A stretch of DNA of 64,000 nucleotides, from assembly GCA_947458455.1 (NCBI GenBank), contig CANGYJ010000005.1, positions 310,001-374,000 of the forward strand, written 5' to 3'. Shown here in pieces: positions 1-64,000 of this stretch. The stretch's first letter is position 1; each line of letters opens with the position of its first letter. The notes beneath the pieces were generated by a model, which did not search any database, was not told where the DNA came from, and saw nothing but the letters and a program-made list of their open reading frames with translations. The stretch comes from Verrucomicrobiaceae bacterium (lineage in GTDB: Bacteria; Verrucomicrobiota; Verrucomicrobiia; Verrucomicrobiales; Verrucomicrobiaceae). The position numbers and the translations under genes were made by a program.

Positions 1-231
1 TTCTGTGTAATGCCGGATTTGATACTGACCGTCGTCAATGAACTGCCGCAGGGCCGCGACGAAGGCTGGATCAAGGATCTCGATCACGAGGACGATGTCC
101 AGATCCTTGGTGGCTCGAAAAGCGAGGCCCTGCCGTGTGAACCAGGCATCACAAGCAGCTCCGCCAATGAGCACGAAGGCACCTTCGTAGGCACGAAAGC
201 GCTCTCTAAACACGTCGAGTCCTCTTACCAT
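1..231 (-). CDS. Nucleotidyltransferase-fold protein, putative toxin of a TA-like pair (3' end outside window)
   Basis: Only the first 77 codons are present; the gene runs off the left edge. The ATG at 231-229 lies inside the last codons of the preceding gene (7-nt overlap), so translation is probably coupled. Residues 20-48 read F-V-L-I-G-G-A-A-C-D-A-W and then A-T-K-D-L-D-I-V-L. This is the G-G-x...D-x-D core of the polymerase-beta-like nucleotidyltransferase fold, as found in AbiEii, MNT and DUF6036 proteins. In that fold the GG loop binds the nucleotide and the two aspartates bind metal. With an upstream winged-helix partner, an AbiEi/AbiEii-style (type IV) toxin-antitoxin pair is the best inference. 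The substrate cannot be judged from this fragment. Confidence 0.7.
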   Translation of the reverse strand, partial: MVRGLDVFRERFRAYEGAFVLIGGAACDAWFTRQGLAFRATKDLDIVLVIEILDPAFVAALRQFIDDGQYQIRHYTE

Positions 232-1223
232 GAGACTTGTTCCAATAGGGGGTTGAGTTGCTGATGCACCCTTTCATCCGCTGCATCACGCAGACTGAGG
301 TAAAGGGACAGAGGATCGACATCCTTGCCGTCGCCGAGCAGCAGAGGATTGTAGCTCCAAGCCTGAAGCTGGATGTTTGCCTCGGAAGCGTCTGGGCAGC
401 CGTGGAAGATGCCGCGCTCCAGATTGGCTCGAAAGGTGGCATCCAGCAGGGCAAAGGTGGGCCGGGAATCATCCTGGATCATGCTGCGATGGCTTAGGGC
501 CGTGAGACCCGCCGCAAGAGCGGGATAACCCGGTGCAGGCCACTGGACCCAGTGGGTTTTCCGAACGGGGGAGGTCAGTTTGGGCTCCGCCTTCTGCCAA
601 AGGAGGTGACGATCAGCCGGGAACTTGAGGACAAGCGATCTGCCATGGCGAACGGCGTCACAAAGCCCGGCGGCCTCCAGCTCATCCTTCGCCTTGGTGA
701 TCATCATGGCGGTGTAACCGACACGAGAAGCGATGTCCCGAAGGGGCATGTCGTCCAAGGGCTGCTTCTGGAGATGGAGAAGCAGCACGACTTGGGCGGC
801 TGGTGTGAGCACTCTGGCAGAGGCTTTTTTGGGCGCAGGTGTCCGCTCCCGAAGATCCACCGCAAAGGAAGGCAGATACAACTGGCTGCCAGGAACGATG
901 AAGGGAATCCCCTCCCGCACCAGACGATTGCGCGACCAGGAGGGCACAGATGGCATCACCATGACGACCTGCCGGTCTCCTGCGACGCTTGCCAACCGAC
1001 TGATGTGCTGCGCGTATTCTTGGGCGGAGCCGAGTTCCCAGTCCGGGGAGGCTAAGGCCAAAATCCATGGCCGCCCGAACAGATGAGTCTCGACGAGCTG
1101 GTATCTCTCCCGGAGGTAGAGAGGCAGGATGGCGGTCTGGCCGTCTGGAAGATGCCGCAGAACAGGGCGCTCTCCGGTGATGTCACCGAGGTAGTCCTGA
1201 AGTCGCTGTTCCAAGGGAGGCAT
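225..1223 (-). CDS. Winged-helix (MarR/AbiEi-like) protein, putative antitoxin and autoregulator
   Basis: A 332-aa protein. Residues about 140-205 contain a predicted winged helix: L-T-P-A-A-Q-V-V-L-L-L-H-L..., then D-I-A-S-R-V-G-Y-T as the recognition region. The C-terminal half has L-A-A-G-L-T-A-L-S-H-R-S-M-I, which resembles the conserved segment of AbiEi-type antitoxins. The stop codon overlaps the start of the nucleotidyltransferase gene, the arrangement of a bicistronic toxin-antitoxin operon. The start at 1223 is supported by an array of AATAAACT repeats directly upstream, which suggests autorepression as known for AbiEi. It lies downstream of the BREX-like genes. It could instead be only a regulator of a BREX-associated nucleotidyltransferase. 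Confidence 0.7.
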   Translation of the reverse strand: MPPLEQRLQDYLGDITGERPVLRHLPDGQTAILPLYLRERYQLVETHLFGRPWILALASPDWELGSAQEYAQHISRLASVAGDRQVVMVMPSVPSWSRNRLVREGIPFIVPGSQLYLPSFAVDLRERTPAPKKASARVLTPAAQVVLLLHLQKQPLDDMPLRDIASRVGYTAMMITKAKDELEAAGLCDAVRHGRSLVLKFPADRHLLWQKAEPKLTSPVRKTHWVQWPAPGYPALAAGLTALSHRSMIQDDSRPTFALLDATFRANLERGIFHGCPDASEANIQLQAWSYNPLLLGDGKDVDPLSLYLSLRDAADERVHQQLNPLLEQVSW

Positions 1224-1228
1224 GATGA

Positions 1229-1283
1229 CAATAAACTGGGTTTACTCAATAAACTCGTCAAGTTTATTGTGCTTTAATAAACT
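1229..1283 (-). promoter_or_regulatory. Operator array: four copies of AATAAACT, two forming a palindrome
   Basis: On the + strand CAATAAACT occurs at 1229-1237 and 1247-1255, TAATAAACT at 1275-1283, and the inverse complement AGTTTATTG at 1261-1269. The second copy and the inverse copy form a perfect 9-bp inverted repeat around CGTCA. The array begins five bases upstream of the start codon of the winged-helix gene. A repeat array of this kind fits the operator at which AbiEi-type antitoxins repress their own operon; the protein-DNA assignment is inferred. Confidence 0.6.
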
Positions 1284-1337
1284 ATAATCAGCTTCAGGTG
1301 ACCTGCTGCCTTCTCAGCCAAAATCACCGAGAGAGGA

Positions 1338-3176
1338 TCAATCAAGCAGTGCAAGGGCCGACGGCGACACGACATAAGCCTGGTTCGGGTGCGTGGGGTT
1401 TTCTGGATGAGTCTGGACCAACAGCCCAGACTCCAGGAGGGGACGGAGCTGGTGATTTCTGAAGTGCGTGCGATGGGTCACCCCAATCTTCGCCATGATT
1501 GCCTCCTGACGCTGAGGGACATCGCAGAACCGGAGGATCTGTTCTTGAGCCGGTGTCAGGACACGCAGAACACGACGCGGGGCAGGTGTTCCAGCTTGGT
1601 CACCGCCTCCAGTGACTAAGCTAGCACTTGGCGATCCAGCTTGGTCACTGCCACCAGTGACCAAGCCCTCTGGCGACCCTGCATTGTCATCCACCGGTTC
1701 GCCAAAGAGGACCTTTCTGAGGTGCCCTTTCAAGGCCCAGCCATTATTCGTTCCGCCCACCGGGTCAATAAGCTCCTGCACCTGGAGACGAGAGAGGACC
1801 TTACGAACCTCGGGGTCTGCTTTCGCGAGGCAAGCCTTCGCATCTTTGAAGTCAACGAAGTCCTTCTGGCAAACCATCGCAAAGAGTCTTGCCTCATCCT
1901 CAGACAGCTTCACCCCAAGTTGGGCCTGGAAGAGGCGCTGCTCCTGAGTGATCAAGCTGGCTCGATTCAGCGTCAGTCGAAAGCACTTCGCCGAACGGTC
2001 GTTGTCGAGCACAGGAGGCACATGGCCGAGGTTCCGCCACTCCCGCAAGATGGCGCGGATGCCGCTTCCGGCCTGATCGCTAAGACCAATGTGGCGGAAT
2101 GCCGTGAGGATGGTTGGATTGCGGACTTCCTTGCTGCCTGCTTCAAGAAGCTCAGGCGTTGTTAAGAATGCATCTCCCGGATTGAACAATTGCATTTCAT
2201 CCAGAAACACCTTGATCGTCGGCATGCGGTGCGAGTCGCCAAAATCCTGATGCACGAGCAGATTCACCACCGCCTCTCGAAAGGTCACATAATCAGGAGG
2301 ATCGTCGCTACGGCGCAGGGTGGCGCTGTCCAATCCGAAGCGCACGGCTGCCAACTGGGTGTATTTTTCAGCGAGCATTTGCCATGCTGAGATCAAATTT
2401 CCCTCCAAAACCATCCGGTCATCCCAGCGCACCTCGGACTCCTCGCTGCCCACCCTTTGAGCGATGCGTTGATAATCCACCACGGCACGATTGAGAGTTT
2501 GGCGGACAAGTCTTTCACAGCCAAAAAGGAGCACACCAGCCCTCGTTGGAACCAGGGTGTCTTCGTGCTCGCGAACATAGCCAAACTCGTGGAGGAATTC
2601 GACATCGCTCAGGTCAGCATGTTTGCCACCATTGCGATCCTGATAGACGCGACGATACCACGCTAGCGAAGCCGCTTCGAAGCAGTCTTCAGCACTGATT
2701 CCAATCAAAGGCTCCGCATCAAATGGGGTGTCAGCTGCATCACGCAAAAAGCGCTCGATCTCGATCTTTGTGCATTTTTCATCACCACCGCCACGCCGGA
2801 TAAAGGACTGCCGAATGTCATTGCTGAGATAGACGGGCTTCTCCCGGCGTGACATCTCAGGGACGTAGAAAACCAGCACACGCCCATCAGCGTCATCAAG
2901 AATGGACTCATTGACGCAAACGATTCGATTCAGAAGCTGTCCCCCTCTTAGGACGCTGAGAAAGTCATTTTGGACTTTATCCACATCAGCAACTCCGACG
3001 ATTTGAAATTGCTTCCCACTCTGCTCAATCCCGAAGACCAAATGACCACCTCCCGTATTCGCGAAGGCAGACACGGTTTTGTATGCATCTCTGGGAACGT
3101 CCGAGCGAGCAGCTTTGAACTCGACATCACTCCACTCGTAACGATCTAGGCGTTGCTTGAGTTCGTCCAGGGTCAT
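1338..3176 (-). CDS. AlbA-domain ATP-binding protein (Schlafen AlbA_2 plus GHKL-type ATPase)
   Basis: About 612 aa. Residues 15-50 (W-S-D-V-E-F-K...A-F-A-N-T-G-G-G-H-L-V-F-G-I) are the AlbA_2 signature. Residues 300-312 (R-E-A-V-V-N-L-L-V-H-Q-D-F) and 366-376 (S-D-Q-A-G-S-G-I-R-A-I) are the N-box and glycine box of the HATPase_c_4 domain. A Gly/Pro linker near residues 515-545 carries a duplicated L-V-T-G-G-x-D-Q-A-G motif, followed by a C-terminal winged-helix-like region. I chose the ATG at 3176 because the family normally begins just before the L-x-x-R-L-x...E-W segment; it lies four bases after the stop of the BrxC-like gene. Members often serve as regulators or accessory proteins in defence loci. 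The function here is unknown. Confidence 0.8.
   Translation of the reverse strand: MTLDELKQRLDRYEWSDVEFKAARSDVPRDAYKTVSAFANTGGGHLVFGIEQSGKQFQIVGVADVDKVQNDFLSVLRGGQLLNRIVCVNESILDDADGRVLVFYVPEMSRREKPVYLSNDIRQSFIRRGGGDEKCTKIEIERFLRDAADTPFDAEPLIGISAEDCFEAASLAWYRRVYQDRNGGKHADLSDVEFLHEFGYVREHEDTLVPTRAGVLLFGCERLVRQTLNRAVVDYQRIAQRVGSEESEVRWDDRMVLEGNLISAWQMLAEKYTQLAAVRFGLDSATLRRSDDPPDYVTFREAVVNLLVHQDFGDSHRMPTIKVFLDEMQLFNPGDAFLTTPELLEAGSKEVRNPTILTAFRHIGLSDQAGSGIRAILREWRNLGHVPPVLDNDRSAKCFRLTLNRASLITQEQRLFQAQLGVKLSEDEARLFAMVCQKDFVDFKDAKACLAKADPEVRKVLSRLQVQELIDPVGGTNNGWALKGHLRKVLFGEPVDDNAGSPEGLVTGGSDQAGSPSASLVTGGGDQAGTPAPRRVLRVLTPAQEQILRFCDVPQRQEAIMAKIGVTHRTHFRNHQLRPLLESGLLVQTHPENPTHPNQAYVVSPSALALLD
1594..1666. 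repeat. Two tandem 28-bp palindromes inside the AlbA-ATPase gene
   Basis: GCTTGGTCAC (1594-1603) faces GTGACTAAGC (1612-1621), and GCTTGGTCAC (1639-1648) faces GTGACCAAGC (1657-1666). Each has an 8-nt loop, and the two units are 45 nt apart. They encode the duplicated L-V-T-G-G-x-D-Q-A-G linker. The second palindrome is perfect; the first has one mismatch. Confidence 0.8.
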
Positions 3177-3180
3177 GGGA

Positions 3181-6100
3181 TCACGAGGCTGGTGTGTGAT
3201 CCTCCAGAACAAGCCTGACCTTGCTGCGGTCCTGCCCCTTCACCAAGTCATCCGCAAAGGCCGTGAATCGCTCCTTCACTTCCTCCACCGTGGCTGGCGC
3301 TCCACCTGGGAAGATGGAGGCAAACAGCTTGGCTGGGGCCACGGACACTCGCGTCAATCCACTGAGCGCTTGTTGCAGGGCTGTCACAAGCTTGGGCGGG
3401 AGCGGATCGGGCAAAGACTTCTCGGCGCGGAAGCCATCCACGAGTTTGCGTTCTGCTGGCTTCAACAGATCGAGGTGCTCCTGAGTGACGGGATCATCCA
3501 GATCATTGAGGAGAGCCTTGGTCCAAATGTCGTGCGTGCTTTCCAATTTGGATTTGAGATTCTTGAGGCGCTGGTCTGCGGAGACGCCGCCGGATTTTTC
3601 CATGGCAGGGAAGAATTCGCCTGCCGTGGGATTGGTCTGCAAATCGGCAGCAGAAAGAGCTTCACCGGTTTTGAGGCGGCCAAACTCATCCTGAATCTCC
3701 GTCAACTGGCTGCGATTGATGCTGGGAATACCGGCGAGCTGCTGAAGCTGTTGAAGCCGGAAGTCACTCAACAAGCCAGCCTTCTGCTTGTCCTGCTGAT
3801 GGTCGAGTCGCGCATGACGATACAGCTCCAGGTAAGCAGTGATGTATTCACTCTTGAGTTCCTGGAGGCTTTGAACCGCCTTTTTGCGGAAGGCGTCTGA
3901 CTTGCGGTTGGCGGTCTTTACCACATCGTCACGCAGCTTCTTTTTGGCATCCTGACACTTGAGACGCCAGGCGTTTTCCTCTGGCAGGATGGACTCAGCG
4001 GTCGTGAGGTAGGAGGTGAGTTCAGCGAGTGTGTCGGCGAAGGTCTTCAGCTCGGCCACTTCACGCACACTCTGGAAAACAGGAGCAAGGGCTTCCACTT
4101 CCTCCTTGGAATAGCGGAAGTTTTTGAGCTGGCCTGGGGTCTTGTAGGCTTGCAGGCTTTCCAGAAACTCCTTGGTCTTGTCGATGTCGGAAGTGAGCTT
4201 CGTCACTTCATCATCGGCTAGCAGTCGGTGGCCCCAGAACGGAATGCCATGACCGAACTCTTGCTTTGAGACCACAAGCTTCTCCACCCGCTTGATCACC
4301 TCGGCATTCAGTTGAATGACGGGATCAGGATCATTTTGCGTGACCTGAACAGCCAGTCCTGTTGGCAGTCCGAGCAGATCGAACAGCGCTTTGATAGCAG
4401 GGATGTTCCAATCCTTCGGCTTCTTGATGTGCTTGAACTCAATGAGGTCATCCAGCGCTCTCGCAGCCATTTCCTTCAAGTCGGTGGCAGCATACTCTTT
4501 GCCTGGGAGAGAGAGCACCACATCCCCGGAGTGAATCAGGGCACCGATGACGACCACCAAAAGTTCTGGTTCCAGGCGGAACTTGCCGGGGGCAATGAAG
4601 AAGGGGATGCCATAGACATCCTGCACCAACTCAGAACGATTCAATACCTGTCCATGGCCCTTCTGATTGAGCAGATCCAAAATGTGTTTGGCGTAAGGAC
4701 TGCCGTAGGGGTCGATCTTCTCCCCGCTCATCAAGCCCAACGCATCCAACACAGCAGCCCCTGTCTGAGTGACATGGCCAGACAGTCCGCGCAGAGCATC
4801 CTGGATTGCTGCGATGGCATTGCCGTCACGTCCAAAGGTGATCAAACGAGAGAACGTGGGGTAATCACCACAGACTGAAGCAAAGTGACCACTGAGCTGA
4901 CGTGATGCTGCCGCAAAGATCTGCTCGCTGGGCGTGAGGCTGGCCGCATTGGAACCTGCAAGCGCCTGACTCAGCGTCTTCTTTTTGCCTTCGTGGGTGA
5001 CATGGATGGCGGTGAGGAACTTCTCACGCAGCCACTTGGTCAAAGCTCGGAAGTGAACTTGGGCTTTGTCGCTGTAGGACTGCTTTTTCTGGCCCGTTGA
5101 GGTGCTAGCAAGATCAAGTGCCGCAGCATAAAGCCGGAGAGGTTCCTTGAATCCATCGTCGTGCTCTTCGAGCTTCAAAAACACCTCATCGGATTTCTTT
5201 TCATCCGTGTAGCGAGGTGCCGCGAAGGGCTGAATGAAGTAGAGGTAGAAATCACGGGGCGGTTGCGCCGTGGAGCGCTCGCTGGGCACACCGAAGAACA
5301 GCCATCCGAGCTTAGTGACCTTCCTCTCTGTCCATTGAATGGCACGCTCCCAGATGCGGAATCCAGTGAAGCTAGTGGGATCGGTGCAGTTCAAGATCTC
5401 AGTCAGTGCCTGATAATACGCACGGTCGAGAGAGTCATCAGAGAGGCTTTCCGCCTTCTTCTCGATCAAAGCGTCGTAGTCGTCCGTCTTTTTGAGGTCC
5501 AGATAGACCTGTCGGTTGTCAGAGTTCTGCGAAACGAACTGACCACTGACTGTGGTGCGGATTTCCTTCAGAGTCACTTCTACCAAACTCAGCAAATCAT
5601 CAGCTGGAGCATTGCCAAGCTGCGCAGCCATCGGATGAAACAGACACAATTTGTCGCGCAGTTCCTCCGGCGTGAGTCCGATAGGCAGGTGAATGTCATT
5701 CGTGGTCAGCCGATGAACCGAGAGACCTTCGACGATGCGCAACGCCATCGCCTTGTATTGCTTCTTGGGGAAGGCGCTTTTGACCTTGTCCTCGAGGACA
5801 GTCGTGCATTCCATGGTGGCCTTAACCTCGGGTATGGCGCGGAAAGCAGGCTCGTCCATCAGGTGGGACCAAAAGCCATCCGCACAAAGAATGCCCGGCT
5901 CATCCTCGGGCACATCTTTGGATGCTAGGCTTTTGATAGTCCGTGAAAGCACCTGCAGGACACCACGCTTTTCCACGATTGGCACCTTCTGGAAGGTGTC
6001 GATGTAGTCAGGGTGAACCGGAAACAGGTTCACGAGATCATCCATCTTCTCATTCCAGTCGCCGTAGAATTTCGAGAACTTTTCCAGATACCCGCGAATC

Positions 6101-6906
6101 TGTTTTCTCTGGGCGTCTGTTTTGCGTAGCAGGCGGTTGGACACCACGAACTTCACATCAGAAGTGGCGATATGGACCTGCTGGAAGCGGTCCTTCACCC
6201 GGCCAAGGCTATCGGCAGCAAAGGCGAACCGCCCAGAGTCAAAAATGGCCTCCTGAACACCAGCGATGAAACGGAACTTCAGCCCCTTGCAGACCTCGCC
6301 GACTTCACGAAGAAAACCCAAGTCGAGAACAAGCGCTTGGTCCCTGCGGCTACGAAGATAATCCAGCAGTTCATCGACGACCATCAGCAGACCATGCTTG
6401 GGGAACTTCTCATGGAACTTGCCCATCATGTCTTCAAACGAGGTTTTGTTCTCGGAGACCTCATGCGCGGCGGGGAAAGCAAAATCGACGCCAAGGTCCG
6501 CCAGATGACGTGTCAGCGTTCCCGTGAGGATTTCACGCAATCCCATGGTAGTGGAGCCAATTTCGGTGCGGATGACTTTGAATTTTCCGCTGATGGGCTT
6601 GACCGCATCCCTGACGGTGGCGTTTTCAAGATTCTCTGAAGCATCCTTGTCCTCTGCAAGCGCGGAGATGACCGACATCAGATGGCTCTTCCCTGAGCCA
6701 TAATTGCCAACCACCAAAACGCCCCTGCTATCTGCATTGCCTTCGAGCAGGAGGTTGGGAAACAGAACATCCCGAAGGCGCTCTGCCATGTCTTTTGAGA
6801 TCACATAGTTGCGGACCAGCCCACGCGCTTTGTCCTGCTGGTCGCTCTCACGGAGCTGAACAACGGTTTCGATAGGATCAAACTGGACAAGGTCGGCGTA
6901 ACGCAT
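3181..6906 (-). CDS. brxC: BrxC/PglY-like P-loop ATPase of a BREX-type phage-defence system (DUF6079-like)
   Basis: About 1241 aa, the usual size of BrxC/PglY proteins. Walker A is G-N-Y-G-S-G-K-S at residues 67-74 (K73), followed by H-L-M, and Walker B is L-L-M-V-V-D-E at 173-179. The rest is long and mostly helical, with several coiled-coil-like Lys/Glu-rich stretches in the C-terminal third. BrxC proteins are essential ATPases of BREX systems, which block phage replication and methylate host DNA. The gene directly follows brxF (8-nt gap) and precedes the AlbA ATPase (4-nt gap), so one transcript is likely. I chose the ATG at 6906 because the MRYADLVQFDP start matches a compact N-terminus and an earlier start would overlap brxF. 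The family assignment rests on motifs, length and partner, not on a database match. Confidence 0.75.
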   Translation of the reverse strand: MRYADLVQFDPIETVVQLRESDQQDKARGLVRNYVISKDMAERLRDVLFPNLLLEGNADSRGVLVVGNYGSGKSHLMSVISALAEDKDASENLENATVRDAVKPISGKFKVIRTEIGSTTMGLREILTGTLTRHLADLGVDFAFPAAHEVSENKTSFEDMMGKFHEKFPKHGLLMVVDELLDYLRSRRDQALVLDLGFLREVGEVCKGLKFRFIAGVQEAIFDSGRFAFAADSLGRVKDRFQQVHIATSDVKFVVSNRLLRKTDAQRKQIRGYLEKFSKFYGDWNEKMDDLVNLFPVHPDYIDTFQKVPIVEKRGVLQVLSRTIKSLASKDVPEDEPGILCADGFWSHLMDEPAFRAIPEVKATMECTTVLEDKVKSAFPKKQYKAMALRIVEGLSVHRLTTNDIHLPIGLTPEELRDKLCLFHPMAAQLGNAPADDLLSLVEVTLKEIRTTVSGQFVSQNSDNRQVYLDLKKTDDYDALIEKKAESLSDDSLDRAYYQALTEILNCTDPTSFTGFRIWERAIQWTERKVTKLGWLFFGVPSERSTAQPPRDFYLYFIQPFAAPRYTDEKKSDEVFLKLEEHDDGFKEPLRLYAAALDLASTSTGQKKQSYSDKAQVHFRALTKWLREKFLTAIHVTHEGKKKTLSQALAGSNAASLTPSEQIFAAASRQLSGHFASVCGDYPTFSRLITFGRDGNAIAAIQDALRGLSGHVTQTGAAVLDALGLMSGEKIDPYGSPYAKHILDLLNQKGHGQVLNRSELVQDVYGIPFFIAPGKFRLEPELLVVVIGALIHSGDVVLSLPGKEYAATDLKEMAARALDDLIEFKHIKKPKDWNIPAIKALFDLLGLPTGLAVQVTQNDPDPVIQLNAEVIKRVEKLVVSKQEFGHGIPFWGHRLLADDEVTKLTSDIDKTKEFLESLQAYKTPGQLKNFRYSKEEVEALAPVFQSVREVAELKTFADTLAELTSYLTTAESILPEENAWRLKCQDAKKKLRDDVVKTANRKSDAFRKKAVQSLQELKSEYITAYLELYRHARLDHQQDKQKAGLLSDFRLQQLQQLAGIPSINRSQLTEIQDEFGRLKTGEALSAADLQTNPTAGEFFPAMEKSGGVSADQRLKNLKSKLESTHDIWTKALLNDLDDPVTQEHLDLLKPAERKLVDGFRAEKSLPDPLPPKLVTALQQALSGLTRVSVAPAKLFASIFPGGAPATVEEVKERFTAFADDLVKGQDRSKVRLVLEDHTPAS

Positions 6907-6914
6907 GGTAAGAA

Positions 6915-7451
6915 TTAGGAAAGGGAGAGAATATGGACAGGACACTCCAGTTCTGACAGAGGAATGCGAAAATAAGAAGGATGATCGGCAGGGCCGAAGG
7001 TCAGACAGCTAGTGTCTGCTGTGCCTGGCCATGAGGCGACCAAAACAAATCGCCGGGAGGCATTTCTGACCAGATCAACCGCCTTCAGCATCAGCGCCTC
7101 ATCAAATAGGATTTCCAGATGGTCCAGGCAGAGCACATCACTCTTGCTGGTATGCAACATGTCATAAAATGCCTCCTCAGCGGAAGCTGATCTGAGCGGG
7201 GCCGGTTGATCCAAAATGCTGGATGAAAGCGCTCTACCGATGCTAAGCACGGGGCATCTGACTTTTTGCGCGCACTGCCTTATGAAATCGGATCTGATTG
7301 CAGATGAGCCCCCAGCGATCCAAACAAGCCTGTAGTGGGCAAGGCGCACTTGATCGACCAACGCCTGGATGGTCGCATATTCAGAATCTAAAAAGCTGGG
7401 ACTCACAAAAATAAATGTTCCGAAACAGGTGGTGCTTCTGGCTGGCTGCAT
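6915..7451 (-). CDS. brxF: BrxF-like BREX type 3 protein with a degenerate P-loop
   Basis: About 178 aa. The C-terminal half carries V-L-C-L-D-H-L-E-I-L-F (106-116), then S-R-R-F-V-L-V-A-S-W-P-G (132-143) and A-D-H-P-S-Y-F-R-I-P (155-164). This order matches the BrxF family, where the first element is the Walker B-like LD-x-E-LLF. The Walker A position (I-A-G-G-S-S-A-I-R-S, 45-54) lacks the canonical G-K-S/T, so nucleotide binding is doubtful. brxF immediately upstream of brxC is the hallmark of BREX type 3. Start at 7451 is preceded by GGTGG; an alternative ATG lies at 7514. Confidence 0.7.
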   Translation of the reverse strand: MQPARSTTCFGTFIFVSPSFLDSEYATIQALVDQVRLAHYRLVWIAGGSSAIRSDFIRQCAQKVRCPVLSIGRALSSSILDQPAPLRSASAEEAFYDMLHTSKSDVLCLDHLEILFDEALMLKAVDLVRNASRRFVLVASWPGTADTSCLTFGPADHPSYFRIPLSELECPVHILSLS

Positions 7452-7524
7452 GGTCCACCACAAATGTTTATTAACCCTTATGACTAGCAAGGCCAAGTCA
7501 AGATGCCATCCCATCCCACATCAA

Positions 7525-8496
7525 TCAATTCCGCCCCGGAATCTGACGACCACTCCCACCTGCCTCCCATGCCGGAATCCACGCATTCAGATCGAACCCG
7601 GCGGTCTGGTTGTGGCGGGCTAATTCCTTGAGCCAGCGGCCTGACCGCTTCTCGATGGTGTCGCGGTCCTTTTGGAAATAGACGTTTTCGGGTGGGCGGG
7701 CGGCGATGTCGGTGAGGGTGTTGAAAACGGCATAAGCGTTGGTGCCGAGTTCTTTTTGGTAGCCTGTGAGACGTGTGGAGAGGTCCAGTGACAGTGCCTG
7801 CAAGCCCTCAGCTCGCGCTTTCTTGTCGTCGGGCTTGGACTCGGGGAGGTGTAGCACAGTGTTCAATGCCATGATGGACTGGTCGGTGTCCATGCTGATG
7901 CTGCGGACGCTGGTGAGGAACTTGGAAAACTCGTCCCACATCTGCGGCAGGCTGCGGGAGGTGATCTCGATCTTCAACTGCGCCAGGGCCTCTTTGCTGT
8001 GGGAGGCTTTGATGGTGGCGACTTCTTCCTCGAAGATGACGCCGTTGGAGCAGTGCTTGCGCATGAACCCGATGTCGAAGCGGAGGGCGCGGGCACCATT
8101 GAAGCTGTTGGTTACCCGGAGGAAGGGCGTGAAGGGATCGTCTTTTTTGATCTCGCTGTCCCAGTAGTTCAGCACATGCGTTTTATGCATGAGGTCGATG
8201 AAGGCGTAGCTGAGGGTGCGTGGTGCTGAGGCACGTTTGGCTTCCCATTCGACCGATGAGAGTCCAGGGAAGGCTTTCTCGCAGACATCACGAGCCAGAT
8301 TCACCGCTTCCTGATTGGTGACGACACGGTAATCACGACTGACGACACCGAGCACGAGGCCGGTGAGCTTGTTCACCAGGGCTTTCTTGCCGGGAATGCT
8401 GATGCGGCGGGTGCTGCCGTTGGAACCAACGACGGCTTCGATGGGAACCTGATCCACATCAAAAAGGAGGTTTTGGACGGAGGTTTCGCGTTTCAT
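7525..8496 (-). CDS. DUF932 family protein
   Basis: About 323 aa with the DUF932 pattern: V-S-R-D-Y-R-V-V-T-N-Q-E-A near the N-terminus and, later, F-T-P-F-L-R-V-T-N-S-F-N-G-A-R-A-L-R-F-D-I-G-F and C-S-N-G-V-I-F. DUF932 proteins are typical of phages, plasmids and integrative elements; their biochemical role is not established. Its ATG overlaps the stop of the 112-aa gene by four bases (ATGA), so it is translationally coupled in the operon that begins with the vWA gene. The brxF start lies 73 nt downstream on the same strand, so read-through into the BREX block is possible. A second, divergent DUF932 protein is encoded at 16.05 kb. Confidence 0.8.
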   Translation of the reverse strand: MKRETSVQNLLFDVDQVPIEAVVGSNGSTRRISIPGKKALVNKLTGLVLGVVSRDYRVVTNQEAVNLARDVCEKAFPGLSSVEWEAKRASAPRTLSYAFIDLMHKTHVLNYWDSEIKKDDPFTPFLRVTNSFNGARALRFDIGFMRKHCSNGVIFEEEVATIKASHSKEALAQLKIEITSRSLPQMWDEFSKFLTSVRSISMDTDQSIMALNTVLHLPESKPDDKKARAEGLQALSLDLSTRLTGYQKELGTNAYAVFNTLTDIAARPPENVYFQKDRDTIEKRSGRWLKELARHNQTAGFDLNAWIPAWEAGGSGRQIPGRN

Positions 8497-8831
8497 GAGG
8501 GAGCAAGTTCGTCTTGCCACTCCACCATTCTGTGGTGGATGTCGTGGTAGGCGGAGAGTTTGGTTCGCTGGGTGGGACTGGCAGCGATGGCGCTTTTAAA
8601 ATTGCCGTAGTTGATGCTTTCATTGAGAGCGCTCATGAACATTGGCAGATCCGCCGCAGGACAAAGGATGCGCCACGGATAATCGGAGCCTGCATACGAG
8701 GCGATGGGTGTGCCAGTGCCAGCAGCTTTGGCGAGCTGGTCCAGATCCTCCCGGCAGCGGGCACGAATGTGATAGGTATCCGGTTCTTTGCGGACGATGG
8801 AGAAAAAACCAAGTTGGGTGCAGAGCCACAT
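8493..8831 (-). CDS. Conserved small protein, 112 aa, unknown function
   Basis: No recognised domain. The middle has an aromatic-rich A-G-S-D-Y-P-W-R-I segment, then S-I-N-Y-G-N-F-K-S-A-I-A and Y-H-D-I-H-H-R-M-V-E-W-Q near the C-terminus. The ordered mix of charged and aromatic residues suggests a folded single-domain protein. It starts six bases after the stop of the small membrane protein and overlaps the DUF932 start by four bases, so it is an internal member of a four-gene operon. No function is assigned. Confidence 0.7.
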   Translation of the reverse strand: MWLCTQLGFFSIVRKEPDTYHIRARCREDLDQLAKAAGTGTPIASYAGSDYPWRILCPAADLPMFMSALNESINYGNFKSAIAASPTQRTKLSAYHDIHHRMVEWQDELAPS

Positions 8832-8837
8832 GATGAA

Positions 8838-9068
8838 TCAAATGAGAAGGTCTGTTTGCTTGCGGAACTGGATGGCCAGACATGCGACGGCTGCTGAGCC
8901 AAGGACTGACGCCACAGCCAGGAATCCAGAAAGCAGCGCAACGAGACATCCAAGAACATTGAATGCAGACATGATGCTCAAGGGCGATGGCGTTATTATG
9001 GCTTTGAGCGGGGCCTGCTGAGTGACCTTGCGGACGAGACGTTGAAAGAGCGGACGTCTGCGGTTCAT
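8838..9068 (-). CDS. Small membrane protein, 76 aa
   Basis: A basic N-terminus (R-R-R...R...R-K) is followed by a long hydrophobic stretch (about residues 32-66: I-M-S-A-F-N-V-L-G-C-L-V-A-L-L-S-G-F-L-A) able to form two short or one long membrane segment, and a short charged tail. The ATG overlaps the stop of the vWA gene (ATGA), so translation is coupled. It may anchor the vWA protein or its partners at the membrane, but only operon context supports this. Confidence 0.6.
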   Translation of the reverse strand: MNRRRPLFQRLVRKVTQQAPLKAIITPSPLSIMSAFNVLGCLVALLSGFLAVASVLGSAAVACLAIQFRKQTDLLI

Positions 9069-9736
9069 GGCTTTTGCTCTTCCTCCTTTACAATGTCATT
9101 CATGGACTTGGCATCGTCTTCCATGGCTTGAGCGTCCATGTTGCCACCGCTCTTCATGCGCATAGCCCTCACTTTGCGGGCCATGGCTCCACCAGTGGAT
9201 CTGATACCCTTCATACTGAAACTGACATTGGCACTGAGCGAGGCGTCCATGTGCATAGATGTGCCGCTGGCGATGGCATCCTGATTGGCGGCAAGGAAGA
9301 GAAACTCCCAGCCTTTCTGATCACGGTAGAGGCGGATGAGGTCGCTGATGTGTTTGATGGTGTATTCCTGGGAGGCGTTTTCCATGCCATCGGTGAAGAT
9401 GGCGAGGATGACTTTACCGGGCTTCTCCAAGTCAGGAAGAGCACTGATTCTGCGGTCCGTCTCTTTGATGGTCCGGCCAATGGCATCGAGCAAGGCTGTG
9501 CTGCCTCTGGGTGTGTAAGTGGCGGCTGTGAGTTGAGGAACGTCCTGAATGGGCTTGGCGGAAACAGGGACTTCGTAAGCGTCATCAAACTGAATGAGCG
9601 TCAGGCGGGCATCGCAAGGAACGTCGAGCTGGGACTTGATGAAGTCATTGAAGGCGGCGACGGCGGGCTCCTGCATGGGTTGCATGGAACCGGAGCGGTC
9701 GAGGATGTAGGCGATTTCGGTGAGGTGTGGGTTCAT
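9065..9736 (-). CDS. von Willebrand factor A (vWA) domain protein
   Basis: About 223 aa, almost entirely one vWA domain. The metal-ion-dependent adhesion site is complete: D-R-S-G-S-M at residues 13-18, a conserved Thr in T-P-R-G-S-T-A-L, and F-T-D-G-M-E-N further on. The C-terminus is rich in Met, Lys and Asp. The ATG at 9736 is preceded by GAGGTG, one of the few clear ribosome-binding sites in the island. It is the first gene of a four-gene operon (vWA, small membrane protein, 112-aa protein, DUF932) facing the WYL regulator. vWA proteins usually act as metal-dependent adaptors in multi-protein machines; the partner is unknown. Confidence 0.85.
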   Translation of the reverse strand: MNPHLTEIAYILDRSGSMQPMQEPAVAAFNDFIKSQLDVPCDARLTLIQFDDAYEVPVSAKPIQDVPQLTAATYTPRGSTALLDAIGRTIKETDRRISALPDLEKPGKVILAIFTDGMENASQEYTIKHISDLIRLYRDQKGWEFLFLAANQDAIASGTSMHMDASLSANVSFSMKGIRSTGGAMARKVRAMRMKSGGNMDAQAMEDDAKSMNDIVKEEEQKP

Positions 9737-9798
9737 GATCACCTCGAATCTCTCACAGGGGGTGGGACATTCGCAGGGTGACAGGAAAAGTTTATGCA

Positions 9799-9812
9799 TT
9801 AATCTTCATTAA
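9799..9812. promoter_or_regulatory. Palindrome TTAAT-CTTC-ATTAA between divergent vWA and WYL genes
   Basis: A 5-bp inverted repeat with a 4-nt spacer ends one base before the WYL start codon, inside the 77-bp divergent intergenic region. It is a plausible operator through which the WYL protein controls itself and the vWA operon. The assignment is by position only. Confidence 0.35.
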
Positions 9813-9813
9813 G

Positions 9814-10866
9814 ATGTCCAAAGTATTCTCCACCCGAAGCTCGCGCTCCAACACAGTCCAATCGGCCCCACCTCTACGTTCAGGAGCCAGTCGTCCTGCC
9901 ATGTGGCGGGTGCTGGAGATTCACAAGATCATCCGCACTGGCAAACATCCCAACTGCTCCACCCTGGCGAAGGAGATTGAAGTGACACCGAAGACCATTC
10001 AGCGGGATGTGAGCTTCATGCGGGATCAACTCGGGCTGCCTTTGGAATACCACGCTATCAAGCACGGCTACTACTACACGCAGGAGGTGCATGAGTTCCC
10101 AATGCTGCATCTGTCTCGGAATGATCTTGTCGCTCTGTTCTTGGCACGTCATGCGCTGGAGCCCATGCGTGGAACGCGTCTGGAACGAATGCTGGCCGAG
10201 AGTTTCAGCAAAATTGCCGAAGCTTGCCCTGGCGAGGTTTCCATTGAATGGCACGAGCTGGACGATGCCTTTTCGGTGAAGGCTTCGGGAGTGCTGGCTG
10301 CGGATGTGACCTTGTTTGGTGATTTGCTGGATGCCATTCGCGGCTCACGAGAGGTGAGCTTTGACTACCACAAGCTCACGTCCTCCAAGCCTGAGCGTCG
10401 TTCGGTTCGTCCGCATCATATCGGTCAGATCGAGCATGGATGGTATTTGATCGCCTTTGATCCTGCCCGTGAAGCGATGCGCACCTTTGCCATGCAACGC
10501 ATCTCCAACCTCGAAATCCATAAGGCCAAATTCACACGCCAGGCTGGGTTCAATGCCCGCGATCATCTGGGAGGAGGCTTCGGTGTCTGGAGCTATGCTG
10601 GGGAGAAGGGCAGCAAACACGAAGTCCACATCCGGCTGGAGGGCTATGCGGCAAGAATTGTGGCCGAACGCCAATGGCACCCGACCCAGGCCATACGGAA
10701 GATCAAACCGGATGGGAGCATCATCGAGTTTCAAGCTGATCTCGCCGGGCTGGAGGAAATCACACGATGGGTGCTGAGCTGGGGCAGCAAGGCGAAAGTG
10801 ATCGGACCACAAGAGCTAAAGCAGCGCGTGCAGGATGAGTTGGAGAAGATGACGGACGTGGGCTGA
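9814..10866 (+). CDS. WYL-domain transcriptional regulator (HTH-WYL-WCX)
   Basis: About 350 aa. A short Ser/Arg-rich leader is followed by a DeoR/HTH_11-type helix-turn-helix (about 35-90: C-S-T-L-A-K-E-I-E-V-T-P-K-T-I-Q-R-D-V-S-F-M-R-D), then a WYL domain (R-R-S-V-R-P-H-H-I-G...H-G-W-Y-L-I-A-F-D, with R-I-S-N-L-E) and a C-terminal WCX region ending in V-L-S-W-G-S-K-A-K-V-I-G-P. Such proteins sense a nucleic-acid-like or nucleotide ligand and often regulate phage-defence loci (BrxR, CapW). It is divergent from the vWA operon and about 2.4 kb from the BREX-like genes, so it may control either. The start at 9814 excludes a poorly conserved 12-residue extension. Confidence 0.88.
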   Translation: MSKVFSTRSSRSNTVQSAPPLRSGASRPAMWRVLEIHKIIRTGKHPNCSTLAKEIEVTPKTIQRDVSFMRDQLGLPLEYHAIKHGYYYTQEVHEFPMLHLSRNDLVALFLARHALEPMRGTRLERMLAESFSKIAEACPGEVSIEWHELDDAFSVKASGVLAADVTLFGDLLDAIRGSREVSFDYHKLTSSKPERRSVRPHHIGQIEHGWYLIAFDPAREAMRTFAMQRISNLEIHKAKFTRQAGFNARDHLGGGFGVWSYAGEKGSKHEVHIRLEGYAARIVAERQWHPTQAIRKIKPDGSIIEFQADLAGLEEITRWVLSWGSKAKVIGPQELKQRVQDELEKMTDVG

Positions 10867-10881
10867 TGTGAACCACGATTC

Positions 10882-10945
10882 AAGTGTCGGTAGTGCCGAC
10901 AGTTCAGCTACCAATCGAAGTCTCGGTAATGGCGAGAGTTCAGCT
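10882..10945 (+). repeat. Tandem pair of 36-nt units, each with a hairpin
   Basis: Hairpin 1 is TGTCGG-TAGTG-CCGACA (10885-10901). Hairpin 2 is TCTCGG-TAATG-GCGAGA (10921-10937), with one mismatch next to the loop. Each is preceded by AAG and followed by GTTCAGCT. The second base pair of the stem is G-C in one and C-G in the other. The remaining part of 10867-11199 holds no gene that I can support; a weak hairpin lies near 11018-11042. Confidence 0.7.
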
Positions 10946-11199
10946 TGAACTCCTGACCAAAGTTAAAGGCGGCTCGAATTGCGGCGTCGCTACCCCTGAC
11001 CGCCAGCTAAAGAAAAGCTCCCCTTCAAAGAAGAGGGGCTTCGCTTCTCACGCGGACAAATCGACGTGAGTGTCCATAATGCCGTGGAGGGTCTCAGTGC
11101 AATGACCGTTCCTTTTGTGTCATAAACATTCGATGGGCTGGCGGTTCGTTGTTCATACCAACGTGCCGCCAGACCTCCGCAAACGATCAACCTCAACTC

Positions 11200-11421
11200 A
11201 TGTCACGGCCCACCCACTATTCGCCCGTGATCTCCAGGTTTGTCGTCTCCGTCCTCTACCACGAGGCCCGGCAACGCAGGATTCCGATGACTCGTCTCAC
11301 GGATGAACTGCTGCTCCAGGCGCTTCGTGGCACACCCGGATGGCAGACGGCCACCAGCCTGCGAATCACCGACGATTCCGCCTCCAACACTCCGGCTCCT
11401 GTGATTGCGCAAGCGGCATAG
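11200..11421 (+). CDS. Small hypothetical protein, 73 aa
   Basis: First gene of the rightward cassette. It has a short amphipathic region (F-V-V-S-V-L-Y-H-E-A-R-Q-R-R-I-P-M-T-R-L-T-D-E-L-L-L-Q-A-L) that looks like two helices, and a low-complexity Ala/Thr tail. The ATG at 11200 follows a C/A-rich leader without a Shine-Dalgarno sequence, as do its neighbours, and a hairpin terminator follows 27 nt after the stop. No function is recognised. Confidence 0.55.
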   Translation: MSRPTHYSPVISRFVVSVLYHEARQRRIPMTRLTDELLLQALRGTPGWQTATSLRITDDSASNTPAPVIAQAA

Positions 11422-11447
11422 CAGCACTCCACCACCCTCATCACAGG

Positions 11448-11483
11448 AAGCCCATGTGCCCTCGCCGGTGCATGGGCTTTTTC
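11448..11483 (+). terminator. Hairpin terminator
   Basis: AAGCCCATG (11448-11456) pairs with CATGGGCTT (11471-11479), followed by a short T run. Confidence 0.75.
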
Positions 11484-11517
11484 GTGTCCATACCCACAAC
11501 CCAACACCACCACCATC

Positions 11518-12045
11518 ATGGCTATCAAACTCAGCGCCAATTATTCCAAAAAGCTCGGCCTGCCTCAATACAGCAGCCACAGCTTCTCCGCCTCCATCGA
11601 GACGGAACTCTCCGACATCACCCAGGCGGAGACGGAGATCGCCAGGCTTTACGGCCTGCTCCAGCACTCTGTTGACCAGGAAATCCAGCATCCCGGCTTT
11701 GTGCCGGAAGGCAACGGATCGAACGGCTCCAACGGCAATCATGCGCCGCAGAACGGACGCACCTACCCGATAAACGGCAACGGTCATCGTGCTCCAGCCA
11801 AACCTGCGGCTGATCACTGGAACTGCACGGAGGGACAACGCGGCTACCTCCTGCGTATCATCAACGAGAACCAACTCCCGAAGCAGGAGGTCGAAGATCT
11901 GTCCCAGCAGCTCTTTGGCACCGGCGTCAAGGAGCTGAACAAAATGCAGGCGAGCCAGCTCATCGAGGATCTTCTCGTGAAGGTTGGCAAGCCTGCTCCA
12001 CGCCAGACCCGCTGGCAGCAACGTCCCACCGCCCAAGCCGCATGA
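11518..12045 (+). CDS. Hypothetical mobile-element protein, 175 aa
   Basis: The N-terminus (M-A-I-K-L-S-A-N-Y-S-K-K-L-G-L...S-S-H-S-F-S-A-S-I-E-T-E-L) has the look of a conserved beta-rich element protein family. A Gly/Asn/Ser/His-rich linker occupies about residues 72-98, and a helical C-terminal domain follows (C-T-E-G-Q-R-G-Y-L-L-R-I-I-N-E-N...L-S-Q-Q-L-F-G-T-G-V-K-E-L...S-Q-L-I-E-D-L-L). The last four bases overlap the ATG of the nuclease gene (ATGA), so the two are translationally coupled and probably act together. The leader is CA-rich and lacks a Shine-Dalgarno sequence. Confidence 0.7.
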   Translation: MAIKLSANYSKKLGLPQYSSHSFSASIETELSDITQAETEIARLYGLLQHSVDQEIQHPGFVPEGNGSNGSNGNHAPQNGRTYPINGNGHRAPAKPAADHWNCTEGQRGYLLRIINENQLPKQEVEDLSQQLFGTGVKELNKMQASQLIEDLLVKVGKPAPRQTRWQQRPTAQAA

Positions 12046-12857
12046 ACGCCGAAGCCAGCTCCATCCCCAAGGAGCCCGGCGAGAAGGACATCCTCAGCGA
12101 CCTGCAACGAACCGTCTCGGCCTCGCGGCTGGGGCTGTTTTTGCAGTGTCGTCTGAAGTTCTACTTCCGCTATGTGCTCCGCCTCACCAAGCCCAAGACA
12201 CCCTCGCTCCATCTCGGCAGCTCGGTTCATGCCGTGCTGAAGTCCTGGAACAAGGCCCGCTGGCTGCAAAAGCCGCTCACGCTCAAGCAGGCGCATGACG
12301 CCTACACCACCGCGTGGGCGGACACCTCGGAAGGTTCCGTCACCTGGGAACCTGGCGAGGAAGACGATGAGAAAACCACCGGCTGGCGTCTGGTCGATAC
12401 TTACCTGCGGGAATCCCACGTTCCCGCCGAGTTGAAGCCTGATGCCGTCGAGGTGTCGGTGCAGGCGGACCTGCGCATGCATGGTCTGCCTAAACTCATC
12501 GGTATCCTCGACCTCGTTCAGCGCGGGGAGATCATCGACTACAAAACAGCCTCCACTACCCCCAACAGCGATAAGGTCATCCACACGACCGAAATCCAGA
12601 CCAGTGCTTACGCCATCCTCTACCGGCACAACACCGGCCAGCAGGAAAACGGCATGCAGCTTCATCACCTGGTCAAGCTCAAGAACCCCAAGGTCGTCAT
12701 CACCACCATGCCACCCATGAGCCAGCAGCAGGAATCCCGGCTGTATCGGCAAATGGAGTCCTACCTCAACGGACTTCAGCACGGTCAGTTCGTTCCTTCA
12801 CCGGGGATGCACTGCGCGAGCTGCGAGTTCTTCAACGAGTGCCGCAAATGGCACTAA
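12042..12857 (+). CDS. PD-(D/E)XK nuclease, RecB/Cas4-like
   Basis: A 271-aa PDDEXK_1 family protein. It has S-A-S-R-L-G-L-F-L-Q-C-R-L-K-F-Y-F near residue 30, H-L-G-S-S-V-H-A-V-L (conserved His of motif I), the catalytic G-I-L-D-L-V followed by I-I-D-Y-K-T-A (D...D-x-K), then a Q-x-x-x-Y motif (E-I-Q-T-S-A-Y-A). Cysteines at the N-terminal L-Q-C-R and the C-terminal H-C-A-S-C-E-F-F-N-E-C are placed as in Cas4/AddB-type iron-sulphur nucleases. It probably trims DNA ends. It is coupled by ATGA to the 175-aa protein and lies in the same cassette as a ligase and a clamp. Confidence 0.85.
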   Translation: MNAEASSIPKEPGEKDILSDLQRTVSASRLGLFLQCRLKFYFRYVLRLTKPKTPSLHLGSSVHAVLKSWNKARWLQKPLTLKQAHDAYTTAWADTSEGSVTWEPGEEDDEKTTGWRLVDTYLRESHVPAELKPDAVEVSVQADLRMHGLPKLIGILDLVQRGEIIDYKTASTTPNSDKVIHTTEIQTSAYAILYRHNTGQQENGMQLHHLVKLKNPKVVITTMPPMSQQQESRLYRQMESYLNGLQHGQFVPSPGMHCASCEFFNECRKWH

Positions 12858-12889
12858 CCCACCTCAACCCTTCACCACTTCTTATCATC

Positions 12890-12991
12890 ATGTTGCAATC
12901 CATCCTTACCACCCTCTTCGACATCCTCGGCACTACTATCTATGTCATTTGCGCCGTCATCGCCCGTATCGCGCAATGCCTGATGAAGTAA
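12890..12991 (+). CDS. 33-aa single-span membrane peptide
   Basis: The ATG at 12890 opens 33 codons: M-L-Q-S-I-L-T-T-L-F-D-I-L-G-T-T then I-Y-V-I-C-A-V-I-A-R-I-A-Q-C-L-M-K. It is strongly hydrophobic with one basic end, like small membrane peptides or type I toxins. The leader (CTTATCATC before ATG) matches those of the neighbouring genes, and a hairpin terminator lies 26 nt after the stop, which supports a real gene. Confidence 0.5.
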   Translation: MLQSILTTLFDILGTTIYVICAVIARIAQCLMK

Positions 12992-13017
12992 GGGCCAATC
13001 ATCCACCTCAACCGCTT

Positions 13018-13049
13018 GGAGCCGGATCACCGCGAGGTGGTCCGGCTCC
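13018..13049 (+). terminator. 14-bp hairpin, probable terminator
   Basis: GGAGCCGGATCACC (13018-13031) pairs with GGTGGTCCGGCTCC (13036-13049) with one G-U pair and a GCGA tetraloop. The T tract behind it is short. Confidence 0.65.
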
Positions 13050-13072
13050 TTGCATTTCCAAACATCATCACC

Positions 13073-14143
13073 ATGGAATCCATCACACTCTACTTTCGCG
13101 AGGGATCATCGGACAAGGTTTATCAGGCCAGCATTCAGCCCCAAGGCGGCGGCCACATGGTTCACTTTGCGTATGGCCGTCGCGGCTCCACACTCACCAC
13201 CGGCACGAAGACCACCTCACCCGTGGATTATCAGACCGCCAAGAGCATCTTCGATAAACTCGTGCGCGAAAAGACCGCCAAAGGCTACACGCCTGGAGAA
13301 GACGGCACGCGCTACCAGCACACGGAGAAGGCAGCGAAAGCCACCGGTATTCAATGCCAGCTCCTCAATCCTGTGATCGAAGAACGCGTCGAGGATCTCA
13401 TCCACGACCGCGAGCACTGGATGCAGGAGAAAATGGATGGCCGTCGTCTGCTGCTGCAAAAGGAAGGCAGCCTCATCAGCGGCATCAACCGGCTTGGTCT
13501 TGGTGTCTCCATTCCAAAGACCATCGCCGAGAGCGCCTCACGTTACCGTCATGACTTTCTCATCGACGGCGAGGCTGTGGGCGACACCCTGCATGTGTTT
13601 GACCTGCTGTTCATCAGCGGGGAGGACATGCGCACGCGTGCCTTTGCCACCCGCTACTTCCGTCTGCGCGACATGCTCGATGCTTTCGATCATCCGCATG
13701 TCAACCTCGTGCCGAGCTTCTGCTTTCCGGAAAAGAAGGAGTGGTTCCACCGGTTCAAGGACGCAGGCAAGGAGGGCGTGGTCTTCAAGCATGTGGAGGC
13801 TCCTTACACCGCCGGACGCCCGAGCACCGGCGGCACGCAGCTCAAGCACAAGTTCCACGAGACGGCCTCCTTCATCGTCACCAAGCTCAATGACAAACGC
13901 AGCGTGTCCCTCATGCTGTGGGAGAGCGGCAAGGTGCGGCCTGCGGGCAATGTCACCATCCCGCCGAACCACGACATCCCCAAACCCGGCGAGGTCGTGG
14001 AGTGCCGGTATCTTTACGCCTTCAAGGAGTCCGGCTCGATCTACCAGCCGGTCTTTCTCGGCAGGCGTGACGACATATTCCACGAGGAGTGCACCACCTC
14101 CCAGCTCAAATACAAGACGGAGCCGATGAAGCTCGCCGCCTGA
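13073..14143 (+). CDS. WGR-domain ATP-dependent DNA ligase
   Basis: 356 aa. Residues 1-70 form a WGR domain (Y-G-R-R-G-S in place of W-G-R). The ligase adenylation domain has motif I E-K-M-D-G-R-R with Lys120 as the AMP acceptor, motif III F-L-I-D-G-E-A, motif IV E-G-V-V-F-K and motif V L-K-H-K-F. An OB-fold-like C-terminus follows. It is expected to seal nicks or breaks using ATP, whereas bacterial replicative LigA uses NAD. WGR domains bind DNA ends or nicks (as in PARP). Start at 13073 (ATCACC-ATG) gives a clean WGR N-terminus. Confidence 0.85.
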   Translation: MESITLYFREGSSDKVYQASIQPQGGGHMVHFAYGRRGSTLTTGTKTTSPVDYQTAKSIFDKLVREKTAKGYTPGEDGTRYQHTEKAAKATGIQCQLLNPVIEERVEDLIHDREHWMQEKMDGRRLLLQKEGSLISGINRLGLGVSIPKTIAESASRYRHDFLIDGEAVGDTLHVFDLLFISGEDMRTRAFATRYFRLRDMLDAFDHPHVNLVPSFCFPEKKEWFHRFKDAGKEGVVFKHVEAPYTAGRPSTGGTQLKHKFHETASFIVTKLNDKRSVSLMLWESGKVRPAGNVTIPPNHDIPKPGEVVECRYLYAFKESGSIYQPVFLGRRDDIFHEECTTSQLKYKTEPMKLAA

Positions 14144-14166
14144 TTTGAGCAGTCATCCAAACACAC

Positions 14167-14197
14167 GAAGCCCCTGTGCCTCACCGCCAGGGGCTTC
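14167..14197 (+). terminator. Hairpin terminator
   Basis: GAAGCCCCTG (14167-14176) pairs perfectly with CAGGGGCTTC (14188-14197), followed by TTCATT. Confidence 0.75.
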
Positions 14198-14226
14198 TTC
14201 ATTCAACCCATCCATTCCACAACATC

Positions 14227-15723
14227 ATGAAACCCATCAAGCTCCCCGTGGCGGAATTGAAACCCGCCCTCATCGGCCTGGGCAAAGTCCTCCCCGGACG
14301 CTCCACCCTTGCCATCCTCAACAACATCAAAGTCGAGCGCACACACGACGGCTGGATCGCGCTCACCAGCACCGATCTCGACCGCTGGGCCACCGTCCGT
14401 CTTGAGCATCCCGCCGAGGGACCTCCCGCCACGGTGCTCCTTCCCTTCGACCAGCTTTCACAGCTCGTGAAAAGCTGCGGCAAGGGCGAGAGTATTGAGG
14501 TGACGGCTTCCGGCGATCACACGCTCATGCGCTTCCCGCTGGGTGACACCCTCGGTGAATCCAAGATGCCGTTCGTGTCCCCGGATGAATTTCCGGCGAC
14601 ACCACGGCTCAGGAACGAGGCCATCCCCTTGTCCTCCACCCTTCGGGAATCCCTCCTGGAGGCGATGGACTGCGCCAGTGTGGACAGCACGCGTTATGTC
14701 CTCAACGGCACCTTTATTGATGCCAAAGACAGCAAGGCCAACTACGTCGTCGCCACCGATGGCAAGCATCTGTATTCCGCCAACTCGTTCACCCTCCCGC
14801 TCAAGGAATCCGTCATCATCCCGAACCACAAGTTTCTCGGATGGAAGGAGTTCGCCTCGGATGGCGAATGGCAGATGCGCGTGGGCGATAAGCACCTGCA
14901 ACTGAGTTCCCGGCGCTGGCGCTTCATCACGAAGACCATCGAGGGCAACTACCCTGACTGGCGTGCGCCGATTCCCAACCCTGCCGACGCGAAAACGGTC
15001 ATCACCCTCGACCCGGCGAAACTGGAGACGCTCATCAAGCTCATCCAGCGCATGCCTTGTCATGATGATCGTTACCACACCCTCGGCCTGGAGTGGAAAG
15101 GCGGACAGTTCATGCTCATGGGCAAGGACAAGCCGGAGGAAGACTGGCTCCGGGTGCCCGTGCCTGACATTCAGGGACGCGGCCCCGACGTGACGGTGTT
15201 CCTTGACCGCAACTACCTCACCAAGGGGTTTGGCTATGGTTTGAATACCATCAGCCTCATCAGCGCGGTTGCTCCCATCCGTCTGCACAGCGGCGGGAGG
15301 CAGCTCATCGTCATGCCCGTTCGTGCCAACGATGCGGAACCTGCATCCGCTCCATCCAAGCCTGCTCCACCACCGGCTGTCGTCACGGCAGCCTCCTCAC
15401 CTCAACCTCCGCCCAAGGCGGAACAACCCACACCAACCCCACCCATGCAAACGCATCCACCCACCAACGGCAAACATCATCCCGCCACCAACGGCACCAC
15501 CACCTCTGCTGCATCCCCCGTCGATAAGGTGGACACCAAGCCCTCACTTGAAGCCGCTTTGCTTCAGATCGAAGGCATCAAGACCGGCTTCCGCGAGGCC
15601 ATCAACGGACTCACGAAAGTCGGCGACCACATCCGTCAGGCCATGCGCGAGCAGAAGTCCGGCGAGAAGGAAATCCAGGGCATTCGTCAGACCCTGCGCT
15701 CGCTGCAAAGCGTGCGCATCTGA
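14227..15723 (+). CDS. Second DNA polymerase III beta sliding clamp, with long C-terminal extension
   Basis: About 498 aa. Residues 1-370 follow the three-domain beta-clamp layout: M-K-P-I-K-L-P-V-A-E-L-K-P at the start, D-S-T-R-Y-V-L-N-G-T-F near 160, I-E-G-N-Y-P-D-W near 240 and the terminal I-V-M-P-V-R. A Pro/Ala/Thr-rich linker (about 375-445) and a roughly 55-residue helical, probably coiled-coil tail follow (E-A-A-L-L-Q-I-E-G-I-K-T-G-F-R-E-A). The housekeeping dnaN at 32.5 kb ends at I-L-M-P-M-R without a tail. The clamp probably tethers island enzymes such as the ligase, nuclease or an outside polymerase; the tail may carry a private partner site. The leader lacks a Shine-Dalgarno sequence. 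Confidence 0.88.
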   Translation: MKPIKLPVAELKPALIGLGKVLPGRSTLAILNNIKVERTHDGWIALTSTDLDRWATVRLEHPAEGPPATVLLPFDQLSQLVKSCGKGESIEVTASGDHTLMRFPLGDTLGESKMPFVSPDEFPATPRLRNEAIPLSSTLRESLLEAMDCASVDSTRYVLNGTFIDAKDSKANYVVATDGKHLYSANSFTLPLKESVIIPNHKFLGWKEFASDGEWQMRVGDKHLQLSSRRWRFITKTIEGNYPDWRAPIPNPADAKTVITLDPAKLETLIKLIQRMPCHDDRYHTLGLEWKGGQFMLMGKDKPEEDWLRVPVPDIQGRGPDVTVFLDRNYLTKGFGYGLNTISLISAVAPIRLHSGGRQLIVMPVRANDAEPASAPSKPAPPPAVVTAASSPQPPPKAEQPTPTPPMQTHPPTNGKHHPATNGTTTSAASPVDKVDTKPSLEAALLQIEGIKTGFREAINGLTKVGDHIRQAMREQKSGEKEIQGIRQTLRSLQSVRI

Positions 15724-15750
15724 CGGCACCTGTCAGCACCACCATCCACT

Positions 15751-15800
15751 CAAGGCACGGGCCTGGCGCATCCTCGCGATGCCCAGGCCCGCCTTGTTTT
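15751..15800 (+). terminator. Hairpin terminator
   Basis: CAAGGCACGGGCCTGG pairs with CCAGGCCCGCCTTG (one bulged A) around a 16-nt loop and is followed by TTTT. Confidence 0.75.
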
Positions 15801-15819
15801 GGGCATACCGCCCATCGTC

Positions 15820-16020
15820 ATGTCCCGCATCTCCTCCCTGGTCTTCGACCGGAACGAGCAACTCAAGCGAGCCACCATCATCACACCGCTCGGCTCGATT
15901 AGAGTCGAGTGGAGGAAGGTGGCCGGTGACCGCCACTGGATTTCCTCGGGAGATCTCGCCGCCCGACTCCTCGCCGTTCCTGTCATCCAACGCATCGAGC
16001 GCATGGTTCAACCACCATGA
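15820..16020 (+). CDS. Small hypothetical protein, 66 aa
   Basis: M-S-R-I-S-S-L-V-F-D-R-N-E-Q-L-K-R-A-T-I-I-T-P-L-G-S-I-R-V-E-W continues into W-I-S-S-G-D-L-A-A-R-L-L. It appears to be a compact alpha/beta protein of unknown function. The ATG at 15820 follows CCCATCGTC, the leader type used through this cassette, and the next gene starts 31 nt downstream with no terminator between, so the two are probably co-transcribed. Confidence 0.5.
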   Translation: MSRISSLVFDRNEQLKRATIITPLGSIRVEWRKVAGDRHWISSGDLAARLLAVPVIQRIERMVQPP

Positions 16021-16051
16021 TGCTCACAACCTTCAACTCAACTAATTCATC

Positions 16052-16831
16052 ATGATTGCAGACCTCGATCACCCTGCTCCTGCCGCCATCACACGGCGGA
16101 AGCCCAACCTCGTGCTCCACTGTGGAGCCTCCCATGTGGAACTGCCCGAAGTGCGGCGCATTCCCACACCCGATCCCACCGACACCTGGTGTCCTATCCC
16201 GCACTATCAGCTCATCCATACCGTTCAGCAGGCACTTCAAACCACCAATCTGCGCATCGGCTCCCAGGCACATTCGTTGTCGCATGAGGGCCACCGCTAT
16301 TTCGGATTGATGGAAGTCCATGCCACGCGGACGAGCAATGATTACGCCTGGGTTCTCGGCATTCGGAACTCGCACGACAAGACCTTCCCCGCTGGCATTG
16401 TCGCCGGTGCCCAGGTCTTCGTCTGCGATAACTTGTCGTTCTCAGGCGAGATCCAGTTCGCCCGCAAGCATACCCGATATATCCTGCGCGACCTGCCCCA
16501 GCTCGTGAGCCGCTCCATCGGCCTGCTGCTGGCCAAGTGGCATCATCAGGACAAACGCATCGCCGCCTACAAGGATGCCGAGATCACGGACACCAACGCC
16601 CACGATCTCATCATTCGTGCGACCGATGTCGGAGTGTGCAGCAACCGCATTATTCCCTCCATCCTCCAGGAATGGCGTGAACCCAGGCATACGGCCTTCG
16701 AGGGCCGGAGTGTCTGGAGCTTGTTCAACGCGTTCACGGAATCGCTCAAGGAGGGCAATCTAGCCGAGCTGCCGAAACGAACGCAGGCACTCCACGGCCT
16801 GATGGACACCTATGTCGGGCTCTCCGCCTGA
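16052..16831 (+). CDS. DUF932-like protein (second copy in the island)
   Basis: 259 aa. The segment G-L-M-E-V-H-A-T...W-V-L-G-I-R-N-S-H-D-K-T-F-P-A-G-I-V-A-G-A-Q-V-F-V-C-D-N-L-S-F-S-G matches the conserved centre of DUF932-type element proteins, here in a short version compared with the 323-aa copy at 7.5 kb. Sequence similarity between the two is low, so they are not a recent duplication. Role unknown. The start follows CTAATTCATC-ATG and the gene ends in a hairpin terminator. Confidence 0.7.
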   Translation: MIADLDHPAPAAITRRKPNLVLHCGASHVELPEVRRIPTPDPTDTWCPIPHYQLIHTVQQALQTTNLRIGSQAHSLSHEGHRYFGLMEVHATRTSNDYAWVLGIRNSHDKTFPAGIVAGAQVFVCDNLSFSGEIQFARKHTRYILRDLPQLVSRSIGLLLAKWHHQDKRIAAYKDAEITDTNAHDLIIRATDVGVCSNRIIPSILQEWREPRHTAFEGRSVWSLFNAFTESLKEGNLAELPKRTQALHGLMDTYVGLSA

Positions 16832-16843
16832 TACCGTCCGCAT

Positions 16844-16875
16844 CAGCACTGGCAGGCGCGAGTCTGCTGGTGCTG
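16844..16875 (+). terminator. Hairpin terminator
   Basis: CAGCACTGGCAG (16844-16855) pairs with CTGCTGGTGCTG (16864-16875) with two G-U pairs; a T-rich stretch follows. Confidence 0.6.
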
Positions 16876-16937
16876 TTGTGGGTTCATTTTATCTTTTCAA
16901 ATACTCACTCACCTACCTGTAGAGGGTAAACATCATC

Positions 16938-17510
16938 ATGTTCAACTTCACCGAATCCGCCAAGAAAGCGCTGGATGTTTTCGCCAGCGCCACCGGCCTG
17001 CGGCTCTTCCCCGATCCGCTCAAGCATCCAGGAGGAGAAGATGTATGCACGCTCGACCTGCCTGGCTACCGCCAGCTCGAATCCTACACCTGCGGCTTTG
17101 TGGCTGGTGCCATGATCCTCCACACCTTCCGTCCCGGTGCCTCATTGAAAAAGTTCTTCGAGCAGTGCAATCCTGATTGCGAGCACGGACTGGACATCAA
17201 GCCCCTCATCCGCTGTCTGCGCACCAACGGCATTGGTGTCAGCCAGCGCCACAACCTCGACTTCGAGAAAATCGTCAGCACCCTCGACCAGGGCTTCCCC
17301 ATCATCACTCTCACCAAAACACCCCGTTCTGATGAGGAACACTGGGTGGTGATTTATGGATACGCACGCCATCCGAACCGCGTGTTCATTGCCGGTGAGG
17401 GCATACCCTTGATCAACAACCTTACCGGGCAGAAGGAGATTCCATGGTCCACATTCACACGCTCGAAATGGGCGGAACGGGGTTTTGGACTCGTGTGTTG
17501 GGGCAAGTGA
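16938..17510 (+). CDS. C39-like cysteine peptidase-fold protein
   Basis: 190 aa. The papain-like signature is visible: Cys52 in S-Y-T-C-G-F-V-A-G-A-M at a helix start, His135 in E-E-H-W-V-V-I-Y-G-Y, and a following I-A-G-E-G turn where C39-family proteins carry Asp/Asn. There is no signal peptide and no ABC transporter nearby, so it is not a bacteriocin exporter; it would act in the cytoplasm. It closes the rightward cassette and has a terminator 2 nt after its stop. The target is unknown. Confidence 0.7.
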   Translation: MFNFTESAKKALDVFASATGLRLFPDPLKHPGGEDVCTLDLPGYRQLESYTCGFVAGAMILHTFRPGASLKKFFEQCNPDCEHGLDIKPLIRCLRTNGIGVSQRHNLDFEKIVSTLDQGFPIITLTKTPRSDEEHWVVIYGYARHPNRVFIAGEGIPLINNLTGQKEIPWSTFTRSKWAERGFGLVCWGK

Positions 17511-17512
17511 AC

Positions 17513-17546
17513 AAAGACTCCCGTGTGAAGCGCGGGGTCTTTTGTT
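17513..17546 (+). terminator. Hairpin terminator
   Basis: AAAGACTCCCG pairs with CGGGGTCTTT (one bulge), followed by a T-rich tail. Confidence 0.7.
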
Positions 17547-17557
17547 TATTTATTCGC

Positions 17558-18028
17558 TCAACCTCCGGAGCAGCCCTTCAAGACAAAGATAGGCCACAGC
17601 ACAATCTTGATGATTCCAAACATCAGACCTTCGTCGAATGCGCGGCCAAATTTCATCGCTATCAATCCCGTCACCAAGTAGGCACCCACAATCCGAGGAT
17701 TGAAGTCAAACAATGGTTTTGGATGCAGTTCATGGTCGCACTTGGAGCAGTATGTGACACCTGGGCTGAGATCTGCTCCACATTCCGGGCATTGAGAGTG
17801 TTTCGCCCCGAAATCATCCTGACTCGAATCTTCTTTCCGTTTTCTCTTTTTTGAGCGCCGAGGCTGTGGGCTATCAGCTAGTTCGGTTATCGCATCCTCC
17901 ACCGGCGTAGATTCCAGGTGCTGCGGATTGGACGCGATTAGCGTATTGACGATGGTCTGGTATTCCTCGGGGGATATTTCCCCGGCTACAAGCCTTTCAT
18001 CCAGTCGCTTCTTCAGAGTTGGGTCCAT
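17558..18028 (-). CDS. Zinc-ribbon membrane protein with N-terminal SHOCT-like module
   Basis: About 156 aa. M-D-P-T-L-K-K-R-L-D-E-R-L-V-A-G-E-I-S-P-E-E-Y opens the protein and resembles a short SHOCT oligomerisation motif. A Lys/Arg/Ser-rich linker leads to C-P-E-C-G-A-D-L...Y-C-S-K-C-D (two CxxC pairs, a zinc ribbon), then one or two hydrophobic segments. The start at 18028 lies one base after the stop of the upstream gene; an ATG at 18040 inside that gene is also possible. I chose 18028 because the upstream protein begins with the same spacing (M-N-E-D-L-K-R-T-L-D-E). Function unknown. Confidence 0.65.
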   Translation of the reverse strand: MDPTLKKRLDERLVAGEISPEEYQTIVNTLIASNPQHLESTPVEDAITELADSPQPRRSKKRKRKEDSSQDDFGAKHSQCPECGADLSPGVTYCSKCDHELHPKPLFDFNPRIVGAYLVTGLIAMKFGRAFDEGLMFGIIKIVLWPIFVLKGCSGG

Positions 18029-18029
18029 G

Positions 18030-18947
18030 TCACTTTTCATAAGGGGTGTAGTCCGCCAGCAAAAGCAGGACAGCGATACCAGCGGTGCCAATCGCGGTGA
18101 GAGCAATTGTGATGACTGCCAACAGGCTCCAGTCTTTATGCCGTGCGTTTTCACCTCGGTTAGCCAGCTTCATCGCTTGCCATACCTTGGGAATGCGCCA
18201 AGCCACGAGCAGGCTGATCACCAAGCACCAGACGGGAAGTGAGTTCCGAACATCTGCAAGCTGTCCCCTCCATGGGGTTCCGGTGAGAGGAAAAAAGAGA
18301 GCCACGAGAGCAGCGGCAATCAGAGGAGAGAGGCAGCCTATGGTGGTATTCGCTGCAACTTCCTTCCCATTAGGATTGTGAGAATCAAGGCCATCCTTCA
18401 GTCGAGAGGTAACTCGATCCCGTGAGTCATTGACCAGTCGAAAAGAGAACTCTGTTAGCTTGAGTGGCAGCCAATGATGTGAATCCTCCCGAAGTATGAG
18501 TGTGCGCATGCCAATCGTGCCTGCCAGCACATGGGACTCGATGTCTTCAAAACTCAGTGGTCCCCTGACATTTTGCCCATCGGCATAGTAGTATCGGAGG
18601 TCGCCACGACGCCACTTTGCCAGCTTTGCAAAGGGTATCCTCAAGAACCAAGGAACGAAGAAGGTCAAAATGGACCACCTGAAAGGCGTTTCACGAAACC
18701 ATGCTCTGATTCTCCGTGCATACATGCCGAGGCCGCCACCCTTGTGTTCGATTGGTAGGGGCGGATATGTGGTGCTCGTTGGCCCTTCGTTTTCACCTGA
18801 AGTCAGACCCGGCAGTCGTCTGCTGCGGTCTGCCTCCACAAGACGGCTTGCCTCTCGCAGCACATCCAGTTTTCGACTGTAGTCGTGAACTGTTATCAGC
18901 CCGTTGGCGAGCTGTTCGTCGAGTGTGCGTTTGAGATCCTCGTTCAT
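18030..18947 (-). CDS. GYF_2-domain membrane protein
   Basis: About 305 aa. It starts M-N-E-D-L-K-R-T-L-D-E-Q-L-A-N-G-L-I-T, parallel to the downstream protein. A first hydrophobic segment (W-S-I-L-T-F-F-V-P-W-F-L-R-I-P-F) is followed by a GYF_2 domain (Y-Y-A-D-G-Q-N-V-R-G-P-L-S-F...W-L-P-L) and three or more C-terminal membrane segments. GYF_2 domains bind proline-rich peptides. Tight coupling to the zinc-ribbon gene suggests one membrane complex. The 5' boundary is fixed by the ATG at 18947 and the shared N-terminal motif. Confidence 0.7.
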   Translation of the reverse strand: MNEDLKRTLDEQLANGLITVHDYSRKLDVLREASRLVEADRSRRLPGLTSGENEGPTSTTYPPLPIEHKGGGLGMYARRIRAWFRETPFRWSILTFFVPWFLRIPFAKLAKWRRGDLRYYYADGQNVRGPLSFEDIESHVLAGTIGMRTLILREDSHHWLPLKLTEFSFRLVNDSRDRVTSRLKDGLDSHNPNGKEVAANTTIGCLSPLIAAALVALFFPLTGTPWRGQLADVRNSLPVWCLVISLLVAWRIPKVWQAMKLANRGENARHKDWSLLAVITIALTAIGTAGIAVLLLLADYTPYEK

Positions 18948-19109
18948 ATCGAGTCTGGTGAGTTGGAAGGCCTTGGGCAGTTTTTGGCCGGGGGGGCGGC
19001 CTGAAAGGCAGAGAGCCGCGCTCAATGGAGAGAACCCAAACATCGTCGCAAGCGGTTTTACGCCCCATTGGGGCGTTCCGCTGCTTTGGAAACGTGCTTG
19101 TTGTCATGT

Positions 19110-19334
19110 GTGCCTTTGACGCCACAAGAACAGCGCGAATACAAAAAACTGGGAGCCTCGATTCGTCGCATACGCACGAGCCAGGGTATGACCCAGGAGC
19201 GTCTGGCTGAACTCAGCGAACTGCATCTCCGCTCATTGCAGAAGATCGAGGCAGGCGAGAAGAATGTGCTGACCACCACCCTTCGTCGCATCCATCGCTC
19301 TCTGGGGTGTTCCTGGGATGATTTGATGGCGTAA
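19110..19334 (+). CDS. XRE-family helix-turn-helix regulator
   Basis: About 74 aa from a GTG start. R-R-I-R-T-S-Q-G-M-T-Q-E-R-L-A-E-L-S-E-L-H-L-R-S-L-Q-K-I-E-A-G-E is a textbook HTH_3, followed by the L-x-R-I-x-x-x-L-G helix. An upstream start at 19068 is possible but would add a poorly conserved Cys-rich leader. It is divergent from the GYF_2 gene, about 160 nt away, and may regulate it. Confidence 0.75.
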   Translation: MPLTPQEQREYKKLGASIRRIRTSQGMTQERLAELSELHLRSLQKIEAGEKNVLTTTLRRIHRSLGCSWDDLMA

Positions 19335-19437
19335 GCAATGCTGTGTCCATTCTCCACCTCCTCGGGCTCGTCAGGGATCCAGTTTTCTCAAGCCGTAGCT
19401 TTGTTCGCCGCCGAAGTGTCACGGCAGGCTGGGAGAA

Positions 19438-19593
19438 TTAGAGCAGATGAAAGCGGCGCTTCACGAGGCGTTTGCCGTTGATGAGTCCCTCAAGATGAAG
19501 GCGCTCGATGATCCTGCCTTTGAGAGTGTATTTGGTGAGGATGCGCACCACGCCTCGTGAAGCTTGGCGCTGGCATTGACGGTCATCCCTCAT
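19438..19593 (-). CDS. Possible 51-aa basic peptide or gene remnant
   Basis: From the ATG at 19593 the frame reads R-G-V-V-R-I-L-T-K-Y-T-L-K-G-R-I-I-E-R-L-H and ends K-R-L-V-K-R-R-F-H-L-L. It is strongly basic with no good ribosome-binding site. Its coding span contains a 14-bp inverted repeat (19458-19471 and 19550-19563). It could be a real small DNA-binding peptide or a broken gene. Confidence 0.25.
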   Translation of the reverse strand: MRDDRQCQRQASRGVVRILTKYTLKGRIIERLHLEGLINGKRLVKRRFHLL

Positions 19594-19668
19594 AAAAATA
19601 GGACTTCATTTTAAGAAGGCTCCTCCATTTTTGAAATCACCCCAACATTTCAAAATGAGGAAGCATTT

Positions 19669-19875
19669 TCAAAACTCAGATGCCATTTCCTGCACCGGGG
19701 AGAATGAAGCGTGCCTCCACTCATACTCCTCCTTCCTACACGGTCGTTCGGGCGCATTTTTCTTCACCTCTTCAGCGGACAATCGATCAATTTCCGTCTT
19801 CCAAGAATCAAGGTGCTCACCTGCTGTAATCAAGGCCTGAGCCACGATAAGCAGGCGGGCACCGTGAGGTTTCAT
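19669..19875 (-). CDS. Possible small protein, 68 aa
   Basis: M-K-P-H-G-A-R-L-L-I-V-A-Q-A-L-I-T-A-G-E-H-L-D-S-W-K-T-E-I is followed by a charged C-terminal half. The composition is protein-like and helical, but there is no clear ribosome-binding site or family. A GTG at 19878 is an equal start. Confidence 0.3.
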   Translation of the reverse strand: MKPHGARLLIVAQALITAGEHLDSWKTEIDRLSAEEVKKNAPERPCRKEEYEWRHASFSPVQEMASEF

Positions 19876-20370
19876 CACCGACAGTAAAGACTACTAAGTC
19901 GATGGGGAATTAATTCTCTGCCAATCTAGCCCAATTTTTACCCAAAAAGACCCGATTTCTTTAGCTTTCTAAAACAGGGTTCGAGGAGCGACGATTGCCA
20001 ACGTGGAGATCAGCAAAACACCCCTTCTGCCTTTGGGGCAGAAGGGGTGTTTTCTGCCATACAAATCCTCAATCGACATGTCACGGCCATTAGCCATGAC
20101 ATTTCAAACAAACTATACGCCGCCATCCCGGCTATCCCGGTTGAAATCTATTAATATCTCCACTGTGAAAAAAATATATTTCAAAGGTAGAATGACAAAA
20201 ATAGAAATAATTTTTCCGAAGTCACGAAACATCGGACTTTCAGCCGGGTCGGCGGGGGGCTCATTCACCCCGGTGAAAAGCGGTCACTTTTCCCAACCAA
20301 GATGGACTACCAGCGCCATAACTCGTGCCATCCGCCGATGTCCCAAGCGCGGCCTCAGGCTCAGCCATTC
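19876..20370. other. 495-bp gap without a supported gene
   Basis: AT-richer than its surroundings. Apart from the strong bidirectional terminator at 20015-20053 I see no coding frame worth calling. It separates the defence and DNA-processing cargo from the integrase/replication module. Confidence 0.5.
20015..20053. terminator. Bidirectional terminator with 17-bp perfect stem
   Basis: AAAACACCCCTTCTGCC (20015-20031) and GGCAGAAGGGGTGTTTT (20037-20053) pair perfectly around TTTGG, with A and T runs at both ends. Confidence 0.85.
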
Positions 20371-22893
20371 TCAAGTCGTCTGAGCCGTAGTGTGGCCCTC
20401 TGCCGTTGCGGACCCAATAAGTTCAACCCTATAAAACTTTTGTGCTTCGTAGTTCGATGAAACAGACTTTTTGCTTTCGCGGGTAATTTTGAATATGCCA
20501 CCGAGCAACCGCACACCGTCCGAATTAAAGTGGCGCTTCAGGAGCTTTCCAACGAACAATTGCCCAGAGTCTTGTTCCTCATTGAACACACCTTCCGCAC
20601 TTCCAATCTCTGCGATGTCCCGAGCAGCGACCTCTTCACCAGGACGACGTTTGGCGACAGCGCGCAATAGGCTGATAAGGAGATCATAGTTCGGATCGCT
20701 CATCGAGTCCTGCATCATTTTATAGTCATCCTCGAACAGCCTCAGTGCGAAGCAGTGCTCAAGAATCCAGGATGTCACTCGCTCCCAAGCTGAAAATCGG
20801 AATCCGGTCATCCGACCACCAGTGGAATGTCCTTTTTGTGCATACTCAATCACGAGGCTGTAAACAGCGGCTAGAATCTGTGGACGAGCAGCGACGATGT
20901 GGTCGATGAGTCCTCCCTCTTCCCATTTCCGGAATAAGTAGCTATCTGGACGCTTGCAGATGCGAATCAGGCAGGTTCTCGAAGCGAGGTCGTCTGACAA
21001 CACCGCTCCGTTCGAGGTTCCTGCGAAGACCTCGGCCGTAACGTCCAGTTCAGCCTGAATGTATGGTGCACGTGCTTCAAAAATGGGTTCAGTAAGCAAG
21101 GATTCGAGAAAGCTCAGGTCACGCAGATCATTTTTCGTGACGTTGTCCAAGTAGATGAGTGCGTTTCCGCCACAGAGCGCCTTGGAGATCCCCTCTTTAC
21201 ATCGCTCAGGATTGGATTTTAGCAGAGCCACTGCCTTCGGCTTCATGTCGTAAACAGCAGCGACTACCTTGGCGAGAAAACCTGCCCCTGCAGCTCGCTG
21301 ATCCTTCGTGACGAAGAAGAATGGAACCCGTCCTCCTTCGCCCAAGATCCCGGATCTAGCCAGGCATGGAGCGAGCAAAAATGCGACAGCCCGTGCTTTA
21401 TCGAAAGGTGTTGCGAATTGGAAGTCCTGCAGGAGTTCCAGCAGTAGTGCGGCAGCCTCAGGGACAGTGGGTAATTCGGCAATTGTTCCCTCCGCATGAA
21501 TCTCAAGGCGTCTGTCGTAGCCCGACACTACGCGTGCTTCCATTCCATCCCACACCAGCGCCGGAACCTTGGCGAGCACTTTGATAGGGCGGATTAGGTG
21601 CCGATTAAGCCGGGCTGACCCGATAATGAGTTTTGCCTCGCTCTCAGTGAGCGGTGACTGTGACAGTCCGTTCTTGCCCTTGCGGACGAATTGACAACGA
21701 TCGGGCTGATCAGTGAAGCAGGCCAGGCTGGCGGCATCGTAGCTTTCAACACTATCTCCCGTCACATCACAAAATTGGCCTGCACGAAAGTAGGTGACTG
21801 GTCCTAGAACCTCGACCACCTGCTTCGTCCACACGCCGGTTGAGGCATCTTTATGGATCGTTGTGTCGCTTGTGTCAGCGGGCGTCTGGGATGGCAGCTC
21901 CGCCTGCATTTCAATCACCTTATCTTTGATTGCATTCTTCAGTGCGCGACGTTTTGCGCCGAGATGGTCCTCGGCGAATTTAACCAGATCCTCTTCGGAC
22001 AGCTGGTCGCGCAGAATGCGCAGGCCCGCACATAGCCTGATAAAGCCCTCCATGATGGTGTGCCTTCCATCGTTATCCTCACAGGCGCGTTTGATGGCCT
22101 GTTGCTGCCTTCGAACAGAAGCCATCGCAAGCCTGCCTGCGGACGTCTTCTCGCTGACCTCTATCGCGTGTGGTGGTCTAGCGAGATCACTTGCGAATTG
22201 GGCGAATTCTTCAGAGCCCATGACTGAGCGGCATTCGTCAAATCCGTTGCCTGGAGCGTCGAGAGGCACCTGCATAAGGTGAACTCTTCTTTTGAAGACA
22301 ATGCGTAAATTCAGTGCAGCGGAGTAAAAAAATGCGTTGAACAAGGTGTCCTTGTCTCCGCCAAAGTGGATAGACGCTGAAGTGTTGCGATCCAGGGCCT
22401 TCTCTAGCTCACCAAGGGGAAAGGGGAACTCGGAATCTGGCAGGCCATAGGCATCGACATCATTGAATCCAAGCGCTTGAAAGTGGCCGCTGTCACAGAG
22501 CGCCAAGGCCTGCTCCTCCCTCTCTACCACCACAATCGGCTGACCGGCCCGTGTGCTGCCATTTCGAAAATGCGGTGGTAAGTATGGAAAAGCCGGAGCA
22601 TCGTTGCGTCGGTGATACAATTTTCCGTCACAAACATCATCAGTTCTAAGACGAGAAAATGGCTCTTCACGGTCTAGGATCGGTTGCCCGTCTAGATCAA
22701 AATAGGGGAACACGATCCCAGGTGCGTAGAGATCAAACTTTTTCAAAGCCTCTTCGGCACTGATGCGCCTGATGCCAGCGTCCTCTACGGTGTTCGGATC
22801 GACTCCCGGAATCGAGGGTGCTCCCCCATTTTGAGAGTCATCCTGAGCGGTCCAATGCTTCGCAGTTGTTTCTTGGTCGCCCATAGAAATCAT
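20371..22893 (-). CDS. Mobile-element primase/helicase-like protein with eroded P-loop
   Basis: 840 aa. The N-terminal part has a Toprim-like segment (Q-P-I-V-V-V-E-R-E-E-Q-A-L-A-L-C). The C-terminal half resembles the superfamily 3 helicase domain of integrative-element replication proteins: R-V-P-F-F-F-V-T-K-D-Q-R-A-A-G-A-G-F-L at the Walker A position, then A-L-I-Y-L-D-N-V and the sensor-1-like A-G-T-S-N-G-A-V-L-S-D-D-L-A-S-R-T-C-L-I-R-I. The Walker A lacks G-K-S/T. It is the last gene of the leftward module and its ATG overlaps the preceding stop (ATGA). It is probably the element's replication initiator or helper. Confidence 0.65.
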   Translation of the reverse strand: MISMGDQETTAKHWTAQDDSQNGGAPSIPGVDPNTVEDAGIRRISAEEALKKFDLYAPGIVFPYFDLDGQPILDREEPFSRLRTDDVCDGKLYHRRNDAPAFPYLPPHFRNGSTRAGQPIVVVEREEQALALCDSGHFQALGFNDVDAYGLPDSEFPFPLGELEKALDRNTSASIHFGGDKDTLFNAFFYSAALNLRIVFKRRVHLMQVPLDAPGNGFDECRSVMGSEEFAQFASDLARPPHAIEVSEKTSAGRLAMASVRRQQQAIKRACEDNDGRHTIMEGFIRLCAGLRILRDQLSEEDLVKFAEDHLGAKRRALKNAIKDKVIEMQAELPSQTPADTSDTTIHKDASTGVWTKQVVEVLGPVTYFRAGQFCDVTGDSVESYDAASLACFTDQPDRCQFVRKGKNGLSQSPLTESEAKLIIGSARLNRHLIRPIKVLAKVPALVWDGMEARVVSGYDRRLEIHAEGTIAELPTVPEAAALLLELLQDFQFATPFDKARAVAFLLAPCLARSGILGEGGRVPFFFVTKDQRAAGAGFLAKVVAAVYDMKPKAVALLKSNPERCKEGISKALCGGNALIYLDNVTKNDLRDLSFLESLLTEPIFEARAPYIQAELDVTAEVFAGTSNGAVLSDDLASRTCLIRICKRPDSYLFRKWEEGGLIDHIVAARPQILAAVYSLVIEYAQKGHSTGGRMTGFRFSAWERVTSWILEHCFALRLFEDDYKMMQDSMSDPNYDLLISLLRAVAKRRPGEEVAARDIAEIGSAEGVFNEEQDSGQLFVGKLLKRHFNSDGVRLLGGIFKITRESKKSVSSNYEAQKFYRVELIGSATAEGHTTAQTT

Positions 22894-23345
22894 GTAGGGT
22901 TGACCATTTTGCTACAATGATTGGCTGCATGAACCAGCCAGAGTTTGTAAGCTACTTTTGCAACGATCTCCCGATCCGCGCCAGACCCCTGCGGGCATTG
23001 GGAGATCACGTACGCCCAAATGATGTCCCCGTTCGCCCGGGCTTTGACCATAATACCGCTGGTCTGGCAAACATTGCATCGCCAGAAACAGATGATTGCC
23101 TTGCCCAGCTCCTGGATGCACGAAATCTTTAGGAATTTGTTGTGCCGAAGTTCATGCACAGGGCAGGCTGTGCGAACATGTCGATCAAAACCGTATGCGA
23201 CGGCTTGGACCAGGAGCACTTGTATCGCGGGATTGACGGATTGGTGGATAGCAGTTCGTATGATCGGGCAATTTTGCGTTTTTGGTAAATTGCGCCGCAG
23301 TTTTCTCGATTGTACTTTGCTTTTTTGGTGCGATTTCTTTTTCAT
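22890..23345 (-). CDS. Cys/His-rich basic small protein, unknown
   Basis: About 151 aa, with a Lys/Arg-rich N-terminus and a possible zinc-binding set of cysteines (T-A-C-P-V-H, S-C-I-Q, C-F-W-R-C-N-V-C, S-Q-C-P, N-H-C-S). The 4-nt ATGA overlap with the primase/helicase gene is the main reason to accept it. It starts directly after a 13-bp hairpin. It could be a DNA-binding accessory factor for replication. Confidence 0.5.
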   Translation of the reverse strand: MKKKSHQKSKVQSRKLRRNLPKTQNCPIIRTAIHQSVNPAIQVLLVQAVAYGFDRHVRTACPVHELRHNKFLKISCIQELGKAIICFWRCNVCQTSGIMVKARANGDIIWAYVISQCPQGSGADREIVAKVAYKLWLVHAANHCSKMVNPT

Positions 23346-23355
23346 AGGTAGAGTC

Positions 23356-23399
23356 GGCCGGGAACACGAATAGCTTCGCGGGCGCACGTGTTCCCGGCC
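23356..23399 (-). terminator. 13-bp hairpin between AlpA-like and Cys-rich genes
   Basis: GGCCGGGAACACG (23356-23368) pairs perfectly with CGTGTTCCCGGCC (23387-23399). There is no T tract on the minus strand, so it may be a leader structure for the next gene rather than a terminator. Confidence 0.5.
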
Positions 23400-23412
23400 T
23401 TGGTTCGGTTGT

Positions 23413-23760
23413 TTATGCTCGGGATTCGGGGGCGTTCGGGTCGGATTCAACAGTGGCAGCTTGTGCGTGGAGGTGAGCAAGGAGGCTCTGCAGGTGTATG
23501 AGGCGGATACCACGCGTCGCTCCTCGGCGTCGTAGGACCACGGACTTTACCGGGGCTCCTGCCGGGAGGATAAGCTCGCAAATTGCGGACCTTGAGAGTC
23601 CGGTCCATGGGCAGCGGGTTCCGGACCTGGGTAATCTTAAAAACTCCGGCACAACGTGCGGTGCGGATGGTGGGTGAAGCGAGGTGACGGTAGGCTCGCG
23701 CAAAGGGGCTGCCGTCAACGTCTCGAAACGTCGTTGGTGATCTGGGATTTTCTGAATCAT
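23413..23760 (-). CDS. AlpA/excisionase-like helix-turn-helix protein
   Basis: About 115 aa. F-L-R-L-P-R-S-G-T-R-C-P-W-T-G-L-S-R-S-A-I-C-E-L-I followed by V-K-S-V-V-L-R-R-R-G-A-T-R-G-I-R-L-I matches the AlpA/HTH_17 layout: a helix-turn-helix followed by a strand pair and a Gly-Ile-Arg-Leu motif. In prophage-like elements such proteins activate or direct excision by the integrase. It lies two genes downstream of the integrase in the same orientation. Confidence 0.7.
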   Translation of the reverse strand: MIQKIPDHQRRFETLTAAPLREPTVTSLHPPSAPHVVPEFLRLPRSGTRCPWTGLSRSAICELILPAGAPVKSVVLRRRGATRGIRLIHLQSLLAHLHAQAATVESDPNAPESRA

Positions 23761-23879
23761 GGCGGTGCCATTCGTGCCAGAACCACGGCTCAAATCACGG
23801 GTCATCGTCGCCTGGCCAAATTAACCCACGCGGCTGGAACCCCCGTAGAATCAGGGCTCCAGCTCACTGACCGTCCCCA

Positions 23880-24806
23880 CTATTTTTTTCTCGCGACTAT
23901 TTGGTAGCCGTTCGATTGGAACGATGGGGCAGGATAAGCCTTCCCGTGAAGTGAAGTGAATTCGCTTCCTTTTATCTTATATCCGCTGATGGACAAGACT
24001 CCCGCCTGTGCGTGAACAGCAATTATTGGCGTCTGACTACTGCGCTTGAACCACTTTCCTTTGAGGCGGTTTTTGACCGCATCCTCCGTCATGTTTGTTC
24101 GAGGGCGAAGAGATTTGCACGCCTGAAAAATGGCCGCTCTTTCCATCAACCAGAGCGGACAGTGGGGGTTTGTCCAATTGGCTGCCATGATCCACGTTTG
24201 GTCATCAACACCAAGCCTGGCGGCTCGCGTTTCAGCGTTTTTGAAGTCTTCTGCCAGTCGCTTCAAAAACTTGGAGCCACCGCTGCCTATTCCGTCAGCC
24301 AGAAACTCACTTACTTTTTCACTGCTGATCTGAATGCCGGGATCTTCGATCAGCAGTGCCCGATAAAGCGCCTTGTCCATAGCCCCATCCTCGTCCTTCA
24401 AATATCTCATGGCTTGCTTTGTGGCGCAGTCGAAAAGAATGCCGCGAGCCGACCGACGAGCCTCCACATACTGCTGTTCAATGTCCTTCACATCAGATGC
24501 TTTCATGATCTCGATGAGATCCTCCTGAATGGAATCAGGCGGGCGCTCAGAGCTAAGGCTAAAGAATAGCGGGGCATCGACATGACGCAGCAGAACGGCG
24601 ATGGGATGATCTTGAAATGGAGGGCGAACTTCGAGCGTCCCAGGAAGATCGTCGGCAAACAGTTCTCTAAAATAGTCGATGTTTTTCTTCGCAACAGTCA
24701 CAGACCTTGATTCCGGCGATGTGTTCGTCGGTGTGGCTTTCTTCGCTTTGGATCTAGAGCGCTTAGCCTTCGTTGGTGGCTTCTTGCATGTCGGCTTTTT
24801 CCTCAT
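23880..24806 (-). CDS. Hypothetical protein, 308 aa
   Basis: A very basic N-terminal tail (K-K-P-T-C-K-K-P-P-T-K-A-K-R-S-R-S-K-A-K-K) leads to a mixed alpha/beta body without a known motif. The tail looks nucleic-acid binding. The gene starts 36 nt after the integrase stop on the same strand, so they are probably co-transcribed. Function unknown. Confidence 0.6.
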   Translation of the reverse strand: MRKKPTCKKPPTKAKRSRSKAKKATPTNTSPESRSVTVAKKNIDYFRELFADDLPGTLEVRPPFQDHPIAVLLRHVDAPLFFSLSSERPPDSIQEDLIEIMKASDVKDIEQQYVEARRSARGILFDCATKQAMRYLKDEDGAMDKALYRALLIEDPGIQISSEKVSEFLADGIGSGGSKFLKRLAEDFKNAETRAARLGVDDQTWIMAANWTNPHCPLWLMERAAIFQACKSLRPRTNMTEDAVKNRLKGKWFKRSSQTPIIAVHAQAGVLSISGYKIKGSEFTSLHGKAYPAPSFQSNGYQIVARKK

Positions 24807-24842
24807 GACGAAATCATCAGCAGGGTGTTCAACAAAGTAGTG

Positions 24843-25988
24843 TTACGCCGTCACATCCGGCAGTGCGCTTGCGGCCTTCTTCAAGGCTTCGCTGCCAACG
24901 TGAGTGTAGTGCTCCGACATCTGCTCGCTGTCATGACCGATCAGTTCTTGGACAACAGCATGAGGCACTCCTGCCTCTTTGAGAAGGGTGACCGCAGTAT
25001 GTCGCAGGCTGTGGAAGGACAATCCAGATTCATCTCTTTTGCCACCCCGTCCGACACCCGTTCTCCTGTGCGCCTTCTTCTCACGGAGGCCAGCTTTCGC
25101 CAAGACAGCCGCGAATTGATTGCTCAGATGGCCTGACTTTCCTTGTTTATCGACGATCTCGAACGCTCTTGGATGAAGTGGAGATAGCCTGTCCGCTCCA
25201 AGAGTCATGCTCTCGACATGTTTCCACAAGGCTGGGGCGATTGGAATAGACATCATGCGACTTGTCTTCCTTGCGGTAAGCTCGATAACGCCTTTCTCAA
25301 GATTCAAATTTAATCGACGAAGGGAGGCGATGTCGATCAGTCGTTGCCCTGTGTATAAGCCAAAAAGCACCATGGAGCGCCACTCTTCATCACAGTTTTT
25401 CAGGATCGTTTGTAACTGTTGGTCTGTGAAGACCATCTTTTTAGCCGGTGCCTTGTCCTTCAAGGTTTTAACAGCCAATGCAGGATCATCCGTGATGAGT
25501 TTACGGTGAAGGGCATCACGAAAGATCATCTTGAGCGTCTTGAGCTCATGATTAACCGACTTCGCAGAGAGTGTCTTGGCTGCATGGTTGCGGAACGCGG
25601 TAATGTCATCCTGGCTTAGTGTGGCGAGGTCGTTATCGGCGCGTGCCCCCAGCCAGGTGAGAAACTTCTTTGTGGCTCCTTGGTAAAAGACCAGAGTTGC
25701 AGGGGCCACCTCACCTCCTTGTTTCGACTCCAACCACCTTTCAAAATGCTGCCGTGTCGTTGGAAACACGAGGTCTTCGCCAGTGATGGAGGCATGAAGC
25801 TCCTGAATCACGCGGCGAGTGTTCAAAGCAGTCTTCTTTTTGTTGGCCGCCTCCTCATATTGAGCGGCCAGTTTTTCTGCAAGTTTGCGATCCGTCGTCC
25901 TCGTTGTCCGTTTGGTGCGTTTGCCCTCTGCCGTCGTAAAACAGGCAAACCAAAATTTGCTTTCAGGGTGTTTCCAAATGCTAGCCAT
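24843..25988 (-). CDS. Tyrosine recombinase (integrase) of the island
   Basis: About 381 aa. The core-binding SAM-like domain is near residues 95-180. The catalytic domain shows G-L-Y-T-G-Q-R (Arg I), H-S-L-R-H (His-x-x-Arg), I-G-H-D (third His) and the nucleophile in S-E-H-Y-T-H. I chose the ATG at 25988 (M-A-S-I-W-K-H-P) as typical for the family. The start lies about 120 nt from the tmRNA 3'-end fragment, so the integrase sits at the right border of the island. Confidence 0.9.
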   Translation of the reverse strand: MASIWKHPESKFWFACFTTAEGKRTKRTTRTTDRKLAEKLAAQYEEAANKKKTALNTRRVIQELHASITGEDLVFPTTRQHFERWLESKQGGEVAPATLVFYQGATKKFLTWLGARADNDLATLSQDDITAFRNHAAKTLSAKSVNHELKTLKMIFRDALHRKLITDDPALAVKTLKDKAPAKKMVFTDQQLQTILKNCDEEWRSMVLFGLYTGQRLIDIASLRRLNLNLEKGVIELTARKTSRMMSIPIAPALWKHVESMTLGADRLSPLHPRAFEIVDKQGKSGHLSNQFAAVLAKAGLREKKAHRRTGVGRGGKRDESGLSFHSLRHTAVTLLKEAGVPHAVVQELIGHDSEQMSEHYTHVGSEALKKAASALPDVTA

Positions 25989-26107
25989 TTCTAATAACCA
26001 AACTAAGAACATTCGGCGAGGTTTGTCAATATCCACGGAAGCCGAAACCACGCAAAATCAAGGTTTCCAGACATCTAAAAACCTCCTGAAACAGCCCCTG
26101 GTGAAAC

Positions 26108-26133
26108 AGGGGTTCAACTCCCCTCGCCTCCAC
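26108..26133 (+). other. tmRNA (ssrA) 3'-end fragment, putative island attachment site
   Basis: AGGGG-TTCAACT-CCCCT (26108-26124) is a perfect T-arm with the classic TTC loop, followed by CGCCTCC-A-C, the 3' acceptor strand found in tmRNA. The rest of tmRNA is absent here, so this is the duplicated 3' end (att) left by integration into ssrA. The intact gene should lie left of the window. A tRNA origin is not excluded. Confidence 0.65.
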
Positions 26134-26183
26134 TTCCTTGAAGTACAAGGATTTGACGGGCAGGCATGGACGGACGGAAGGAC

Positions 26184-26786
26184 TTACTTCCGCTTTTTCG
26201 CCTTGGGCTTCTCAGCCCCGGCGAGTGGGATCGAATGGATCTCAAAAGGCGCGGAGGTGGCGCTGTCGAATTCGGCGGCGGCTTCGAGGCCGGCGCGGGC
26301 GATCTCTTCGGCGCTTTTGCCGCTGTCGTAGGCGGTTTGCATGGCTCCGAGGGCGAAGTCGCGGCCCGAGCCGGCGGCCCAGAATTTGTGAAACTGCTGG
26401 GCGGAGCGGTAGGAATAGAGGGCGAAGATGCCGTGGGTGTTCGCGGCGAGACCGTAGAACTGGGTGGTCTCATATTCCTCGCCTTTGTCAGGCATGGCCG
26501 TCATGAAGTACTCGGCCTTCAACCAGGCATGGGCATGGCGGAAGGTCTCGAAGATCATCTCACAGGAGGAGAAGTCACGCGGGCGGTCGGGATTGGAAAA
26601 GTAGCTGTTGAGCACGACGAGGCTGGCCGAGGTGCCGGTGAGGCCGATGAAGGTATCGCCGATCTTGGTGATCTTTGTTTTATTCACGACATGGCCAGCC
26701 TTTTGACGCAGCGAGCCGAGGCAGCTCAAAGTATCCGCCCCAATGCAGGCGACTCCGTTTTTCTGGGTGACGACGATGGTGGACAT
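26184..26786 (-). CDS. HslV-like Ntn-hydrolase (proteasome-type peptidase)
   Basis: 200 aa. After removal of the initiator Met the chain starts S-T-I-V-V-T-Q-K-N-G-V-A-C-I-G-A-D-T, the layout of HslV, where the N-terminal residue is the nucleophile (usually Thr, here Ser). K-I-T-K-I-G-D-T-F-I-G-L-T-G contains the conserved Lys region, and G-S-G-R-D-F-A-L-G-A-M is the HslV glycine motif. The C-terminal tail is Lys/Ala rich. No hslU unfoldase lies nearby. It is the first core gene right of the island border. Confidence 0.7.
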   Translation of the reverse strand: MSTIVVTQKNGVACIGADTLSCLGSLRQKAGHVVNKTKITKIGDTFIGLTGTSASLVVLNSYFSNPDRPRDFSSCEMIFETFRHAHAWLKAEYFMTAMPDKGEEYETTQFYGLAANTHGIFALYSYRSAQQFHKFWAAGSGRDFALGAMQTAYDSGKSAEEIARAGLEAAAEFDSATSAPFEIHSIPLAGAEKPKAKKRK

Positions 26787-26832
26787 GATTGGAAGAAATG
26801 ACGAAGGCCTGAAATCCGAATGACGATTGGGC

Positions 26833-28002
26833 TCAGTGGCCTTTGTCGATCATGGCGGCGAACTCGGAGAAGAAGTATTTCGCATCGTTCGGGCCGGGGG
26901 CGGCCTCGGGATGGTATTGAACGCTGAGGACGGGGGCCTCGCGGTGGCGCATGCCTTCGACGGTGCCGTCGTTGAGATTGATGTGGGTGACCTCGACGTT
27001 GCCGGGGAGGCTGGCGGGATCGATGGCGAAGCCGTGATTCTGGCTGGTGATGGCCACCTGACCGTTGCGGAGGTCTTTGACGGGCTGATTGCCGCCACGA
27101 TGACCGAATTTGAGCTTGAAGGTCTTGCCGCCGTAAGCGTGACCGAGGATCTGATGGCCGAGGCAGATGGCAAAGATGGGCTTCACGCCGATGAGTTGCT
27201 TCACCTCGGTGTGGATGTAACTCAGCGCGGCAGGGTCACCGGGGCCGTTGGAGAGGAAAACGCCATCGGGATTCCGGGCGAGCACGTCTTTGGCACTGGT
27301 GGTGGCCGGAACGACATCGACGCGGAAGCCAGCCTGGCGGAGGCGGCGGAGGATGTTCCGTTTGATGCCGAAATCGTAGGCCACGATGTGGTGCTTGGCC
27401 TCGGGCAGGCTGTGAAAGGCACCGGTGAGGCCGCCTTCACGATTCTGCGAAGGGCTGGGGATGTCCCACTCGCGGCTTTCGGTGCTCTCAGGGTCCCAAA
27501 CGTAGGGTTTGGCGGTGGTGACTTCTTTGACGAAATCGCTTCCTTCCATGGTGGGGCTGCTGGCGGCGAGCTTCACGGCCTCATCGGCATTGAGCACGGC
27601 GCTGGTGATGACGGCCCGCATGGCTCCACGAGTGCGGAGATGCTTGGTGAGGGCGCGGGTATCAATGCCCTGGATGCCAGGGATGTTCCATTCTTTGAGG
27701 TATCCGTCGAGGCTCTGCGTGCTGCGCCAGTTGCTGGGGATGTCGCAAAGCTCTTCAATGACGAAGCCACGAACGTGCGGCTGGCTGCTTTCGGGATCGA
27801 GCAGGTTCACGCCGTAATTCCCGATCATGGGATAGGTCATGGTGACGATCTGGCCGCGATAGGAGGGATCGGTGAGCACCTCCTGATAGCCGGTCATGGA
27901 GGTATTAAAGCAGATTTCGCCGGTGTGTGTGGCCTCGGCGCCGAACGCCGTGCCTTCAAACACCCGGCCATCTTCGAGGGCGAGGAGGGCTTTTTTCATC
28001 AA
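26833..28002 (-). CDS. carA: Carbamoyl-phosphate synthase small (glutaminase) subunit
   Basis: 389 aa, normal length. It hydrolyses glutamine and passes ammonia to CarB for arginine and pyrimidine synthesis. The N-terminal CPSase_sm domain begins [16 protein letters not shown]. The class I glutamine amidotransferase domain has F-L-S-N-G-P-G-D-P, the nucleophile in [11 protein letters not shown] and H-P-E-A-A-P-G-P at the end. carB is not in the window. It lies 46 nt downstream of the HslV-like gene region's start, on the same strand upstream of it, so the two may share a transcript. Confidence 0.95.
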
Positions 28003-28076
28003 AGTGCGGCCAGTGCGATAAACAGGACGGCGGAGGTTCCAAGCTCAAAGTTGGCGTTTCTCGCAACGAGCATGGA

Positions 28077-29582
28077 TCAAGGCGATTCCGGCTCTTCGGT
28101 GCGCTCGACGAAGCGCATGGCGTGATCAATGAAGCGGAGGTGAACGTCGTCGGTGGGGCCGTTTCGGTTTTTGGCGAGGATGAGCATGGCTTCACCACGC
28201 TTTTTCTCCTCAGCCTCCTCATCTTCGACCTCCATTTTGCCGCCGGCGTAGTCGGCACGGGTGAGGAGACCTACCATGTCCGCATCCTGCTCGATGGAGC
28301 CGGACTCACGGAGGTCAGAAAGCACAGGGCGCTGGCCTTTGCGGCTTTCGACGGCGCGATTGAGCTGGGCGAGCACGATGACGGGGACGTTAAGTTCTTT
28401 GGCGAGACCTTTGATGCCGGCGGAAATTTCGGCGATTTCGATCTGGCGGTTGTCCTTGGCACGACGGCTGCCGCTGGTGACGAGCTGCAGGTAGTCGATC
28501 ATGATCATCTGGATATCGTGCTGCTTCTTAAGGCGGCGGGATTTGGCACGCATCTCCATGATGTCGAGGCCAGGGGTCTCATCGATGAAGATCTGGGCCT
28601 TTTGCAGATCACGCGTGGCCTTGGCGAGGGCATCCTGCTGGGCGCGGGAGAGGAGGCCACGGGAGAGATCCTGCATGCTGAGGCGGGCGCGGGAGACGAG
28701 CAAACGACGCACGAGCATGGTGGCGCTCATTTCGAGGGAGAAGACGACGCAGGGCTTGTTACAATCCACGGCGATGTGCTCGACAATGTTCATCGCGAGG
28801 GAGGTTTTCCCCATCGAAGGACGAGCGGCAATGACGAACATTTCGCCGCCTTGCAGGCCGCTGCTCATCTGATCGAGCTTAGAGTAGCCAGTGGAGAGGC
28901 CACGGAGCTGGCCTGGATGCTCGAGCATGTATTGAATGCTGTCGATGGCATCCATGACGTGCTGGCTGAGCGTCTTGATGCCTTCCTTGGCCCCCACGGA
29001 AGTGCGGACGGCGAGAGCACGCTGCTCGGCGTGGTCGAGCACGGTATCGATGTCCTCATCGAGTTGCTCTTTGCCATGCTCGTAAGCAGCGTGGATGTTG
29101 AGCGAAGAGGCGTGGATGAGCTCACGGAGAATGTGCTTCTCCATGACGATCTTTTTGTAATGAGGAAAGTGCGCCGGAATGGGCACGAAAGTGAAAAGAT
29201 CACTGATGGCGGCGGCTCCGCCGACCTTGTCGAGGAGGTTTTGATCCCGCAGAGCGTGAGTGACGGTGACGGGGTCGATCGGCAGGTTTTTATCGTAAAA
29301 CTCGAGCAGCTTCTCATAAATCGTGCGGTTGGCGTCGTGATAAAAAGCATGCGCGGGGAGCGTCACGCGGCAGTCACTGAGACGCTCGTTGGGGTCCTGG
29401 AGGAGACAGGAGAGCACGCCTTTCTCGGCTTCATCGGAAAAGGGCAGCGCCCGGTTGATCGAGGCGAGCAATTCCTCCGCCGTGGGCACTTCATTGCGTT
29501 TTTTAAACGGTGCTTTTTCGACGGCCGGCGCTGAGCTGGCAGCGGCGATGGGTGGGGAGTTTGGTGCGGCGGAATCGGCCAT
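28077..29582 (-). CDS. dnaB: Replicative DNA helicase DnaB
   Basis: About 501 aa. The N-terminal DnaB domain (S-D-E-A-E-K-G-V-L-S-C-L-L) is followed by the RecA-like core with Walker A A-R-P-S-M-G-K-T-S-L-A, Walker B M-I-M-I-D-Y-L-Q-L and the arginine-finger motif S-G-S-I-E-Q-D-A-D. It unwinds DNA ahead of the replication fork. The start at 29582 (M-A-D-S-A-A-P) is chosen because upstream codons are not helicase-like. It has the proline/alanine-rich N-terminal tail that is common in this phylum. Confidence 0.95.
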   Translation of the reverse strand: MADSAAPNSPPIAAASSAPAVEKAPFKKRNEVPTAEELLASINRALPFSDEAEKGVLSCLLQDPNERLSDCRVTLPAHAFYHDANRTIYEKLLEFYDKNLPIDPVTVTHALRDQNLLDKVGGAAAISDLFTFVPIPAHFPHYKKIVMEKHILRELIHASSLNIHAAYEHGKEQLDEDIDTVLDHAEQRALAVRTSVGAKEGIKTLSQHVMDAIDSIQYMLEHPGQLRGLSTGYSKLDQMSSGLQGGEMFVIAARPSMGKTSLAMNIVEHIAVDCNKPCVVFSLEMSATMLVRRLLVSRARLSMQDLSRGLLSRAQQDALAKATRDLQKAQIFIDETPGLDIMEMRAKSRRLKKQHDIQMIMIDYLQLVTSGSRRAKDNRQIEIAEISAGIKGLAKELNVPVIVLAQLNRAVESRKGQRPVLSDLRESGSIEQDADMVGLLTRADYAGGKMEVEDEEAEEKKRGEAMLILAKNRNGPTDDVHLRFIDHAMRFVERTEEPESP

Positions 29583-29725
29583 GGGAAAAGGAATTGAGGC
29601 GGATTCGCAGCATGAATGATTCGTCCTTCCGAACAAACAAAGACTTGCTTTTTTTATGCTTTCTCCCGAAAAATGAACGCTCCCCGCATCACCGGGTCCA
29701 ACGTCGTCCCTTCCCACCACCATCT

Positions 29726-31510
29726 ATGCTCCTTAAAGCAATCAAACATAAAGTCGCCGTGCTTGCCGCCATTGCCGCCTTCCATGGCGCCGCATTTGCC
29801 GCACCAATCGCCGGTATCGAAAAATCCGACCTCGTCCAACCAAGCGCCGAGCTCGACAAGATTCTTGTCACGCTGGAAGCTGAGCAGGCCAAGGTTCAGA
29901 AAGACCCGCAAAACACGAGCACCAATTCCGATTGGACGAAGGCGTTCAACGCCGCCGTGACGCAGGTGCAAGAGCTCGCCAATAAGAAGGACGCGAACGC
30001 GGCCTATGTGCTGGCGAAGTGGGGCATCCTCGTGGGTGGCAACAATGTGAACGTCAATAGCATCGTCGATCTCTACCGCGCTGCGGGCAGCCTCCCCGCT
30101 GCGCAGATCGAACTGGCCCAGGTGCTCCTCAACGGTTTCCGCCAGGATGCCGATAAGACCCGCGAAGCGGTGAACTTGATCGTCGAAGCAGAGAAGGCCG
30201 GCAACAAGCTGGCCCGCCGCATGAAAGCCCAGCTCCACCTTTCCGGGGCTGCTGCTCCTGTCATCCTACAGGACAACAAAACTGCCGTCGAGCTGCTGGA
30301 GAAAGCCAGCACGGATGGCGATGGTGATGCATCCCTGGGTCTCTACCAGATTTACGCCCGTGGCATCACTGGCTACGCGCAAGACTTCGCGAAGTCCCTG
30401 GACTACCTGAAGATGGCCGCTGAAAAGCAGAGCAACGCCACCGCCCTCGGTGAATACGGCGCCCGCCTCCTTGCAGGTGACACGGGTGACGGCAAGACCG
30501 CTCCGAACCTCGTCACGAAGAACGTGCAGCAGGCACTGAAAATGTTTGAAGACTCCGCCAAGGGTGGTCTCGCTGCTGCGAACCGCATCCTCGGCCAGAT
30601 CTATGAAGGCGGCGTGGGCGAAAATAACGCCGACGTGAAGCCTGACCTCCAAAAAGCCATCGAGTATTATGGTAAGGCCGCCCAGGGCAGCGATCCCGCC
30701 GCCCTTTTCCGCCTGGCCCAGGCATCCGAATCCGGCATCGCTAAGCCAGAATCCAAGCCTGAAGCCGATGGTTCCTGGGATCCCAAGAACATCCTCGTGC
30801 AGCCGAATGCCAAAAACGCCCTCGACCTGTATCGTATGGCCGCCCAGAACAACGCCGCCGAAGCCTTCTTCGCCGTCGGTCGTTTCTATGAAACGGGCAC
30901 GGTGGTGGATAAAGATCCTGAAAAGGCTTTCGCCCTCTACATCCGCGCTGCCAACGCTGGCGTGCTCGCTGCCATGAACCAGCTCGCTGGCCTTTACGCC
31001 AACGGTGCAGGTGTGACCCAGGACATCATCGCTGCGGGTGGATGGTACAAGCGTGCCGCTGATGCTGGCTACGCCCCCGCCAAGATCGCCTACGGCATGA
31101 TGGCCGAGCAGGGCACTGGCATGGAGCGTAATTTGATCCTCGCTGAGCGCACTTACTCCGAAGCCGCTCAATTGGGTGCGCCGCTGGCCATGGTCCGCCT
31201 CGCTGCGTTGCACATCAACGGCGTGGAACCCGGCAAGCCAAACTTCCCTCTCGCCTGGGCCTATGCCCAGCTCGCCAGCGAAGCCACAAAAGGCCAGTCT
31301 GCCGAGATCAACCAGTTCGTCGCCAACCTCGAAGACGCGAAGAAAGACGATAAGAAGATCTACACGGAAGACATGATCAAGCAGGGCAAGGCCGAGCTTG
31401 AGAAGCTCAAGAAGAGCATCAACATCGCCCCCACGCCTGCTGCGGCCGCTGCTCCCGCAGCAGCGCCTGCCTCACCCAAAGCCGACGCCAAAAAGAAAGC
31501 GACCAAGTAA
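29726..31510 (+). CDS. Exported Sel1-like repeat (TPR-type) protein
   Basis: 594 aa. The N-terminus M-L-L-K-A-I-K-H-K-V-A-V-L-A-A-I-A-A-F-H-G-A-A-F-A is a Sec signal peptide with cleavage before A-P-I. The body contains multiple Sel1-like repeats of about 36 residues (A-x-Y-x-L-A...G-x-x-V-x-x-D...A-x-x-W-Y-x-x-A-A), for example Q-L-A-G-L-Y-A-N-G-A-G-V and Y-K-R-A-A-D-A-G-Y-A-P-A. The C-terminus is Ala/Pro/Lys low complexity. Such proteins scaffold envelope complexes. A strong terminator follows. Confidence 0.85.
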   Translation: MLLKAIKHKVAVLAAIAAFHGAAFAAPIAGIEKSDLVQPSAELDKILVTLEAEQAKVQKDPQNTSTNSDWTKAFNAAVTQVQELANKKDANAAYVLAKWGILVGGNNVNVNSIVDLYRAAGSLPAAQIELAQVLLNGFRQDADKTREAVNLIVEAEKAGNKLARRMKAQLHLSGAAAPVILQDNKTAVELLEKASTDGDGDASLGLYQIYARGITGYAQDFAKSLDYLKMAAEKQSNATALGEYGARLLAGDTGDGKTAPNLVTKNVQQALKMFEDSAKGGLAAANRILGQIYEGGVGENNADVKPDLQKAIEYYGKAAQGSDPAALFRLAQASESGIAKPESKPEADGSWDPKNILVQPNAKNALDLYRMAAQNNAAEAFFAVGRFYETGTVVDKDPEKAFALYIRAANAGVLAAMNQLAGLYANGAGVTQDIIAAGGWYKRAADAGYAPAKIAYGMMAEQGTGMERNLILAERTYSEAAQLGAPLAMVRLAALHINGVEPGKPNFPLAWAYAQLASEATKGQSAEINQFVANLEDAKKDDKKIYTEDMIKQGKAELEKLKKSINIAPTPAAAAAPAAAPASPKADAKKKATK

Positions 31511-31573
31511 GGCGTGATTGAAGAGCAGATTTGCCAAAAACCTGCTTGCCAAAATATCGACTCCCTCTAGTCT

Positions 31574-31605
31574 CCGGCTCCCTTCGCAAGAGGGGAGCCG
31601 GTTTT
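31574..31605 (+). terminator. Rho-independent terminator
   Basis: CCGGCTCCC (31574-31582) pairs with GGGAGCCGG (31593-31601), followed by TTTT. It ends the Sel1-repeat transcript just before the tRNA. Confidence 0.85.
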
Positions 31606-31612
31606 CATTTCC

Positions 31613-31688
31613 GGGGCATTAGCTCAGTTGGTAGAGCGCCTGCATGGCATGCAGGAGGTCAGCGGTTCGAACCCGCTATGCTCCACCA
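31613..31688 (+). tRNA. tRNA-Ala (anticodon GGC)
   Basis: A full 76-nt cloverleaf: acceptor GGGGCAT/ATGCTCC, D-arm GCTC...GAGC, anticodon stem CCTGC/GCAGG with loop ATGGCAT (anticodon GGC), T-arm AGCGG-TTCGAAC-CCGCT, and an encoded CCA. Confidence 0.97.
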
Positions 31689-31708
31689 AACCCCATGCAG
31701 GTTCCGCC

Positions 31709-32377
31709 ATGACGCGTGTTTTCCTTCTCCTGCTATCTTTAACGCCTTTCATTCAGGCACGCGAGGTGCAGAGCCATGGCCTGCTGTTTGAAAAATGGCT
31801 GCGAGATACCTTCTTCGGAGGTTACGAGCCTACAAGCCACACGCAGAAGTGGGACATACCAGCCAGCGCCAACAAGGAACATGGCCGCATCCCGGTAAAT
31901 CCCAAGGCGGCGAAGCACGGCACGCCCATCGGCCTCGGCGATGCTTTGCGTCAATTCGATATCGATGAGCCTTTCCTGCTCATCACAGGCTTTTGGCGCC
32001 AGGAGACGGAGAATCAGAAGGTGTGGACGAATGTGCAGGCCGTGCGGGTGGAGCCGGGGACATGGCAAAAGCTCTGGCATCCGATCACAAGGGCAGATCT
32101 CGAAAAGCTCGATGTGGTGATCAAGGACCCATCACTCAGCCTCGATGAGGCTAGAAAGGCGGCGCAGGCGATGAAAGCACGAATTCCCTACACCAAAGCC
32201 GTCATCCAAGTGAATCCGAAGATCGATGGCAGCCAGCGCCGCCTGCAATGCAGCCTTCATTTTGATGACTTTTTCGCTCACCTAGCGCCGGAGGCCTCAC
32301 CCGAGCCACAGAGGCAGCAGCAGATCTTCGGAATCCCGGTGCCGAAGGCTTTTGCTTCCACCCCGAGGGACTTTTGA
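31709..32377 (+). CDS. Exported protein resembling a PD-(D/E)XK nuclease fold
   Basis: 222 aa. M-T-R-V-F-L-L-L-L-S-L-T-P-F-I-Q-A is a signal peptide. The mature start H-G-L-L-F-E-K-W-L-R-D, then Q-K-W-D-I-P, then I-P-V-N-P-K-A-A-K-H-G and L-G-D-A-L-R-Q-F-D-I-D have the E...D...x-x-x-K order of restriction-endonuclease-like folds. The catalytic assignment is inferred. The ATG lies 20 nt after the tRNA CCA, so it is probably transcribed with the tRNA. A hairpin (32374-32393) follows the stop. Confidence 0.6.
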   Translation: MTRVFLLLLSLTPFIQAREVQSHGLLFEKWLRDTFFGGYEPTSHTQKWDIPASANKEHGRIPVNPKAAKHGTPIGLGDALRQFDIDEPFLLITGFWRQETENQKVWTNVQAVRVEPGTWQKLWHPITRADLEKLDVVIKDPSLSLDEARKAAQAMKARIPYTKAVIQVNPKIDGSQRRLQCSLHFDDFFAHLAPEASPEPQRQQQIFGIPVPKAFASTPRDF

Positions 32378-32393
32378 GGTGTCCTGACCTCAA
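32374..32393 (+). terminator. Small hairpin at gene end
   Basis: TTGAGGT (32374-32380) pairs with ACCTCAA (32387-32393). It has no T tract, so a terminator role is uncertain. Confidence 0.4.
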
Positions 32394-32491
32394 GGGATTG
32401 TGTTTTGCCATTCGACAGGCCCAATTTTCCGTTCAATCTCATTGCCAATCTGCGGCGTCGTTGTTAACACCACGCACAAATTTACCGGCAT

Positions 32492-33589
32492 ATGAAGTTC
32501 AATATCAGCAAGGAAGCCTTTTTGGGGGCCATCAACCAAGTGCAGCATGTCGTCAGCTCTCGCACGACGCTCGCCATTCTTTCCAACGTACTTCTGAAGG
32601 CCAAAGACGGCGTTCTCGAGCTCACGACGACGGACCTGGATGTCGGCGTCACCTGCACGGTGCCCTGCGAAGTCTCCGAAGCCGGAGCCACGACCCTTCC
32701 CGCTCGCCGCCTCGCCACCATCGTGCGTGAACTTCCCGCCGAGGACATCGAGGTGAAAGTGGATGAGAAAAACGTAGCCTCCATCAAGAGCGGTCCCAGC
32801 TTTTTCAAGGTGCTCGGCCTCACCAGCGAGGAATTCCCTGCCCTGCCCCGCTTTGACGACGCACGGGAATTCAAGATCGAGCAGCAGATGCTGCGCGACT
32901 GCCTGCGCAAGACCAGCTACGCCATCTCGACGGACGAGACGCGTTATGTGCTCAATGGCATTCTCTTCTCATTCAAGGAAAATGCCCTCACTATGGTGGC
33001 CACGGATGGCCGCCGCCTCGCCATGGTGGAGCAGGAAATCGAATTCCCGCAAAGCCAGGAGATCGACATCATCGTGCCCACCAAGGCCGTGAACGAGCTC
33101 TCACGCCTCCTCGGAGATTCCGGCCTCGTCTCCATCAAAGTCACCGGCTCGCAAGTGGGCTTTGATCTGGGTGACGGCCTTCTCGTAAGCAAGCTCATTG
33201 ACGGCAATTACCCGAACTACCGCCAGGTCATCCCCGGCGAGTCGAAGGAGCGCATCCCCATCGAGCGTGAGGCCTTTCTCCGCGCCATCTCCCGCGTCTC
33301 GCTACTCACCACGGATAAATCGAACTCCATCAAGTTCATCTTTACCCCAGGTCAGGTCGAGATCGTCGCCTCCTCCCCAGACATTGGTGAGGCCCGTGAA
33401 ACCGTCGCGATCAATTACAAAGGTGCTTCCATCACCATCGCGTTCAATCCGGAGTTCTCCATGGCTCCGCTGCGAAATCTCAGCGCCGATGAGATTCATC
33501 TTCACCTCATTGATGAGATCAGCCCTGGCGTCATCCGCAGCGGCACGAATTTCCTCTATGTGCTCATGCCCATGCGCGTGAATGCCTAA
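32492..33589 (+). CDS. dnaN: DNA polymerase III beta sliding clamp (housekeeping)
   Basis: 365 aa, the normal size, ending in L-M-P-M-R-V-N-A. M-K-F-N-I-S-K-E-A-F-L-G-A-I-N-Q-V starts domain 1; D-E-T-R-Y-V-L-N-G-I-L-F and I-D-G-N-Y-P-N-Y-R are the domain 2 landmarks. It is the processivity factor of replication. dnaA and recF are not adjacent. The island encodes a second, longer clamp 17 kb to the left. Confidence 0.96.
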   Translation: MKFNISKEAFLGAINQVQHVVSSRTTLAILSNVLLKAKDGVLELTTTDLDVGVTCTVPCEVSEAGATTLPARRLATIVRELPAEDIEVKVDEKNVASIKSGPSFFKVLGLTSEEFPALPRFDDAREFKIEQQMLRDCLRKTSYAISTDETRYVLNGILFSFKENALTMVATDGRRLAMVEQEIEFPQSQEIDIIVPTKAVNELSRLLGDSGLVSIKVTGSQVGFDLGDGLLVSKLIDGNYPNYRQVIPGESKERIPIEREAFLRAISRVSLLTTDKSNSIKFIFTPGQVEIVASSPDIGEARETVAINYKGASITIAFNPEFSMAPLRNLSADEIHLHLIDEISPGVIRSGTNFLYVLMPMRVNA

Positions 33590-33619
33590 CTTAACGCTCC
33601 TTTCATCAACAGCCAGATT

Positions 33620-34141
33620 ATGAAAGCCCCCGCGCTGCTCTCCCTCGCCGCCCTCGTCTCGTTGGCCTCCTGCTATGGGCCAGGGCCAAAGCCCCCGCCC
33701 GGACCGCGTGGTTACTCTCTCGATCGTGCCCCAGGGGATGCCCGCTACGGCCAGGATCCTGCCGGTCCGGCAGACACGCGATACCTCGAAACTGGAGATC
33801 CTTCGCTCACGCCTCCGCCTCCCAATCCGAATGATCCGGCGGCTGCTTCCGTTCAGCCTCCAAACCCGGGCGAACCCGCCACCACGCCTCCTGGCCTCAC
33901 CCCACCAGCCACGGGCACCACGCCGCCACCACCTGTCGTCGTCACCCCACCAGCCACGACCACTCCGACGGCGCCTGTCACCCCTCCGAGTACGGGCAGC
34001 TATCCCACGGCCACTCGCACGAAGCCAGGTTTTGTGAAAAGCCCCTTCGATTCGCTCGGTCGTGAGATCGACGTCCGTGAGATGCGCTCCGGCCAGAAGG
34101 CCCGCTGCCCCTACACGCAGAAGGTTTTCCTCGTGCCGTAA
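33620..34141 (+). CDS. Proline/threonine-rich lipoprotein
   Basis: 173 aa. The lipobox L-A-S-C ends at Cys18 after a hydrophobic segment, so it is a lipoprotein. Residues about 60-130 are a Pro/Thr/Ala-rich low-complexity spacer. The last 35 residues (S-P-F-D-S-L-G-R-E-I-D-V-R-E-M-R-S-G) are ordered and look like the conserved functional part. It lies 30 nt after dnaN, though a functional link is not implied. Function unknown. Confidence 0.75.
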   Translation: MKAPALLSLAALVSLASCYGPGPKPPPGPRGYSLDRAPGDARYGQDPAGPADTRYLETGDPSLTPPPPNPNDPAAASVQPPNPGEPATTPPGLTPPATGTTPPPPVVVTPPATTTPTAPVTPPSTGSYPTATRTKPGFVKSPFDSLGREIDVREMRSGQKARCPYTQKVFLVP

Positions 34142-34198
34142 GTCCTGATTCGGGTTGCCTCATCGAGGGCGACCTTCTTGAATCAGGAATCTTGAAAC

Positions 34199-35077
34199 AT
34201 GAATCAGGAATCCAGCATCGCCATCCTCGCCCCGGGCTTACTCGGCGGCTCGCTGGCCTTGGCGGTGAGGAAAAAGTTCCCGCTGGCCGTGATTCGTGTG
34301 TGGGCGAGACGTGCGGAAGCGCTGGATGAGGTGCGGCAGCGGCTTCCTTGCGCCATGGGCAGCACCAGCATCGCGGAGACCCTGCAGGACGCCTCTATCG
34401 CTATCCTGTGCATGCCGGTGCAGCACATGAAAGCCGCAGCGGAGCGGATCATCGCAGCTAAAACCACTCCCGAGCTTCTCGTCACCGATGTGGGCAGCGT
34501 GAAAGGCAGCGTCGTGACGACCTTGGAGCCAGTTTTTGCCTCCAAAGGCATTCCCTTCATCGGCAGCCACCCAATGGCCGGCTCGCACGCCACCGGCATG
34601 GCGCATGCGCGGGCGGATCTTTTCCAAAATGCCGCCTGCCTGCTCACCCCAGTCGAAAACACACCAGCTCCGGCTCTAGAGCGCCTGCGTGCTTTCTGGT
34701 CCGCCCTCGGGTGCCGGGTCCTTGAAATGAACCCGGCGGAGCATGACCGCCATGTGGCTCGCATCTCGCATCTGCCCCATGCGATGGCCGTTCTGACCAC
34801 ACTCGCCGCATTGAGGGCTGATACCCGCGCCATCCCATGCGCCGCGGGCGGCTTTCGGGATACCACCCGCGTCGCAGCGGGGGATCCCACCATGTGGAGT
34901 GGCATTCTTCGTGAAAACCGCGCTGAAGTGCTCGCCGCGCTGCAGGATGCCTCCGGGCATCTAAATGACCTCATCGAGCTTTTGACCTCTGGGGATGAGG
35001 CCCAGCTCGCCGCCTTCCTTGCCTCCGCCAAAGCCCTGCGAGACCTCGTGCCAGCCTCTCCCGAACTCAGGCGCTGA
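34199..35077 (+). CDS. tyrA: Prephenate dehydrogenase
   Basis: 292 aa. The NAD-binding motif is A-P-G-L-L-G-G-S-L (the family's G-x-G-L-I-G-G-S with the first Gly replaced). T-D-V-G-S-V-K and G-S-H-P-M-A-G-S carry the conserved catalytic/substrate His region; H-L-P-H-A in the helical domain is also conserved. It oxidises prephenate to 4-hydroxyphenylpyruvate for tyrosine synthesis. It is convergent with rex. Confidence 0.9.
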   Translation: MNQESSIAILAPGLLGGSLALAVRKKFPLAVIRVWARRAEALDEVRQRLPCAMGSTSIAETLQDASIAILCMPVQHMKAAAERIIAAKTTPELLVTDVGSVKGSVVTTLEPVFASKGIPFIGSHPMAGSHATGMAHARADLFQNAACLLTPVENTPAPALERLRAFWSALGCRVLEMNPAEHDRHVARISHLPHAMAVLTTLAALRADTRAIPCAAGGFRDTTRVAAGDPTMWSGILRENRAEVLAALQDASGHLNDLIELLTSGDEAQLAAFLASAKALRDLVPASPELRR

Positions 35078-35078
35078 A

Positions 35079-35744
35079 TCAGCGAATGAAGTAACTCAGG
35101 TTTTCCAGCTCCACGGCCAGATCCACGCTGTTCACCACCACGTTTTCGGGGGTTTCCAGCACGGTGGGTGAGAAATTCAGGATCGCCTGGATACCGTGAG
35201 CTACGAGTTCATTGCAGACAGACTGCGCATTGATCGCAGGCACAGTCAGGATCGCCATTTTCACATTGTTTTTGAGGATGTAATCCGCCAAGCCGCCCAT
35301 GGGTAACAAAGGCACGGTAAACTGCCCCGCAGCCTTCGGCAGCAAATCAAAGGCCGCCGTGATCTCAAAGCCCTCCTTGCGAAAGCCGCCATAGCGCAGC
35401 AGCGCCGAGCCGAGATTTCCCACGCCCACGAGGATCACCGGCTGCAGCCGGTTCTGCCCCAGCACGTCACCGATCATTTTGCGCAGAGCTTCCACGTTGT
35501 AACCCAGGCCACGGGTGCCTAGCTGGCCGAAATAAGCCAAATCCTTGCGGAGCTGTGTCGATTTCACGCCTGCCGCCTTCGCCAGCGCCGCCGAGGAGAC
35601 CATATCCACCCGGTTATCCCGCAGCTTCTGCAAGCAACGCAGATAGATGGAGAGGCGGTAGATGGCCTTCCGAGGGGGGCTGGGCGGTTTGGTTCCGGAC
35701 ACGAGATCGCGATCCAGCCACGCCGGGGCCGTTTTGTCAATCAT
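35079..35744 (-). CDS. rex: Redox-sensing transcriptional repressor Rex
   Basis: About 221 aa. The winged helix (V-S-S-A-A-L-A-K-A-A-G-V-K-S-T-Q-L-R-K-D-L-A-Y-F-G-Q-L-G-T-R-G-L-G-Y) and the Rossmann fold (V-I-L-V-G-V-G-N-L-G-S-A-L-L) are characteristic. Rex binds NADH or NAD and derepresses fermentative and respiratory genes when NADH is high. A Pro-rich tail precedes the helix. The ATG at 35744 is chosen since codons upstream do not match the family. Confidence 0.93.
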   Translation of the reverse strand: MIDKTAPAWLDRDLVSGTKPPSPPRKAIYRLSIYLRCLQKLRDNRVDMVSSAALAKAAGVKSTQLRKDLAYFGQLGTRGLGYNVEALRKMIGDVLGQNRLQPVILVGVGNLGSALLRYGGFRKEGFEITAAFDLLPKAAGQFTVPLLPMGGLADYILKNNVKMAILTVPAINAQSVCNELVAHGIQAILNFSPTVLETPENVVVNSVDLAVELENLSYFIR

Positions 35745-35811
35745 GGCTCCAGTCACCCTGGTTTTGCGCTGGCAAAACCCGCGCCCTTCGCCACATCTTG
35801 CCGCCACGCCG

Positions 35812-37230
35812 ATGCCCACTCACCCTACGCTCCCTTTGGCAGATCGCTACGCCCGTTTTCGCGACACGGTCTTCGGCGGCGTGGAGGATCGTGGCACGCT
35901 GCCCGGCCTCGACGAGGCCTGGACGGAGCTCGACTGGCAGAGCCTGTGGTTTGCCGGAACCTTCGGCACGCAATTCACGACCACCGACGGCCAAAAAATC
36001 GAGGTCACCGATTTCGGCACTTGGAATTCCGGCCCCGGCCCGGATTTCACTGGGGTCACCCTTCACGTGGAGGGTGAATCGCGCCGCGGAGATCTCGAAC
36101 TCGATACCGACGCCCGCGATTGGGAGCATCATGCCCACGGCTCAAATCCCGGCTACGACCGTGTCGTACTCCATCTCGTCCTCCGCACACCGGAGACACG
36201 GTTTTTTACCCGCACCAGCCAGCATCGCGAGGTGCCGCAGGTCCTTTTAAATGCCGCCATGCTACCAGCGGATGCCACACCCGCTCGTGGCTTGGCTGCC
36301 GCCCGCCTTGGCCGCTGCGCCACACCACTCGCCGCCCTAGATGCGTCTAGGGCGCAGTCCATCATCGAATCTGCGGCCCAGTTTCGCCTCGAGCGGAAAA
36401 GCCGCTGCCTTCACCGCCTCGTGCAGGCTCAAGGCCGCGAGCAGGCCATTTTTCAGTCTCTGGCTCAAACGCTTGGGTATCGGAACAACCAGCAGCCCTT
36501 CGTCATCCTCACCCAGCGGCTTCCGATTCGTGATTTGCTCACCCGGGAGGCTTTGGAGCGTGAAGCCATGCTTTTTGGCGTGAGCGGCTTCCTCGAAAAA
36601 ATCCGCGTTGAGGACACCGCCGATGCTACGCGTGGCTACTTGCGCCATTTATGGAGTCAGTGGTGGAAGCAGCGTAATGCCTGCGCCCGTTGGATCGAGC
36701 CGCAGAGCCTTCCACGATGGAATCTGGCCGCCACACGCCCCGGCAATCACCCGCAGCGCCGCCTCGGTGCCCTCGCTGCCATGCTTTCGTCTTGGAACCG
36801 CCTCAGTGAGCCGCTCACCGATGCCTCTCGTTGGAGCCAGCCCGCCTGGAAAGACACGCTCGCCGCCTTACAGCACGAGTTTTGGACCTCCCACTACACC
36901 CTCACCGCCTCGCCCGCCGCGAAACCGATCGCCCTCATCGGCGAGACCCGCGTGCATGAGATGCTCGCCAATGTGGCCTACCCTCTCCTCGTGCCTGAGC
37001 GCACTCGTTTGTGGGCCGAGTACCTCGAGCTGCCCGCCCTGCTCGATAATCAAAAAGTCCGCCGCGCCATGCTGCGGCTCTTTGGCGAAAATTCCCCCCT
37101 CGCCGCCTCCCTCAGCACTCGGCTCCATCATCATCAGGGCCTGCTGCAAATTTATGAGGACTTCTGCCTGGAGGACGACAGCGCCTGCTCCTCCTGCCCG
37201 TTCCCCGAGCGGCTCAAAGAGTGGGCGTGA
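35812..37230 (+). CDS. DUF2851 family protein
   Basis: About 472 aa. The DUF2851 landmarks are present: E-L-D-W-Q-S-L-W-F near the start, D-F-G-T-W-N-S-G-P-G-P-D-F, G-D-L-E-L and the C-terminal cysteine set S-A-C-S-S-C-P-F-P-E-R. The function is unknown; the first half resembles a nuclease-like fold in other members. It starts 67 nt from rex in the opposite direction and ends just before the convergent PrsW gene. Confidence 0.85.
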   Translation: MPTHPTLPLADRYARFRDTVFGGVEDRGTLPGLDEAWTELDWQSLWFAGTFGTQFTTTDGQKIEVTDFGTWNSGPGPDFTGVTLHVEGESRRGDLELDTDARDWEHHAHGSNPGYDRVVLHLVLRTPETRFFTRTSQHREVPQVLLNAAMLPADATPARGLAAARLGRCATPLAALDASRAQSIIESAAQFRLERKSRCLHRLVQAQGREQAIFQSLAQTLGYRNNQQPFVILTQRLPIRDLLTREALEREAMLFGVSGFLEKIRVEDTADATRGYLRHLWSQWWKQRNACARWIEPQSLPRWNLAATRPGNHPQRRLGALAAMLSSWNRLSEPLTDASRWSQPAWKDTLAALQHEFWTSHYTLTASPAAKPIALIGETRVHEMLANVAYPLLVPERTRLWAEYLELPALLDNQKVRRAMLRLFGENSPLAASLSTRLHHHQGLLQIYEDFCLEDDSACSSCPFPERLKEWA

Positions 37231-37240
37231 CCTGCTTTCG

Positions 37241-38881
37241 TCACGCCTCCGCGAAGCGCCGCCAGTAAAGCACCGCCAGCGGCACATAGCCCAGGCACTC
37301 CTTCGCCGCATCCGCCACGCCAGCCATGGAACGAGCATCCGTGGCCGTCACCACCAGTACCGCTGCCACCAGCAGCGCACAACCCAGCGTGAAAACCGCC
37401 CGCAGCGCAAAGGTGCTCCTCCTCGGCTCGGCCTCCTGCAGCAGCAGATCAATGAAGCGTGAGGCCAGTAGCACAAAGAGCACCAGCGAAAGGAACCCAC
37501 CCTCCTCCGCCAGCATTTCAGACGATGGCAGCCAGTCATACAGCCCGTGCAGCAGCACAACGCCCGCAAAGGTCGCCATGAACTGCCCCACCTCGGCGAA
37601 GCCGCTGCGAAACATCCGATACAGGCTGTGCGCCGTGATCGCCGTTATTGAGAGGTGCAGGAAATTCGCCGTCAGCAGCCGGGTGATGGCCGAGGAAAGA
37701 CCATGCTCCGCATAATACTGCACATTCTCCTCAATGGCGAAGCCCAGGCCCACAAACGCACCCGTGATCAGCGCCCGCCCCGGAGCACGCTGCCTCAGCA
37801 GCCAGGGCAGAAAGACGGCAAAAAGAGCCAGCTTGCACACCTCCTCCCGCATCCCCACACCCATGATGTAATACCAAACATCATGCGGGAACTCCCCACC
37901 TGCCTTCAGCCCCTGCACATGCTCCTGCCAGGCCAGGATCGAAAGCGTCGGCCACACGCTGAAGACACCCGCCAGCACTGGCAGCACCGGCCTTGCCCAG
38001 CGCATCCCATCACGCCCATCGTGCTGCACCAGAATCACCAGCCACACCAGCCCCGCGAAGAGCGTAAAACCCACCAGCAGCCATGGAATGTCCGTGAAAT
38101 GATCCAGCAGCAGTCCCTTCCATTGCAGCGGCACATCCTGCAGGAGTGCCCCAGTAAAATACTGATCCAGCGGCGGACTCTCCTCCACCCAGCCAGGCTC
38201 CGCACGCATCTGGCGAAGACTGTCCACATCATCCGCCGCCACCGCCAGGTTCAGCGCCGATCTCCGCGCCTCCTTCGCCTCCGGGAAATGCATCCCCTCC
38301 CGCATCATCCACGGCACCGCGTCATGCGAGTCCATCCCCATGAGCGCCAGCCCTGCCCGCAACTCGTTCGCCAGCATCGGCGGCGGCTCCTTCAGCGCCT
38401 GCTGCTCCAACCTTTCGCGGGCTTTCACACCATCCGGCAGTTCACGGATCAAAGAAGCGCGGATGTAATCATGCACCAGCCCCTTCGTCACCCCCGCCGC
38501 ATGGCGATCAATCACTTGCCGCCAGTCACGCCCATCGAACACGCCGTTCTGTGAAAAGGCATCAAAAGCCGTCCGCAGCGTCTCCTCATCATCCAGCTTG
38601 CGTGCCATCACCATCACCTGCCGCCGCAGCCAGGTAGCCAGCGCCCGTGGATCTGGCTCCCTCATCGAAATCAGCCTGCTGTAGTCCGCCTGGAGCCGCT
38701 GCTCCACCAGCGGCACCGGAGGTTCCGAAGGTAAAGAACCCGATTTCGTCGTCACGATCAGGCTCGCGATCAAAAAACCCGCCGCCACGATCGTCCCCGC
38801 CGTGCGCAGGAGAAAGCGTCGGTCCCGCGTGAGGTAAAACACCCTCGAACGCCAGCCATGAAGAATCCCCACCTCGCTCAT
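37241..38881 (-). CDS. PrsW-family intramembrane metalloprotease
   Basis: About 546 aa with at least nine hydrophobic segments. PrsW active-site motifs are visible: M-R-E-E-V-C-K (E-E-x-x-K), F-A-I-E-E-N-V-Q-Y and two conserved His regions (H-S-L-Y-R, H-G-L-Y-D-W). An N-terminal non-membrane part of about 200 residues lies between the first and second spans, which is unusual for PrsW and may be a sensor. PrsW proteases cleave membrane anti-sigma factors. The start overlaps the previous stop (ATGA). Confidence 0.85.
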   Translation of the reverse strand: MSEVGILHGWRSRVFYLTRDRRFLLRTAGTIVAAGFLIASLIVTTKSGSLPSEPPVPLVEQRLQADYSRLISMREPDPRALATWLRRQVMVMARKLDDEETLRTAFDAFSQNGVFDGRDWRQVIDRHAAGVTKGLVHDYIRASLIRELPDGVKARERLEQQALKEPPPMLANELRAGLALMGMDSHDAVPWMMREGMHFPEAKEARRSALNLAVAADDVDSLRQMRAEPGWVEESPPLDQYFTGALLQDVPLQWKGLLLDHFTDIPWLLVGFTLFAGLVWLVILVQHDGRDGMRWARPVLPVLAGVFSVWPTLSILAWQEHVQGLKAGGEFPHDVWYYIMGVGMREEVCKLALFAVFLPWLLRQRAPGRALITGAFVGLGFAIEENVQYYAEHGLSSAITRLLTANFLHLSITAITAHSLYRMFRSGFAEVGQFMATFAGVVLLHGLYDWLPSSEMLAEEGGFLSLVLFVLLASRFIDLLLQEAEPRRSTFALRAVFTLGCALLVAAVLVVTATDARSMAGVADAAKECLGYVPLAVLYWRRFAEA

Positions 38882-39210
38882 GACACCGCTTCTCCATCCT
38901 TCGAGCTGCCCCGCCACCAGTCCGCCTCCCGTTCCCACGAAGCAGCAGGCTTTTCATCCGTCTTCCCCGCGTTCGCATGCGCTTCACGCTCCTCCTCTTC
39001 GGCCATCTCCATCAACAGCCGCACATGAGGCGGCGGATTCACCGAGCGCCGCCAGATCACCCACATCAGCGTGGCAAAACAGCCCAGCAGAAAAAACAGC
39101 GTCGCCAGCGTGATGAGTACAAACCACTGTGCTGCCGGCACCACCTCGGAGGCCGTCATCGCCTCCGCTGGCCTATCCATCCAGGTCATGAAAGCGGTAG
39201 GCTTGTGCAT
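38878..39210 (-). CDS. Single-span membrane protein, 110 aa
   Basis: Residues about 28-52 (W-F-V-L-I-T-L-A-T-L-F-F-L-L-G-C-F-A-T-L-M-W-V-I-W) form one membrane helix. A charged cytoplasmic tail rich in Glu follows (E-M-A-E-E-E-E-R-E-A-H). It is coupled by ATGA to the PrsW protease, so it is a likely partner or substrate. Several in-frame ATGs exist; 39210 avoids a long overlap with the GNAT gene. Confidence 0.7.
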   Translation of the reverse strand: MHKPTAFMTWMDRPAEAMTASEVVPAAQWFVLITLATLFFLLGCFATLMWVIWRRSVNPPPHVRLLMEMAEEEEREAHANAGKTDEKPAASWEREADWWRGSSKDGEAVS

Positions 39211-39226
39211 GGCGGAAATGGCAAAA

Positions 39227-39697
39227 TTAAATGTCAAACACCAGCCGCATCGGGATCATCTTCGAGAACTGGAACCCGTGTTTATTGAAAAACGCCTGCG
39301 ATTCCGCGCTGATGCGGTCCGTCAACAGCGTGATGCGCTTGAAGCGCTTCTCCTTCGCAAAAGCGATCGCGTGATCCAGCAAAAGGCCGCCGTAGCCTTG
39401 GCGGCGATGCTGCGGATGCACGATCACATCCTCCATCAGGATCACCATCCCGCCTTCCGCCGTCGAGATCGTAAAAAGCAGATTCACCATCCCCAGCAGC
39501 ATATGGTCCGTCCGCAAAACAAAGATCCGCCCGCGGTTTGGCTGTTCCAGAATCATCCGCACCCCATGCTCCTGCTTCGCTGGGTCCGGTTTAAAATCCT
39601 CCTCCTCACTGAAAAGCGCCGCCAGCAGCTCCACGAGCTGAGGCATATCTTCGAGGGTGGCCGGCTCGATGCGCGGCTCGCTGGAGTTTTGGGTCAT
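39227..39697 (-). CDS. GNAT family N-acetyltransferase
   Basis: About 156 aa. The acetyl-CoA motif A region is V-I-V-H-P-Q-H-R-R-Q-G-Y-G-G-L-L-L (R/Q-x-x-G-x-G/A), preceded by the beta-4 strand M-V-I-L-M-E-D. F-F-N-K-H-G-F is the usual motif B. The acceptor is unknown. It is upstream of the small membrane protein on the same strand. Confidence 0.88.
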   Translation of the reverse strand: MTQNSSEPRIEPATLEDMPQLVELLAALFSEEEDFKPDPAKQEHGVRMILEQPNRGRIFVLRTDHMLLGMVNLLFTISTAEGGMVILMEDVIVHPQHRRQGYGGLLLDHAIAFAKEKRFKRITLLTDRISAESQAFFNKHGFQFSKMIPMRLVFDI

Positions 39698-39840
39698 GAG
39701 AGCGGTCTGAATGAGGCGCGAGGATAGCGGGATGCCCGCCCCTGTCACAAAATATTCCAAGCCCCACACAATTCCCCTTCGCGGCGCCGTTGCGCCCCAT
39801 GAATGGCCGCTCCCCACGGCACCTCAACCGCCTCAAGACC

Positions 39841-40653
39841 ATGAAAACCAAATCCACTCACCGCCTCATGCTGCTCGCGCTCTGCGCCCTCGGCATCACC
39901 GCCCTTCGCGCCCAGCAAGCCCCCAAACCACCCGCTGCCGCTCCAGCGCCCACCCCGGAAACACGCCAACCCGAGGCCCCACCACGCCGCGAAATACCCC
40001 GCGAACCCTCGCGTGAAAATCCACGCGCCAATCCCGAGCGTGAACGCGAACACCCTCAACCTCAGCGTGGCGAATCCGCCCCTCAACCCCCTCGCAATAC
40101 CGACCGTCAACAAGGTCAACAAGGTCAACGCACCCCCCGCGAAGGCTCCCCACGCCGCGAGGAAGACCGCTCCTTCCGTGGCTCCCCAGATCACCGCCAA
40201 GGCCCGCCTCCCATGAGGCACCGAGACCACGACCGCCGCCGCAGCCCTCAGCCACAAGGCCGCATGGAAGATCGTCGAGATGATCGCATACCCTCTCCCC
40301 AGCACTTCCGCTCCCCGCGTGGCCCCGAAGGCGAGCGTCACGACTTCTCTCCCAGCCAGCGCGGCTCCGAACAGCGCCGCCCGGAAAATTTCCGTGGCCC
40401 CGCTCCTCGTGATGGTGACTTCCGCCGTGATGACCATGGCCCGCGCAATGACTTCCGCCGCCATGACCACAGCCCCCGCGACGACCGCCGCGGCCCACCG
40501 CCACCCATGATGCATCGCGATGGTGAACGCGACCAAGGCCCTCGCGGCCTACAAGACCGTGACGAACCTCGCCGGGGCCCCGAAACTCGTTTCCAGCCTC
40601 GCGGCGATCACAACGATCGCCGCCCACGCGGCCCCGAGCCCCGTGGAGCCTAA
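39841..40653 (+). CDS. Exported Arg/Asp/Pro/Gly-rich low-complexity protein
   Basis: 270 aa. The signal peptide is M-K-T-K-S-T-H-R-L-M-L-L-A-L-C-A-L-G-I-T followed by A-L-R-A-Q-Q. The remainder is disordered, made of P-R-x-x, R-D-D and R-G-P-type motifs with alternating charge. No domain is recognised. The signal peptide plus a good terminator directly downstream favour this strand over the long opposite-strand frame. It could bind polyanions or coat the surface. Confidence 0.6.
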   Translation: MKTKSTHRLMLLALCALGITALRAQQAPKPPAAAPAPTPETRQPEAPPRREIPREPSRENPRANPEREREHPQPQRGESAPQPPRNTDRQQGQQGQRTPREGSPRREEDRSFRGSPDHRQGPPPMRHRDHDRRRSPQPQGRMEDRRDDRIPSPQHFRSPRGPEGERHDFSPSQRGSEQRRPENFRGPAPRDGDFRRDDHGPRNDFRRHDHSPRDDRRGPPPPMMHRDGERDQGPRGLQDRDEPRRGPETRFQPRGDHNDRRPRGPEPRGA

Positions 40654-40670
40654 CATTTAGCCCCACTCCC

Positions 40671-40704
40671 AAAGGCAGCCGTATTGAACGGCTGCCTTTT
40701 TTCA
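40671..40704 (+). terminator. Rho-independent terminator
   Basis: AAAGGCAGCCG (40671-40681) pairs with CGGCTGCCTTT (40689-40699), followed by T residues. Confidence 0.85.
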
Positions 40705-40776
40705 TGCTATACCACGCCTCCGCCGCGCTTCTGACGGCGAAAAGCGGCGCTACCTCGATAGGACAAGGCAACGCTC

Positions 40777-40817
40777 TTCACACCTTCTTAACGCCCCGCC
40801 TTCGGCCCTTCACTGGC
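40777..40817 (+). promoter_or_regulatory. 41-bp conserved motif upstream of kup
   Basis: TTCACACCTTCTTAACGCC, 13 variable bases, then TTCACTGGC. The same motif with identical spacing occurs before the sensor kinase gene at 43686-43726. The two TTCAC half-sites are 32 nt apart. The motif ends 32 nt before the kup ATG. It is a probable binding site for the KdpE-like regulator. Confidence 0.6.
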
Positions 40818-40849
40818 ACCCACAGCTCGCTCGCGGAGCCTGCGGCGTC

Positions 40850-42793
40850 ATGAAAGACAACGACTCGCACGGCCTCCACAAACTCTCCACCACCACCCTC
40901 GTCATTGCGGCCCTCGGCGTGGTGTTTGGAGACATCGGCACCTCGCCGATCTACACGCTGAAGGAGTGTTTCAGCCCACACAGCCCGCATCACATCGACC
41001 CCACGCATGCGCACATCCTCGGCGTTGTCTCGCTAGTGCTCTGGTCGCTTCTACTCCTCGTATGTGTGAAGTATCTCATCTTCATCCTGCGGGCGGACAA
41101 CAAAGGCGAGGGCGGTGTGCTCTCATTGATGGCGCTAGCTTCGCATGGCATGAGCGAAACCTCGAAACGCCGCGTCGTGATCGTGCTGTTGGGCCTGTTC
41201 GGTGCCGCGTTGCTGTTTGGCGATGGCATCATCACACCGGCGATCTCGGTTTTGAGTGCCGTGGAAGGTCTCAAAGACGGCGGCGTGCTCGGTGCGGCTC
41301 CGACGGAGGCTTTGGCGGCCGAGGCGTGGAATCATCACATGCAGTGGCTCATCATGGGCATCACCATCGTCATCCTCATCGTGCTGTTTTCGGTGCAATT
41401 CCTCGGCACCGCCAAAATGGGGCGCTTTTTCGGCCCGATCACCGGTTTGTGGTTCGTCAGCCTCTGCGCACTCGGAGCCTCGCACCTCATCAGCGGACCG
41501 GAAATCCTCGCCGCATTCAACCCCTGGCATGGATGGCACTTTTTGATGACCGGCGGCCACGCGGGCTTCGTCATCCTCGGCAGCGTCTTCCTCGCCGTGA
41601 CCGGGGGTGAGGCCTTGTATGCCGATATGGGCCATTTCGGTGCCGGACCGATTCGCCGTGGCTGGTTCTCGCTCGTGTTTCCAGCGCTGGGGCTCAATTA
41701 CCTCGGTCAGGGGGCCCTTTTGATGCACAACCCCGAGGTGGCGCATTCGCCGTTTTTCCAAATGGCTCCCGCCTGGGCCATGCTGCCGCTCGTGCTGCTC
41801 GCCACCGCCGCCACCGTCATCGCCTCGCAGGCCCTCATCACCGGCACCTACTCGCTCACCCTCACCGCCGTGCAGCTCGGTTACCTGCCACGACTGAGCA
41901 TCCGCCACACCTCTGAGCATGCTCGCGGTCAGATCTACATCCCGATGGTGAATTGGCTCCTCATGCTCGCCTGTCTCGCCCTCGTGCTCGCCTTCCGCAC
42001 CTCATCGAACCTGGCCGCCACGTATGGCGTGGCCGTCACGATGACCATGCTCATCACCACCATCCTCTTCTACTTTGCCGCACGGCATTTGTGGAAGTGG
42101 AGCGTGCTCAAAACGCTGCCGCTGTGCCTCGTATTCGGCTCCATCGAGATCGCCTTTCTCAGCGCCAACCTCGTGAAGTTCTTCGATGGCGGCTGGTTCC
42201 CGCTCGCCGTCGGTGCCGTGATCTTCACCCTCATGACCACCTGGGCCATGGGCCGCCGCCTCGTGCGTGCCTCCATGGAAAAAAGCTCCCTCACGCAGGA
42301 AATGCTCTGCGACAGCCTCAAACGCCGCCCCCCCATCAGCGTGCCCGGTACCGCCATTTTCATGACCAGCACCAGCGGACGTGCCCCCATCGCCCTGCTG
42401 CACAGTTTGAAGCACTACCAAGCCATTCATCAGCGTGTCATCTTCATGACGCTCATCACCGAAGACGAGCCCTGGGTGCCACCGAGCCGCCGCGTCGAGG
42501 TCGAAAGCCTCGGCGAAGGTTTTTGGCGTGTCACCGGCCGTTTCGGCTTCATGCAAAAGCCCAACGTCCCGCGCCTGCTGCGTCAGTGCTCCAATCACGA
42601 CCTCGAAGTCGATCCCGAGAAGGCCACCTTCTTCCTCGGCCGCGAAATCATCATCCCCAGCGCCAAACCCGGCATGGCCAAATGGCGCGAACACGTCTTC
42701 TCCTTCGCCAGCAAGCTCGCCCAACAACCCGCGACCTACTTCCAGATTCCCATTGGTCGCGTCATCGAGCTCGGACAGCAGGTTGAGATCTAA
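40850..42793 (+). CDS. kup: Low-affinity potassium transporter Kup
   Basis: 647 aa, the normal size. The N-terminus A-L-G-V-V-F-G-D-I-G-T-S-P-I-Y-T-L-K-E is the K_trans signature. About twelve membrane segments follow, then a soluble C-terminal domain of about 190 residues (from about residue 460). Kup imports K+ with protons. The upstream 41-bp motif is shared with the adjacent KdpD-like kinase, indicating coordinate control by potassium or osmotic signals. Confidence 0.95.
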   Translation: MKDNDSHGLHKLSTTTLVIAALGVVFGDIGTSPIYTLKECFSPHSPHHIDPTHAHILGVVSLVLWSLLLLVCVKYLIFILRADNKGEGGVLSLMALASHGMSETSKRRVVIVLLGLFGAALLFGDGIITPAISVLSAVEGLKDGGVLGAAPTEALAAEAWNHHMQWLIMGITIVILIVLFSVQFLGTAKMGRFFGPITGLWFVSLCALGASHLISGPEILAAFNPWHGWHFLMTGGHAGFVILGSVFLAVTGGEALYADMGHFGAGPIRRGWFSLVFPALGLNYLGQGALLMHNPEVAHSPFFQMAPAWAMLPLVLLATAATVIASQALITGTYSLTLTAVQLGYLPRLSIRHTSEHARGQIYIPMVNWLLMLACLALVLAFRTSSNLAATYGVAVTMTMLITTILFYFAARHLWKWSVLKTLPLCLVFGSIEIAFLSANLVKFFDGGWFPLAVGAVIFTLMTTWAMGRRLVRASMEKSSLTQEMLCDSLKRRPPISVPGTAIFMTSTSGRAPIALLHSLKHYQAIHQRVIFMTLITEDEPWVPPSRRVEVESLGEGFWRVTGRFGFMQKPNVPRLLRQCSNHDLEVDPEKATFFLGREIIIPSAKPGMAKWREHVFSFASKLAQQPATYFQIPIGRVIELGQQVEI

Positions 42794-42799
42794 ACGTAA

Positions 42800-42895
42800 A
42801 ACGAGTTTTCCAACTCGTTGCACCGTAGAACGGGTTTTCCAACCCGTTCTCCCCCGCTCCGCAAGGTCATGAATAAACGAGTTGGAAAACTCGTT
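42800..42895. repeat. Three REP palindromes (two types) upstream of the RAYT gene
   Basis: 42800-42819 is AACGAGTT-TTCC-AACTCGTT; 42829-42848 is AACGGGTT-TTCC-AACCCGTT; 42876-42895 is AACGAGTT-GGAA-AACTCGTT, that is, the first type in reverse orientation. The stems covary (A-T to G-C). A GTAAA or TTTAC sequence flanks the GAG type. Opposed REPs form a BIME-like cluster. Confidence 0.85.
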
Positions 42896-42904
42896 TTACG
42901 CCGC

Positions 42905-43642
42905 ATGCCGCCCAACTTCGCCATTCCCGCAGACTTCAAACCCTTCGACTGGCGCGGCGACTTTTGGAACTACGAACGAAACCTCCCGGACTGGCGGCAA
43001 CCCGGCGTCACCCACTTCATCACCTTCCGCCTCAACGACTCGCTCCCACGCGATGTCGTCGAAGCCGCGAAGCTCGAAAAACAATCCTGGAACGAGCGAC
43101 TCGCACGGCAGCCGCAACCCGATGAACTTCTCCAAGAAGACTACGCCGCCTGGCAGCGCCGCACCTGGAGCAAGATGGAGTCGGTGATGGATCAATGCCA
43201 CGGTTCTTGCTTGCTGCGCCAGCCAGAACTCCGCTGTATTGTCTCGAACGCGTTGTTGTACTTCGAGGGTGAACGCAGTGCCATGCACGGCTTTGTCATC
43301 ATGCCGAATCATGTGCATCTGGCCGCAAGCACCTTGGGCGACTGGCAGATCGAAGACGTGCTGAAGTCATGGAAAGGCTTCACCAGTCGCGAAATCAACC
43401 AAGCCCTGAGTCAAAAGGGCCACCTCTGGCAAGAGGACAATTGGAACCGCATCATCCGCGACGAAGCGCACTGGCTGAAAGTCATGCGCTACATCGCCAA
43501 CAACCCCGCTAAAGCCAACCTGCGAGAAGACGAGTTCACCACCTGGTTCGCGGAGAAATGCAGTAACGTCGAACGGGTTTTCCAACCCGTTCTCCAAGAA
43601 CCTCCGCCACCTCCCCTGTATCCTGAAGACGAGCCGTGGTGA
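42905..43642 (+). CDS. REP-associated tyrosine transposase (RAYT, Y1/IS200-like)
   Basis: About 245 aa. The HUH motif is H-V-H in V-I-M-P-N-H-V-H-L-A (136-138) and T-H-F-I-T-F-R-L (37-44) is the conserved first strand. L-W-Q-E-D-N-W-N-R-I-I-R...Y-I-A-N-N-P-A-K-A is the C-terminal helix region. At the place where many relatives have Y/F-D-R, this protein has W-N-R, so the nucleophile is uncertain. RAYTs move or maintain REP sequences. An ATG at 42869 would extend it into REP sequence. The last residues (E-R-V-F-Q-P-V-L) are encoded by another REP. Confidence 0.85.
   Translation: MPPNFAIPADFKPFDWRGDFWNYERNLPDWRQPGVTHFITFRLNDSLPRDVVEAAKLEKQSWNERLARQPQPDELLQEDYAAWQRRTWSKMESVMDQCHGSCLLRQPELRCIVSNALLYFEGERSAMHGFVIMPNHVHLAASTLGDWQIEDVLKSWKGFTSREINQALSQKGHLWQEDNWNRIIRDEAHWLKVMRYIANNPAKANLREDEFTTWFAEKCSNVERVFQPVLQEPPPPPLYPEDEPW
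43572..43591 (+). repeat. REP palindrome inside the RAYT 3' end
   Basis: AACGGGTT-TTCC-AACCCGTT, identical to the copy at 42829, read in frame as R-V-F-Q-P-V. Confidence 0.85.
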
Positions 43643-43658
43643 TTGCGGCGCCTCCATG

Positions 43659-43678
43659 AACGAGTTGGAAAACTCGTT
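43659..43678 (-). repeat. REP palindrome downstream of the RAYT gene
   Basis: AACGAGTT-GGAA-AACTCGTT, followed by TTACG as in the copy at 42876. It closes the REP-RAYT unit and abuts the kinase promoter motif. Confidence 0.85.
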
Positions 43679-43685
43679 TTACGTT

Positions 43686-43726
43686 TTCACACCTTCTTAA
43701 CGCCGCTGCATCGTCTGTTCACTAGC
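43686..43726 (+). promoter_or_regulatory. 41-bp conserved motif upstream of KdpD-like kinase
   Basis: TTCACACCTTCTTAACGCC-N13-TTCACTAGC. It matches the kup upstream motif in all 19 bases of the first block and 8 of 9 of the second, with identical spacing. It ends 30 nt before the kinase ATG. Confidence 0.6.
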
Positions 43727-43756
43727 GACGGTTCATTTCGCACGCAGGATAGTCGC

Positions 43757-44857
43757 ATGAACGACCAGCCATCCTCTCCCAAACCCCGCGAGCCTGTGCC
43801 GGTGGCGGTCGTGGGGCAGTTTAGCTGGGGGCTGACGATCCTCTTTGTGCTGGCCTCCACATGCTGGGTGCTGCTGCCTTACACGGGCTATCTTTTCTCC
43901 GCGCTGGTGTTTCTGATGGCCATCGTGCTCGCGGGCACGCGGTGGAATCGTGGCCCCGTGCTGGCGATGGGGGTGGTGAGTGCGCTGGTTTGGAATTTCA
44001 TCTTCATCCCGCCTCAGTTCACGCTGCACATCGAAAAGCCGCAGGATATCATCATGTTTGCCATGTTCTTCGTCGTGGCGCTAAGCATGGGCCACCTCAT
44101 CACGCGACTGCGGGAACGCGAAGCCGCACTGGAGCAGCACCACCGCGAGCGTGAGGACCTGCTGGCTGAAAAACATCGCGCCGAACTCCTCGCCGAGTCC
44201 GAGCGGCTTCACCGCACGCTTTTGGACAGCGTATCGCACGAGCTGAAGACCCCCATTGCCATTATACGCACCGCTTTGGATGGCCTAGGCCAGGGGAATG
44301 CCTTCGCGGCGGAGATCGAAACGGCCAATCGCCGACTCCAGCGCATCGTGGAGAACTTTTTGGAGATGACTCGCGTCGATTCTGAGGCGCTGAAGCCACG
44401 CCCGGACTGGTGTGAGATCAGCGATGTGCTCCACGCCGCCACCACGCCGCTGCAAAAGGAGCTCAGCCAGCATCCGCTCCGCCTCCACGGCACCGATGAT
44501 CTGCCCCTGATGATGCTCGATAGCCGCCTGCTCGCCCAAGTGCTCGGCAATGTGCTCCACAACGCCACGCTGTATGCGCCTGCGGGCACCGAGATCGAAA
44601 TCCACGCGGCTTTGACGAATGGCAGGCTGGAACTGCGCGTGCGCGATCACGGCCCTGGATTGCCCATGGGCACGGAGGACCATGTGTTCGACAAATTTTA
44701 CCGCGCCCCCGATTCACCCGCCGGAGGCACGGGACTGGGACTCGCCATTGCTCGCGGCTTGATGCGGGCCATGAAAGGCGACATCGAAGCGCACAATCAC
44801 CCCAAAGGCGGCGCGGAGTTCGTGCTCAGCCTGCCAGTCAAAACACGCCAGCCATGA
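43757..44857 (+). CDS. KdpD-like sensor histidine kinase lacking the cytoplasmic KdpD sensor domain
   Basis: About 366 aa. Three to four membrane helices in residues 25-110 correspond to the DUF4118 membrane domain of KdpD; a coiled coil follows, then HisKA with S-V-S-H-E-L-K-T-P (His161) and HATPase with N-V-L-H-N-A, D-H-G-P-G-L and G-T-G-L-G-L-A-I. The N-terminal universal-stress-like and KdpD domains of full KdpD (about 900 aa) are absent. It is coupled to the response regulator by ATGA, and no kdpFABC genes lie nearby. It probably senses K+ or osmotic state for kup. Confidence 0.85.
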   Translation: MNDQPSSPKPREPVPVAVVGQFSWGLTILFVLASTCWVLLPYTGYLFSALVFLMAIVLAGTRWNRGPVLAMGVVSALVWNFIFIPPQFTLHIEKPQDIIMFAMFFVVALSMGHLITRLREREAALEQHHREREDLLAEKHRAELLAESERLHRTLLDSVSHELKTPIAIIRTALDGLGQGNAFAAEIETANRRLQRIVENFLEMTRVDSEALKPRPDWCEISDVLHAATTPLQKELSQHPLRLHGTDDLPLMMLDSRLLAQVLGNVLHNATLYAPAGTEIEIHAALTNGRLELRVRDHGPGLPMGTEDHVFDKFYRAPDSPAGGTGLGLAIARGLMRAMKGDIEAHNHPKGGAEFVLSLPVKTRQP

Positions 44858-45516
44858 GCAAAGCCCTCATCATCGACGACGAACAGCAAATGCGCCGCCT
44901 GCTGCGCATGGTGCTCGAATCGCGTGGCTACGAGGTCTGCGAGGCGGCGGACGGCCAGCTCGGGCTGCAAGAAGCCGCGTTTCAGCGCCCCGATGTGGTG
45001 CTGCTCGATCTCGGCTTGCCCGGCCTCGGCGGGATCGACGTTTTGAAACGGCTGCGTGAATGGACGGACGTGCCCGTGCTCATCCTCAGCGTCCGCGATC
45101 AAGAAACTGTGAAGGTCGAAGCCCTCGAACTCGGAGCCGATGATTATGTGACGAAGCCTTTTGGCACCGCCGAGCTGCTGGCACGGCTCGATGTCATCCA
45201 GCGTCGTCGATTCACCCGACAGAGCCCCGAAATCATCGCTGGAGCCTTGAAGCTCGATCTCCTCCATCACGAAGCCACTCTGGCCGATGAACCCGTGAAA
45301 CTCACCCCCACTGAGTTCGCATTACTCAAAGTCCTCGCTGAGCACGCAGGCCGCATCGTGACGCAAAACCAGATCTTGAAGCAAGTCTGGGCCGGTCAAA
45401 GCAGCGATCCCAGCGAAGGCCTACGCGTTCACATCAATCACCTGCGCAAGAAACTCGGCGAAAGCGGCCCACGCATTGTCAACGAGCCGGGGATCGGGTA
45501 TCGGCTGGAGGCGTGA
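44854..45516 (+). CDS. KdpE-like OmpR-family response regulator
   Basis: 220 aa. The receiver domain has I-I-D-D-E at the start and the phosphoacceptor D52 in V-V-L-L-D-L-G-L-P-G. The C-terminal winged helix has L-T-P-T-E-F-A-L-L-K-V-L-A-E-H-A-G-R and H-I-N-H-L-R-K-K-L. It closely follows the KdpE layout. Its likely targets are the two 41-bp motifs upstream of kup and its own operon (inference). Confidence 0.9.
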   Translation: MSKALIIDDEQQMRRLLRMVLESRGYEVCEAADGQLGLQEAAFQRPDVVLLDLGLPGLGGIDVLKRLREWTDVPVLILSVRDQETVKVEALELGADDYVTKPFGTAELLARLDVIQRRRFTRQSPEIIAGALKLDLLHHEATLADEPVKLTPTEFALLKVLAEHAGRIVTQNQILKQVWAGQSSDPSEGLRVHINHLRKKLGESGPRIVNEPGIGYRLEA

Positions 45517-45528
45517 AAAGGGCGGCTT

Positions 45529-45639
45529 TTAGCGCGGCGTAGATCGAGCGTGAAAGGGAACTCGGGGTTCGACACGGCGACCACCGGGATGCACGACGTG
45601 GTAGGTGCAGCCGCCGAGCGAGCGACGGCTCCACAGATC
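45529..45639 (-). pseudogene. Remnant of a DUF2126 gene (3' end only)
   Basis: [21 protein letters not shown] is the signature near the C-terminus of DUF2126 (transglutaminase-linked ATP-grasp) proteins. No other part of that roughly 1000-aa gene is present, and the tail after it does not follow the family. The fragment is joined directly to the collagen-like pseudogene. Confidence 0.6.
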
Positions 45640-46023
45640 ACCGCCGCCCATTCAGAATCAGCTCATTCATTTCAGCCGCATCGCTTCTAGGTCAGGATCG
45701 GCGAAGGCGGTGTCGAGGGTGCTGACGGCATTGGTGTTGGCGCTGGTGCCGCGGATGGCGGTGTCGAGCTGGGCTTGGCTCACTTCACCGGGGGCACCGT
45801 CGCTGCCATTGCTGCCGTCATTCCCACGCGGGATGCCGAATTGAAAGCGCACGTTGGAGCCATCGAAGCTCACGCCCACCGTCGCGTTGTCGCCGGGGTT
45901 CAGTGTGCTCACGCCATCGACGATGGCCTGCGCAAAGGGTGGGCCTTACGGGCCTTGGATTCCCGGCTGGCCCTGCGCCCCGGCGCTGCCCGGCGGGCCT
46001 TGGCTGCCATCGCTGCCATTCAT
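45638..46023 (-). pseudogene. Collagen-repeat (phage-tail-like) protein gene, broken by a stop and a frameshift
   Basis: From the ATG at 46023 the frame gives G-S-D-G-S-Q-G-P-P-G-S-A-G-A-Q-G-Q-P-G-I-Q-G-P and meets TAA at 45948-45946. It reopens as G-P-P-F-A-Q-A-I-V-D-G-V-S-T-L-N-P-G-D...F-G-I-P-R-G-N-D-G-S-N-G-S-D-G. Near the end, A-M-R-L-K stops early; one extra A would restore [10 protein letters not shown] before a TGA at 45638. Two independent lesions indicate decay. Confidence 0.6.
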
Positions 46024-46225
46024 CCGGTGAAAAGCTCCTGAACTTCATCTGGGGAGAGCTGATCGCTCTCTTGGCGGATGGGTGCAACGGGGGTGCACAT
46101 GGGTCGAGAGGGTTGTCGCAAGCCGCATTCGATGAGTCGAGAGGTCGGACAAGCTCCCCAAGCCCCGGGGCCTCTCTTTCCAACTCATGGACAAAACCGG
46201 AAGAACAGGGCATAATCCGACCGGC

Positions 46226-47296
46226 ATGCGATTCATCAACCCCAAGACCGACTTCGCTTTCAAGAAAATCTTCGGCTCCGCTGGCAGCCAGGGCATTCTG
46301 CGCTCGTTCTTGAACGCCGTGCTCTACGAGGGCCTGCCGCGCATCGCCAGCCTGGAGATCGTCGATCCCTACAGCATCCCCCGGCTGGAGGGCATGAAGG
46401 ACAGTTACTTGGACGTGCGGGCGGTGCTCGATGACGGACAGCACGTGATCATCGAGATGCAGGTGCTCAATGTCCCCGGCATGGAGAAGCGGGTGCTCTA
46501 CAACGCGGCCAAGGAATACAGCAACCAGTTGATCAAAGGCCAGGATTACCGGCTGCTGAACCCCGTCATCGCCCTGACGCTGACGGATTTCATCATGTTC
46601 CCCGAGCTGGAGGGGCAGGTCATCAGCCGCTTCATCCTGGCGGAGAAAAACCAACTCATCGCCTACCCCGAAGGGGATGTGGAGCTCGTCTTCGTGGAGC
46701 TGCCCAAATTTCACCGCGAGCTGGAGGACCTGCGCGGCCTGACCGACGAATGGCTGTACTTTGTGGGCCGCGCCGGCGAGCTGGAACAAGTGCCTGAGCG
46801 CCTCGGTAAGGTCGATGAGATCGACGATGCCTTTGAGATCGCCCAGACCGTCCGACTTTCCGCCGATGAAGAACACGCCCTGGAGCTGAAAACCCGCTGG
46901 ATTGCTGACCAGCGGATGATTCTGGCGGCAAAACAAGATGCCGACGCGCAAACGGCAGCCGCGCTGGCCGCCAAACAGGACGCCGAGGCCAAGGCGCAGG
47001 ACGCGGAGGCCAAGGCGCAGGACGCGGAGGCCAAGGCGCAGGACGCGGAGGCCAAGGCGCAGGACGCGGAGGCCAAGGCGCAGGATGCGGAGGCCAAGAC
47101 GCAGGATGCGGAGGCCAAGGCGCAGGATGCGGAGGCCAAGACGCAGGATGCGGAGGCCAAGGCGCAGGATGCGGAGGCCAAGGCGCAGCGTTATCTGGTG
47201 AGCTTGATTCAGATGCTCAAGCAGCAGGGAGCCAGCGACGAGGCCATTGCACAGCAGCTAGGTCTTTCAGCCGAACAGGCGCGGACCTTGTTCTGA
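46226..47296 (+). CDS. Rpn-family PD-(D/E)XK nuclease with heptad-repeat tail
   Basis: 356 aa. F-I-N-P-K-T-D-F-A-F-K-K-I-F-G opens the protein as in Rpn/YhgA and PDDEXK_2 transposase-like proteins. D-V-R-A-V...H-V-I-I-E-M-Q supplies the catalytic D...E-x-Q. Residues about 251-320 are ten copies of Q-D-A-E-A-K-(A/T), a perfect coiled-coil heptad. A C-terminal UBA-like helix motif (A-S-D-E-A-I-A-Q-Q-L-G-L-S) follows. Rpn proteins cleave DNA and promote RecA-independent recombination. Start at 46226. Confidence 0.85.
   Translation: MRFINPKTDFAFKKIFGSAGSQGILRSFLNAVLYEGLPRIASLEIVDPYSIPRLEGMKDSYLDVRAVLDDGQHVIIEMQVLNVPGMEKRVLYNAAKEYSNQLIKGQDYRLLNPVIALTLTDFIMFPELEGQVISRFILAEKNQLIAYPEGDVELVFVELPKFHRELEDLRGLTDEWLYFVGRAGELEQVPERLGKVDEIDDAFEIAQTVRLSADEEHALELKTRWIADQRMILAAKQDADAQTAAALAAKQDAEAKAQDAEAKAQDAEAKAQDAEAKAQDAEAKAQDAEAKTQDAEAKAQDAEAKTQDAEAKAQDAEAKAQRYLVSLIQMLKQQGASDEAIAQQLGLSAEQARTLF
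46976..47185 (+). repeat. Ten tandem 21-bp repeats encoding QDAEAKA
   Basis: The unit is CAGGAYGCSGAGGCCAAGRCG, ten copies without a gap. The 5' copies use GAC and the 3' copies GAT for Asp, and copies 6 and 8 carry ACG (Thr), showing array expansion in blocks. Confidence 0.95.
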
Positions 47297-47303
47297 ACCG
47301 AAT

Positions 47304-48659
47304 TCAGCTCAACACCGGATCCCCAAACAGCGTGAAGTGCCCGGCTTCAGTGATGCGAACTTTGAAGATCTCGCCGATATGCCGTGCCGGATTGCCGTCG
47401 AAGACGACGATGCGATTGCTGCCGGTGCGGCCGGTGAGGCGGGCTTCGTTGGTCTTGCTGGGGCCTTCGCAGAGGATTTCGACGTCTTGACCGACGAGGC
47501 GATCATACATCGGCAGGGCGATGCTGTTGACGAGGGCGAGGAGGTCTTGATTGCGCTGCTCTTTGACGGGTTCGGGCACTTGGATCGTCTCTTCCATCTC
47601 GGCGGCGGGGGTGCCGCGGCGTTTGGAGTAGCGGAAGACGAAGGCATTGTCGAAACGGATGGCTTCGAAGAGCTTGCGTGTCTCCAAATAATTCTCTTCG
47701 GTCTCGCCGGGGAAGCCGACGATGACATCGGTGGTCACAGCGATGTCAGGACGGGCGGCGCGGATGCGCTGGACGAGCTCGGTGAACTTCGCGGCGGTGT
47801 AGGGCCGGTGCATGCGCTTCAAAATGGCATCGCTGCCGCTTTGCACGGGCAGGTGGACGTGCTCGGCCAGCTTTGGCAAGTAGGTGAAGGCCTCGATGAG
47901 GTCCTTTTTGTAACCGATGGGGTGCGGGCTGGTGAAGCGGATGCGCTGGATGCCGGGCACCTCATGCACGGCCTCCAAAAGCTGCACGAAGGGGCTTTTG
48001 CCATCGACGGCGGGGAATTCGTGGCGGCCGTAGAGATTCACGATCTGGCCCAGCAGCGTGACTTCCTTCACGCCGCGTTCCGCGAGGCGTTTCACCTCCT
48101 CCACGATGTCGGCGATGGGGCGGCCGCGCTCGCCGCCGCGTGTGTAAGGGACGATGCAGAAGGTACACTTCATGTTGCAGCCCTGCATGATGCTCACGAA
48201 AGCGCTGGCCTGCTTTTCTTTTAACGTGTGATCGCGGATGGTGTTTTGCGACTGCTCCTCCTCCTCGACATCGACGATGGAGAAGCGTTCCTCGTCCATC
48301 TGCTTGGCCTCTTTGGCGCGGATGATCTCATCGACGTAATCGACGACGCGGTGATACTTCTGCGTGCCGACGACGAGATCGACCTTCGCCTTATCCACCA
48401 GCTCGCTGCCACGGCTCTGCGCCATGCAGCCCATGAAGCCGGTGACGAGCGGGATGCGTCGGCGGCGCACCATGCCCATCTTGCCCATTGCCTTCTGCTC
48501 GGCCTGATCCCGCACGGAGCAGGTGTTGATCAAAACGACATCGGCGTCCGTATCGGTCGCCGTCATGGTGTAGCCGCGCTCAGTGAACATTTGCGACACC
48601 TGTTCGGTGTCGCGCTCGTTCATCTGGCAGCCGTAGGTTTTGATGTGGACGCGGGGCAT
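47304..48659 (-). CDS. miaB: tRNA-2-methylthio-N6-dimethylallyladenosine synthase MiaB
   Basis: 451 aa. The N-terminal MTTase domain has cysteines in T-Y-G-C-Q-M-N, N-T-C-S-V-R and G-C-M-A-Q; the radical SAM core has C-N-M-K-C-T-F-C; the TRAM domain closes the protein. It methylthiolates i6A37 of tRNAs reading UNN codons. G-C-Q-M-N-E-R-D favours MiaB over MtaB or RimO. It is convergent with the Rpn gene, seven bases apart. Confidence 0.93.
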   Translation of the reverse strand: MPRVHIKTYGCQMNERDTEQVSQMFTERGYTMTATDTDADVVLINTCSVRDQAEQKAMGKMGMVRRRRIPLVTGFMGCMAQSRGSELVDKAKVDLVVGTQKYHRVVDYVDEIIRAKEAKQMDEERFSIVDVEEEEQSQNTIRDHTLKEKQASAFVSIMQGCNMKCTFCIVPYTRGGERGRPIADIVEEVKRLAERGVKEVTLLGQIVNLYGRHEFPAVDGKSPFVQLLEAVHEVPGIQRIRFTSPHPIGYKKDLIEAFTYLPKLAEHVHLPVQSGSDAILKRMHRPYTAAKFTELVQRIRAARPDIAVTTDVIVGFPGETEENYLETRKLFEAIRFDNAFVFRYSKRRGTPAAEMEETIQVPEPVKEQRNQDLLALVNSIALPMYDRLVGQDVEILCEGPSKTNEARLTGRTGSNRIVVFDGNPARHIGEIFKVRITEAGHFTLFGDPVLS

Positions 48660-48750
48660 TGGGGGCGGGGAGAGTAGCTTTCAGAGTCAAAATGACAACC
48701 CGGAGGATTTCATCGACAAAGCCGGTGCCGGATGACAAACTGGACGAGTC

Positions 48751-49323
48751 ATGGTCAACACCGTCTTGGAATCTCTAGAAGCACGCGAACGCGTTTTGCC
48801 GCTCAGCGTTCGGGCTTACCATGATCTCGCTGAGCGTGGGCTCATCACCGAGAGGGCTGAATTGCTGCGCGGAGTCATCTTTGAGAAAATGCCCAAATCA
48901 CGTTTCCATGTCCGCCTTGTCCGCTACCTGGAGGCGCTGCTGCGTCAGCAGCTTCCAGCAGATTTTCTGCTTCAAAAAGAAGATCCCATCACATGCGTGG
49001 ATTCTGAGCCCGAGCCTGATTTGGCAGCCATTCGGGGGGTGGAGTCGGATTTTGCTCATCGGCATCCCGACACCGCCGAGTTCATCATCGAAGTCGCCGT
49101 GTCCACCATCGACACGGATCGCTCCAAGGCCGAAATCTATGCGGAGGCCGGGGTGAAGGAATACTGGCTCGTGCATGCGGAAAGCCGCTGCGTGGAGATC
49201 TACCGTCAGCCGACCCCCAGCGGCTATCAGCAGCATGATGTCGTCAGCACGCAGGCAAAGAGTTCCACGGTTCCTTCATTCTGCGTGGATGTGGCAGCGA
49301 TGTTTGCCGAGATCACGCCTTGA
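48751..49323 (+). CDS. Uma2 family endonuclease-fold protein
   Basis: 190 aa. The Uma2 (DUF820) pattern is complete: Y-H-D-L-A-E-R-G, E-L-L-R-G-V-I-F-E-K, E-P-D-L-A-A-I, E-V-A-V-S-T-I-D-T-D-R-S-K-A-E-I-Y-A-E-A-G-V-K-E-Y-W-L-V. This is a PD-(D/E)XK fold of unknown substrate, expanded in cyanobacteria and the PVC group. The 3' end overlaps the convergent RidA gene by 11 nt. Confidence 0.9.
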   Translation: MVNTVLESLEARERVLPLSVRAYHDLAERGLITERAELLRGVIFEKMPKSRFHVRLVRYLEALLRQQLPADFLLQKEDPITCVDSEPEPDLAAIRGVESDFAHRHPDTAEFIIEVAVSTIDTDRSKAEIYAEAGVKEYWLVHAESRCVEIYRQPTPSGYQQHDVVSTQAKSSTVPSFCVDVAAMFAEITP

Positions 49324-49753
49324 TCTCAAAGATCGCCTCGACCTCGACGGCGGCGCCGGTCGGGAGCTGGGCGAAGCCGAGGGCGCTGCGGGCGTGGTAA
49401 CCATCGCCGTCTTTGCCGAAGATTTCGTGGAGGAGGTCGGAGCAACCGTTGATGACGAGATGCTGGTCGCTGTACTCGAGCGTGGAATTCACGCAGCCGA
49501 GCACTTTGATGACTTTGAGGCCGTCCAACGTGCCGTGGGTGTCCCAGACGGAGCGGAGGACTTTTTCAGCGCAGTTCTTGGCGGCTTTGTAGCCGTCTTC
49601 GGTGGAGACACCGGCGCCGAGCTTGCCTTGGAGATCGCTGACGTGGCCGGAGGTGAGGAGCTGATTGCCGCTGCGGATGCAGAGGTTGAGGTAGCCGGAG
49701 GCTTGCTTGGTGAAGGTGAGACCGAGGGATTCTGCTTTTTGCTGGGGAGACAT
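49313..49753 (-). CDS. RidA/YjgF-family protein
   Basis: About 146 aa, the longer YjgF-like subtype. The active-site Arg is in H-A-R-S-A-L-G-F-A-Q-L-P, with G-A-A-V-E-V-E-A-I-F-E at the C-terminus. RidA hydrolyses reactive enamine/imine intermediates from PLP enzymes. Start at 49753 (M-S-P-Q-Q-K) is the family-like one. It lies downstream of the AraC regulator on the same strand, with a 95-nt gap. Confidence 0.85.
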   Translation of the reverse strand: MSPQQKAESLGLTFTKQASGYLNLCIRSGNQLLTSGHVSDLQGKLGAGVSTEDGYKAAKNCAEKVLRSVWDTHGTLDGLKVIKVLGCVNSTLEYSDQHLVINGCSDLLHEIFGKDGDGYHARSALGFAQLPTGAAVEVEAIFEIKA

Positions 49754-49848
49754 GGTTGGGATCAAAGTTTCGAGTTGGAGAGAGTCCGATAACGGACCTC
49801 GAAGCCGTTTTCCAATCTTCCGTTCTCAATTTCTTCTCGCGAGGCGTT

Positions 49849-50655
49849 TCACGCCCCTGTCCGCTTCCGATAGGTTGCGGGCGAACTGCCGATGCGTTTG
49901 CGAAAGTGCTGGGAGAAACTGCTTTGATCGACGAAGCCGCATCGCGTGGCGATCTCATTGGCGGAAAGGGTGCTTTGTTCGAGCAGTTTGGCGGCTTCCA
50001 GCACTCGGGTGCGGATGAGGAACTCCTGCGGGGTGATGCCAAAGGCGCTCTGAAAGCGGCGCTGGAGCTGGCGGACGGATTGGCCACACGATTTGGCGAT
50101 GGCCTCGATCTTGAGCGGCTTGGAAAAATCACGCCGGATGATCTCCACGGCCTGCGCCACGGTTTGGAAGACGGGCAGCCTTCGCTCGGCCTCATCGGGA
50201 CGGCGCAGCGTGCCCATGACGCCCTGCACGCGGCCACGACGGTCGTAGATCGGCAGTTTGGTGACGAGAAACCAATCCGGCATGACCTGGCGGTCCCACC
50301 ACAACTCGATGCGCTCGATGATTCGTGCCTGACCGGCGAGAAGGCGCTTGTCGTCATCCACATAGGCCTGCGCCATGGTGTCGGGATTGATGTCGAAATC
50401 CGTGCGACCGATGAATTCGGAGTCGTCGTGCATCTGATAGCGTTGCAGCAGGCCCTGGCTGGCAAACATGAGATGGCCGTCGCGGTTCTTGGCGAAGAAA
50501 TAGACGCCGGGCAGATGATCAAAGAGCCGCTGAAACAGCATGGACGGCTCCAGGGAGGTCATCCACGCATCCCGCTGCTGCTTCCAGCGCCGGATGACCG
50601 CTGTCGATCGCCGCTGACGGTCGCGGGGCTTGAGGGGTGTCGCATTTCGCATCAT
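49849..50655 (-). CDS. AraC-family regulator with N-terminal PAS domain
   Basis: About 268 aa. A PAS domain (L-P-G-V-Y-F-F-A-K-N-R-D-G-H-L-M...F-I-G-R-T-D-F-D-I-N-P) precedes two AraC helix-turn-helices: I-E-A-I-A-K-S-C-G-Q-S-V-R-Q-L-Q-R-R-F and E-I-A-T-R-C-G-F-V-D-Q-S-S-F-S-Q-H-F. It is divergent from the decarboxylase gene with 44 nt between the starts, so it is a likely regulator of that sugar pathway. The ATG at 50655 or 50652 starts it. Confidence 0.88.
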   Translation of the reverse strand: MMRNATPLKPRDRQRRSTAVIRRWKQQRDAWMTSLEPSMLFQRLFDHLPGVYFFAKNRDGHLMFASQGLLQRYQMHDDSEFIGRTDFDINPDTMAQAYVDDDKRLLAGQARIIERIELWWDRQVMPDWFLVTKLPIYDRRGRVQGVMGTLRRPDEAERRLPVFQTVAQAVEIIRRDFSKPLKIEAIAKSCGQSVRQLQRRFQSAFGITPQEFLIRTRVLEAAKLLEQSTLSANEIATRCGFVDQSSFSQHFRKRIGSSPATYRKRTGA

Positions 50656-50699
50656 CTTTGTCGTGACGAGAATGCCCGGCTTTGCTTTGCTGCGCAATC

Positions 50700-51401
50700 A
50701 TGAAACCCATCGTCCAGATCAGCCTCGACCTCACGAACATCGACGAAGCCCTCGAAACCGCCGCTCTCGCCATGCGTGCCGGGGTGGACTGGCTGGAGGC
50801 TGGCACGCCGCTCATCCTCGCCGAGGGTCTGCATGGCGTGCGGGCTTTGAGAAAGGCCTTTCCGACCACGCCGATCGTCGCGGATCTCAAAACGATGGAT
50901 GGCGGTTACCTGGAGGCTGAAATGATGGCCAAGGCCGGTGCCACGCACGTCGTTGTGATGGCTCGGGCACATGCGGAGACGGTAAAATGCGTCGTGAAGG
51001 CCGGCAAGGACTTCGGCTGCAAGGTGATGGGCGATAACATGATCTGCGAGGACATGGTCGCCGGAGCAAAATGGCTCGAAGACCTCGGCTGCGACTACAT
51101 CATCCATCACATCGGCTACGACGAGCGCCGTGGCATCGCCGCTGCCGGCCACCGCATGCCCAGCCCGCTCGATAAACTCCGCGAAGTCGTCCAGGCCGTG
51201 AAAGTGCCCGTGCAAGCCGTCGGCGGTTTGAGTTTGGAACAGGCCATCCAGTGCCCGAAATATGGAGCGCCGCTGGTGGTGCTCGGTGCGCCGCTCACGA
51301 TTGATGCCGATGCTTTCAAGACGGCGGATGGTAATCTCGAAGCCTCGCTGAGAATGATTTGCGAGGCCGTGCATGCGCAGGATGTACCGGCGTTTGCATG
51401 A
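50700..51401 (+). CDS. Orotidine-decarboxylase-fold enzyme: 3-keto-L-gulonate-6-P decarboxylase or hexulose-6-P synthase
   Basis: 233 aa. The OMPDC superfamily motif D-L-K-T-M-D-G-G (D-x-K-x-x-D) supplies the Mg2+ and catalytic residues. Q-I-S-L-D-L at strand 1 and A-V-G-G-L-S at strand 7 (phosphate site) are conserved. KGPDC and HPS cannot be separated by eye. The adjacent medium-chain dehydrogenase and PAS-AraC regulator suggest a small sugar-acid catabolic unit. Confidence 0.8.
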   Translation: MKPIVQISLDLTNIDEALETAALAMRAGVDWLEAGTPLILAEGLHGVRALRKAFPTTPIVADLKTMDGGYLEAEMMAKAGATHVVVMARAHAETVKCVVKAGKDFGCKVMGDNMICEDMVAGAKWLEDLGCDYIIHHIGYDERRGIAAAGHRMPSPLDKLREVVQAVKVPVQAVGGLSLEQAIQCPKYGAPLVVLGAPLTIDADAFKTADGNLEASLRMICEAVHAQDVPAFA

Positions 51402-51468
51402 TCGAACTTTTGACTGATTTAAATGACCTGATTGACCCTTTTGACTCGATTTAAACTTTCTCAAACCT

Positions 51469-52497
51469 ATGAAATCCGCCGCCGTCGTTAACTTCGCGCC
51501 TGAAAAGGGCTCTGTCGAAATCCGTGAGATCGAAAAGCCCACTATCGGTGGCGAGGACGTGCTGCTCGAAGTCGCCAATGTGGGTGTTTGCGGCTCTGAT
51601 TTGCATCAGTGGACCTCCGATCACTCCTGGCCGGTGAATTACCCGGTCGTGCTCGGGCATGAGTTCGGCGGGCACATCATCGAAGTCGGCAAGGATGTGG
51701 AAGGCTGGAAGGAAGGTGACCGCGTCGTCTCCGAGACGGCGGCGATCATTTCCAAAGACAATCCGATGACGCGTCGCGGCCTCTACAACCTCGACAGCAC
51801 CCGCAAGGGCTTCGGCTACGGCGTGAACGGCGCGATGACGAAGTATGTGCGCGTGCCCAGCCGCATTTTGCACCATGTGCCGGATCACGTGCCGTTTGAG
51901 CAGGCCTGCCTGACGGAGCCCTGCTGCGTGGCTTACAATGCCGTCGTCAAAAACGCCCGCATCGAGCCGGGTGATCGCGTGGTCGTGCTCGGCCCCGGCA
52001 CCATCGGTATTCTCTGTGCGGCGATGGCGAAACAATGCGGCGCTCAAGTGGCCATCGTAGGCCTGCAACAGGATGCGCATCGTTTGGAACTCGCTCGCAA
52101 GCATTATGGCTGCGAAGTCATCATCGGCGATGCGAAGCCCTGGGCCATGGAACGTGACGGTCTCGGCTGCGATGGTGTCATTGATGCCGCCGGTGCCAGC
52201 GTCACGCTCAAAATCGCTCTCGACATCGTTCGTCCTGCCGGATGGATTTCCAAAGTCGGCTGGGGCCCGCAACCACTCGGCTTCAATATTGACCCTCTCG
52301 TGCAGAAAAACATCACCCTGCAAGGCAGCTTCAGCCACAACTGGCCGATCTGGGAGCGTGTCATCGCCCTCATGAGCAGCGGCCAGTTTGATGTGAAGCC
52401 CATTATCGGCGGTGTCTGGCCCGTCACTGAATGGCACGAGGCCTTCGAGAAGATGCACAAGGGCGAGGTCGTGAAGAGCGTGCTGAGGCCGGTTTGA
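51469..52497 (+). CDS. Zinc-dependent medium-chain alcohol (polyol) dehydrogenase
   Basis: 342 aa. Catalytic zinc residues are in V-G-V-C-G-S-D-L-H and G-H-E-F-G-G; the Rossmann motif is V-L-G-P-G-T-I-G-I-L. The usual structural-zinc four-cysteine loop is missing: R-R-G-L-Y-N-L-D replaces the C-x-x-G-x-x-x-x-C pattern. Similar to sorbitol/L-idonate/threonine dehydrogenases. It is 67 nt downstream of the decarboxylase and probably in the same operon, ending at a strong terminator. Confidence 0.88.
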   Translation: MKSAAVVNFAPEKGSVEIREIEKPTIGGEDVLLEVANVGVCGSDLHQWTSDHSWPVNYPVVLGHEFGGHIIEVGKDVEGWKEGDRVVSETAAIISKDNPMTRRGLYNLDSTRKGFGYGVNGAMTKYVRVPSRILHHVPDHVPFEQACLTEPCCVAYNAVVKNARIEPGDRVVVLGPGTIGILCAAMAKQCGAQVAIVGLQQDAHRLELARKHYGCEVIIGDAKPWAMERDGLGCDGVIDAAGASVTLKIALDIVRPAGWISKVGWGPQPLGFNIDPLVQKNITLQGSFSHNWPIWERVIALMSSGQFDVKPIIGGVWPVTEWHEAFEKMHKGEVVKSVLRPV

Positions 52498-52531
52498 TCC
52501 TGCGGGCTCAAAACATGCAGCCAAGAACAAG

Positions 52532-52565
52532 AAAAAGGCCAGGAAGTTTAGCTCCTGGCCTTTTT
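52532..52565 (+). terminator. Bidirectional rho-independent terminator
   Basis: AAAAAGGCCAGGA (52532-52544) pairs perfectly with TCCTGGCCTTTTT (52553-52565). It sits between the convergent dehydrogenase and cyclase-like genes. Confidence 0.9.
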
Positions 52566-52587
52566 CGTTCCTGCTGGATGGATGCGG

Positions 52588-54669
52588 CTACTTATCGAAG
52601 AAGCTCTGCTCTTCGCGGTCGCCGACTTTGAGGTAGCGGTAGAAGACTTCGAGCTGAAGGGTGCAGAGGGTCTGGCGGTAGATCGGATCGCTGGCGTCAC
52701 CGGCGGGCCAGTTGGGGCGGCCCGCTTTGAAGGAGCCATCGGGCTGTTGGGCACTGAGGATCTGCGGGAGGAACTGCTGGTTGTAGAACTTCCATTCCTC
52801 TCCGCCAACCTGGAAGAAGGCCTGGGTGTAGTAGTACCAGCAGTAGAGGTTGCAGTTCTTGTTCCAATCGAGCGGCTCGGCGGTCAGAAACTCGTGGAGG
52901 AACTTGATCCCCTTCTTGACGGCGGCGGTCTTTCCGCCATGTGCCATGGTTTGAAGACCCAAGATGCCCACGCCGGAGAGCGACCATTGATTGTAATGCG
53001 CATCACGATTCGCCACGCCAAAGCCACCGTCCTTCGTCTGCTTGGCTTCGAGGTAATCGACCATCTTTTTCACGGCGGAATCGAGACCGTCGATCTTGAG
53101 CTTAGTATTCTTCGCAGCCTTGAGGGCCTGGAATTGCCAACCAGCCACCGAAAGGTCCTCGCGGCTCTTTTTGCCGGCGTAGAAGCCGGTTTCCTGATCA
53201 TACACCCAGCTTCCGCTGTCCTGCTGATTGTCGATGATGATCTTCACACCTTGCTCAAAGGCTTCACGCATGCCGGGCAGGGATTTCGAGCCGAGACGAG
53301 CCAGCGTGTACATCTCACCGAGAGCATAAGCGGCGATGCCGTGCTCATAAACAGGCGCGTTGCCCTTGGTGGACTCGCTGAAGAGCTTCTTCGGATGTTT
53401 CTTCTGCGTCTCGATAAGGAAGAGAATACCCCGGGTGACATTGTCGCCGTAGAAAGGAGAATCGGGCGTCTCGCAGCGGCCGAGATAGCACAGCAGCGCG
53501 AGGCCGGTCATGGCACATTTGTTGTTGCGGCCCCAGGAGCCATCGGGGTTCTGCTTGCCTTTGAGCCATTCAAGCGAGGCACTCACCGCCTGCTCGCACT
53601 CGGGGCTGCCGCCGTTTTGACGGAGCTTTTCCAAACGCTCCTGCGTGCTGCAGCGGCTGCGCATCGAAGGGGGCAGGCTCACGAAACCATTCGCGCCACC
53701 CATGCCGATGCCTTTGCCAAAGCCGCCACCGGCTCCCGCACCGCCGAAGCCGCCGCTGCCCATCGAGCCGCCACCAAGCATGCTGCTGGCATCAGGAATA
53801 TCGAGCGCATCCGGCGGGGCTTCCGGCAGGGAAATATCCGCGTTCACGCTTGTCGTGACGATCTTCTTCATCGGCGTCGTCTTGCTGATGCTGCTGCGTT
53901 TTTTCTGCTGCACCTTGTGCTGGAGATCCTGACTGGCCGCCGCGCCCTGCTGGGTGCCGCCGCCGGGAAGGAAATCGACCTGCTTCTCCTGCATTTTTTG
54001 CGCCACCACGATGAGGCCCATGGCGATGAGGATGCACGCATGGACAAAGATCGAAAGCGTAAGCGAACCACCGCCGACCTTCTTCCACATCTTCACGAAG
54101 GCGTTTTGTGGCTTCGCTGGCTCGATGTGATGAACGGCCTCGGGATGGAAGACCTCGGCGGGACCAAACTCACCGTGGTGATGCGCGGCATCATCGGGCA
54201 CGGCCTGCGCAGGGATCGCGGCCACGGTCGGCGCGGCGGGGACGGGTGACGCCGGGGCGGGGGCGGCAGACACCGGCTTGGCGGGAGCTGGAGTAGCTGG
54301 CGCAGCAGCGGGAGCTGGCGGTGGAGCCACGGCCGGCATCGGCATCGTGGGTGGCGGCATCATGCCGGGCATCTGCGGATAGCCCGGAGGCATCTGGGGA
54401 TAGCCGGGTGGCATTTGAGGATAGCCCTGCGGCATCTGCGGGTATCCCGGCGGCATTTGAGGATAGCCAGGAGGCATCTGCGGATAGCCCTGCGGCATCG
54501 GATAGCCCTGTGGGTAGCCCATGGGCATGCCGGGCATCTGCGGTGGATAGCCGGGAGGCGGCATGTAGCCTGGGGGCATCTGCGGGTAGCCTTGCGGCAT
54601 CGGCTGCGTGGCACCAGGGTGCGGCGGCGGGGGCTGATTGGAGAGATTTCCGGGCTGCTGGGGATTCAT
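52588..54669 (-). CDS. Squalene-cyclase/prenyltransferase-like repeat protein with MPxGYPQ tail and one membrane span
   Basis: About 693 aa. Residues 24-104 are near-perfect repeats of M-P-x-G-Y-P-Q. A Pro/Ala linker leads to a membrane helix (about 203-224: L-T-L-S-I-F-V-H-A-C-I-L-I-A-M-G-L-I-V-V) and a Gly-rich hinge. The C-terminal 330 residues are alpha/alpha toroid repeats (A-S-L-E-W-L-K-G-K-Q-N-P-D-G-S-W-G, Q-T-K-D-G-G-F-G, Q-Q-P-D-G-S-F). Cyclase catalytic D-x-D-D is not seen, so this is a protein-interaction toroid outside the cytoplasmic membrane. Start at 54669. Confidence 0.85.
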   Translation of the reverse strand: MNPQQPGNLSNQPPPPHPGATQPMPQGYPQMPPGYMPPPGYPPQMPGMPMGYPQGYPMPQGYPQMPPGYPQMPPGYPQMPQGYPQMPPGYPQMPPGYPQMPGMMPPPTMPMPAVAPPPAPAAAPATPAPAKPVSAAPAPASPVPAAPTVAAIPAQAVPDDAAHHHGEFGPAEVFHPEAVHHIEPAKPQNAFVKMWKKVGGGSLTLSIFVHACILIAMGLIVVAQKMQEKQVDFLPGGGTQQGAAASQDLQHKVQQKKRSSISKTTPMKKIVTTSVNADISLPEAPPDALDIPDASSMLGGGSMGSGGFGGAGAGGGFGKGIGMGGANGFVSLPPSMRSRCSTQERLEKLRQNGGSPECEQAVSASLEWLKGKQNPDGSWGRNNKCAMTGLALLCYLGRCETPDSPFYGDNVTRGILFLIETQKKHPKKLFSESTKGNAPVYEHGIAAYALGEMYTLARLGSKSLPGMREAFEQGVKIIIDNQQDSGSWVYDQETGFYAGKKSREDLSVAGWQFQALKAAKNTKLKIDGLDSAVKKMVDYLEAKQTKDGGFGVANRDAHYNQWSLSGVGILGLQTMAHGGKTAAVKKGIKFLHEFLTAEPLDWNKNCNLYCWYYYTQAFFQVGGEEWKFYNQQFLPQILSAQQPDGSFKAGRPNWPAGDASDPIYRQTLCTLQLEVFYRYLKVGDREEQSFFDK

Positions 54670-54765
54670 AATGTTTTGCTCCAGATTAAACAGAACCGCC
54701 TCAATACGCCACCCGCAATTTTTGGCGTGACTCATGCCCCGGAAGGCGGCAAAACAGCCGTAGCC

Positions 54766-55671
54766 TTGAATCCTGCCTCCAAACCGCTCCTCGAAGTCCT
54801 TACCTCCGGCGCCGCCTACCTCGACAAAAAGGGTGTCGAGGAGCCACGGCTCAACATGGAGCATCTCCTCGCCCACGTCCTCGGCTGCCGCCGCCTGGAC
54901 CTCTACCTGCGCTTTGCCGAAATCATCCCCGAGGCCGATCTCGCCCCGCTGCGTGACCTTTTGCGCCGTCGCGGCGAAGGCGAGCCGCTCCAGCACCTGC
55001 TCGGCACCGTCGAGTTCTGCGATCACGAATTCATCTGCGACCACCGTGGCCTCATCCCGCGGCCGGAGACCGAGTACCTCGTCGAAATCATCCTCAAACG
55101 TCTCACCGGGTCCAAACCAGCACGCCTGCTCGATGTGGGCACCGGCTCCGGCTGCCTCGGCATCTCGCTGGCTCTCGCCACCAGTTCCGCCGCCCTTCTC
55201 GCTGATGTGAGTGAGGAAGCTCTCGATCTCGCGCGGCTCAACATCTCCCGCATCGCCCCCGCCGCCACGATCCAGACGGTGCGCAGCGATCTCTTCGAAA
55301 AAATAACCGGCACCTTCGATCTCATCGTCGCGAATCTGCCCTATATCCCGCGGGCTGAAATCGCCACGCTCAGCCGCGAGGTGCGCCGTGATCCGCAGCT
55401 CGCCCTCGATGGCGGCCCCATCGGCACGGAGATCATCTTCCGCTTCCTAGAGGATGCTCCCGCGCATCTTTCGCCGGATGGCCTCATCGCCATCGAGCAC
55501 GCCCACGATCAAAGCCCCGCCATCGCCGAAAAAGCCACCGCCCTCGGCTACCGCGACCTCCAAGTCGCCCGCGACCTCGCCGGCATTGATCGCTTTCTCC
55601 TCGCGAAGGCTCCTGAACGCCCCGCCGAGCCTGCTCCAGCCATCGAGCCCCCTTCCCCGCCCACCCCATGA
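54766..55671 (+). CDS. prmC: Peptide chain release factor N5-glutamine methyltransferase
   Basis: About 301 aa from a TTG; a GTG at 54727 is equally possible, and there is no in-frame ATG close by. The N-terminal helical domain (E-E-P-R-L-N-M-E-H-L-L-A-H-V-L-G) and the methyltransferase motifs L-I-P-R-P-E-T-E, L-D-V-G-T-G-S-G-C-L-G-I-S and the catalytic N-L-P-Y-I define PrmC. It methylates the GGQ glutamine of RF1/RF2. The stop overlaps the folP start (ATGA). Confidence 0.9.
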   Translation: MNPASKPLLEVLTSGAAYLDKKGVEEPRLNMEHLLAHVLGCRRLDLYLRFAEIIPEADLAPLRDLLRRRGEGEPLQHLLGTVEFCDHEFICDHRGLIPRPETEYLVEIILKRLTGSKPARLLDVGTGSGCLGISLALATSSAALLADVSEEALDLARLNISRIAPAATIQTVRSDLFEKITGTFDLIVANLPYIPRAEIATLSREVRRDPQLALDGGPIGTEIIFRFLEDAPAHLSPDGLIAIEHAHDQSPAIAEKATALGYRDLQVARDLAGIDRFLLAKAPERPAEPAPAIEPPSPPTP

Positions 55672-56507
55672 CCTGGCGTATCGGCTCCCGCACTCTCGAT
55701 CTCACGCAGCGCGGCCTCATCATGGGCATCGTCAATGTCACACCGGATAGTTTCTCCGATGGCGGCCGCTTCGCCGATCCCGGCCGTGCCGTGGAGCATG
55801 CGCTGGCCATGGTCGCCGAAGGGGCGGACATCCTCGACATCGGCGGCGAATCCACCCGCCCCGGTGCCGAGCAGGTGGGCGAGGCCGAGGAACTCCGCCG
55901 TGTGCTGCCCGTCATCCGTGCCCTTCGTTCGCAAAGCCAGGTGCTCATCTCCATTGATACGATGAAGGCCTCCGTCGCCCGCGCCGCCCTCGATGCGGGA
56001 GCAGACATCATCAACGACGTCACCGGCCTCCGTGGCGATGCCGCCATGGTCCGCCTCGCTGCCAAGAGGGATTGCGGCCTCGTCGCCATGCACATGATCG
56101 GCGATCCGCAGACCATGCAGACCTCGCCACACTACGAAAACGTCGTCAGCGAGGTCCGCGCCTACCTCGAAGAGCGTCTCCGCATCCTCACCGCCGCAGG
56201 CATCGCCCCCGAGCGCATCGCCCTCGATCCCGGTTTCGGCTTCGGCAAGACCCTGGAGCACAATTTGAGCCTCCTCCGCCATCTGCCGCAGCTCGCCATT
56301 GGCGACCGCCCCCTACTCATCGGCGTCTCGCGAAAGTCGATGATCGGCAAAGTGCTCCACAGCACCGACATGGCTGATCGTCACTGGCCCACCATCGCCC
56401 TCACCGCCTACGCCCGCGAACACGGTGCCCGCATCATCCGCGTGCATGAGGTGAAGCCGAATGCACACGCTCTGCGCATGATCGAGGCCATCCTCGGCGA
56501 GGCATAA
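55668..56507 (+). CDS. folP: Dihydropteroate synthase
   Basis: 279 aa. I-M-G-I-V-N-V-T-P-D-S-F-S-D-G-G and D-I-G-G-E-S-T-R-P-G are the two DHPS signatures; D-P-G-F-G-F-G-K and G-V-S-R-K-S complete the pterin and pABA sites. It makes dihydropteroate in folate synthesis and is the sulfonamide target. It is coupled to prmC and ends before a double REP-like hairpin. Confidence 0.95.
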   Translation: MTWRIGSRTLDLTQRGLIMGIVNVTPDSFSDGGRFADPGRAVEHALAMVAEGADILDIGGESTRPGAEQVGEAEELRRVLPVIRALRSQSQVLISIDTMKASVARAALDAGADIINDVTGLRGDAAMVRLAAKRDCGLVAMHMIGDPQTMQTSPHYENVVSEVRAYLEERLRILTAAGIAPERIALDPGFGFGKTLEHNLSLLRHLPQLAIGDRPLLIGVSRKSMIGKVLHSTDMADRHWPTIALTAYAREHGARIIRVHEVKPNAHALRMIEAILGEA

Positions 56508-56510
56508 GCT

Positions 56511-56572
56511 ACAAGGAGCGGGACTTGCCAAGTCCCGTTTCCCTTCGGCACTTGGCAAGTGCCGCTCCTTGT
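56511..56572. repeat. Nested REP-like double hairpin between convergent genes
   Basis: Outer arms ACAAGGAGCGG (56511-56521) and CCGCTCCTTGT (56562-56572) pair perfectly. Inside are GGGACTT-GCC-AAGTCCC and GGCACTT-GGC-AAGTGCC. It may act as a bidirectional terminator for folP and the CBM9-like gene. Confidence 0.8.
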
Positions 56573-56577
56573 CACCT

Positions 56578-57507
56578 TCACCTCTCCGGCATCAACCGCA
56601 GCGTGCCCCACTGCTTCACGTTCGTGCGTTTGTTCTTCTCGCCCGCGAACCAGTCCTCGTGGTGGAAATTCCCGAAGTTGCCCGTGCCCTTCGCTTTCTC
56701 ATCCAGATCCCCCACGGCGAGGTTCAGCCCCATTTTCACCTCGGAAGTCCCCGGCGTGAAAAAACGTCCCGGCGAGAGTTCTAGACACGGATCAAAGCGG
56801 ATCGCCCACTCGATGATGTAACCCTTTCCCTCCGGCAAAACCTTCGTCATGGCCTCCATCGCGCCGCTTTCGATCCATTGTTGGTAAGTGGCCCACGCCG
56901 CCGCATCCGCCCGAGGTTCACCTTCGAGCAAGCCGCCTTTCCCCACGCCACCGAGCCGCGACTTCGTCACGTTGCACACCATCTGCCACGACGAGCCATT
57001 GCCTGCGGCATTCTCATTGGCCTTCCAGGTGTTCGAGGCATTGATCAGGATTTCCATCTCATCGCCAAACCACGGCCAGCCATCCCGCGAGAGCTCATGT
57101 GCCTTCGGATTCTTCTCCGGCAGCCAGCGATCCGTGTCGATGCCGTACAGCACATCGTCCGTCACGCGGAAGGCAAAGTACAGCCTTGCCTCATCATACT
57201 TCACCCACCCCGTCAGCGAGAGATCTTCTTTTCGCGTCGTCGGCGTGAACTGCGCTACCCACCCTTCCACGCCTTCAAACCGCGTCGCGTCCTTCCACTC
57301 CTCTGCTTCGATCACACCATCCACCTTCGGCGTGCTGCCGCGAAAGGCCTTCAGCTCACGAGGCCAGTCGCCGCCGCAAGCATCGGGGAGCATAGAAAAC
57401 ACCCAGGCGGCGGCAATGACGAAGGCCGAATTCCCGAATGACGAAAACAAGCCGACTCCAGCAAATGGTTTCCCGACATTCGTCATTCGCCATTCATCCT
57501 TCCTCAT
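56578..57507 (-). CDS. Exported protein with family 9 carbohydrate-binding-like (CBM9) domain
   Basis: About 309 aa. P-K-V-D-G-V-I-E-A-E-E-W-K-D-A and A-R-L-Y-F-A-F-R-V-T-D-D are typical CBM9-like strands, with G-D-E-M-E-I-L-I-N and Y-I-I-E-W-A-I-R-F later. The ATG at 57507 overlaps the sulfatase stop (ATGA) and has a GGAAGGGGAAG site inside the sulfatase. The first 45 residues, including the hydrophobic export segment, lie in an intergenic-type hairpin repeat. A start at 57393 without signal is the alternative. Confidence 0.75.
   Translation of the reverse strand: MRKDEWRMTNVGKPFAGVGLFSSFGNSAFVIAAAWVFSMLPDACGGDWPRELKAFRGSTPKVDGVIEAEEWKDATRFEGVEGWVAQFTPTTRKEDLSLTGWVKYDEARLYFAFRVTDDVLYGIDTDRWLPEKNPKAHELSRDGWPWFGDEMEILINASNTWKANENAAGNGSSWQMVCNVTKSRLGGVGKGGLLEGEPRADAAAWATYQQWIESGAMEAMTKVLPEGKGYIIEWAIRFDPCLELSPGRFFTPGTSEVKMGLNLAVGDLDEKAKGTGNFGNFHHEDWFAGEKNKRTNVKQWGTLRLMPER
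57411..57490. repeat. GAATGACGAA-family hairpin (read as coding)
   Basis: GAATGACGAA at 57436-57445 and its inverse at 57479-57488, with further AATGACGAA at 57416, form an imperfect inverted repeat like the intergenic copies at 26.8, 61.8 and 63.4 kb. Confidence 0.65.
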
Positions 57508-58910
57508 TTCTTCTTCCCCTTCCCTTTCTTCTTTGCCTCCACCGGCTTCGTCGCGCCTTGATTCTGAATCACCGCCTCTGATTCCGGCACGCGTCCCTGA
57601 TCATTCGTCTGCTCGATCCAGGCGCTGAGCACGCCGCTGAGACGCTCCAGTGCGGCGTGATGCTCCGGCGTGTTCGATTTCGCCAGGTTCTTGATCTGAT
57701 GCGGGTCCGTTTCGAGATCGTAAAGTTCCTCCGCAGGCATCGTGGGAGCTGCCAGCACGGCCTGCTCCGGTGTCAGCTTGTCCTGCGCGGCCAGTTCCTT
57801 GATCAGATTCCAAACGGGATACTGCTTCTCCTTGTATTCGTTGTGCTGAAGGAACGGACGGTCCGGCGTGAAGTTCCGAATGTAGCGGTAACGCGCATCC
57901 CGCACCGTGCGCAGTCGGAAGACCGTCATGTCACAGCGGTCGCGAGCACCAAAGACATACTCACGTGGCGCTTCCGCCTTCTCGCCTACGAAAACCTGCC
58001 CCTGCATGCCTTCCGGCTTCGCGATGCCCGCCCACGACAGCGAGGTAGCGGTCAAATCAAGGCTCATGAGCAAGCGATCACTCACCTTACCCGCCTCAAA
58101 ACCTGCCGGTGCCTTCACTCCCGACGGCCAGCGCAGGATGAACGGCACGCTCAAACCTTCCTCATAACAAAACTGCTTCGCCCTCACATGCGCCGCGCCG
58201 TTATCGCCCACGAAACAGATCACCGTTTTTTCAAACAACCCATCGCGCTTCAGCAGTTCGACGATCTGGCCGATCTTGCGATCCAGCTCCGTCGCCGCAT
58301 CGAGATATTGCGCCCAATCTTTCCGCGTGATCTCATGGTCAGGATAATACGGCGGCACCTCCACCTTCGCGGGATCCGCATGGGCTGGAGCGTGAAAGGT
58401 GCGATGCGTCTCCTGAAAATTCACCTGAGCGTAGAAAGGCTGATGCGCCTTCAAATCATCCCAGCTCGCCGAATCGAAAGGCTTCGCCGGAGCCGAGAAA
58501 TTCCAATCCGTCTTCGCCGAACCTTTGAAGCCCGCCTCCGGTGGCATCTCCTTCACATTCGCCGTGAAGTAACCCGCCTCCCGCATGCGCTCGCTGATCA
58601 GCTTCACCCCCGCCGGCAGCGTGTAGCCATCATCGCGATGACTGCGGTGATTGTGCGCCCCGATCGTCGTTTGAAACATCCCCGTGTTGAAGGCGCTGCG
58701 GCTCGGCGAGCACACCGGCGCCGTCGTGAAGTAGCGGGTGAACCTCATCCCTTCCTTCGCCATTCCATCCAGCACCGGCGTTGAGACCTCCTTCGTGCCA
58801 TAGCAGCCCAAATGCGGCCCAAAATCCTCCGCGATGAGCCACAGGATATTCGGACGATCCGCCGCAGCGAGCGTGGTGCAGAGAGTGAGGAGCAAAAGGA
58901 AACGCAACAT
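57504..58910 (-). CDS. Exported sulfatase (CxPSR type)
   Basis: 468 aa. The signal peptide is M-L-R-F-L-L-L-L-T-L-C-T-T-L-A-A-A. Metal residues begin in I-L-W-L-I-A-E-D-F-G; the formylglycine site is C67 in V-C-S-P-S-R-S-A-F-N-T-G. A Lys-rich tail ends the protein. It would desulfate sulfated sugars after activation by a formylglycine-generating enzyme, which is not in the window. It is coupled to the CBM9-like gene, suggesting a shared glycan target. Confidence 0.92.
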   Translation of the reverse strand: MLRFLLLLTLCTTLAAADRPNILWLIAEDFGPHLGCYGTKEVSTPVLDGMAKEGMRFTRYFTTAPVCSPSRSAFNTGMFQTTIGAHNHRSHRDDGYTLPAGVKLISERMREAGYFTANVKEMPPEAGFKGSAKTDWNFSAPAKPFDSASWDDLKAHQPFYAQVNFQETHRTFHAPAHADPAKVEVPPYYPDHEITRKDWAQYLDAATELDRKIGQIVELLKRDGLFEKTVICFVGDNGAAHVRAKQFCYEEGLSVPFILRWPSGVKAPAGFEAGKVSDRLLMSLDLTATSLSWAGIAKPEGMQGQVFVGEKAEAPREYVFGARDRCDMTVFRLRTVRDARYRYIRNFTPDRPFLQHNEYKEKQYPVWNLIKELAAQDKLTPEQAVLAAPTMPAEELYDLETDPHQIKNLAKSNTPEHHAALERLSGVLSAWIEQTNDQGRVPESEAVIQNQGATKPVEAKKKGKGKKK

Positions 58911-59010
58911 AAGCCCTCAGCATGCCTGAAAGTCCGCCGCGATGGCAAGAAGGGATTTTCCCGGACTAGCGATTGATAGCTCCCGGCACGGCCGACGTTC
59001 CACCCCCGCC

Positions 59011-59688
59011 ATGAAATCCATCCTCACCCTCGCCCTGCTCGCCTCCTCCGCTTTCGCGGCTGATTACTCGCGTGTCATTTTCGCCGATGACTTCGCCGCC
59101 GAAGGTTTCGGCCCGCGCTGGGGACATTACAAAAGCTCCAGCGTCGTCAAAGGCGGCGTGCTCGTGGGCATCACCGCGCCCACCTCCGATCACAGCGCCG
59201 TGGACCACATCAGGCTCGACGGGGAAAAAGATCTCCAGGTCTCTGTGAAGTTCCGCTTCACCAGCGACAAGGCGAAGAGCTTCAACGTGTGGTTCGATGA
59301 CAAGGGCTACAAAGGCTCCCACGCCGGCCACATCTGCCAAGCCACCATCATGCCGACCGGCGTGAACATCGCCGATGCCAAAACCGGCGGCTTTGACCTC
59401 AGCGGCGGCCTCTACGACCGCAAAAAGGCCAACCAACTCACCGAGGAAGAGAAAAAGATGCTCGCCGCCAAGCAGAAGCGCTTCCCCACCAAGCTCGCCC
59501 TCAACGAGTGGCACACCCTCGTCGTCACCACCGAGGGCGATACCCTCCGCGTGAGCATTGATGGCCAAGAAGCCGGTGCCTTCTCCTCCCCTGGCATCAC
59601 CCACGACACCAAATCCCTCGTCAGCCTCACCACCAACGCCGTCGATGTCGAATACGACGACTTCAGCATCAAAGCAGCAGCGAAGTGA
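59011..59688 (+). CDS. Exported concanavalin-like (LamG/DUF1080-like) protein
   Basis: 225 aa. The signal peptide is M-K-S-I-L-T-L-A-L-L-A-S-S-A-F-A with cleavage before A-D-Y. V-I-F-A-D-D-F opens a beta-sandwich, and N-E-W-H-T-L-V-V-T-T-E-G-D-T-L-R-V-S-I-D-G-Q is the diagnostic central strand pair of DUF1080/LamG-like folds. V-D-V-E-Y-D-D-F-S-I closes it. It lies between two sulfatase genes and probably binds a polysaccharide. Confidence 0.8.
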   Translation: MKSILTLALLASSAFAADYSRVIFADDFAAEGFGPRWGHYKSSSVVKGGVLVGITAPTSDHSAVDHIRLDGEKDLQVSVKFRFTSDKAKSFNVWFDDKGYKGSHAGHICQATIMPTGVNIADAKTGGFDLSGGLYDRKKANQLTEEEKKMLAAKQKRFPTKLALNEWHTLVVTTEGDTLRVSIDGQEAGAFSSPGITHDTKSLVSLTTNAVDVEYDDFSIKAAAK

Positions 59689-59712
59689 TCCCACTCATTC
59701 CGGTCAATCAGG

Positions 59713-61707
59713 TCACCTCGCCAGCTTCATCTCCCGCACGCCCACTTCGCCCTCGAAGGCGATGAAGTTCAACTGGGCCTTTTCCTCTGCCAAAACAGCG
59801 TGTTGGGCCTTCAAAGTGACTCCGGCGAATTCGGCGGTGAGTTCGTCGCCTTTGAAAGTCAGGCGCAACGTCTGCCACTCGCTCGATTTGAACTTCACAC
59901 GCTGTTTGCCAAGCTGAATCGTCTCTTGGTCCTTCGTCGGCGGGTTGATGGCGATGTCGAGGTTCGCATGCGAGAGCACCACGCGGTAGCTCTGCTTGTT
60001 CCCCGCCGTGTGAATGCGCAGCGAGTGCCGATCTGCTTCGCCGAGGAGGAGTTGGAATTCGAGCACGCCGTCTTTGAGCGAAAACGGACCGGTGAGAGTG
60101 GCACCTTTGTCGCCCGCTTTTCCAAACATCGCTCCATCTCGCTGCGCCCATCCTTTGAATTTTGTGAGGTCGAGAGGTTCTGCGTTCGCCAGCGGCGGCA
60201 ACTCGGCAAAGGCAGGCTTCGGCTTCACGCCCGCGGGTGGCAGCTCGCGACTGTAACCGCCGTCGCGGTAGCGATTCAGCAGCGCCGCGAGATCTTTGAC
60301 CACCTCCGCATGCTGCGCGGAAACCTCACTCGCTTCGGCGATATCGGCTTTCAGGTCGTAGAGCTGTGGCTTGAACTGGATCGCGTGCGCTTTTTTCGCC
60401 GCAGGCTTCACGTCATCGGCAGGAATGCCTTCAATCCATTTGTAGCTGCCTTTGCGGATGGCGAAATTGCCATCGGCGCTGTGGACGATCACATCGGGGC
60501 GTAGCGGACTGTCATATTTGGCACCGAGCCAAGCTTTGGAGACATCGTGGCTATCCTCCGCACCTTCACTGGCCTTTGGCAATGCCGCGCCGGTGATGGT
60601 GGCGATGCTGGCCAGCGTATCGACGATGCTGATCGTCTCATCGCTCACCGTGCCCGCAGGCACATGCCCGGGCCAGCGCACGAGGTAAGGCACGCGGAAG
60701 CCACCTTCCCACACATCATGCTTGCCACCGCGAAACGGCCCCACGGGCTTCAATCCAGCCTTCTGCGCCTCCGTTTGCACGAGGTTGGCGTTCTCCGGCT
60801 TGTTCACGCCACCGTTGTCGCTGCTGAAGAGCACCAGCGTGTTTTCCGCCAGGCCTTGCTTGTCCAACGCCGCGAGCACACGGCCCACGCTGAGGTCGAG
60901 ATCGCCGATGAAATCGCAAAACGGCCCGCCCTTGCTTTTGCCCGCCGTGGCCTTCGAAGGCGTGATCGGGTTATGCACGGCCACCGGTGTGAAATAGACA
61001 AAAAACGGCTTCTCCGCGCTCTGCTGGCCGATCCACCTCACCAGGTTGTCGGTGAGTGTTTCCATCACATTTTCGTCCACCCGCTTCGGAGCATTCAAAT
61101 CGAGCGTTTTGGTCGGTTTTCCCTTCTGCTGACCTATCGTGACATACGGCGGACTCGGCGATGATGGACTCTCCTTGTTCAAACCATAGACCCAATGGTT
61201 CTCGACATACACACCGCTGAGATCGCCGTGATTTGCGGGCACGCCAAAGTGGTAATCAAAGCCGATTTCGAGAGGTCCTGGCTTCAGTTCCTTCGTGTAA
61301 TCACACTTCTCCGCCGTGCCGTAGCCGAGATGCCATTTGCCGACCGCCGCGCAATTGTAGCCCTGTTGTTTCAGCATCGACGCGACCGTGATCCGCGTCG
61401 TCTCGATGTGCAGCGGTGCTGTGGTGCTCAGCACCTCGCTGATCAACGACGTGCGCCAGCAGTAGCGTCCCGTCATCAGCGCATAACGCGTGGGCGAGCA
61501 CACCGATGACGTCGTATTCGCATCCGTGAAGCGCCGGCCTTCCTTCGCCAGTCGATCAATGTTTGGCGTGCTCACCAGCTCAGGATTCGCCCCGTAGCAG
61601 CCCACACTGCCCCAACCGAGGTCATCACTAAGGATCACAATCACGTTGGGCTTTGCCGCGTGGAGCGAAGAGCAAAGGGCGAAGAGGAATAAGAAAGCGC
61701 GTTTCAT
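59713..61707 (-). CDS. Exported sulfatase (CxPTR type) with C-terminal beta-sandwich domain
   Basis: About 664 aa. A signal peptide is followed by I-V-I-L-S-D-D-L-G-W-G, formylglycine site C70 in V-C-S-P-T-R-Y-A-L-M-T-G-R and G-K-W-H-L-G. F-S-S-D-N-G-G binds metal. The last 170 residues (from about 495) form a separate sandwich domain (G-V-L-E-F-Q-L-L-L, S-E-W-Q-T-L-R-L-T-F-K-G-D-E-L) similar in layout to the neighbouring DUF1080-like protein. Most sulfatases end before this domain, so it is a fusion. Confidence 0.92.
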   Translation of the reverse strand: MKRAFLFLFALCSSLHAAKPNVIVILSDDLGWGSVGCYGANPELVSTPNIDRLAKEGRRFTDANTTSSVCSPTRYALMTGRYCWRTSLISEVLSTTAPLHIETTRITVASMLKQQGYNCAAVGKWHLGYGTAEKCDYTKELKPGPLEIGFDYHFGVPANHGDLSGVYVENHWVYGLNKESPSSPSPPYVTIGQQKGKPTKTLDLNAPKRVDENVMETLTDNLVRWIGQQSAEKPFFVYFTPVAVHNPITPSKATAGKSKGGPFCDFIGDLDLSVGRVLAALDKQGLAENTLVLFSSDNGGVNKPENANLVQTEAQKAGLKPVGPFRGGKHDVWEGGFRVPYLVRWPGHVPAGTVSDETISIVDTLASIATITGAALPKASEGAEDSHDVSKAWLGAKYDSPLRPDVIVHSADGNFAIRKGSYKWIEGIPADDVKPAAKKAHAIQFKPQLYDLKADIAEASEVSAQHAEVVKDLAALLNRYRDGGYSRELPPAGVKPKPAFAELPPLANAEPLDLTKFKGWAQRDGAMFGKAGDKGATLTGPFSLKDGVLEFQLLLGEADRHSLRIHTAGNKQSYRVVLSHANLDIAINPPTKDQETIQLGKQRVKFKSSEWQTLRLTFKGDELTAEFAGVTLKAQHAVLAEEKAQLNFIAFEGEVGVREMKLAR

Positions 61708-61755
61708 GGCCGCGCGGGAACGAAGAAACCTTCGCTGCCTTTCCAAGCCAATATC

Positions 61756-61834
61756 GAATATCGAACAAGGAGCTCCGAATGATGAAGTTTTGAACCTTCG
61801 GACTTCGACATTCCTTGCTCGATTTTCGATATTC
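61756..61834. repeat. Intergenic hairpin of nested inverted repeats
   Basis: GAATATCGAA (61756-61765) pairs with TTCGATATTC (61825-61834); AAGGA with TCCTT; TCCGAA (61774-61779) with TTCGGA (61797-61802). It belongs to the same family of elements as the copies at 57.4 and 63.3 kb. Confidence 0.7.
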
Positions 61835-61842
61835 CTGGCTCC

Positions 61843-62493
61843 TCACGGACTCATCCGCTTCTTCACCCACACGCCGCCTTCACGCACATACACCAGCCGA
61901 TCATGCAGACGGCTCGTGCGGCCTTGCCAGAATTCGATCTCGCTCGGCAGGATGGTGTAGCCACCCCAAAACGGCGGACACGGGACATCGCTACCGAATT
62001 TGGCCTCAAACTCAGCCGCACGGTTGTCCAGCCACGCACGATCTGGAATGATCTGGCTCTGCGCCGAGGCCCAGGCACCGATTTGGTGGCCTGCGGGACG
62101 CGTGGCAAAGTAGGCCTGCGCTTCCTCATGCGGCAGCTTGCTCACCGTGCCGCGCACGATGGCCTGGCGATGCCGCTCGTTCCAAAGAAAACAGGCCGCC
62201 GCACGCGGATTCGCCGCCAAATCGCGGCCTTTGGCGCTTTCGTAGTTCGTGAAAAACTGGAAGCCGCGCTCGTCGATGCCCTTGAGCAGCACCGTGCGCA
62301 CATTCGGCGTGCCGTCGGGCATGGCGGTGGCGAGTTGCATGGCGTTTGGCTCGGGGAGCTGGTGCGCCATGGCATCATTGAACCAGAGTTGGAAGAGCTC
62401 CACCGGATCGGCGGGCGTGTTCGATTCGAGCAGCACGTCGAGGTCGTAGCTCACGCGCAGGTCTTGGAGATTGAGTTTGTCAGGGGAGGACAT
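61843..62493 (-). CDS. pdxH: Pyridoxamine 5'-phosphate oxidase
   Basis: 216 aa. The FMN site is in R-T-V-L-L-K-G-I-D and R-A-A-A-C-F-L-W; the C-terminal signature E-F-W-Q-G-R-T-S-R-L-H-D-R is diagnostic. It makes pyridoxal phosphate from PNP or PMP. Start at 62493 (M-S-S-P-D-K-L). Its start codon lies only 22 bp from the divergent hpt start. Confidence 0.95.
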   Translation of the reverse strand: MSSPDKLNLQDLRVSYDLDVLLESNTPADPVELFQLWFNDAMAHQLPEPNAMQLATAMPDGTPNVRTVLLKGIDERGFQFFTNYESAKGRDLAANPRAAACFLWNERHRQAIVRGTVSKLPHEEAQAYFATRPAGHQIGAWASAQSQIIPDRAWLDNRAAEFEAKFGSDVPCPPFWGGYTILPSEIEFWQGRTSRLHDRLVYVREGGVWVKKRMSP

Positions 62494-62515
62494 TGAGATA
62501 GAAAGAGAGCACACC

Positions 62516-63064
62516 ATGCCCGCGCCTGTCACCGGAGTTTTAGCTAATCTTGAAGGTATTTTGCTCACACCTGAGCAAATCCAGTCTCGCGTGGCCGCGA
62601 TCGCCACCGAGCTGAACCGCCACTACGCGGGCAAAGTGGTCAGCGTGCTCGCTTTGATGGATGGTGCCCTTTTTTTCGTCGCCGATCTGCTCCGCCATCT
62701 CGACATGCCGGTGAGGCTCTACACGCTCAGCGCCAGCAGCTACCACGGCGGCACCTCCAGCAGCGGTGAGGTGCGCATGAACTGGCCCGCCGGACTCGAT
62801 TTCAAGGATCAAGACGTGCTCCTGCTCGACGACATCCTCGACACCGGCCTCACACTCGGCGTCCTCCGCGAAAAAATCGCCGCGCAACAGCCCGCCACAC
62901 TGCGCACCGGCGTCCTGCTCGCCAAAAAGCGGGAACGCGTGCGCGAGGTGATCGTTGAGGACATCGGTTTCGAAATCGAGGACGAGTTCGTCGTCGGTTA
63001 CGGCATGGATTACCAAGGCCGCTTCCGCAATCTGCCCTGCATCGGCATCCTCAACCCCGCGTGA
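62516..63064 (+). CDS. hpt: Hypoxanthine phosphoribosyltransferase
   Basis: 182 aa. The PRPP motif is V-L-L-L-D-D-I-L-D-T-G-L-T-L, preceded by V-L-A-L-M-D-G-A-L-F-F and the flexible loop S-S-Y-H-G-G-T-S-S-S-G; G-Y-G-M-D-Y-Q-G-R-F-R is the C-terminal base site. It salvages hypoxanthine and guanine. The ATG at 62516 is preceded by GAGAG. moaD follows with a 4-nt gap. Confidence 0.93.
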   Translation: MPAPVTGVLANLEGILLTPEQIQSRVAAIATELNRHYAGKVVSVLALMDGALFFVADLLRHLDMPVRLYTLSASSYHGGTSSSGEVRMNWPAGLDFKDQDVLLLDDILDTGLTLGVLREKIAAQQPATLRTGVLLAKKRERVREVIVEDIGFEIEDEFVVGYGMDYQGRFRNLPCIGILNPA

Positions 63065-63068
63065 TGCC

Positions 63069-63314
63069 ATGACCGTTCGCGTGCTCTTTTTCTCCGTCCT
63101 CAAGGACCTCACCGGCACCGATGAAGCACCCGTCGAATGCCCCGAAAGCTCCACGATGGCCGATCTCCTCGAAATCGCCTTCCAACGCTGGCCCAAACTC
63201 CGCGACTGGGACCGCAGCTTCCTCCTCGCCCTCGATCAGACTTATGTGAAGCGGGATGCCTTGCTCCATGATGGTGCGGAAGTGGCCGTGATGCCTCCGG
63301 TGCAGGGCGGCTGA
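63069..63314 (+). CDS. moaD: Molybdopterin synthase sulfur-carrier subunit (MoaD/ThiS family)
   Basis: 81 aa. A ubiquitin-like fold (V-R-V-L-F-F-S-V-L-K-D-L-T-G) ending in the thiocarboxylate-forming V-M-P-P-V-Q-G-G. It donates sulfur for molybdopterin synthesis. It is four bases downstream of hpt; moaE is not in the window. Confidence 0.9.
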   Translation: MTVRVLFFSVLKDLTGTDEAPVECPESSTMADLLEIAFQRWPKLRDWDRSFLLALDQTYVKRDALLHDGAEVAVMPPVQGG

Positions 63315-63318
63315 TGCG

Positions 63319-63457
63319 AATGACGAAACCAGAATTCCGAATGACGAAGGAAACCCGAAGCCCGAATGCCGAAACAGGCCACTGAGCCACTTTGAAGCAT
63401 TTTTCGGCCTTCGAACTTCGTCATTGATTCGACATTCCTCATTCTGGTTTCGTCATT
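63319..63457. repeat. 139-nt intergenic hairpin with 17-bp perfect arms
   Basis: AATGACGAAACCAGAAT (63319-63335) is perfectly inverted at 63441-63457. Within it CGAATGACGAA and further partly inverted segments recur. It fills the space between moaD and the sulfatase start. Confidence 0.8.
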
Positions 63458-63465
63458 TTCACCCC

Positions 63466-64000
63466 ATGCGCCTCTTCTTCCTCCTCTTCGCTCTTTGCCC
63501 TCTGCTCTACTCGGCACCGCCCAACATCGTCTTCATTCTCGCCGATGACTTCGGCTATGGCGATCTCGGCTGCATGGGCGGCACGGACATCGCCACGCCG
63601 AACATCGACCGCCTCGCGGCCGAGGGCGTGAAGTTCACCGACTTCTACGCGAATGCGCCGGTCTGTACGCCGACACGCACGGGCTTCATGACCGGGCGCT
63701 GGCAGCAGCGCTGTGGCATCGAGTTCGCCTTCGGGTATCAGGTGGAGCAATTCCGCCGCGTGAAGGGCGAGTGGGTGCCGGAGACGGACTTCCACGGCCT
63801 CGGCCTACCTTTGAGCGAAATCACGCTGGCGCAAAAAATAAAGGCCGCGGGCTATGCCACGGGTGCCTTTGGCAAATGGCATCTCGGCTTCAAAGATGAA
63901 TACAACCCCGTGAATCGCGGCTTCGACGAGTACTTCGGCGAATTGCTCGGCCACTGCGATTACTACGGCCACGCCTACTACGACGGCACCTATGCGCTGC
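63466..64000 (+). CDS. Exported sulfatase (CxPTR type), 3' end outside window
   Basis: 178 codons are present. The signal peptide M-R-L-F-F-L-L-F-A-L-C-P-L-L-Y-S-A is followed by F-I-L-A-D-D-F-G-Y-G-D-L-G-C, formylglycine site C67 in V-C-T-P-T-R-T-G-F-M-T-G-R and G-K-W-H-L-G-F. It is the third sulfatase within 6 kb. The start lies eight bases after the intergenic hairpin. Confidence 0.92.
   Translation, partial: MRLFFLLFALCPLLYSAPPNIVFILADDFGYGDLGCMGGTDIATPNIDRLAAEGVKFTDFYANAPVCTPTRTGFMTGRWQQRCGIEFAFGYQVEQFRRVKGEWVPETDFHGLGLPLSEITLAQKIKAAGYATGAFGKWHLGFKDEYNPVNRGFDEYFGELLGHCDYYGHAYYDGTYAL

Follow-up and report, generated by a model that had tools for sequence, protein, structure and literature searches.

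A Putative Horizontally Moving Operon with a Cas4-like Nuclease and a Dedicated Sliding Clamp in Verrucomicrobia

A stretch of 64,000 nucleotides from the genome of a Verrucomicrobiaceae bacterium (hereafter, the window) contains a compact gene unit of about 5.7 kb (roughly six kb), which we tentatively regard as a horizontally moving operon, its function being a proposal. It comprises the genes of two small proteins (p73 and p175), a nuclease (NUC), an ATP-dependent ligase (LIG), a sliding clamp (CLAMP) and a DUF932 protein, and it is closed by a hairpin. The unit may be a DNA-end-processing module of Verrucomicrobia integrative islands, probably for island recombination; this is the preferred reading, held with somewhat less than even confidence. 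The original prediction of an island-borne DNA-processing unit is supported, and the nuclease, WGR ligase, clamp, DUF932 and C39-like genes it had named are all in the window, each past a Pfam cut-off. The unit is larger than earlier described: p73, p175, two membrane-type proteins and the hairpin are added.

Gene Order and Boundaries

The gene order is p73, p175, NUC, two membrane-type proteins, LIG, CLAMP, a small ORF, DUF932 and the hairpin, where the membrane-type proteins, LIG and the small ORF are optional. According to the ORF list, NUC, LIG, CLAMP and DUF932 of the window are all co-directional on the + strand. Of 28 loci fetched from other genomes, 26 show the same order within the limits of their contigs; the exceptions are L026, whose contig breaks off within LIG, and L029, which consists of remnants only. 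The two membrane-type genes, judged by eye, are present in 17 and 18 of these 28 loci and are missing from the window copy. Across 39 genomes of the genus, each of the 34 strong CLAMP clusters has a same-strand NUC, LIG or DUF932 neighbour; the count excludes 30 CLAMP-profile rows that score below 100 bits and represent host DnaN, as well as 9 short rows of DUF932. The order also recurs across genera and families. Twenty loci of other genera, picked from p175 matches, mostly strong ones, and incomplete in two cases, contain NUC (17), DUF932 (10), the clamp (6) and the ligase (3). Islands do collect unrelated genes, and the C39 gene and the small ORF vary, as would be expected of a chance or purely historical cluster. 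However, the recurrence of the order in the fetched loci indicates that the cluster is not due to chance, the p175 and NUC genes overlap, and a single terminal hairpin is present; because the gene order is conserved, such a cluster is very improbable.

The DUF932 gene (16052..16831, + strand) is the last gene of the unit. It is followed by a terminator-type hairpin (about 16837..16882, +) and, in most copies, by TTTAGCT or a near form, which is worn here. The hairpin has a z value of -4.8 in the window and of -2.5, -1.3 and -4.8 in three other copies. In 15 of 25 copies, TTTAGCT or GTTAGCT lies no more than 140 bases from the stop codon of DUF932, compared with 16 of 3233 one-strand background windows of the same loci, which include the right ends themselves; the TTTAGCT form is missing at the right end in 10 of the 25. 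The hairpin with TTTAGCT also ends the unit in five of the 20 loci of other genera (L251, L252, L257, L259 and L260). The small optional ORF (15799..16020, +) has tblastn matches in 8 of the 28 loci. The C39-like peptidase gene (16938..17510, +; Peptidase_C39_2, 32 bits), earlier counted among the cassette members, lies outside the unit, since the hairpin follows DUF932 before C39 begins. It occurs in only 2 of the 28 loci fetched from other genomes; a C39-like protein is also found near p175 in L096. No Rfam match was obtained for 10500-17600 at E ≤ 1, and a k-mer search near the unit ends for terminal repeats or a target duplication revealed no consistent repeat.

At the left end, the first gene encodes p73, a small basic protein of 73 aa (11200..11421, +), whose reading frame is uninterrupted in all 22 copies compared, the window copy among them. 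It belongs to no Pfam or NCBIfam family. By what we take to be its pattern, p73 resembles a ribbon-helix-helix autoregulator and would probably repress its own operon. A putative promoter, TGCAAT-N-TCATAAAC (11098..11127, +), is conserved in the alignment of 22 upstream regions; a sigma-70 scan did not report it.

Next to it (11005..11098, - strand), another copy has left a fossil right end in inverted orientation, with the last ~16 DUF932 codons, the hairpin and TTTAGCT. By tblastn (E 0.002), it matches the end of DUF932 at residues 45-60 within the C-terminal 60, and it contains a hairpin of -16.4 kcal/mol with CTTTAGCT, and the 13-mer CTTTTCTTTAGCT is located at G000:C5:321005. The equivalent place in G033 (L030) holds a different hairpin. 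The 13-mer has eight matches; those in G016 and G025 lie in a segment that is more than 99.8% identical across five genomes and carries a 67-residue DUF932 fragment, and they are not independent scars. The sequence TTTAGCTATCA is absent from the window at one mismatch and absent as an exact match from its own genome, and a shorter form was used instead. As read from the sequences, the unit has a fixed order, intact catalytic residues, a patchy distribution, an empty site and a sharp right boundary with a change of cargo.

Nuclease and p175

The NUC gene (12042..12857, +) encodes a protein which, by its Pfam score and catalytic residues, is identified as a Cas4/AddB-like PD-(D/E)XK nuclease (also RecB-like; PF12705, 2.1e-31). 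It passes the Pfam PDDEXK_1 cut-off (110 versus 22 bits), and four cysteines (C36, C258, C261 and C267) as well as H63, D157, D166, K168 and Q186 are invariant in 14 aligned rows. NUC shares with the Fe-S nucleases of the Cas4/AddB type the superfamily, the four cysteines and the catalytic residues, and it matches PADLOC Cas4 models, and DruK weakly; however, it remains below the cut-off of the Cas4 equivalog TIGR00372 (34.2 of 65 bits), and p175 and the clamp adjoin it. Its profile matched no solved structure at 0.01, and one weak relative was found in IMG/VR.

The two-part protein p175 (11518..12045, +; 25 sequences aligned) has a 4-base overlap with the NUC start. It matches no Pfam, PHROG or NCBIfam family, and its profile retrieved nothing below E 0.17 among solved structures. 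In phage exonuclease-annealing modules of the lambda Red type, a small gene stands beside an end-processing nuclease on mobile DNA. The p175-NUC pair is similar in this respect, and NUC matches PHROG exonuclease families, whereas p175 matches no known family and the unit adds a clamp, DUF932, a ligase and membrane-type proteins. No integrase, recombinase or recognised annealing protein was found inside the unit. In L096 and L122, the p175-NUC pair is accompanied by RadC, DUF3150 or DUF1257 genes.

Ligase

LIG (13073..14143, +, with the start corrected to 13073) combines WGR, nucleotidyltransferase and OB-like parts (PF05406, PF01068). The Pfam cut-offs are passed by DNA_ligase_A_M (42.3 versus 26.2 bits) and WGR (36.2 versus 22 bits), and the motifs KxDGR (K120, D122-R124) and EGxVF are invariant in 15 rows, which identifies the predicted protein as an ATP-dependent DNA ligase with a WGR domain. 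Its profile matches PDB 1vs0 (2e-8), presumably Rv0938, LigD. LIG is thus related to the ligase domain of LigD from bacterial Ku-LigD end joining, but it has a WGR domain, is far below the cut-off of the NHEJ ligase model TIGR02779 (56.2 of 227.75 bits), and no Ku or polymerase domain was recognised in the unit by Pfam. LIG also matches two PADLOC retron XIII models (HEAT-ARM and WGR), of which HEAT-ARM_XIII covers nearly the whole WGR ligase (8.2e-22); no reverse transcriptase turned up among the proteins scanned, however, and the HEAT-ARM_XIII model may contain such ligases under a different name.

The co-occurrence of ligase and clamp had been set beforehand as a test of the original prediction, and this test does not refute it: the clamp accompanies the ligase in 27 of 29 LIG clusters of the 39 genomes of the genus. 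Among the best 80 of 101 ligase loci, with the phylum assigned by record title, the clamp stands beside the ligase in 0 of 28 bacterial loci outside Verrucomicrobia. LIG is missing from 4 of the 34 CLAMP clusters, these four having NUC and DUF932 and one of them being in the source genome, and is optional within the unit. The ligase is not essential (these four clusters lack it and 3 of the 20 p175 loci of other genera have it). Relatives of the ligase are encoded on large plasmids, in a phage and in viral contigs; the viral contigs L150 and L153, found via the ligase, encode a WGR-ligase-like protein and a weak clamp-like protein (69-77 bits).

The combination of clamp, ligase and nuclease, the ligase match to 1vs0, and the RadC and AAA genes near relatives would suit a kit with which the island or its host privately replicates DNA or repairs breaks. 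In such a kit, the DNA of the element would be copied or mended by clamp and ligase, and exchange of cargo would play no role. Yet neither Ku nor a polymerase was recognised, the ligase is dispensable, and several copies lie between genes that by eye look ordinary, where host enzymes should suffice. We consider such a kit unlikely.

Sliding Clamp

CLAMP (14227..15723, +, start corrected to 14227) is identified by Pfam, alignment with the host DnaN and AlphaFold2 as a DnaN-type clamp with a linker and a helical tail. It passes the DNA_pol3_beta_2 cut-off with 48 bits, scores just under that of the N-terminal clamp model (24.3 versus 24.4), and is below the cut-off of the DnaN equivalog TIGR00663 (82.2 of 137.65 bits). 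The AlphaFold2 model (mean pLDDT 82.7, pTM 0.68) is a complete three-domain clamp in which residues 368-438 form a disordered linker and residues 440-494 a helix of 55 residues; the helical tail is conserved among copies. The host DnaN is encoded elsewhere and is 25% identical to CLAMP. T177, G179, L182, P243 and P364 are identical in 15 clamps and the host DnaN; we assume that these residues belong to the peptide pocket. Judging by the modelled three domains and the conserved pocket residues, CLAMP has the fold of a DnaN-type sliding clamp. One clamp pattern scan of IMG/VR gave no relative. Among the open-access titles and abstracts listed, we found no description of this unit, or of a mobile operon that keeps a dedicated clamp together with a Cas4-like nuclease across several families of one phylum.

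A precedent for a contact between nuclease and clamp is that of RecB with the beta clamp in E. coli, as described in PMC13254535. Both cases combine a RecB-type nuclease with a sliding clamp; the E. coli system uses the host clamp and the RecB motif QVEMEF, whereas here the clamp is dedicated and no such motif was found. The consensus clamp-binding motif occurs in LIG (0 of 15), NUC (1 of 14), p175 (0 of 25) and DUF932 (0 of 16) not above shuffled sequences; because the partner proteins have no consensus motif, their tethering by the clamp is unproven. The CLAMP tail itself terminates in Q-x-[LVIM]-x-[LIF]. Of 29 clamps, 25 agree with this loose pattern and two more do so with M, the remaining ones being cut by the contig end (L067) or frame-shifted (L076). 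Since this pattern lies outside the consensus given in PMC13254535, no binding motif is claimed for the tail.

DUF932 Protein

The DUF932 protein (PF06067, 31 versus 23 bits; 16 rows aligned) has an AlphaFold2 model with a mean pLDDT of 82.2 and no clear fold match. A Rad52-like fold, suggested by the order of strands and helices, found no support, either with Foldseek, which gave RAD52 only at E 0.8 and TM 0.1, or with VIA-align. The best VIA-align hit was a Mediator subunit (Z 8.4), near the level of this tool for models without relatives, and the lack of a family excludes nothing. The profile matched nothing below E 0.17 among solved structures. Relatives of the protein are found in 67 viral contigs.

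Distribution and Neighbouring Genes

The unit is patchily distributed: in the 39 genomes of the genus, LIG was found in 20 and NUC in 22, with as many as three ligase matches in a single genome. An empty site is represented by G012, which carries 0.87 kb where G013 carries 9.1 kb. Of 35 clusters, 13 have an integrase at a distance of 25 kb or less, compared with 2.7 expected, an expectation that ignores contig ends; the other 22 have none within this distance, many contigs being short. In the window, a tyrosine integrase (24843..26051, - strand; PF00589, 1.1e-18) is encoded 8 kb past DUF932.

Defence genes are among the neighbours of the unit. In the window, BrxC/PglY (DUF6079; 3181..6945, -; PADLOC BrxC E 0) of a BREX-like set is a neighbour on the p73 side, and PglZ and PglX of the same set lie past the window edge. 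In 14 loci, with ~7 kb taken on both sides and the unit genes removed, 60 ORFs on the DUF932 side match 70 PADLOC models at E ≤ 1e-20, versus 7 models for 58 ORFs on the p73 side, the counts being models and not ORFs. Among 25 of the 70 models are GajA, QatA-D, HKD+Snf2 and RmrA, each in one ORF, and models overlap; the p73-side models are mad3 (two ORFs), WYL, IetA and Cas3c. Single loci on record include QatA in L046, HKD+Snf2 in L231, ATPase models in L047 and L048, BrxC after DUF932 in L033, and R-M type genes in L264. The cargo changes at the hairpin end of the unit. A 2.1-kb cargo with an IrrE-HTH gene and a PIN-like gene, 95% alike in both places, adjoins a right end in G000:C9, whereas the right end that it adjoins in G033 is fossil and inverted.

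These neighbours bear on the main rival reading, an undescribed anti-phage or anti-plasmid defence operon, in which the clamp on actively replicating DNA would guide NUC to attack foreign DNA, and LIG or the membrane proteins would be host-protecting or signalling subtype modules. The concentration of PADLOC defence matches on the DUF932 side is in its favour, as is the character of the unit, which is autonomous and patchy, has optional modules and lacks mobility genes of its own. However, p175, CLAMP and DUF932 have no PADLOC match, the position of the cargo is equally compatible with hitch-hiking, relatives of LIG and DUF932 occur on plasmids or viral contigs, and the RadC, DUF3150 and DUF1257 genes that accompany p175-NUC look like element genes. 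A defence operon is possible, at a somewhat lower probability than the end-processing module.

Proposed Role

In the preferred reading of an end-processing module, NUC and its partner p175 would cut or resect DNA ends. The clamp loader of the host would place the dedicated CLAMP ring on DNA, where the ring would hold the machinery, perhaps via its helical tail, and LIG, where present, would bind breaks through the WGR domain and then seal them. The joint outcome would be recombination or repair of island ends, with cargo, often defence systems, swappable beside the DUF932 end. In favour of this reading are the conserved order and catalytic residues, the patchy presence with an empty site, the excess of nearby integrases, the hairpin-TTTAGCT right end with its shared cargo, the ligase and DUF932 relatives on plasmids, in a phage or in viral contigs, and the RecB precedent. 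Against this reading are the DUF932 model, which has no clear relative, and the BREX set of the window, which is on the opposite side. Also against it are the missing consensus motif for clamp binding, the lack of an integrase, recombinase, annealing protein or terminal repeats in the unit, the 22 clusters with no integrase nearby and the 10 copies lacking the TTTAGCT form; the membrane-type proteins of 17-18 of the 28 loci poorly suit a plain recombination kit. The repair or replication, anti-defence and defence roles offered originally are still not separated.

A further, rather unlikely proposal is that the unit drives an undescribed system of cargo exchange in Verrucomicrobia. Its nuclease and clamp would work at the hairpin-TTTAGCT end, where defence systems would be joined, exchanged and lost. 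The role of the unit would then be similar to that of an integron platform, although the enzymes are unrelated and the unit has its own sliding clamp. In either case, the unit consists of a small number of short parts that can be tested. Should it itself serve in defence, it would be a defence system equipped with a clamp of its own; if it moves or loads defence cargo, this would help explain the turnover of defence islands in Verrucomicrobia.

Composition of the Unit and Its Optional Ligase

The genome holding the window comprises 5.35 Mb in 28 contigs. The composition and placement of the unit are read directly from it: on the plus strand at 11200-16882 lie the genes of a small basic protein (p73), a two-part protein (p175), a Cas4/AddB-like nuclease, a WGR ATP-dependent ligase, a DnaN-type clamp, a small ORF and a DUF932 protein, and a hairpin forms the end. 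The p175 and nuclease genes overlap by four bases. Another hairpin, with a 14-bp stem, is located at 13018-13049, immediately 5' of the ligase start.

The ligase search gave matches in 21 of 56 related genomes, namely 19 of the same genus, including the window's own, and two weak matches. Among 39 genus genomes, the ligase was found in 20, the nuclease in 22 and DUF932 in 24, the last count taking in fragments. Grouping of the matches yielded 64 clusters, many of them interrupted by contig ends. A strong clamp match is present in 34 clusters, all with at least one same-strand partner, and the clamp accompanies 27 of the 29 ligase clusters. Four clusters contain the nuclease, clamp and DUF932 without the ligase, and one of them, on contig C9, belongs to the window's own genome; the ligase is thus an accessory of the unit. 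In the C9 copy, two membrane-type genes occupy the ligase position, and a different ATP ligase is encoded ~5 kb upstream.

Distribution beyond the Genus

The ligase is rare in a phylum-wide sample (2 of 194 genomes, including the window's own). Among the best 80 of 101 ligase loci from named genomes, to which we assigned the phyla, 52 were classed as Verrucomicrobia; the clamp was found in 34 of these, the nuclease in 30 and p175 in 29, as counted inside fetched flanks that often break off. The other 28 loci contain no clamp, and the nuclease with p175 occurs in two, both Planctomycetota. Matches to the ligase or to its domains were further obtained in 29 plasmid records (17 over at least 80% of the ligase length; the weakest are LigD-type or unannotated places), one phage record and 27 IMG/VR contigs. 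Of these contigs, at least four match via the WGR part alone, and two have a weak clamp match. On contigs L150 and L153, a WGR-ligase-like protein and a large clamp-like reading frame (775 and 963 aa, respectively) are a few kilobases apart.

p175 was matched in 68 of 387 genomes. In 20 fetched loci from other genera, it adjoins the nuclease in 17, with a clear DUF932 in 10, the clamp in six and the ligase in three; three loci (L263, L268, L269) have the order clamp-p175-nuclease-DUF932. Of these genes, p175 and the nuclease form the steadiest pair; DUF932 and the clamp are their old partners. Unit relatives in L075, L096 and L122 stand beside varying sets of DUF3150, DUF1257, RadC and an AAA ATPase, which we take to be Ycf46-like.

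Right End, Mobility and Cargo Turnover

The same conserved gene, methyltransferase-like as judged by eye, adjoins five unit copies; genome G012, without the unit beside it, has 868 bases there, against 9.1 kb in G013. Between copies, homology ends immediately 3' of the DUF932 gene, at the hairpin, whose stem differs between copies and is followed in many by TTTAGCT. Of 25 copies, 15 have this motif or its G variant close to the DUF932 stop; of 3233 one-strand windows drawn from those loci, 16 contain it. Five of the 20 loci from other genera also have hairpin and TTTAGCT at the close of the unit; the pair follows DUF932 in four of them and comes straight after the nuclease in the fifth. A k-mer search near the two ends of the unit revealed no consistent repeats. 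Of 35 clusters (12 genomes), 13 have an integrase gene no more than 25 kb away, versus an expected 2.7. Near the window's integrase, an 840-aa protein (20371-22893), primase-like by eye, has a weak PHROG match, and no Pfam family was found for it.

Left of the window's unit is an inverted fossil of another copy's right end: the last codons of a DUF932 gene, its hairpin and TTTAGCT. The near-identical unit of genome G033 has a fossil at the same place with a different hairpin. Past the G033 fossil are genes for an IrrE-type regulator and, as judged by eye, a PIN-like protein; they match the cargo outside the C9 unit's right end at 95% over 2.1 kb. Cargo and unit have thus switched partners at the right end, by site-specific or homologous recombination.

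C-terminal WYL gene pieces face the unit's right end, near DUF932, in L042, L045 and L039; in the window, an intact WYL gene has the same orientation towards the fossil right end. Five species-level genomes (G016, G025, G004, G029 and G011; L270-L274) carry, at different places, a >99.8% identical segment of at least 11.5 kb, of which G011 has 5.6 kb up to a contig end. It contains a 67-residue DUF932 fragment plus its hairpin and is either a mobile element of very recent origin or contamination common to these genomes.

Neighbouring Genes

In 14 loci, the 60 ORFs on the DUF932 side account for matches to 70 PADLOC models (E ≤ 1e-20), and a complete Qat set and GajA are among the 25 models listed; on the p73 side, 58 ORFs match seven models (mad3 in two ORFs, WYL, IetA, Cas3c). 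The models overlap; therefore, such matches are not counts of systems. Individual scans identified QatA (L046), an HKD-Snf2 helicase (L231) and ATPases of defence type (L047, L048), and in L033 the unit is followed by BrxC. The window is an exception among these patterns, since its BREX-like set lies on the p73 side. Several copies have, by eye, only ordinary-looking genes on both flanks. The unit may itself be a defence operon, a reading somewhat less likely than the island module proposed below.

The BREX-like set (window 3181-6945, and L235) includes PglX, PglZ, an SNF2 helicase, BrxC, a Schlafen/AlbA-type protein and, by eye, a probable TIR protein. Beside a WYL regulator, the opposite strand encodes a further DUF932 protein and a VWA protein of a phage family (phrog_7371, 4e-56) at 7525-9799.

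Proteins and Possible Role of the Unit

The catalytic residues typical of its superfamily are present in the nuclease. Its four cysteines, invariant in an alignment of 14 copies, would hold an iron-sulphur cluster by analogy with Cas4 and AddB. KxDGR is retained in the ligase, along with further nucleotidyltransferase motifs. PADLOC model PDLC02920 (retron XIII HEAT-ARM) covers almost all of the WGR ligase in alignment and may be misnamed. The clamp shares 25% identity with the host DnaN (32492-33589); its predicted structure is a three-domain fold followed by a disordered linker and a single long helix. The residues that we take to form its putative peptide pocket are those of the host clamp.

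These proteins could make up a repair or replication kit, one of the roles in the original prediction, which we consider improbable. The gene content points to DNA-end processing with a ring retaining the ends, and we infer all the biochemical steps proposed for the unit. Two findings argue against a simple form of this scheme: a motif scan found no conserved clamp-binding motif in any of the clamp's partner proteins in the unit, by the consensus in PMC13254535, and the scheme does not explain the membrane-type proteins. Tentatively, we favour a module for recombination or end processing in integrative islands.
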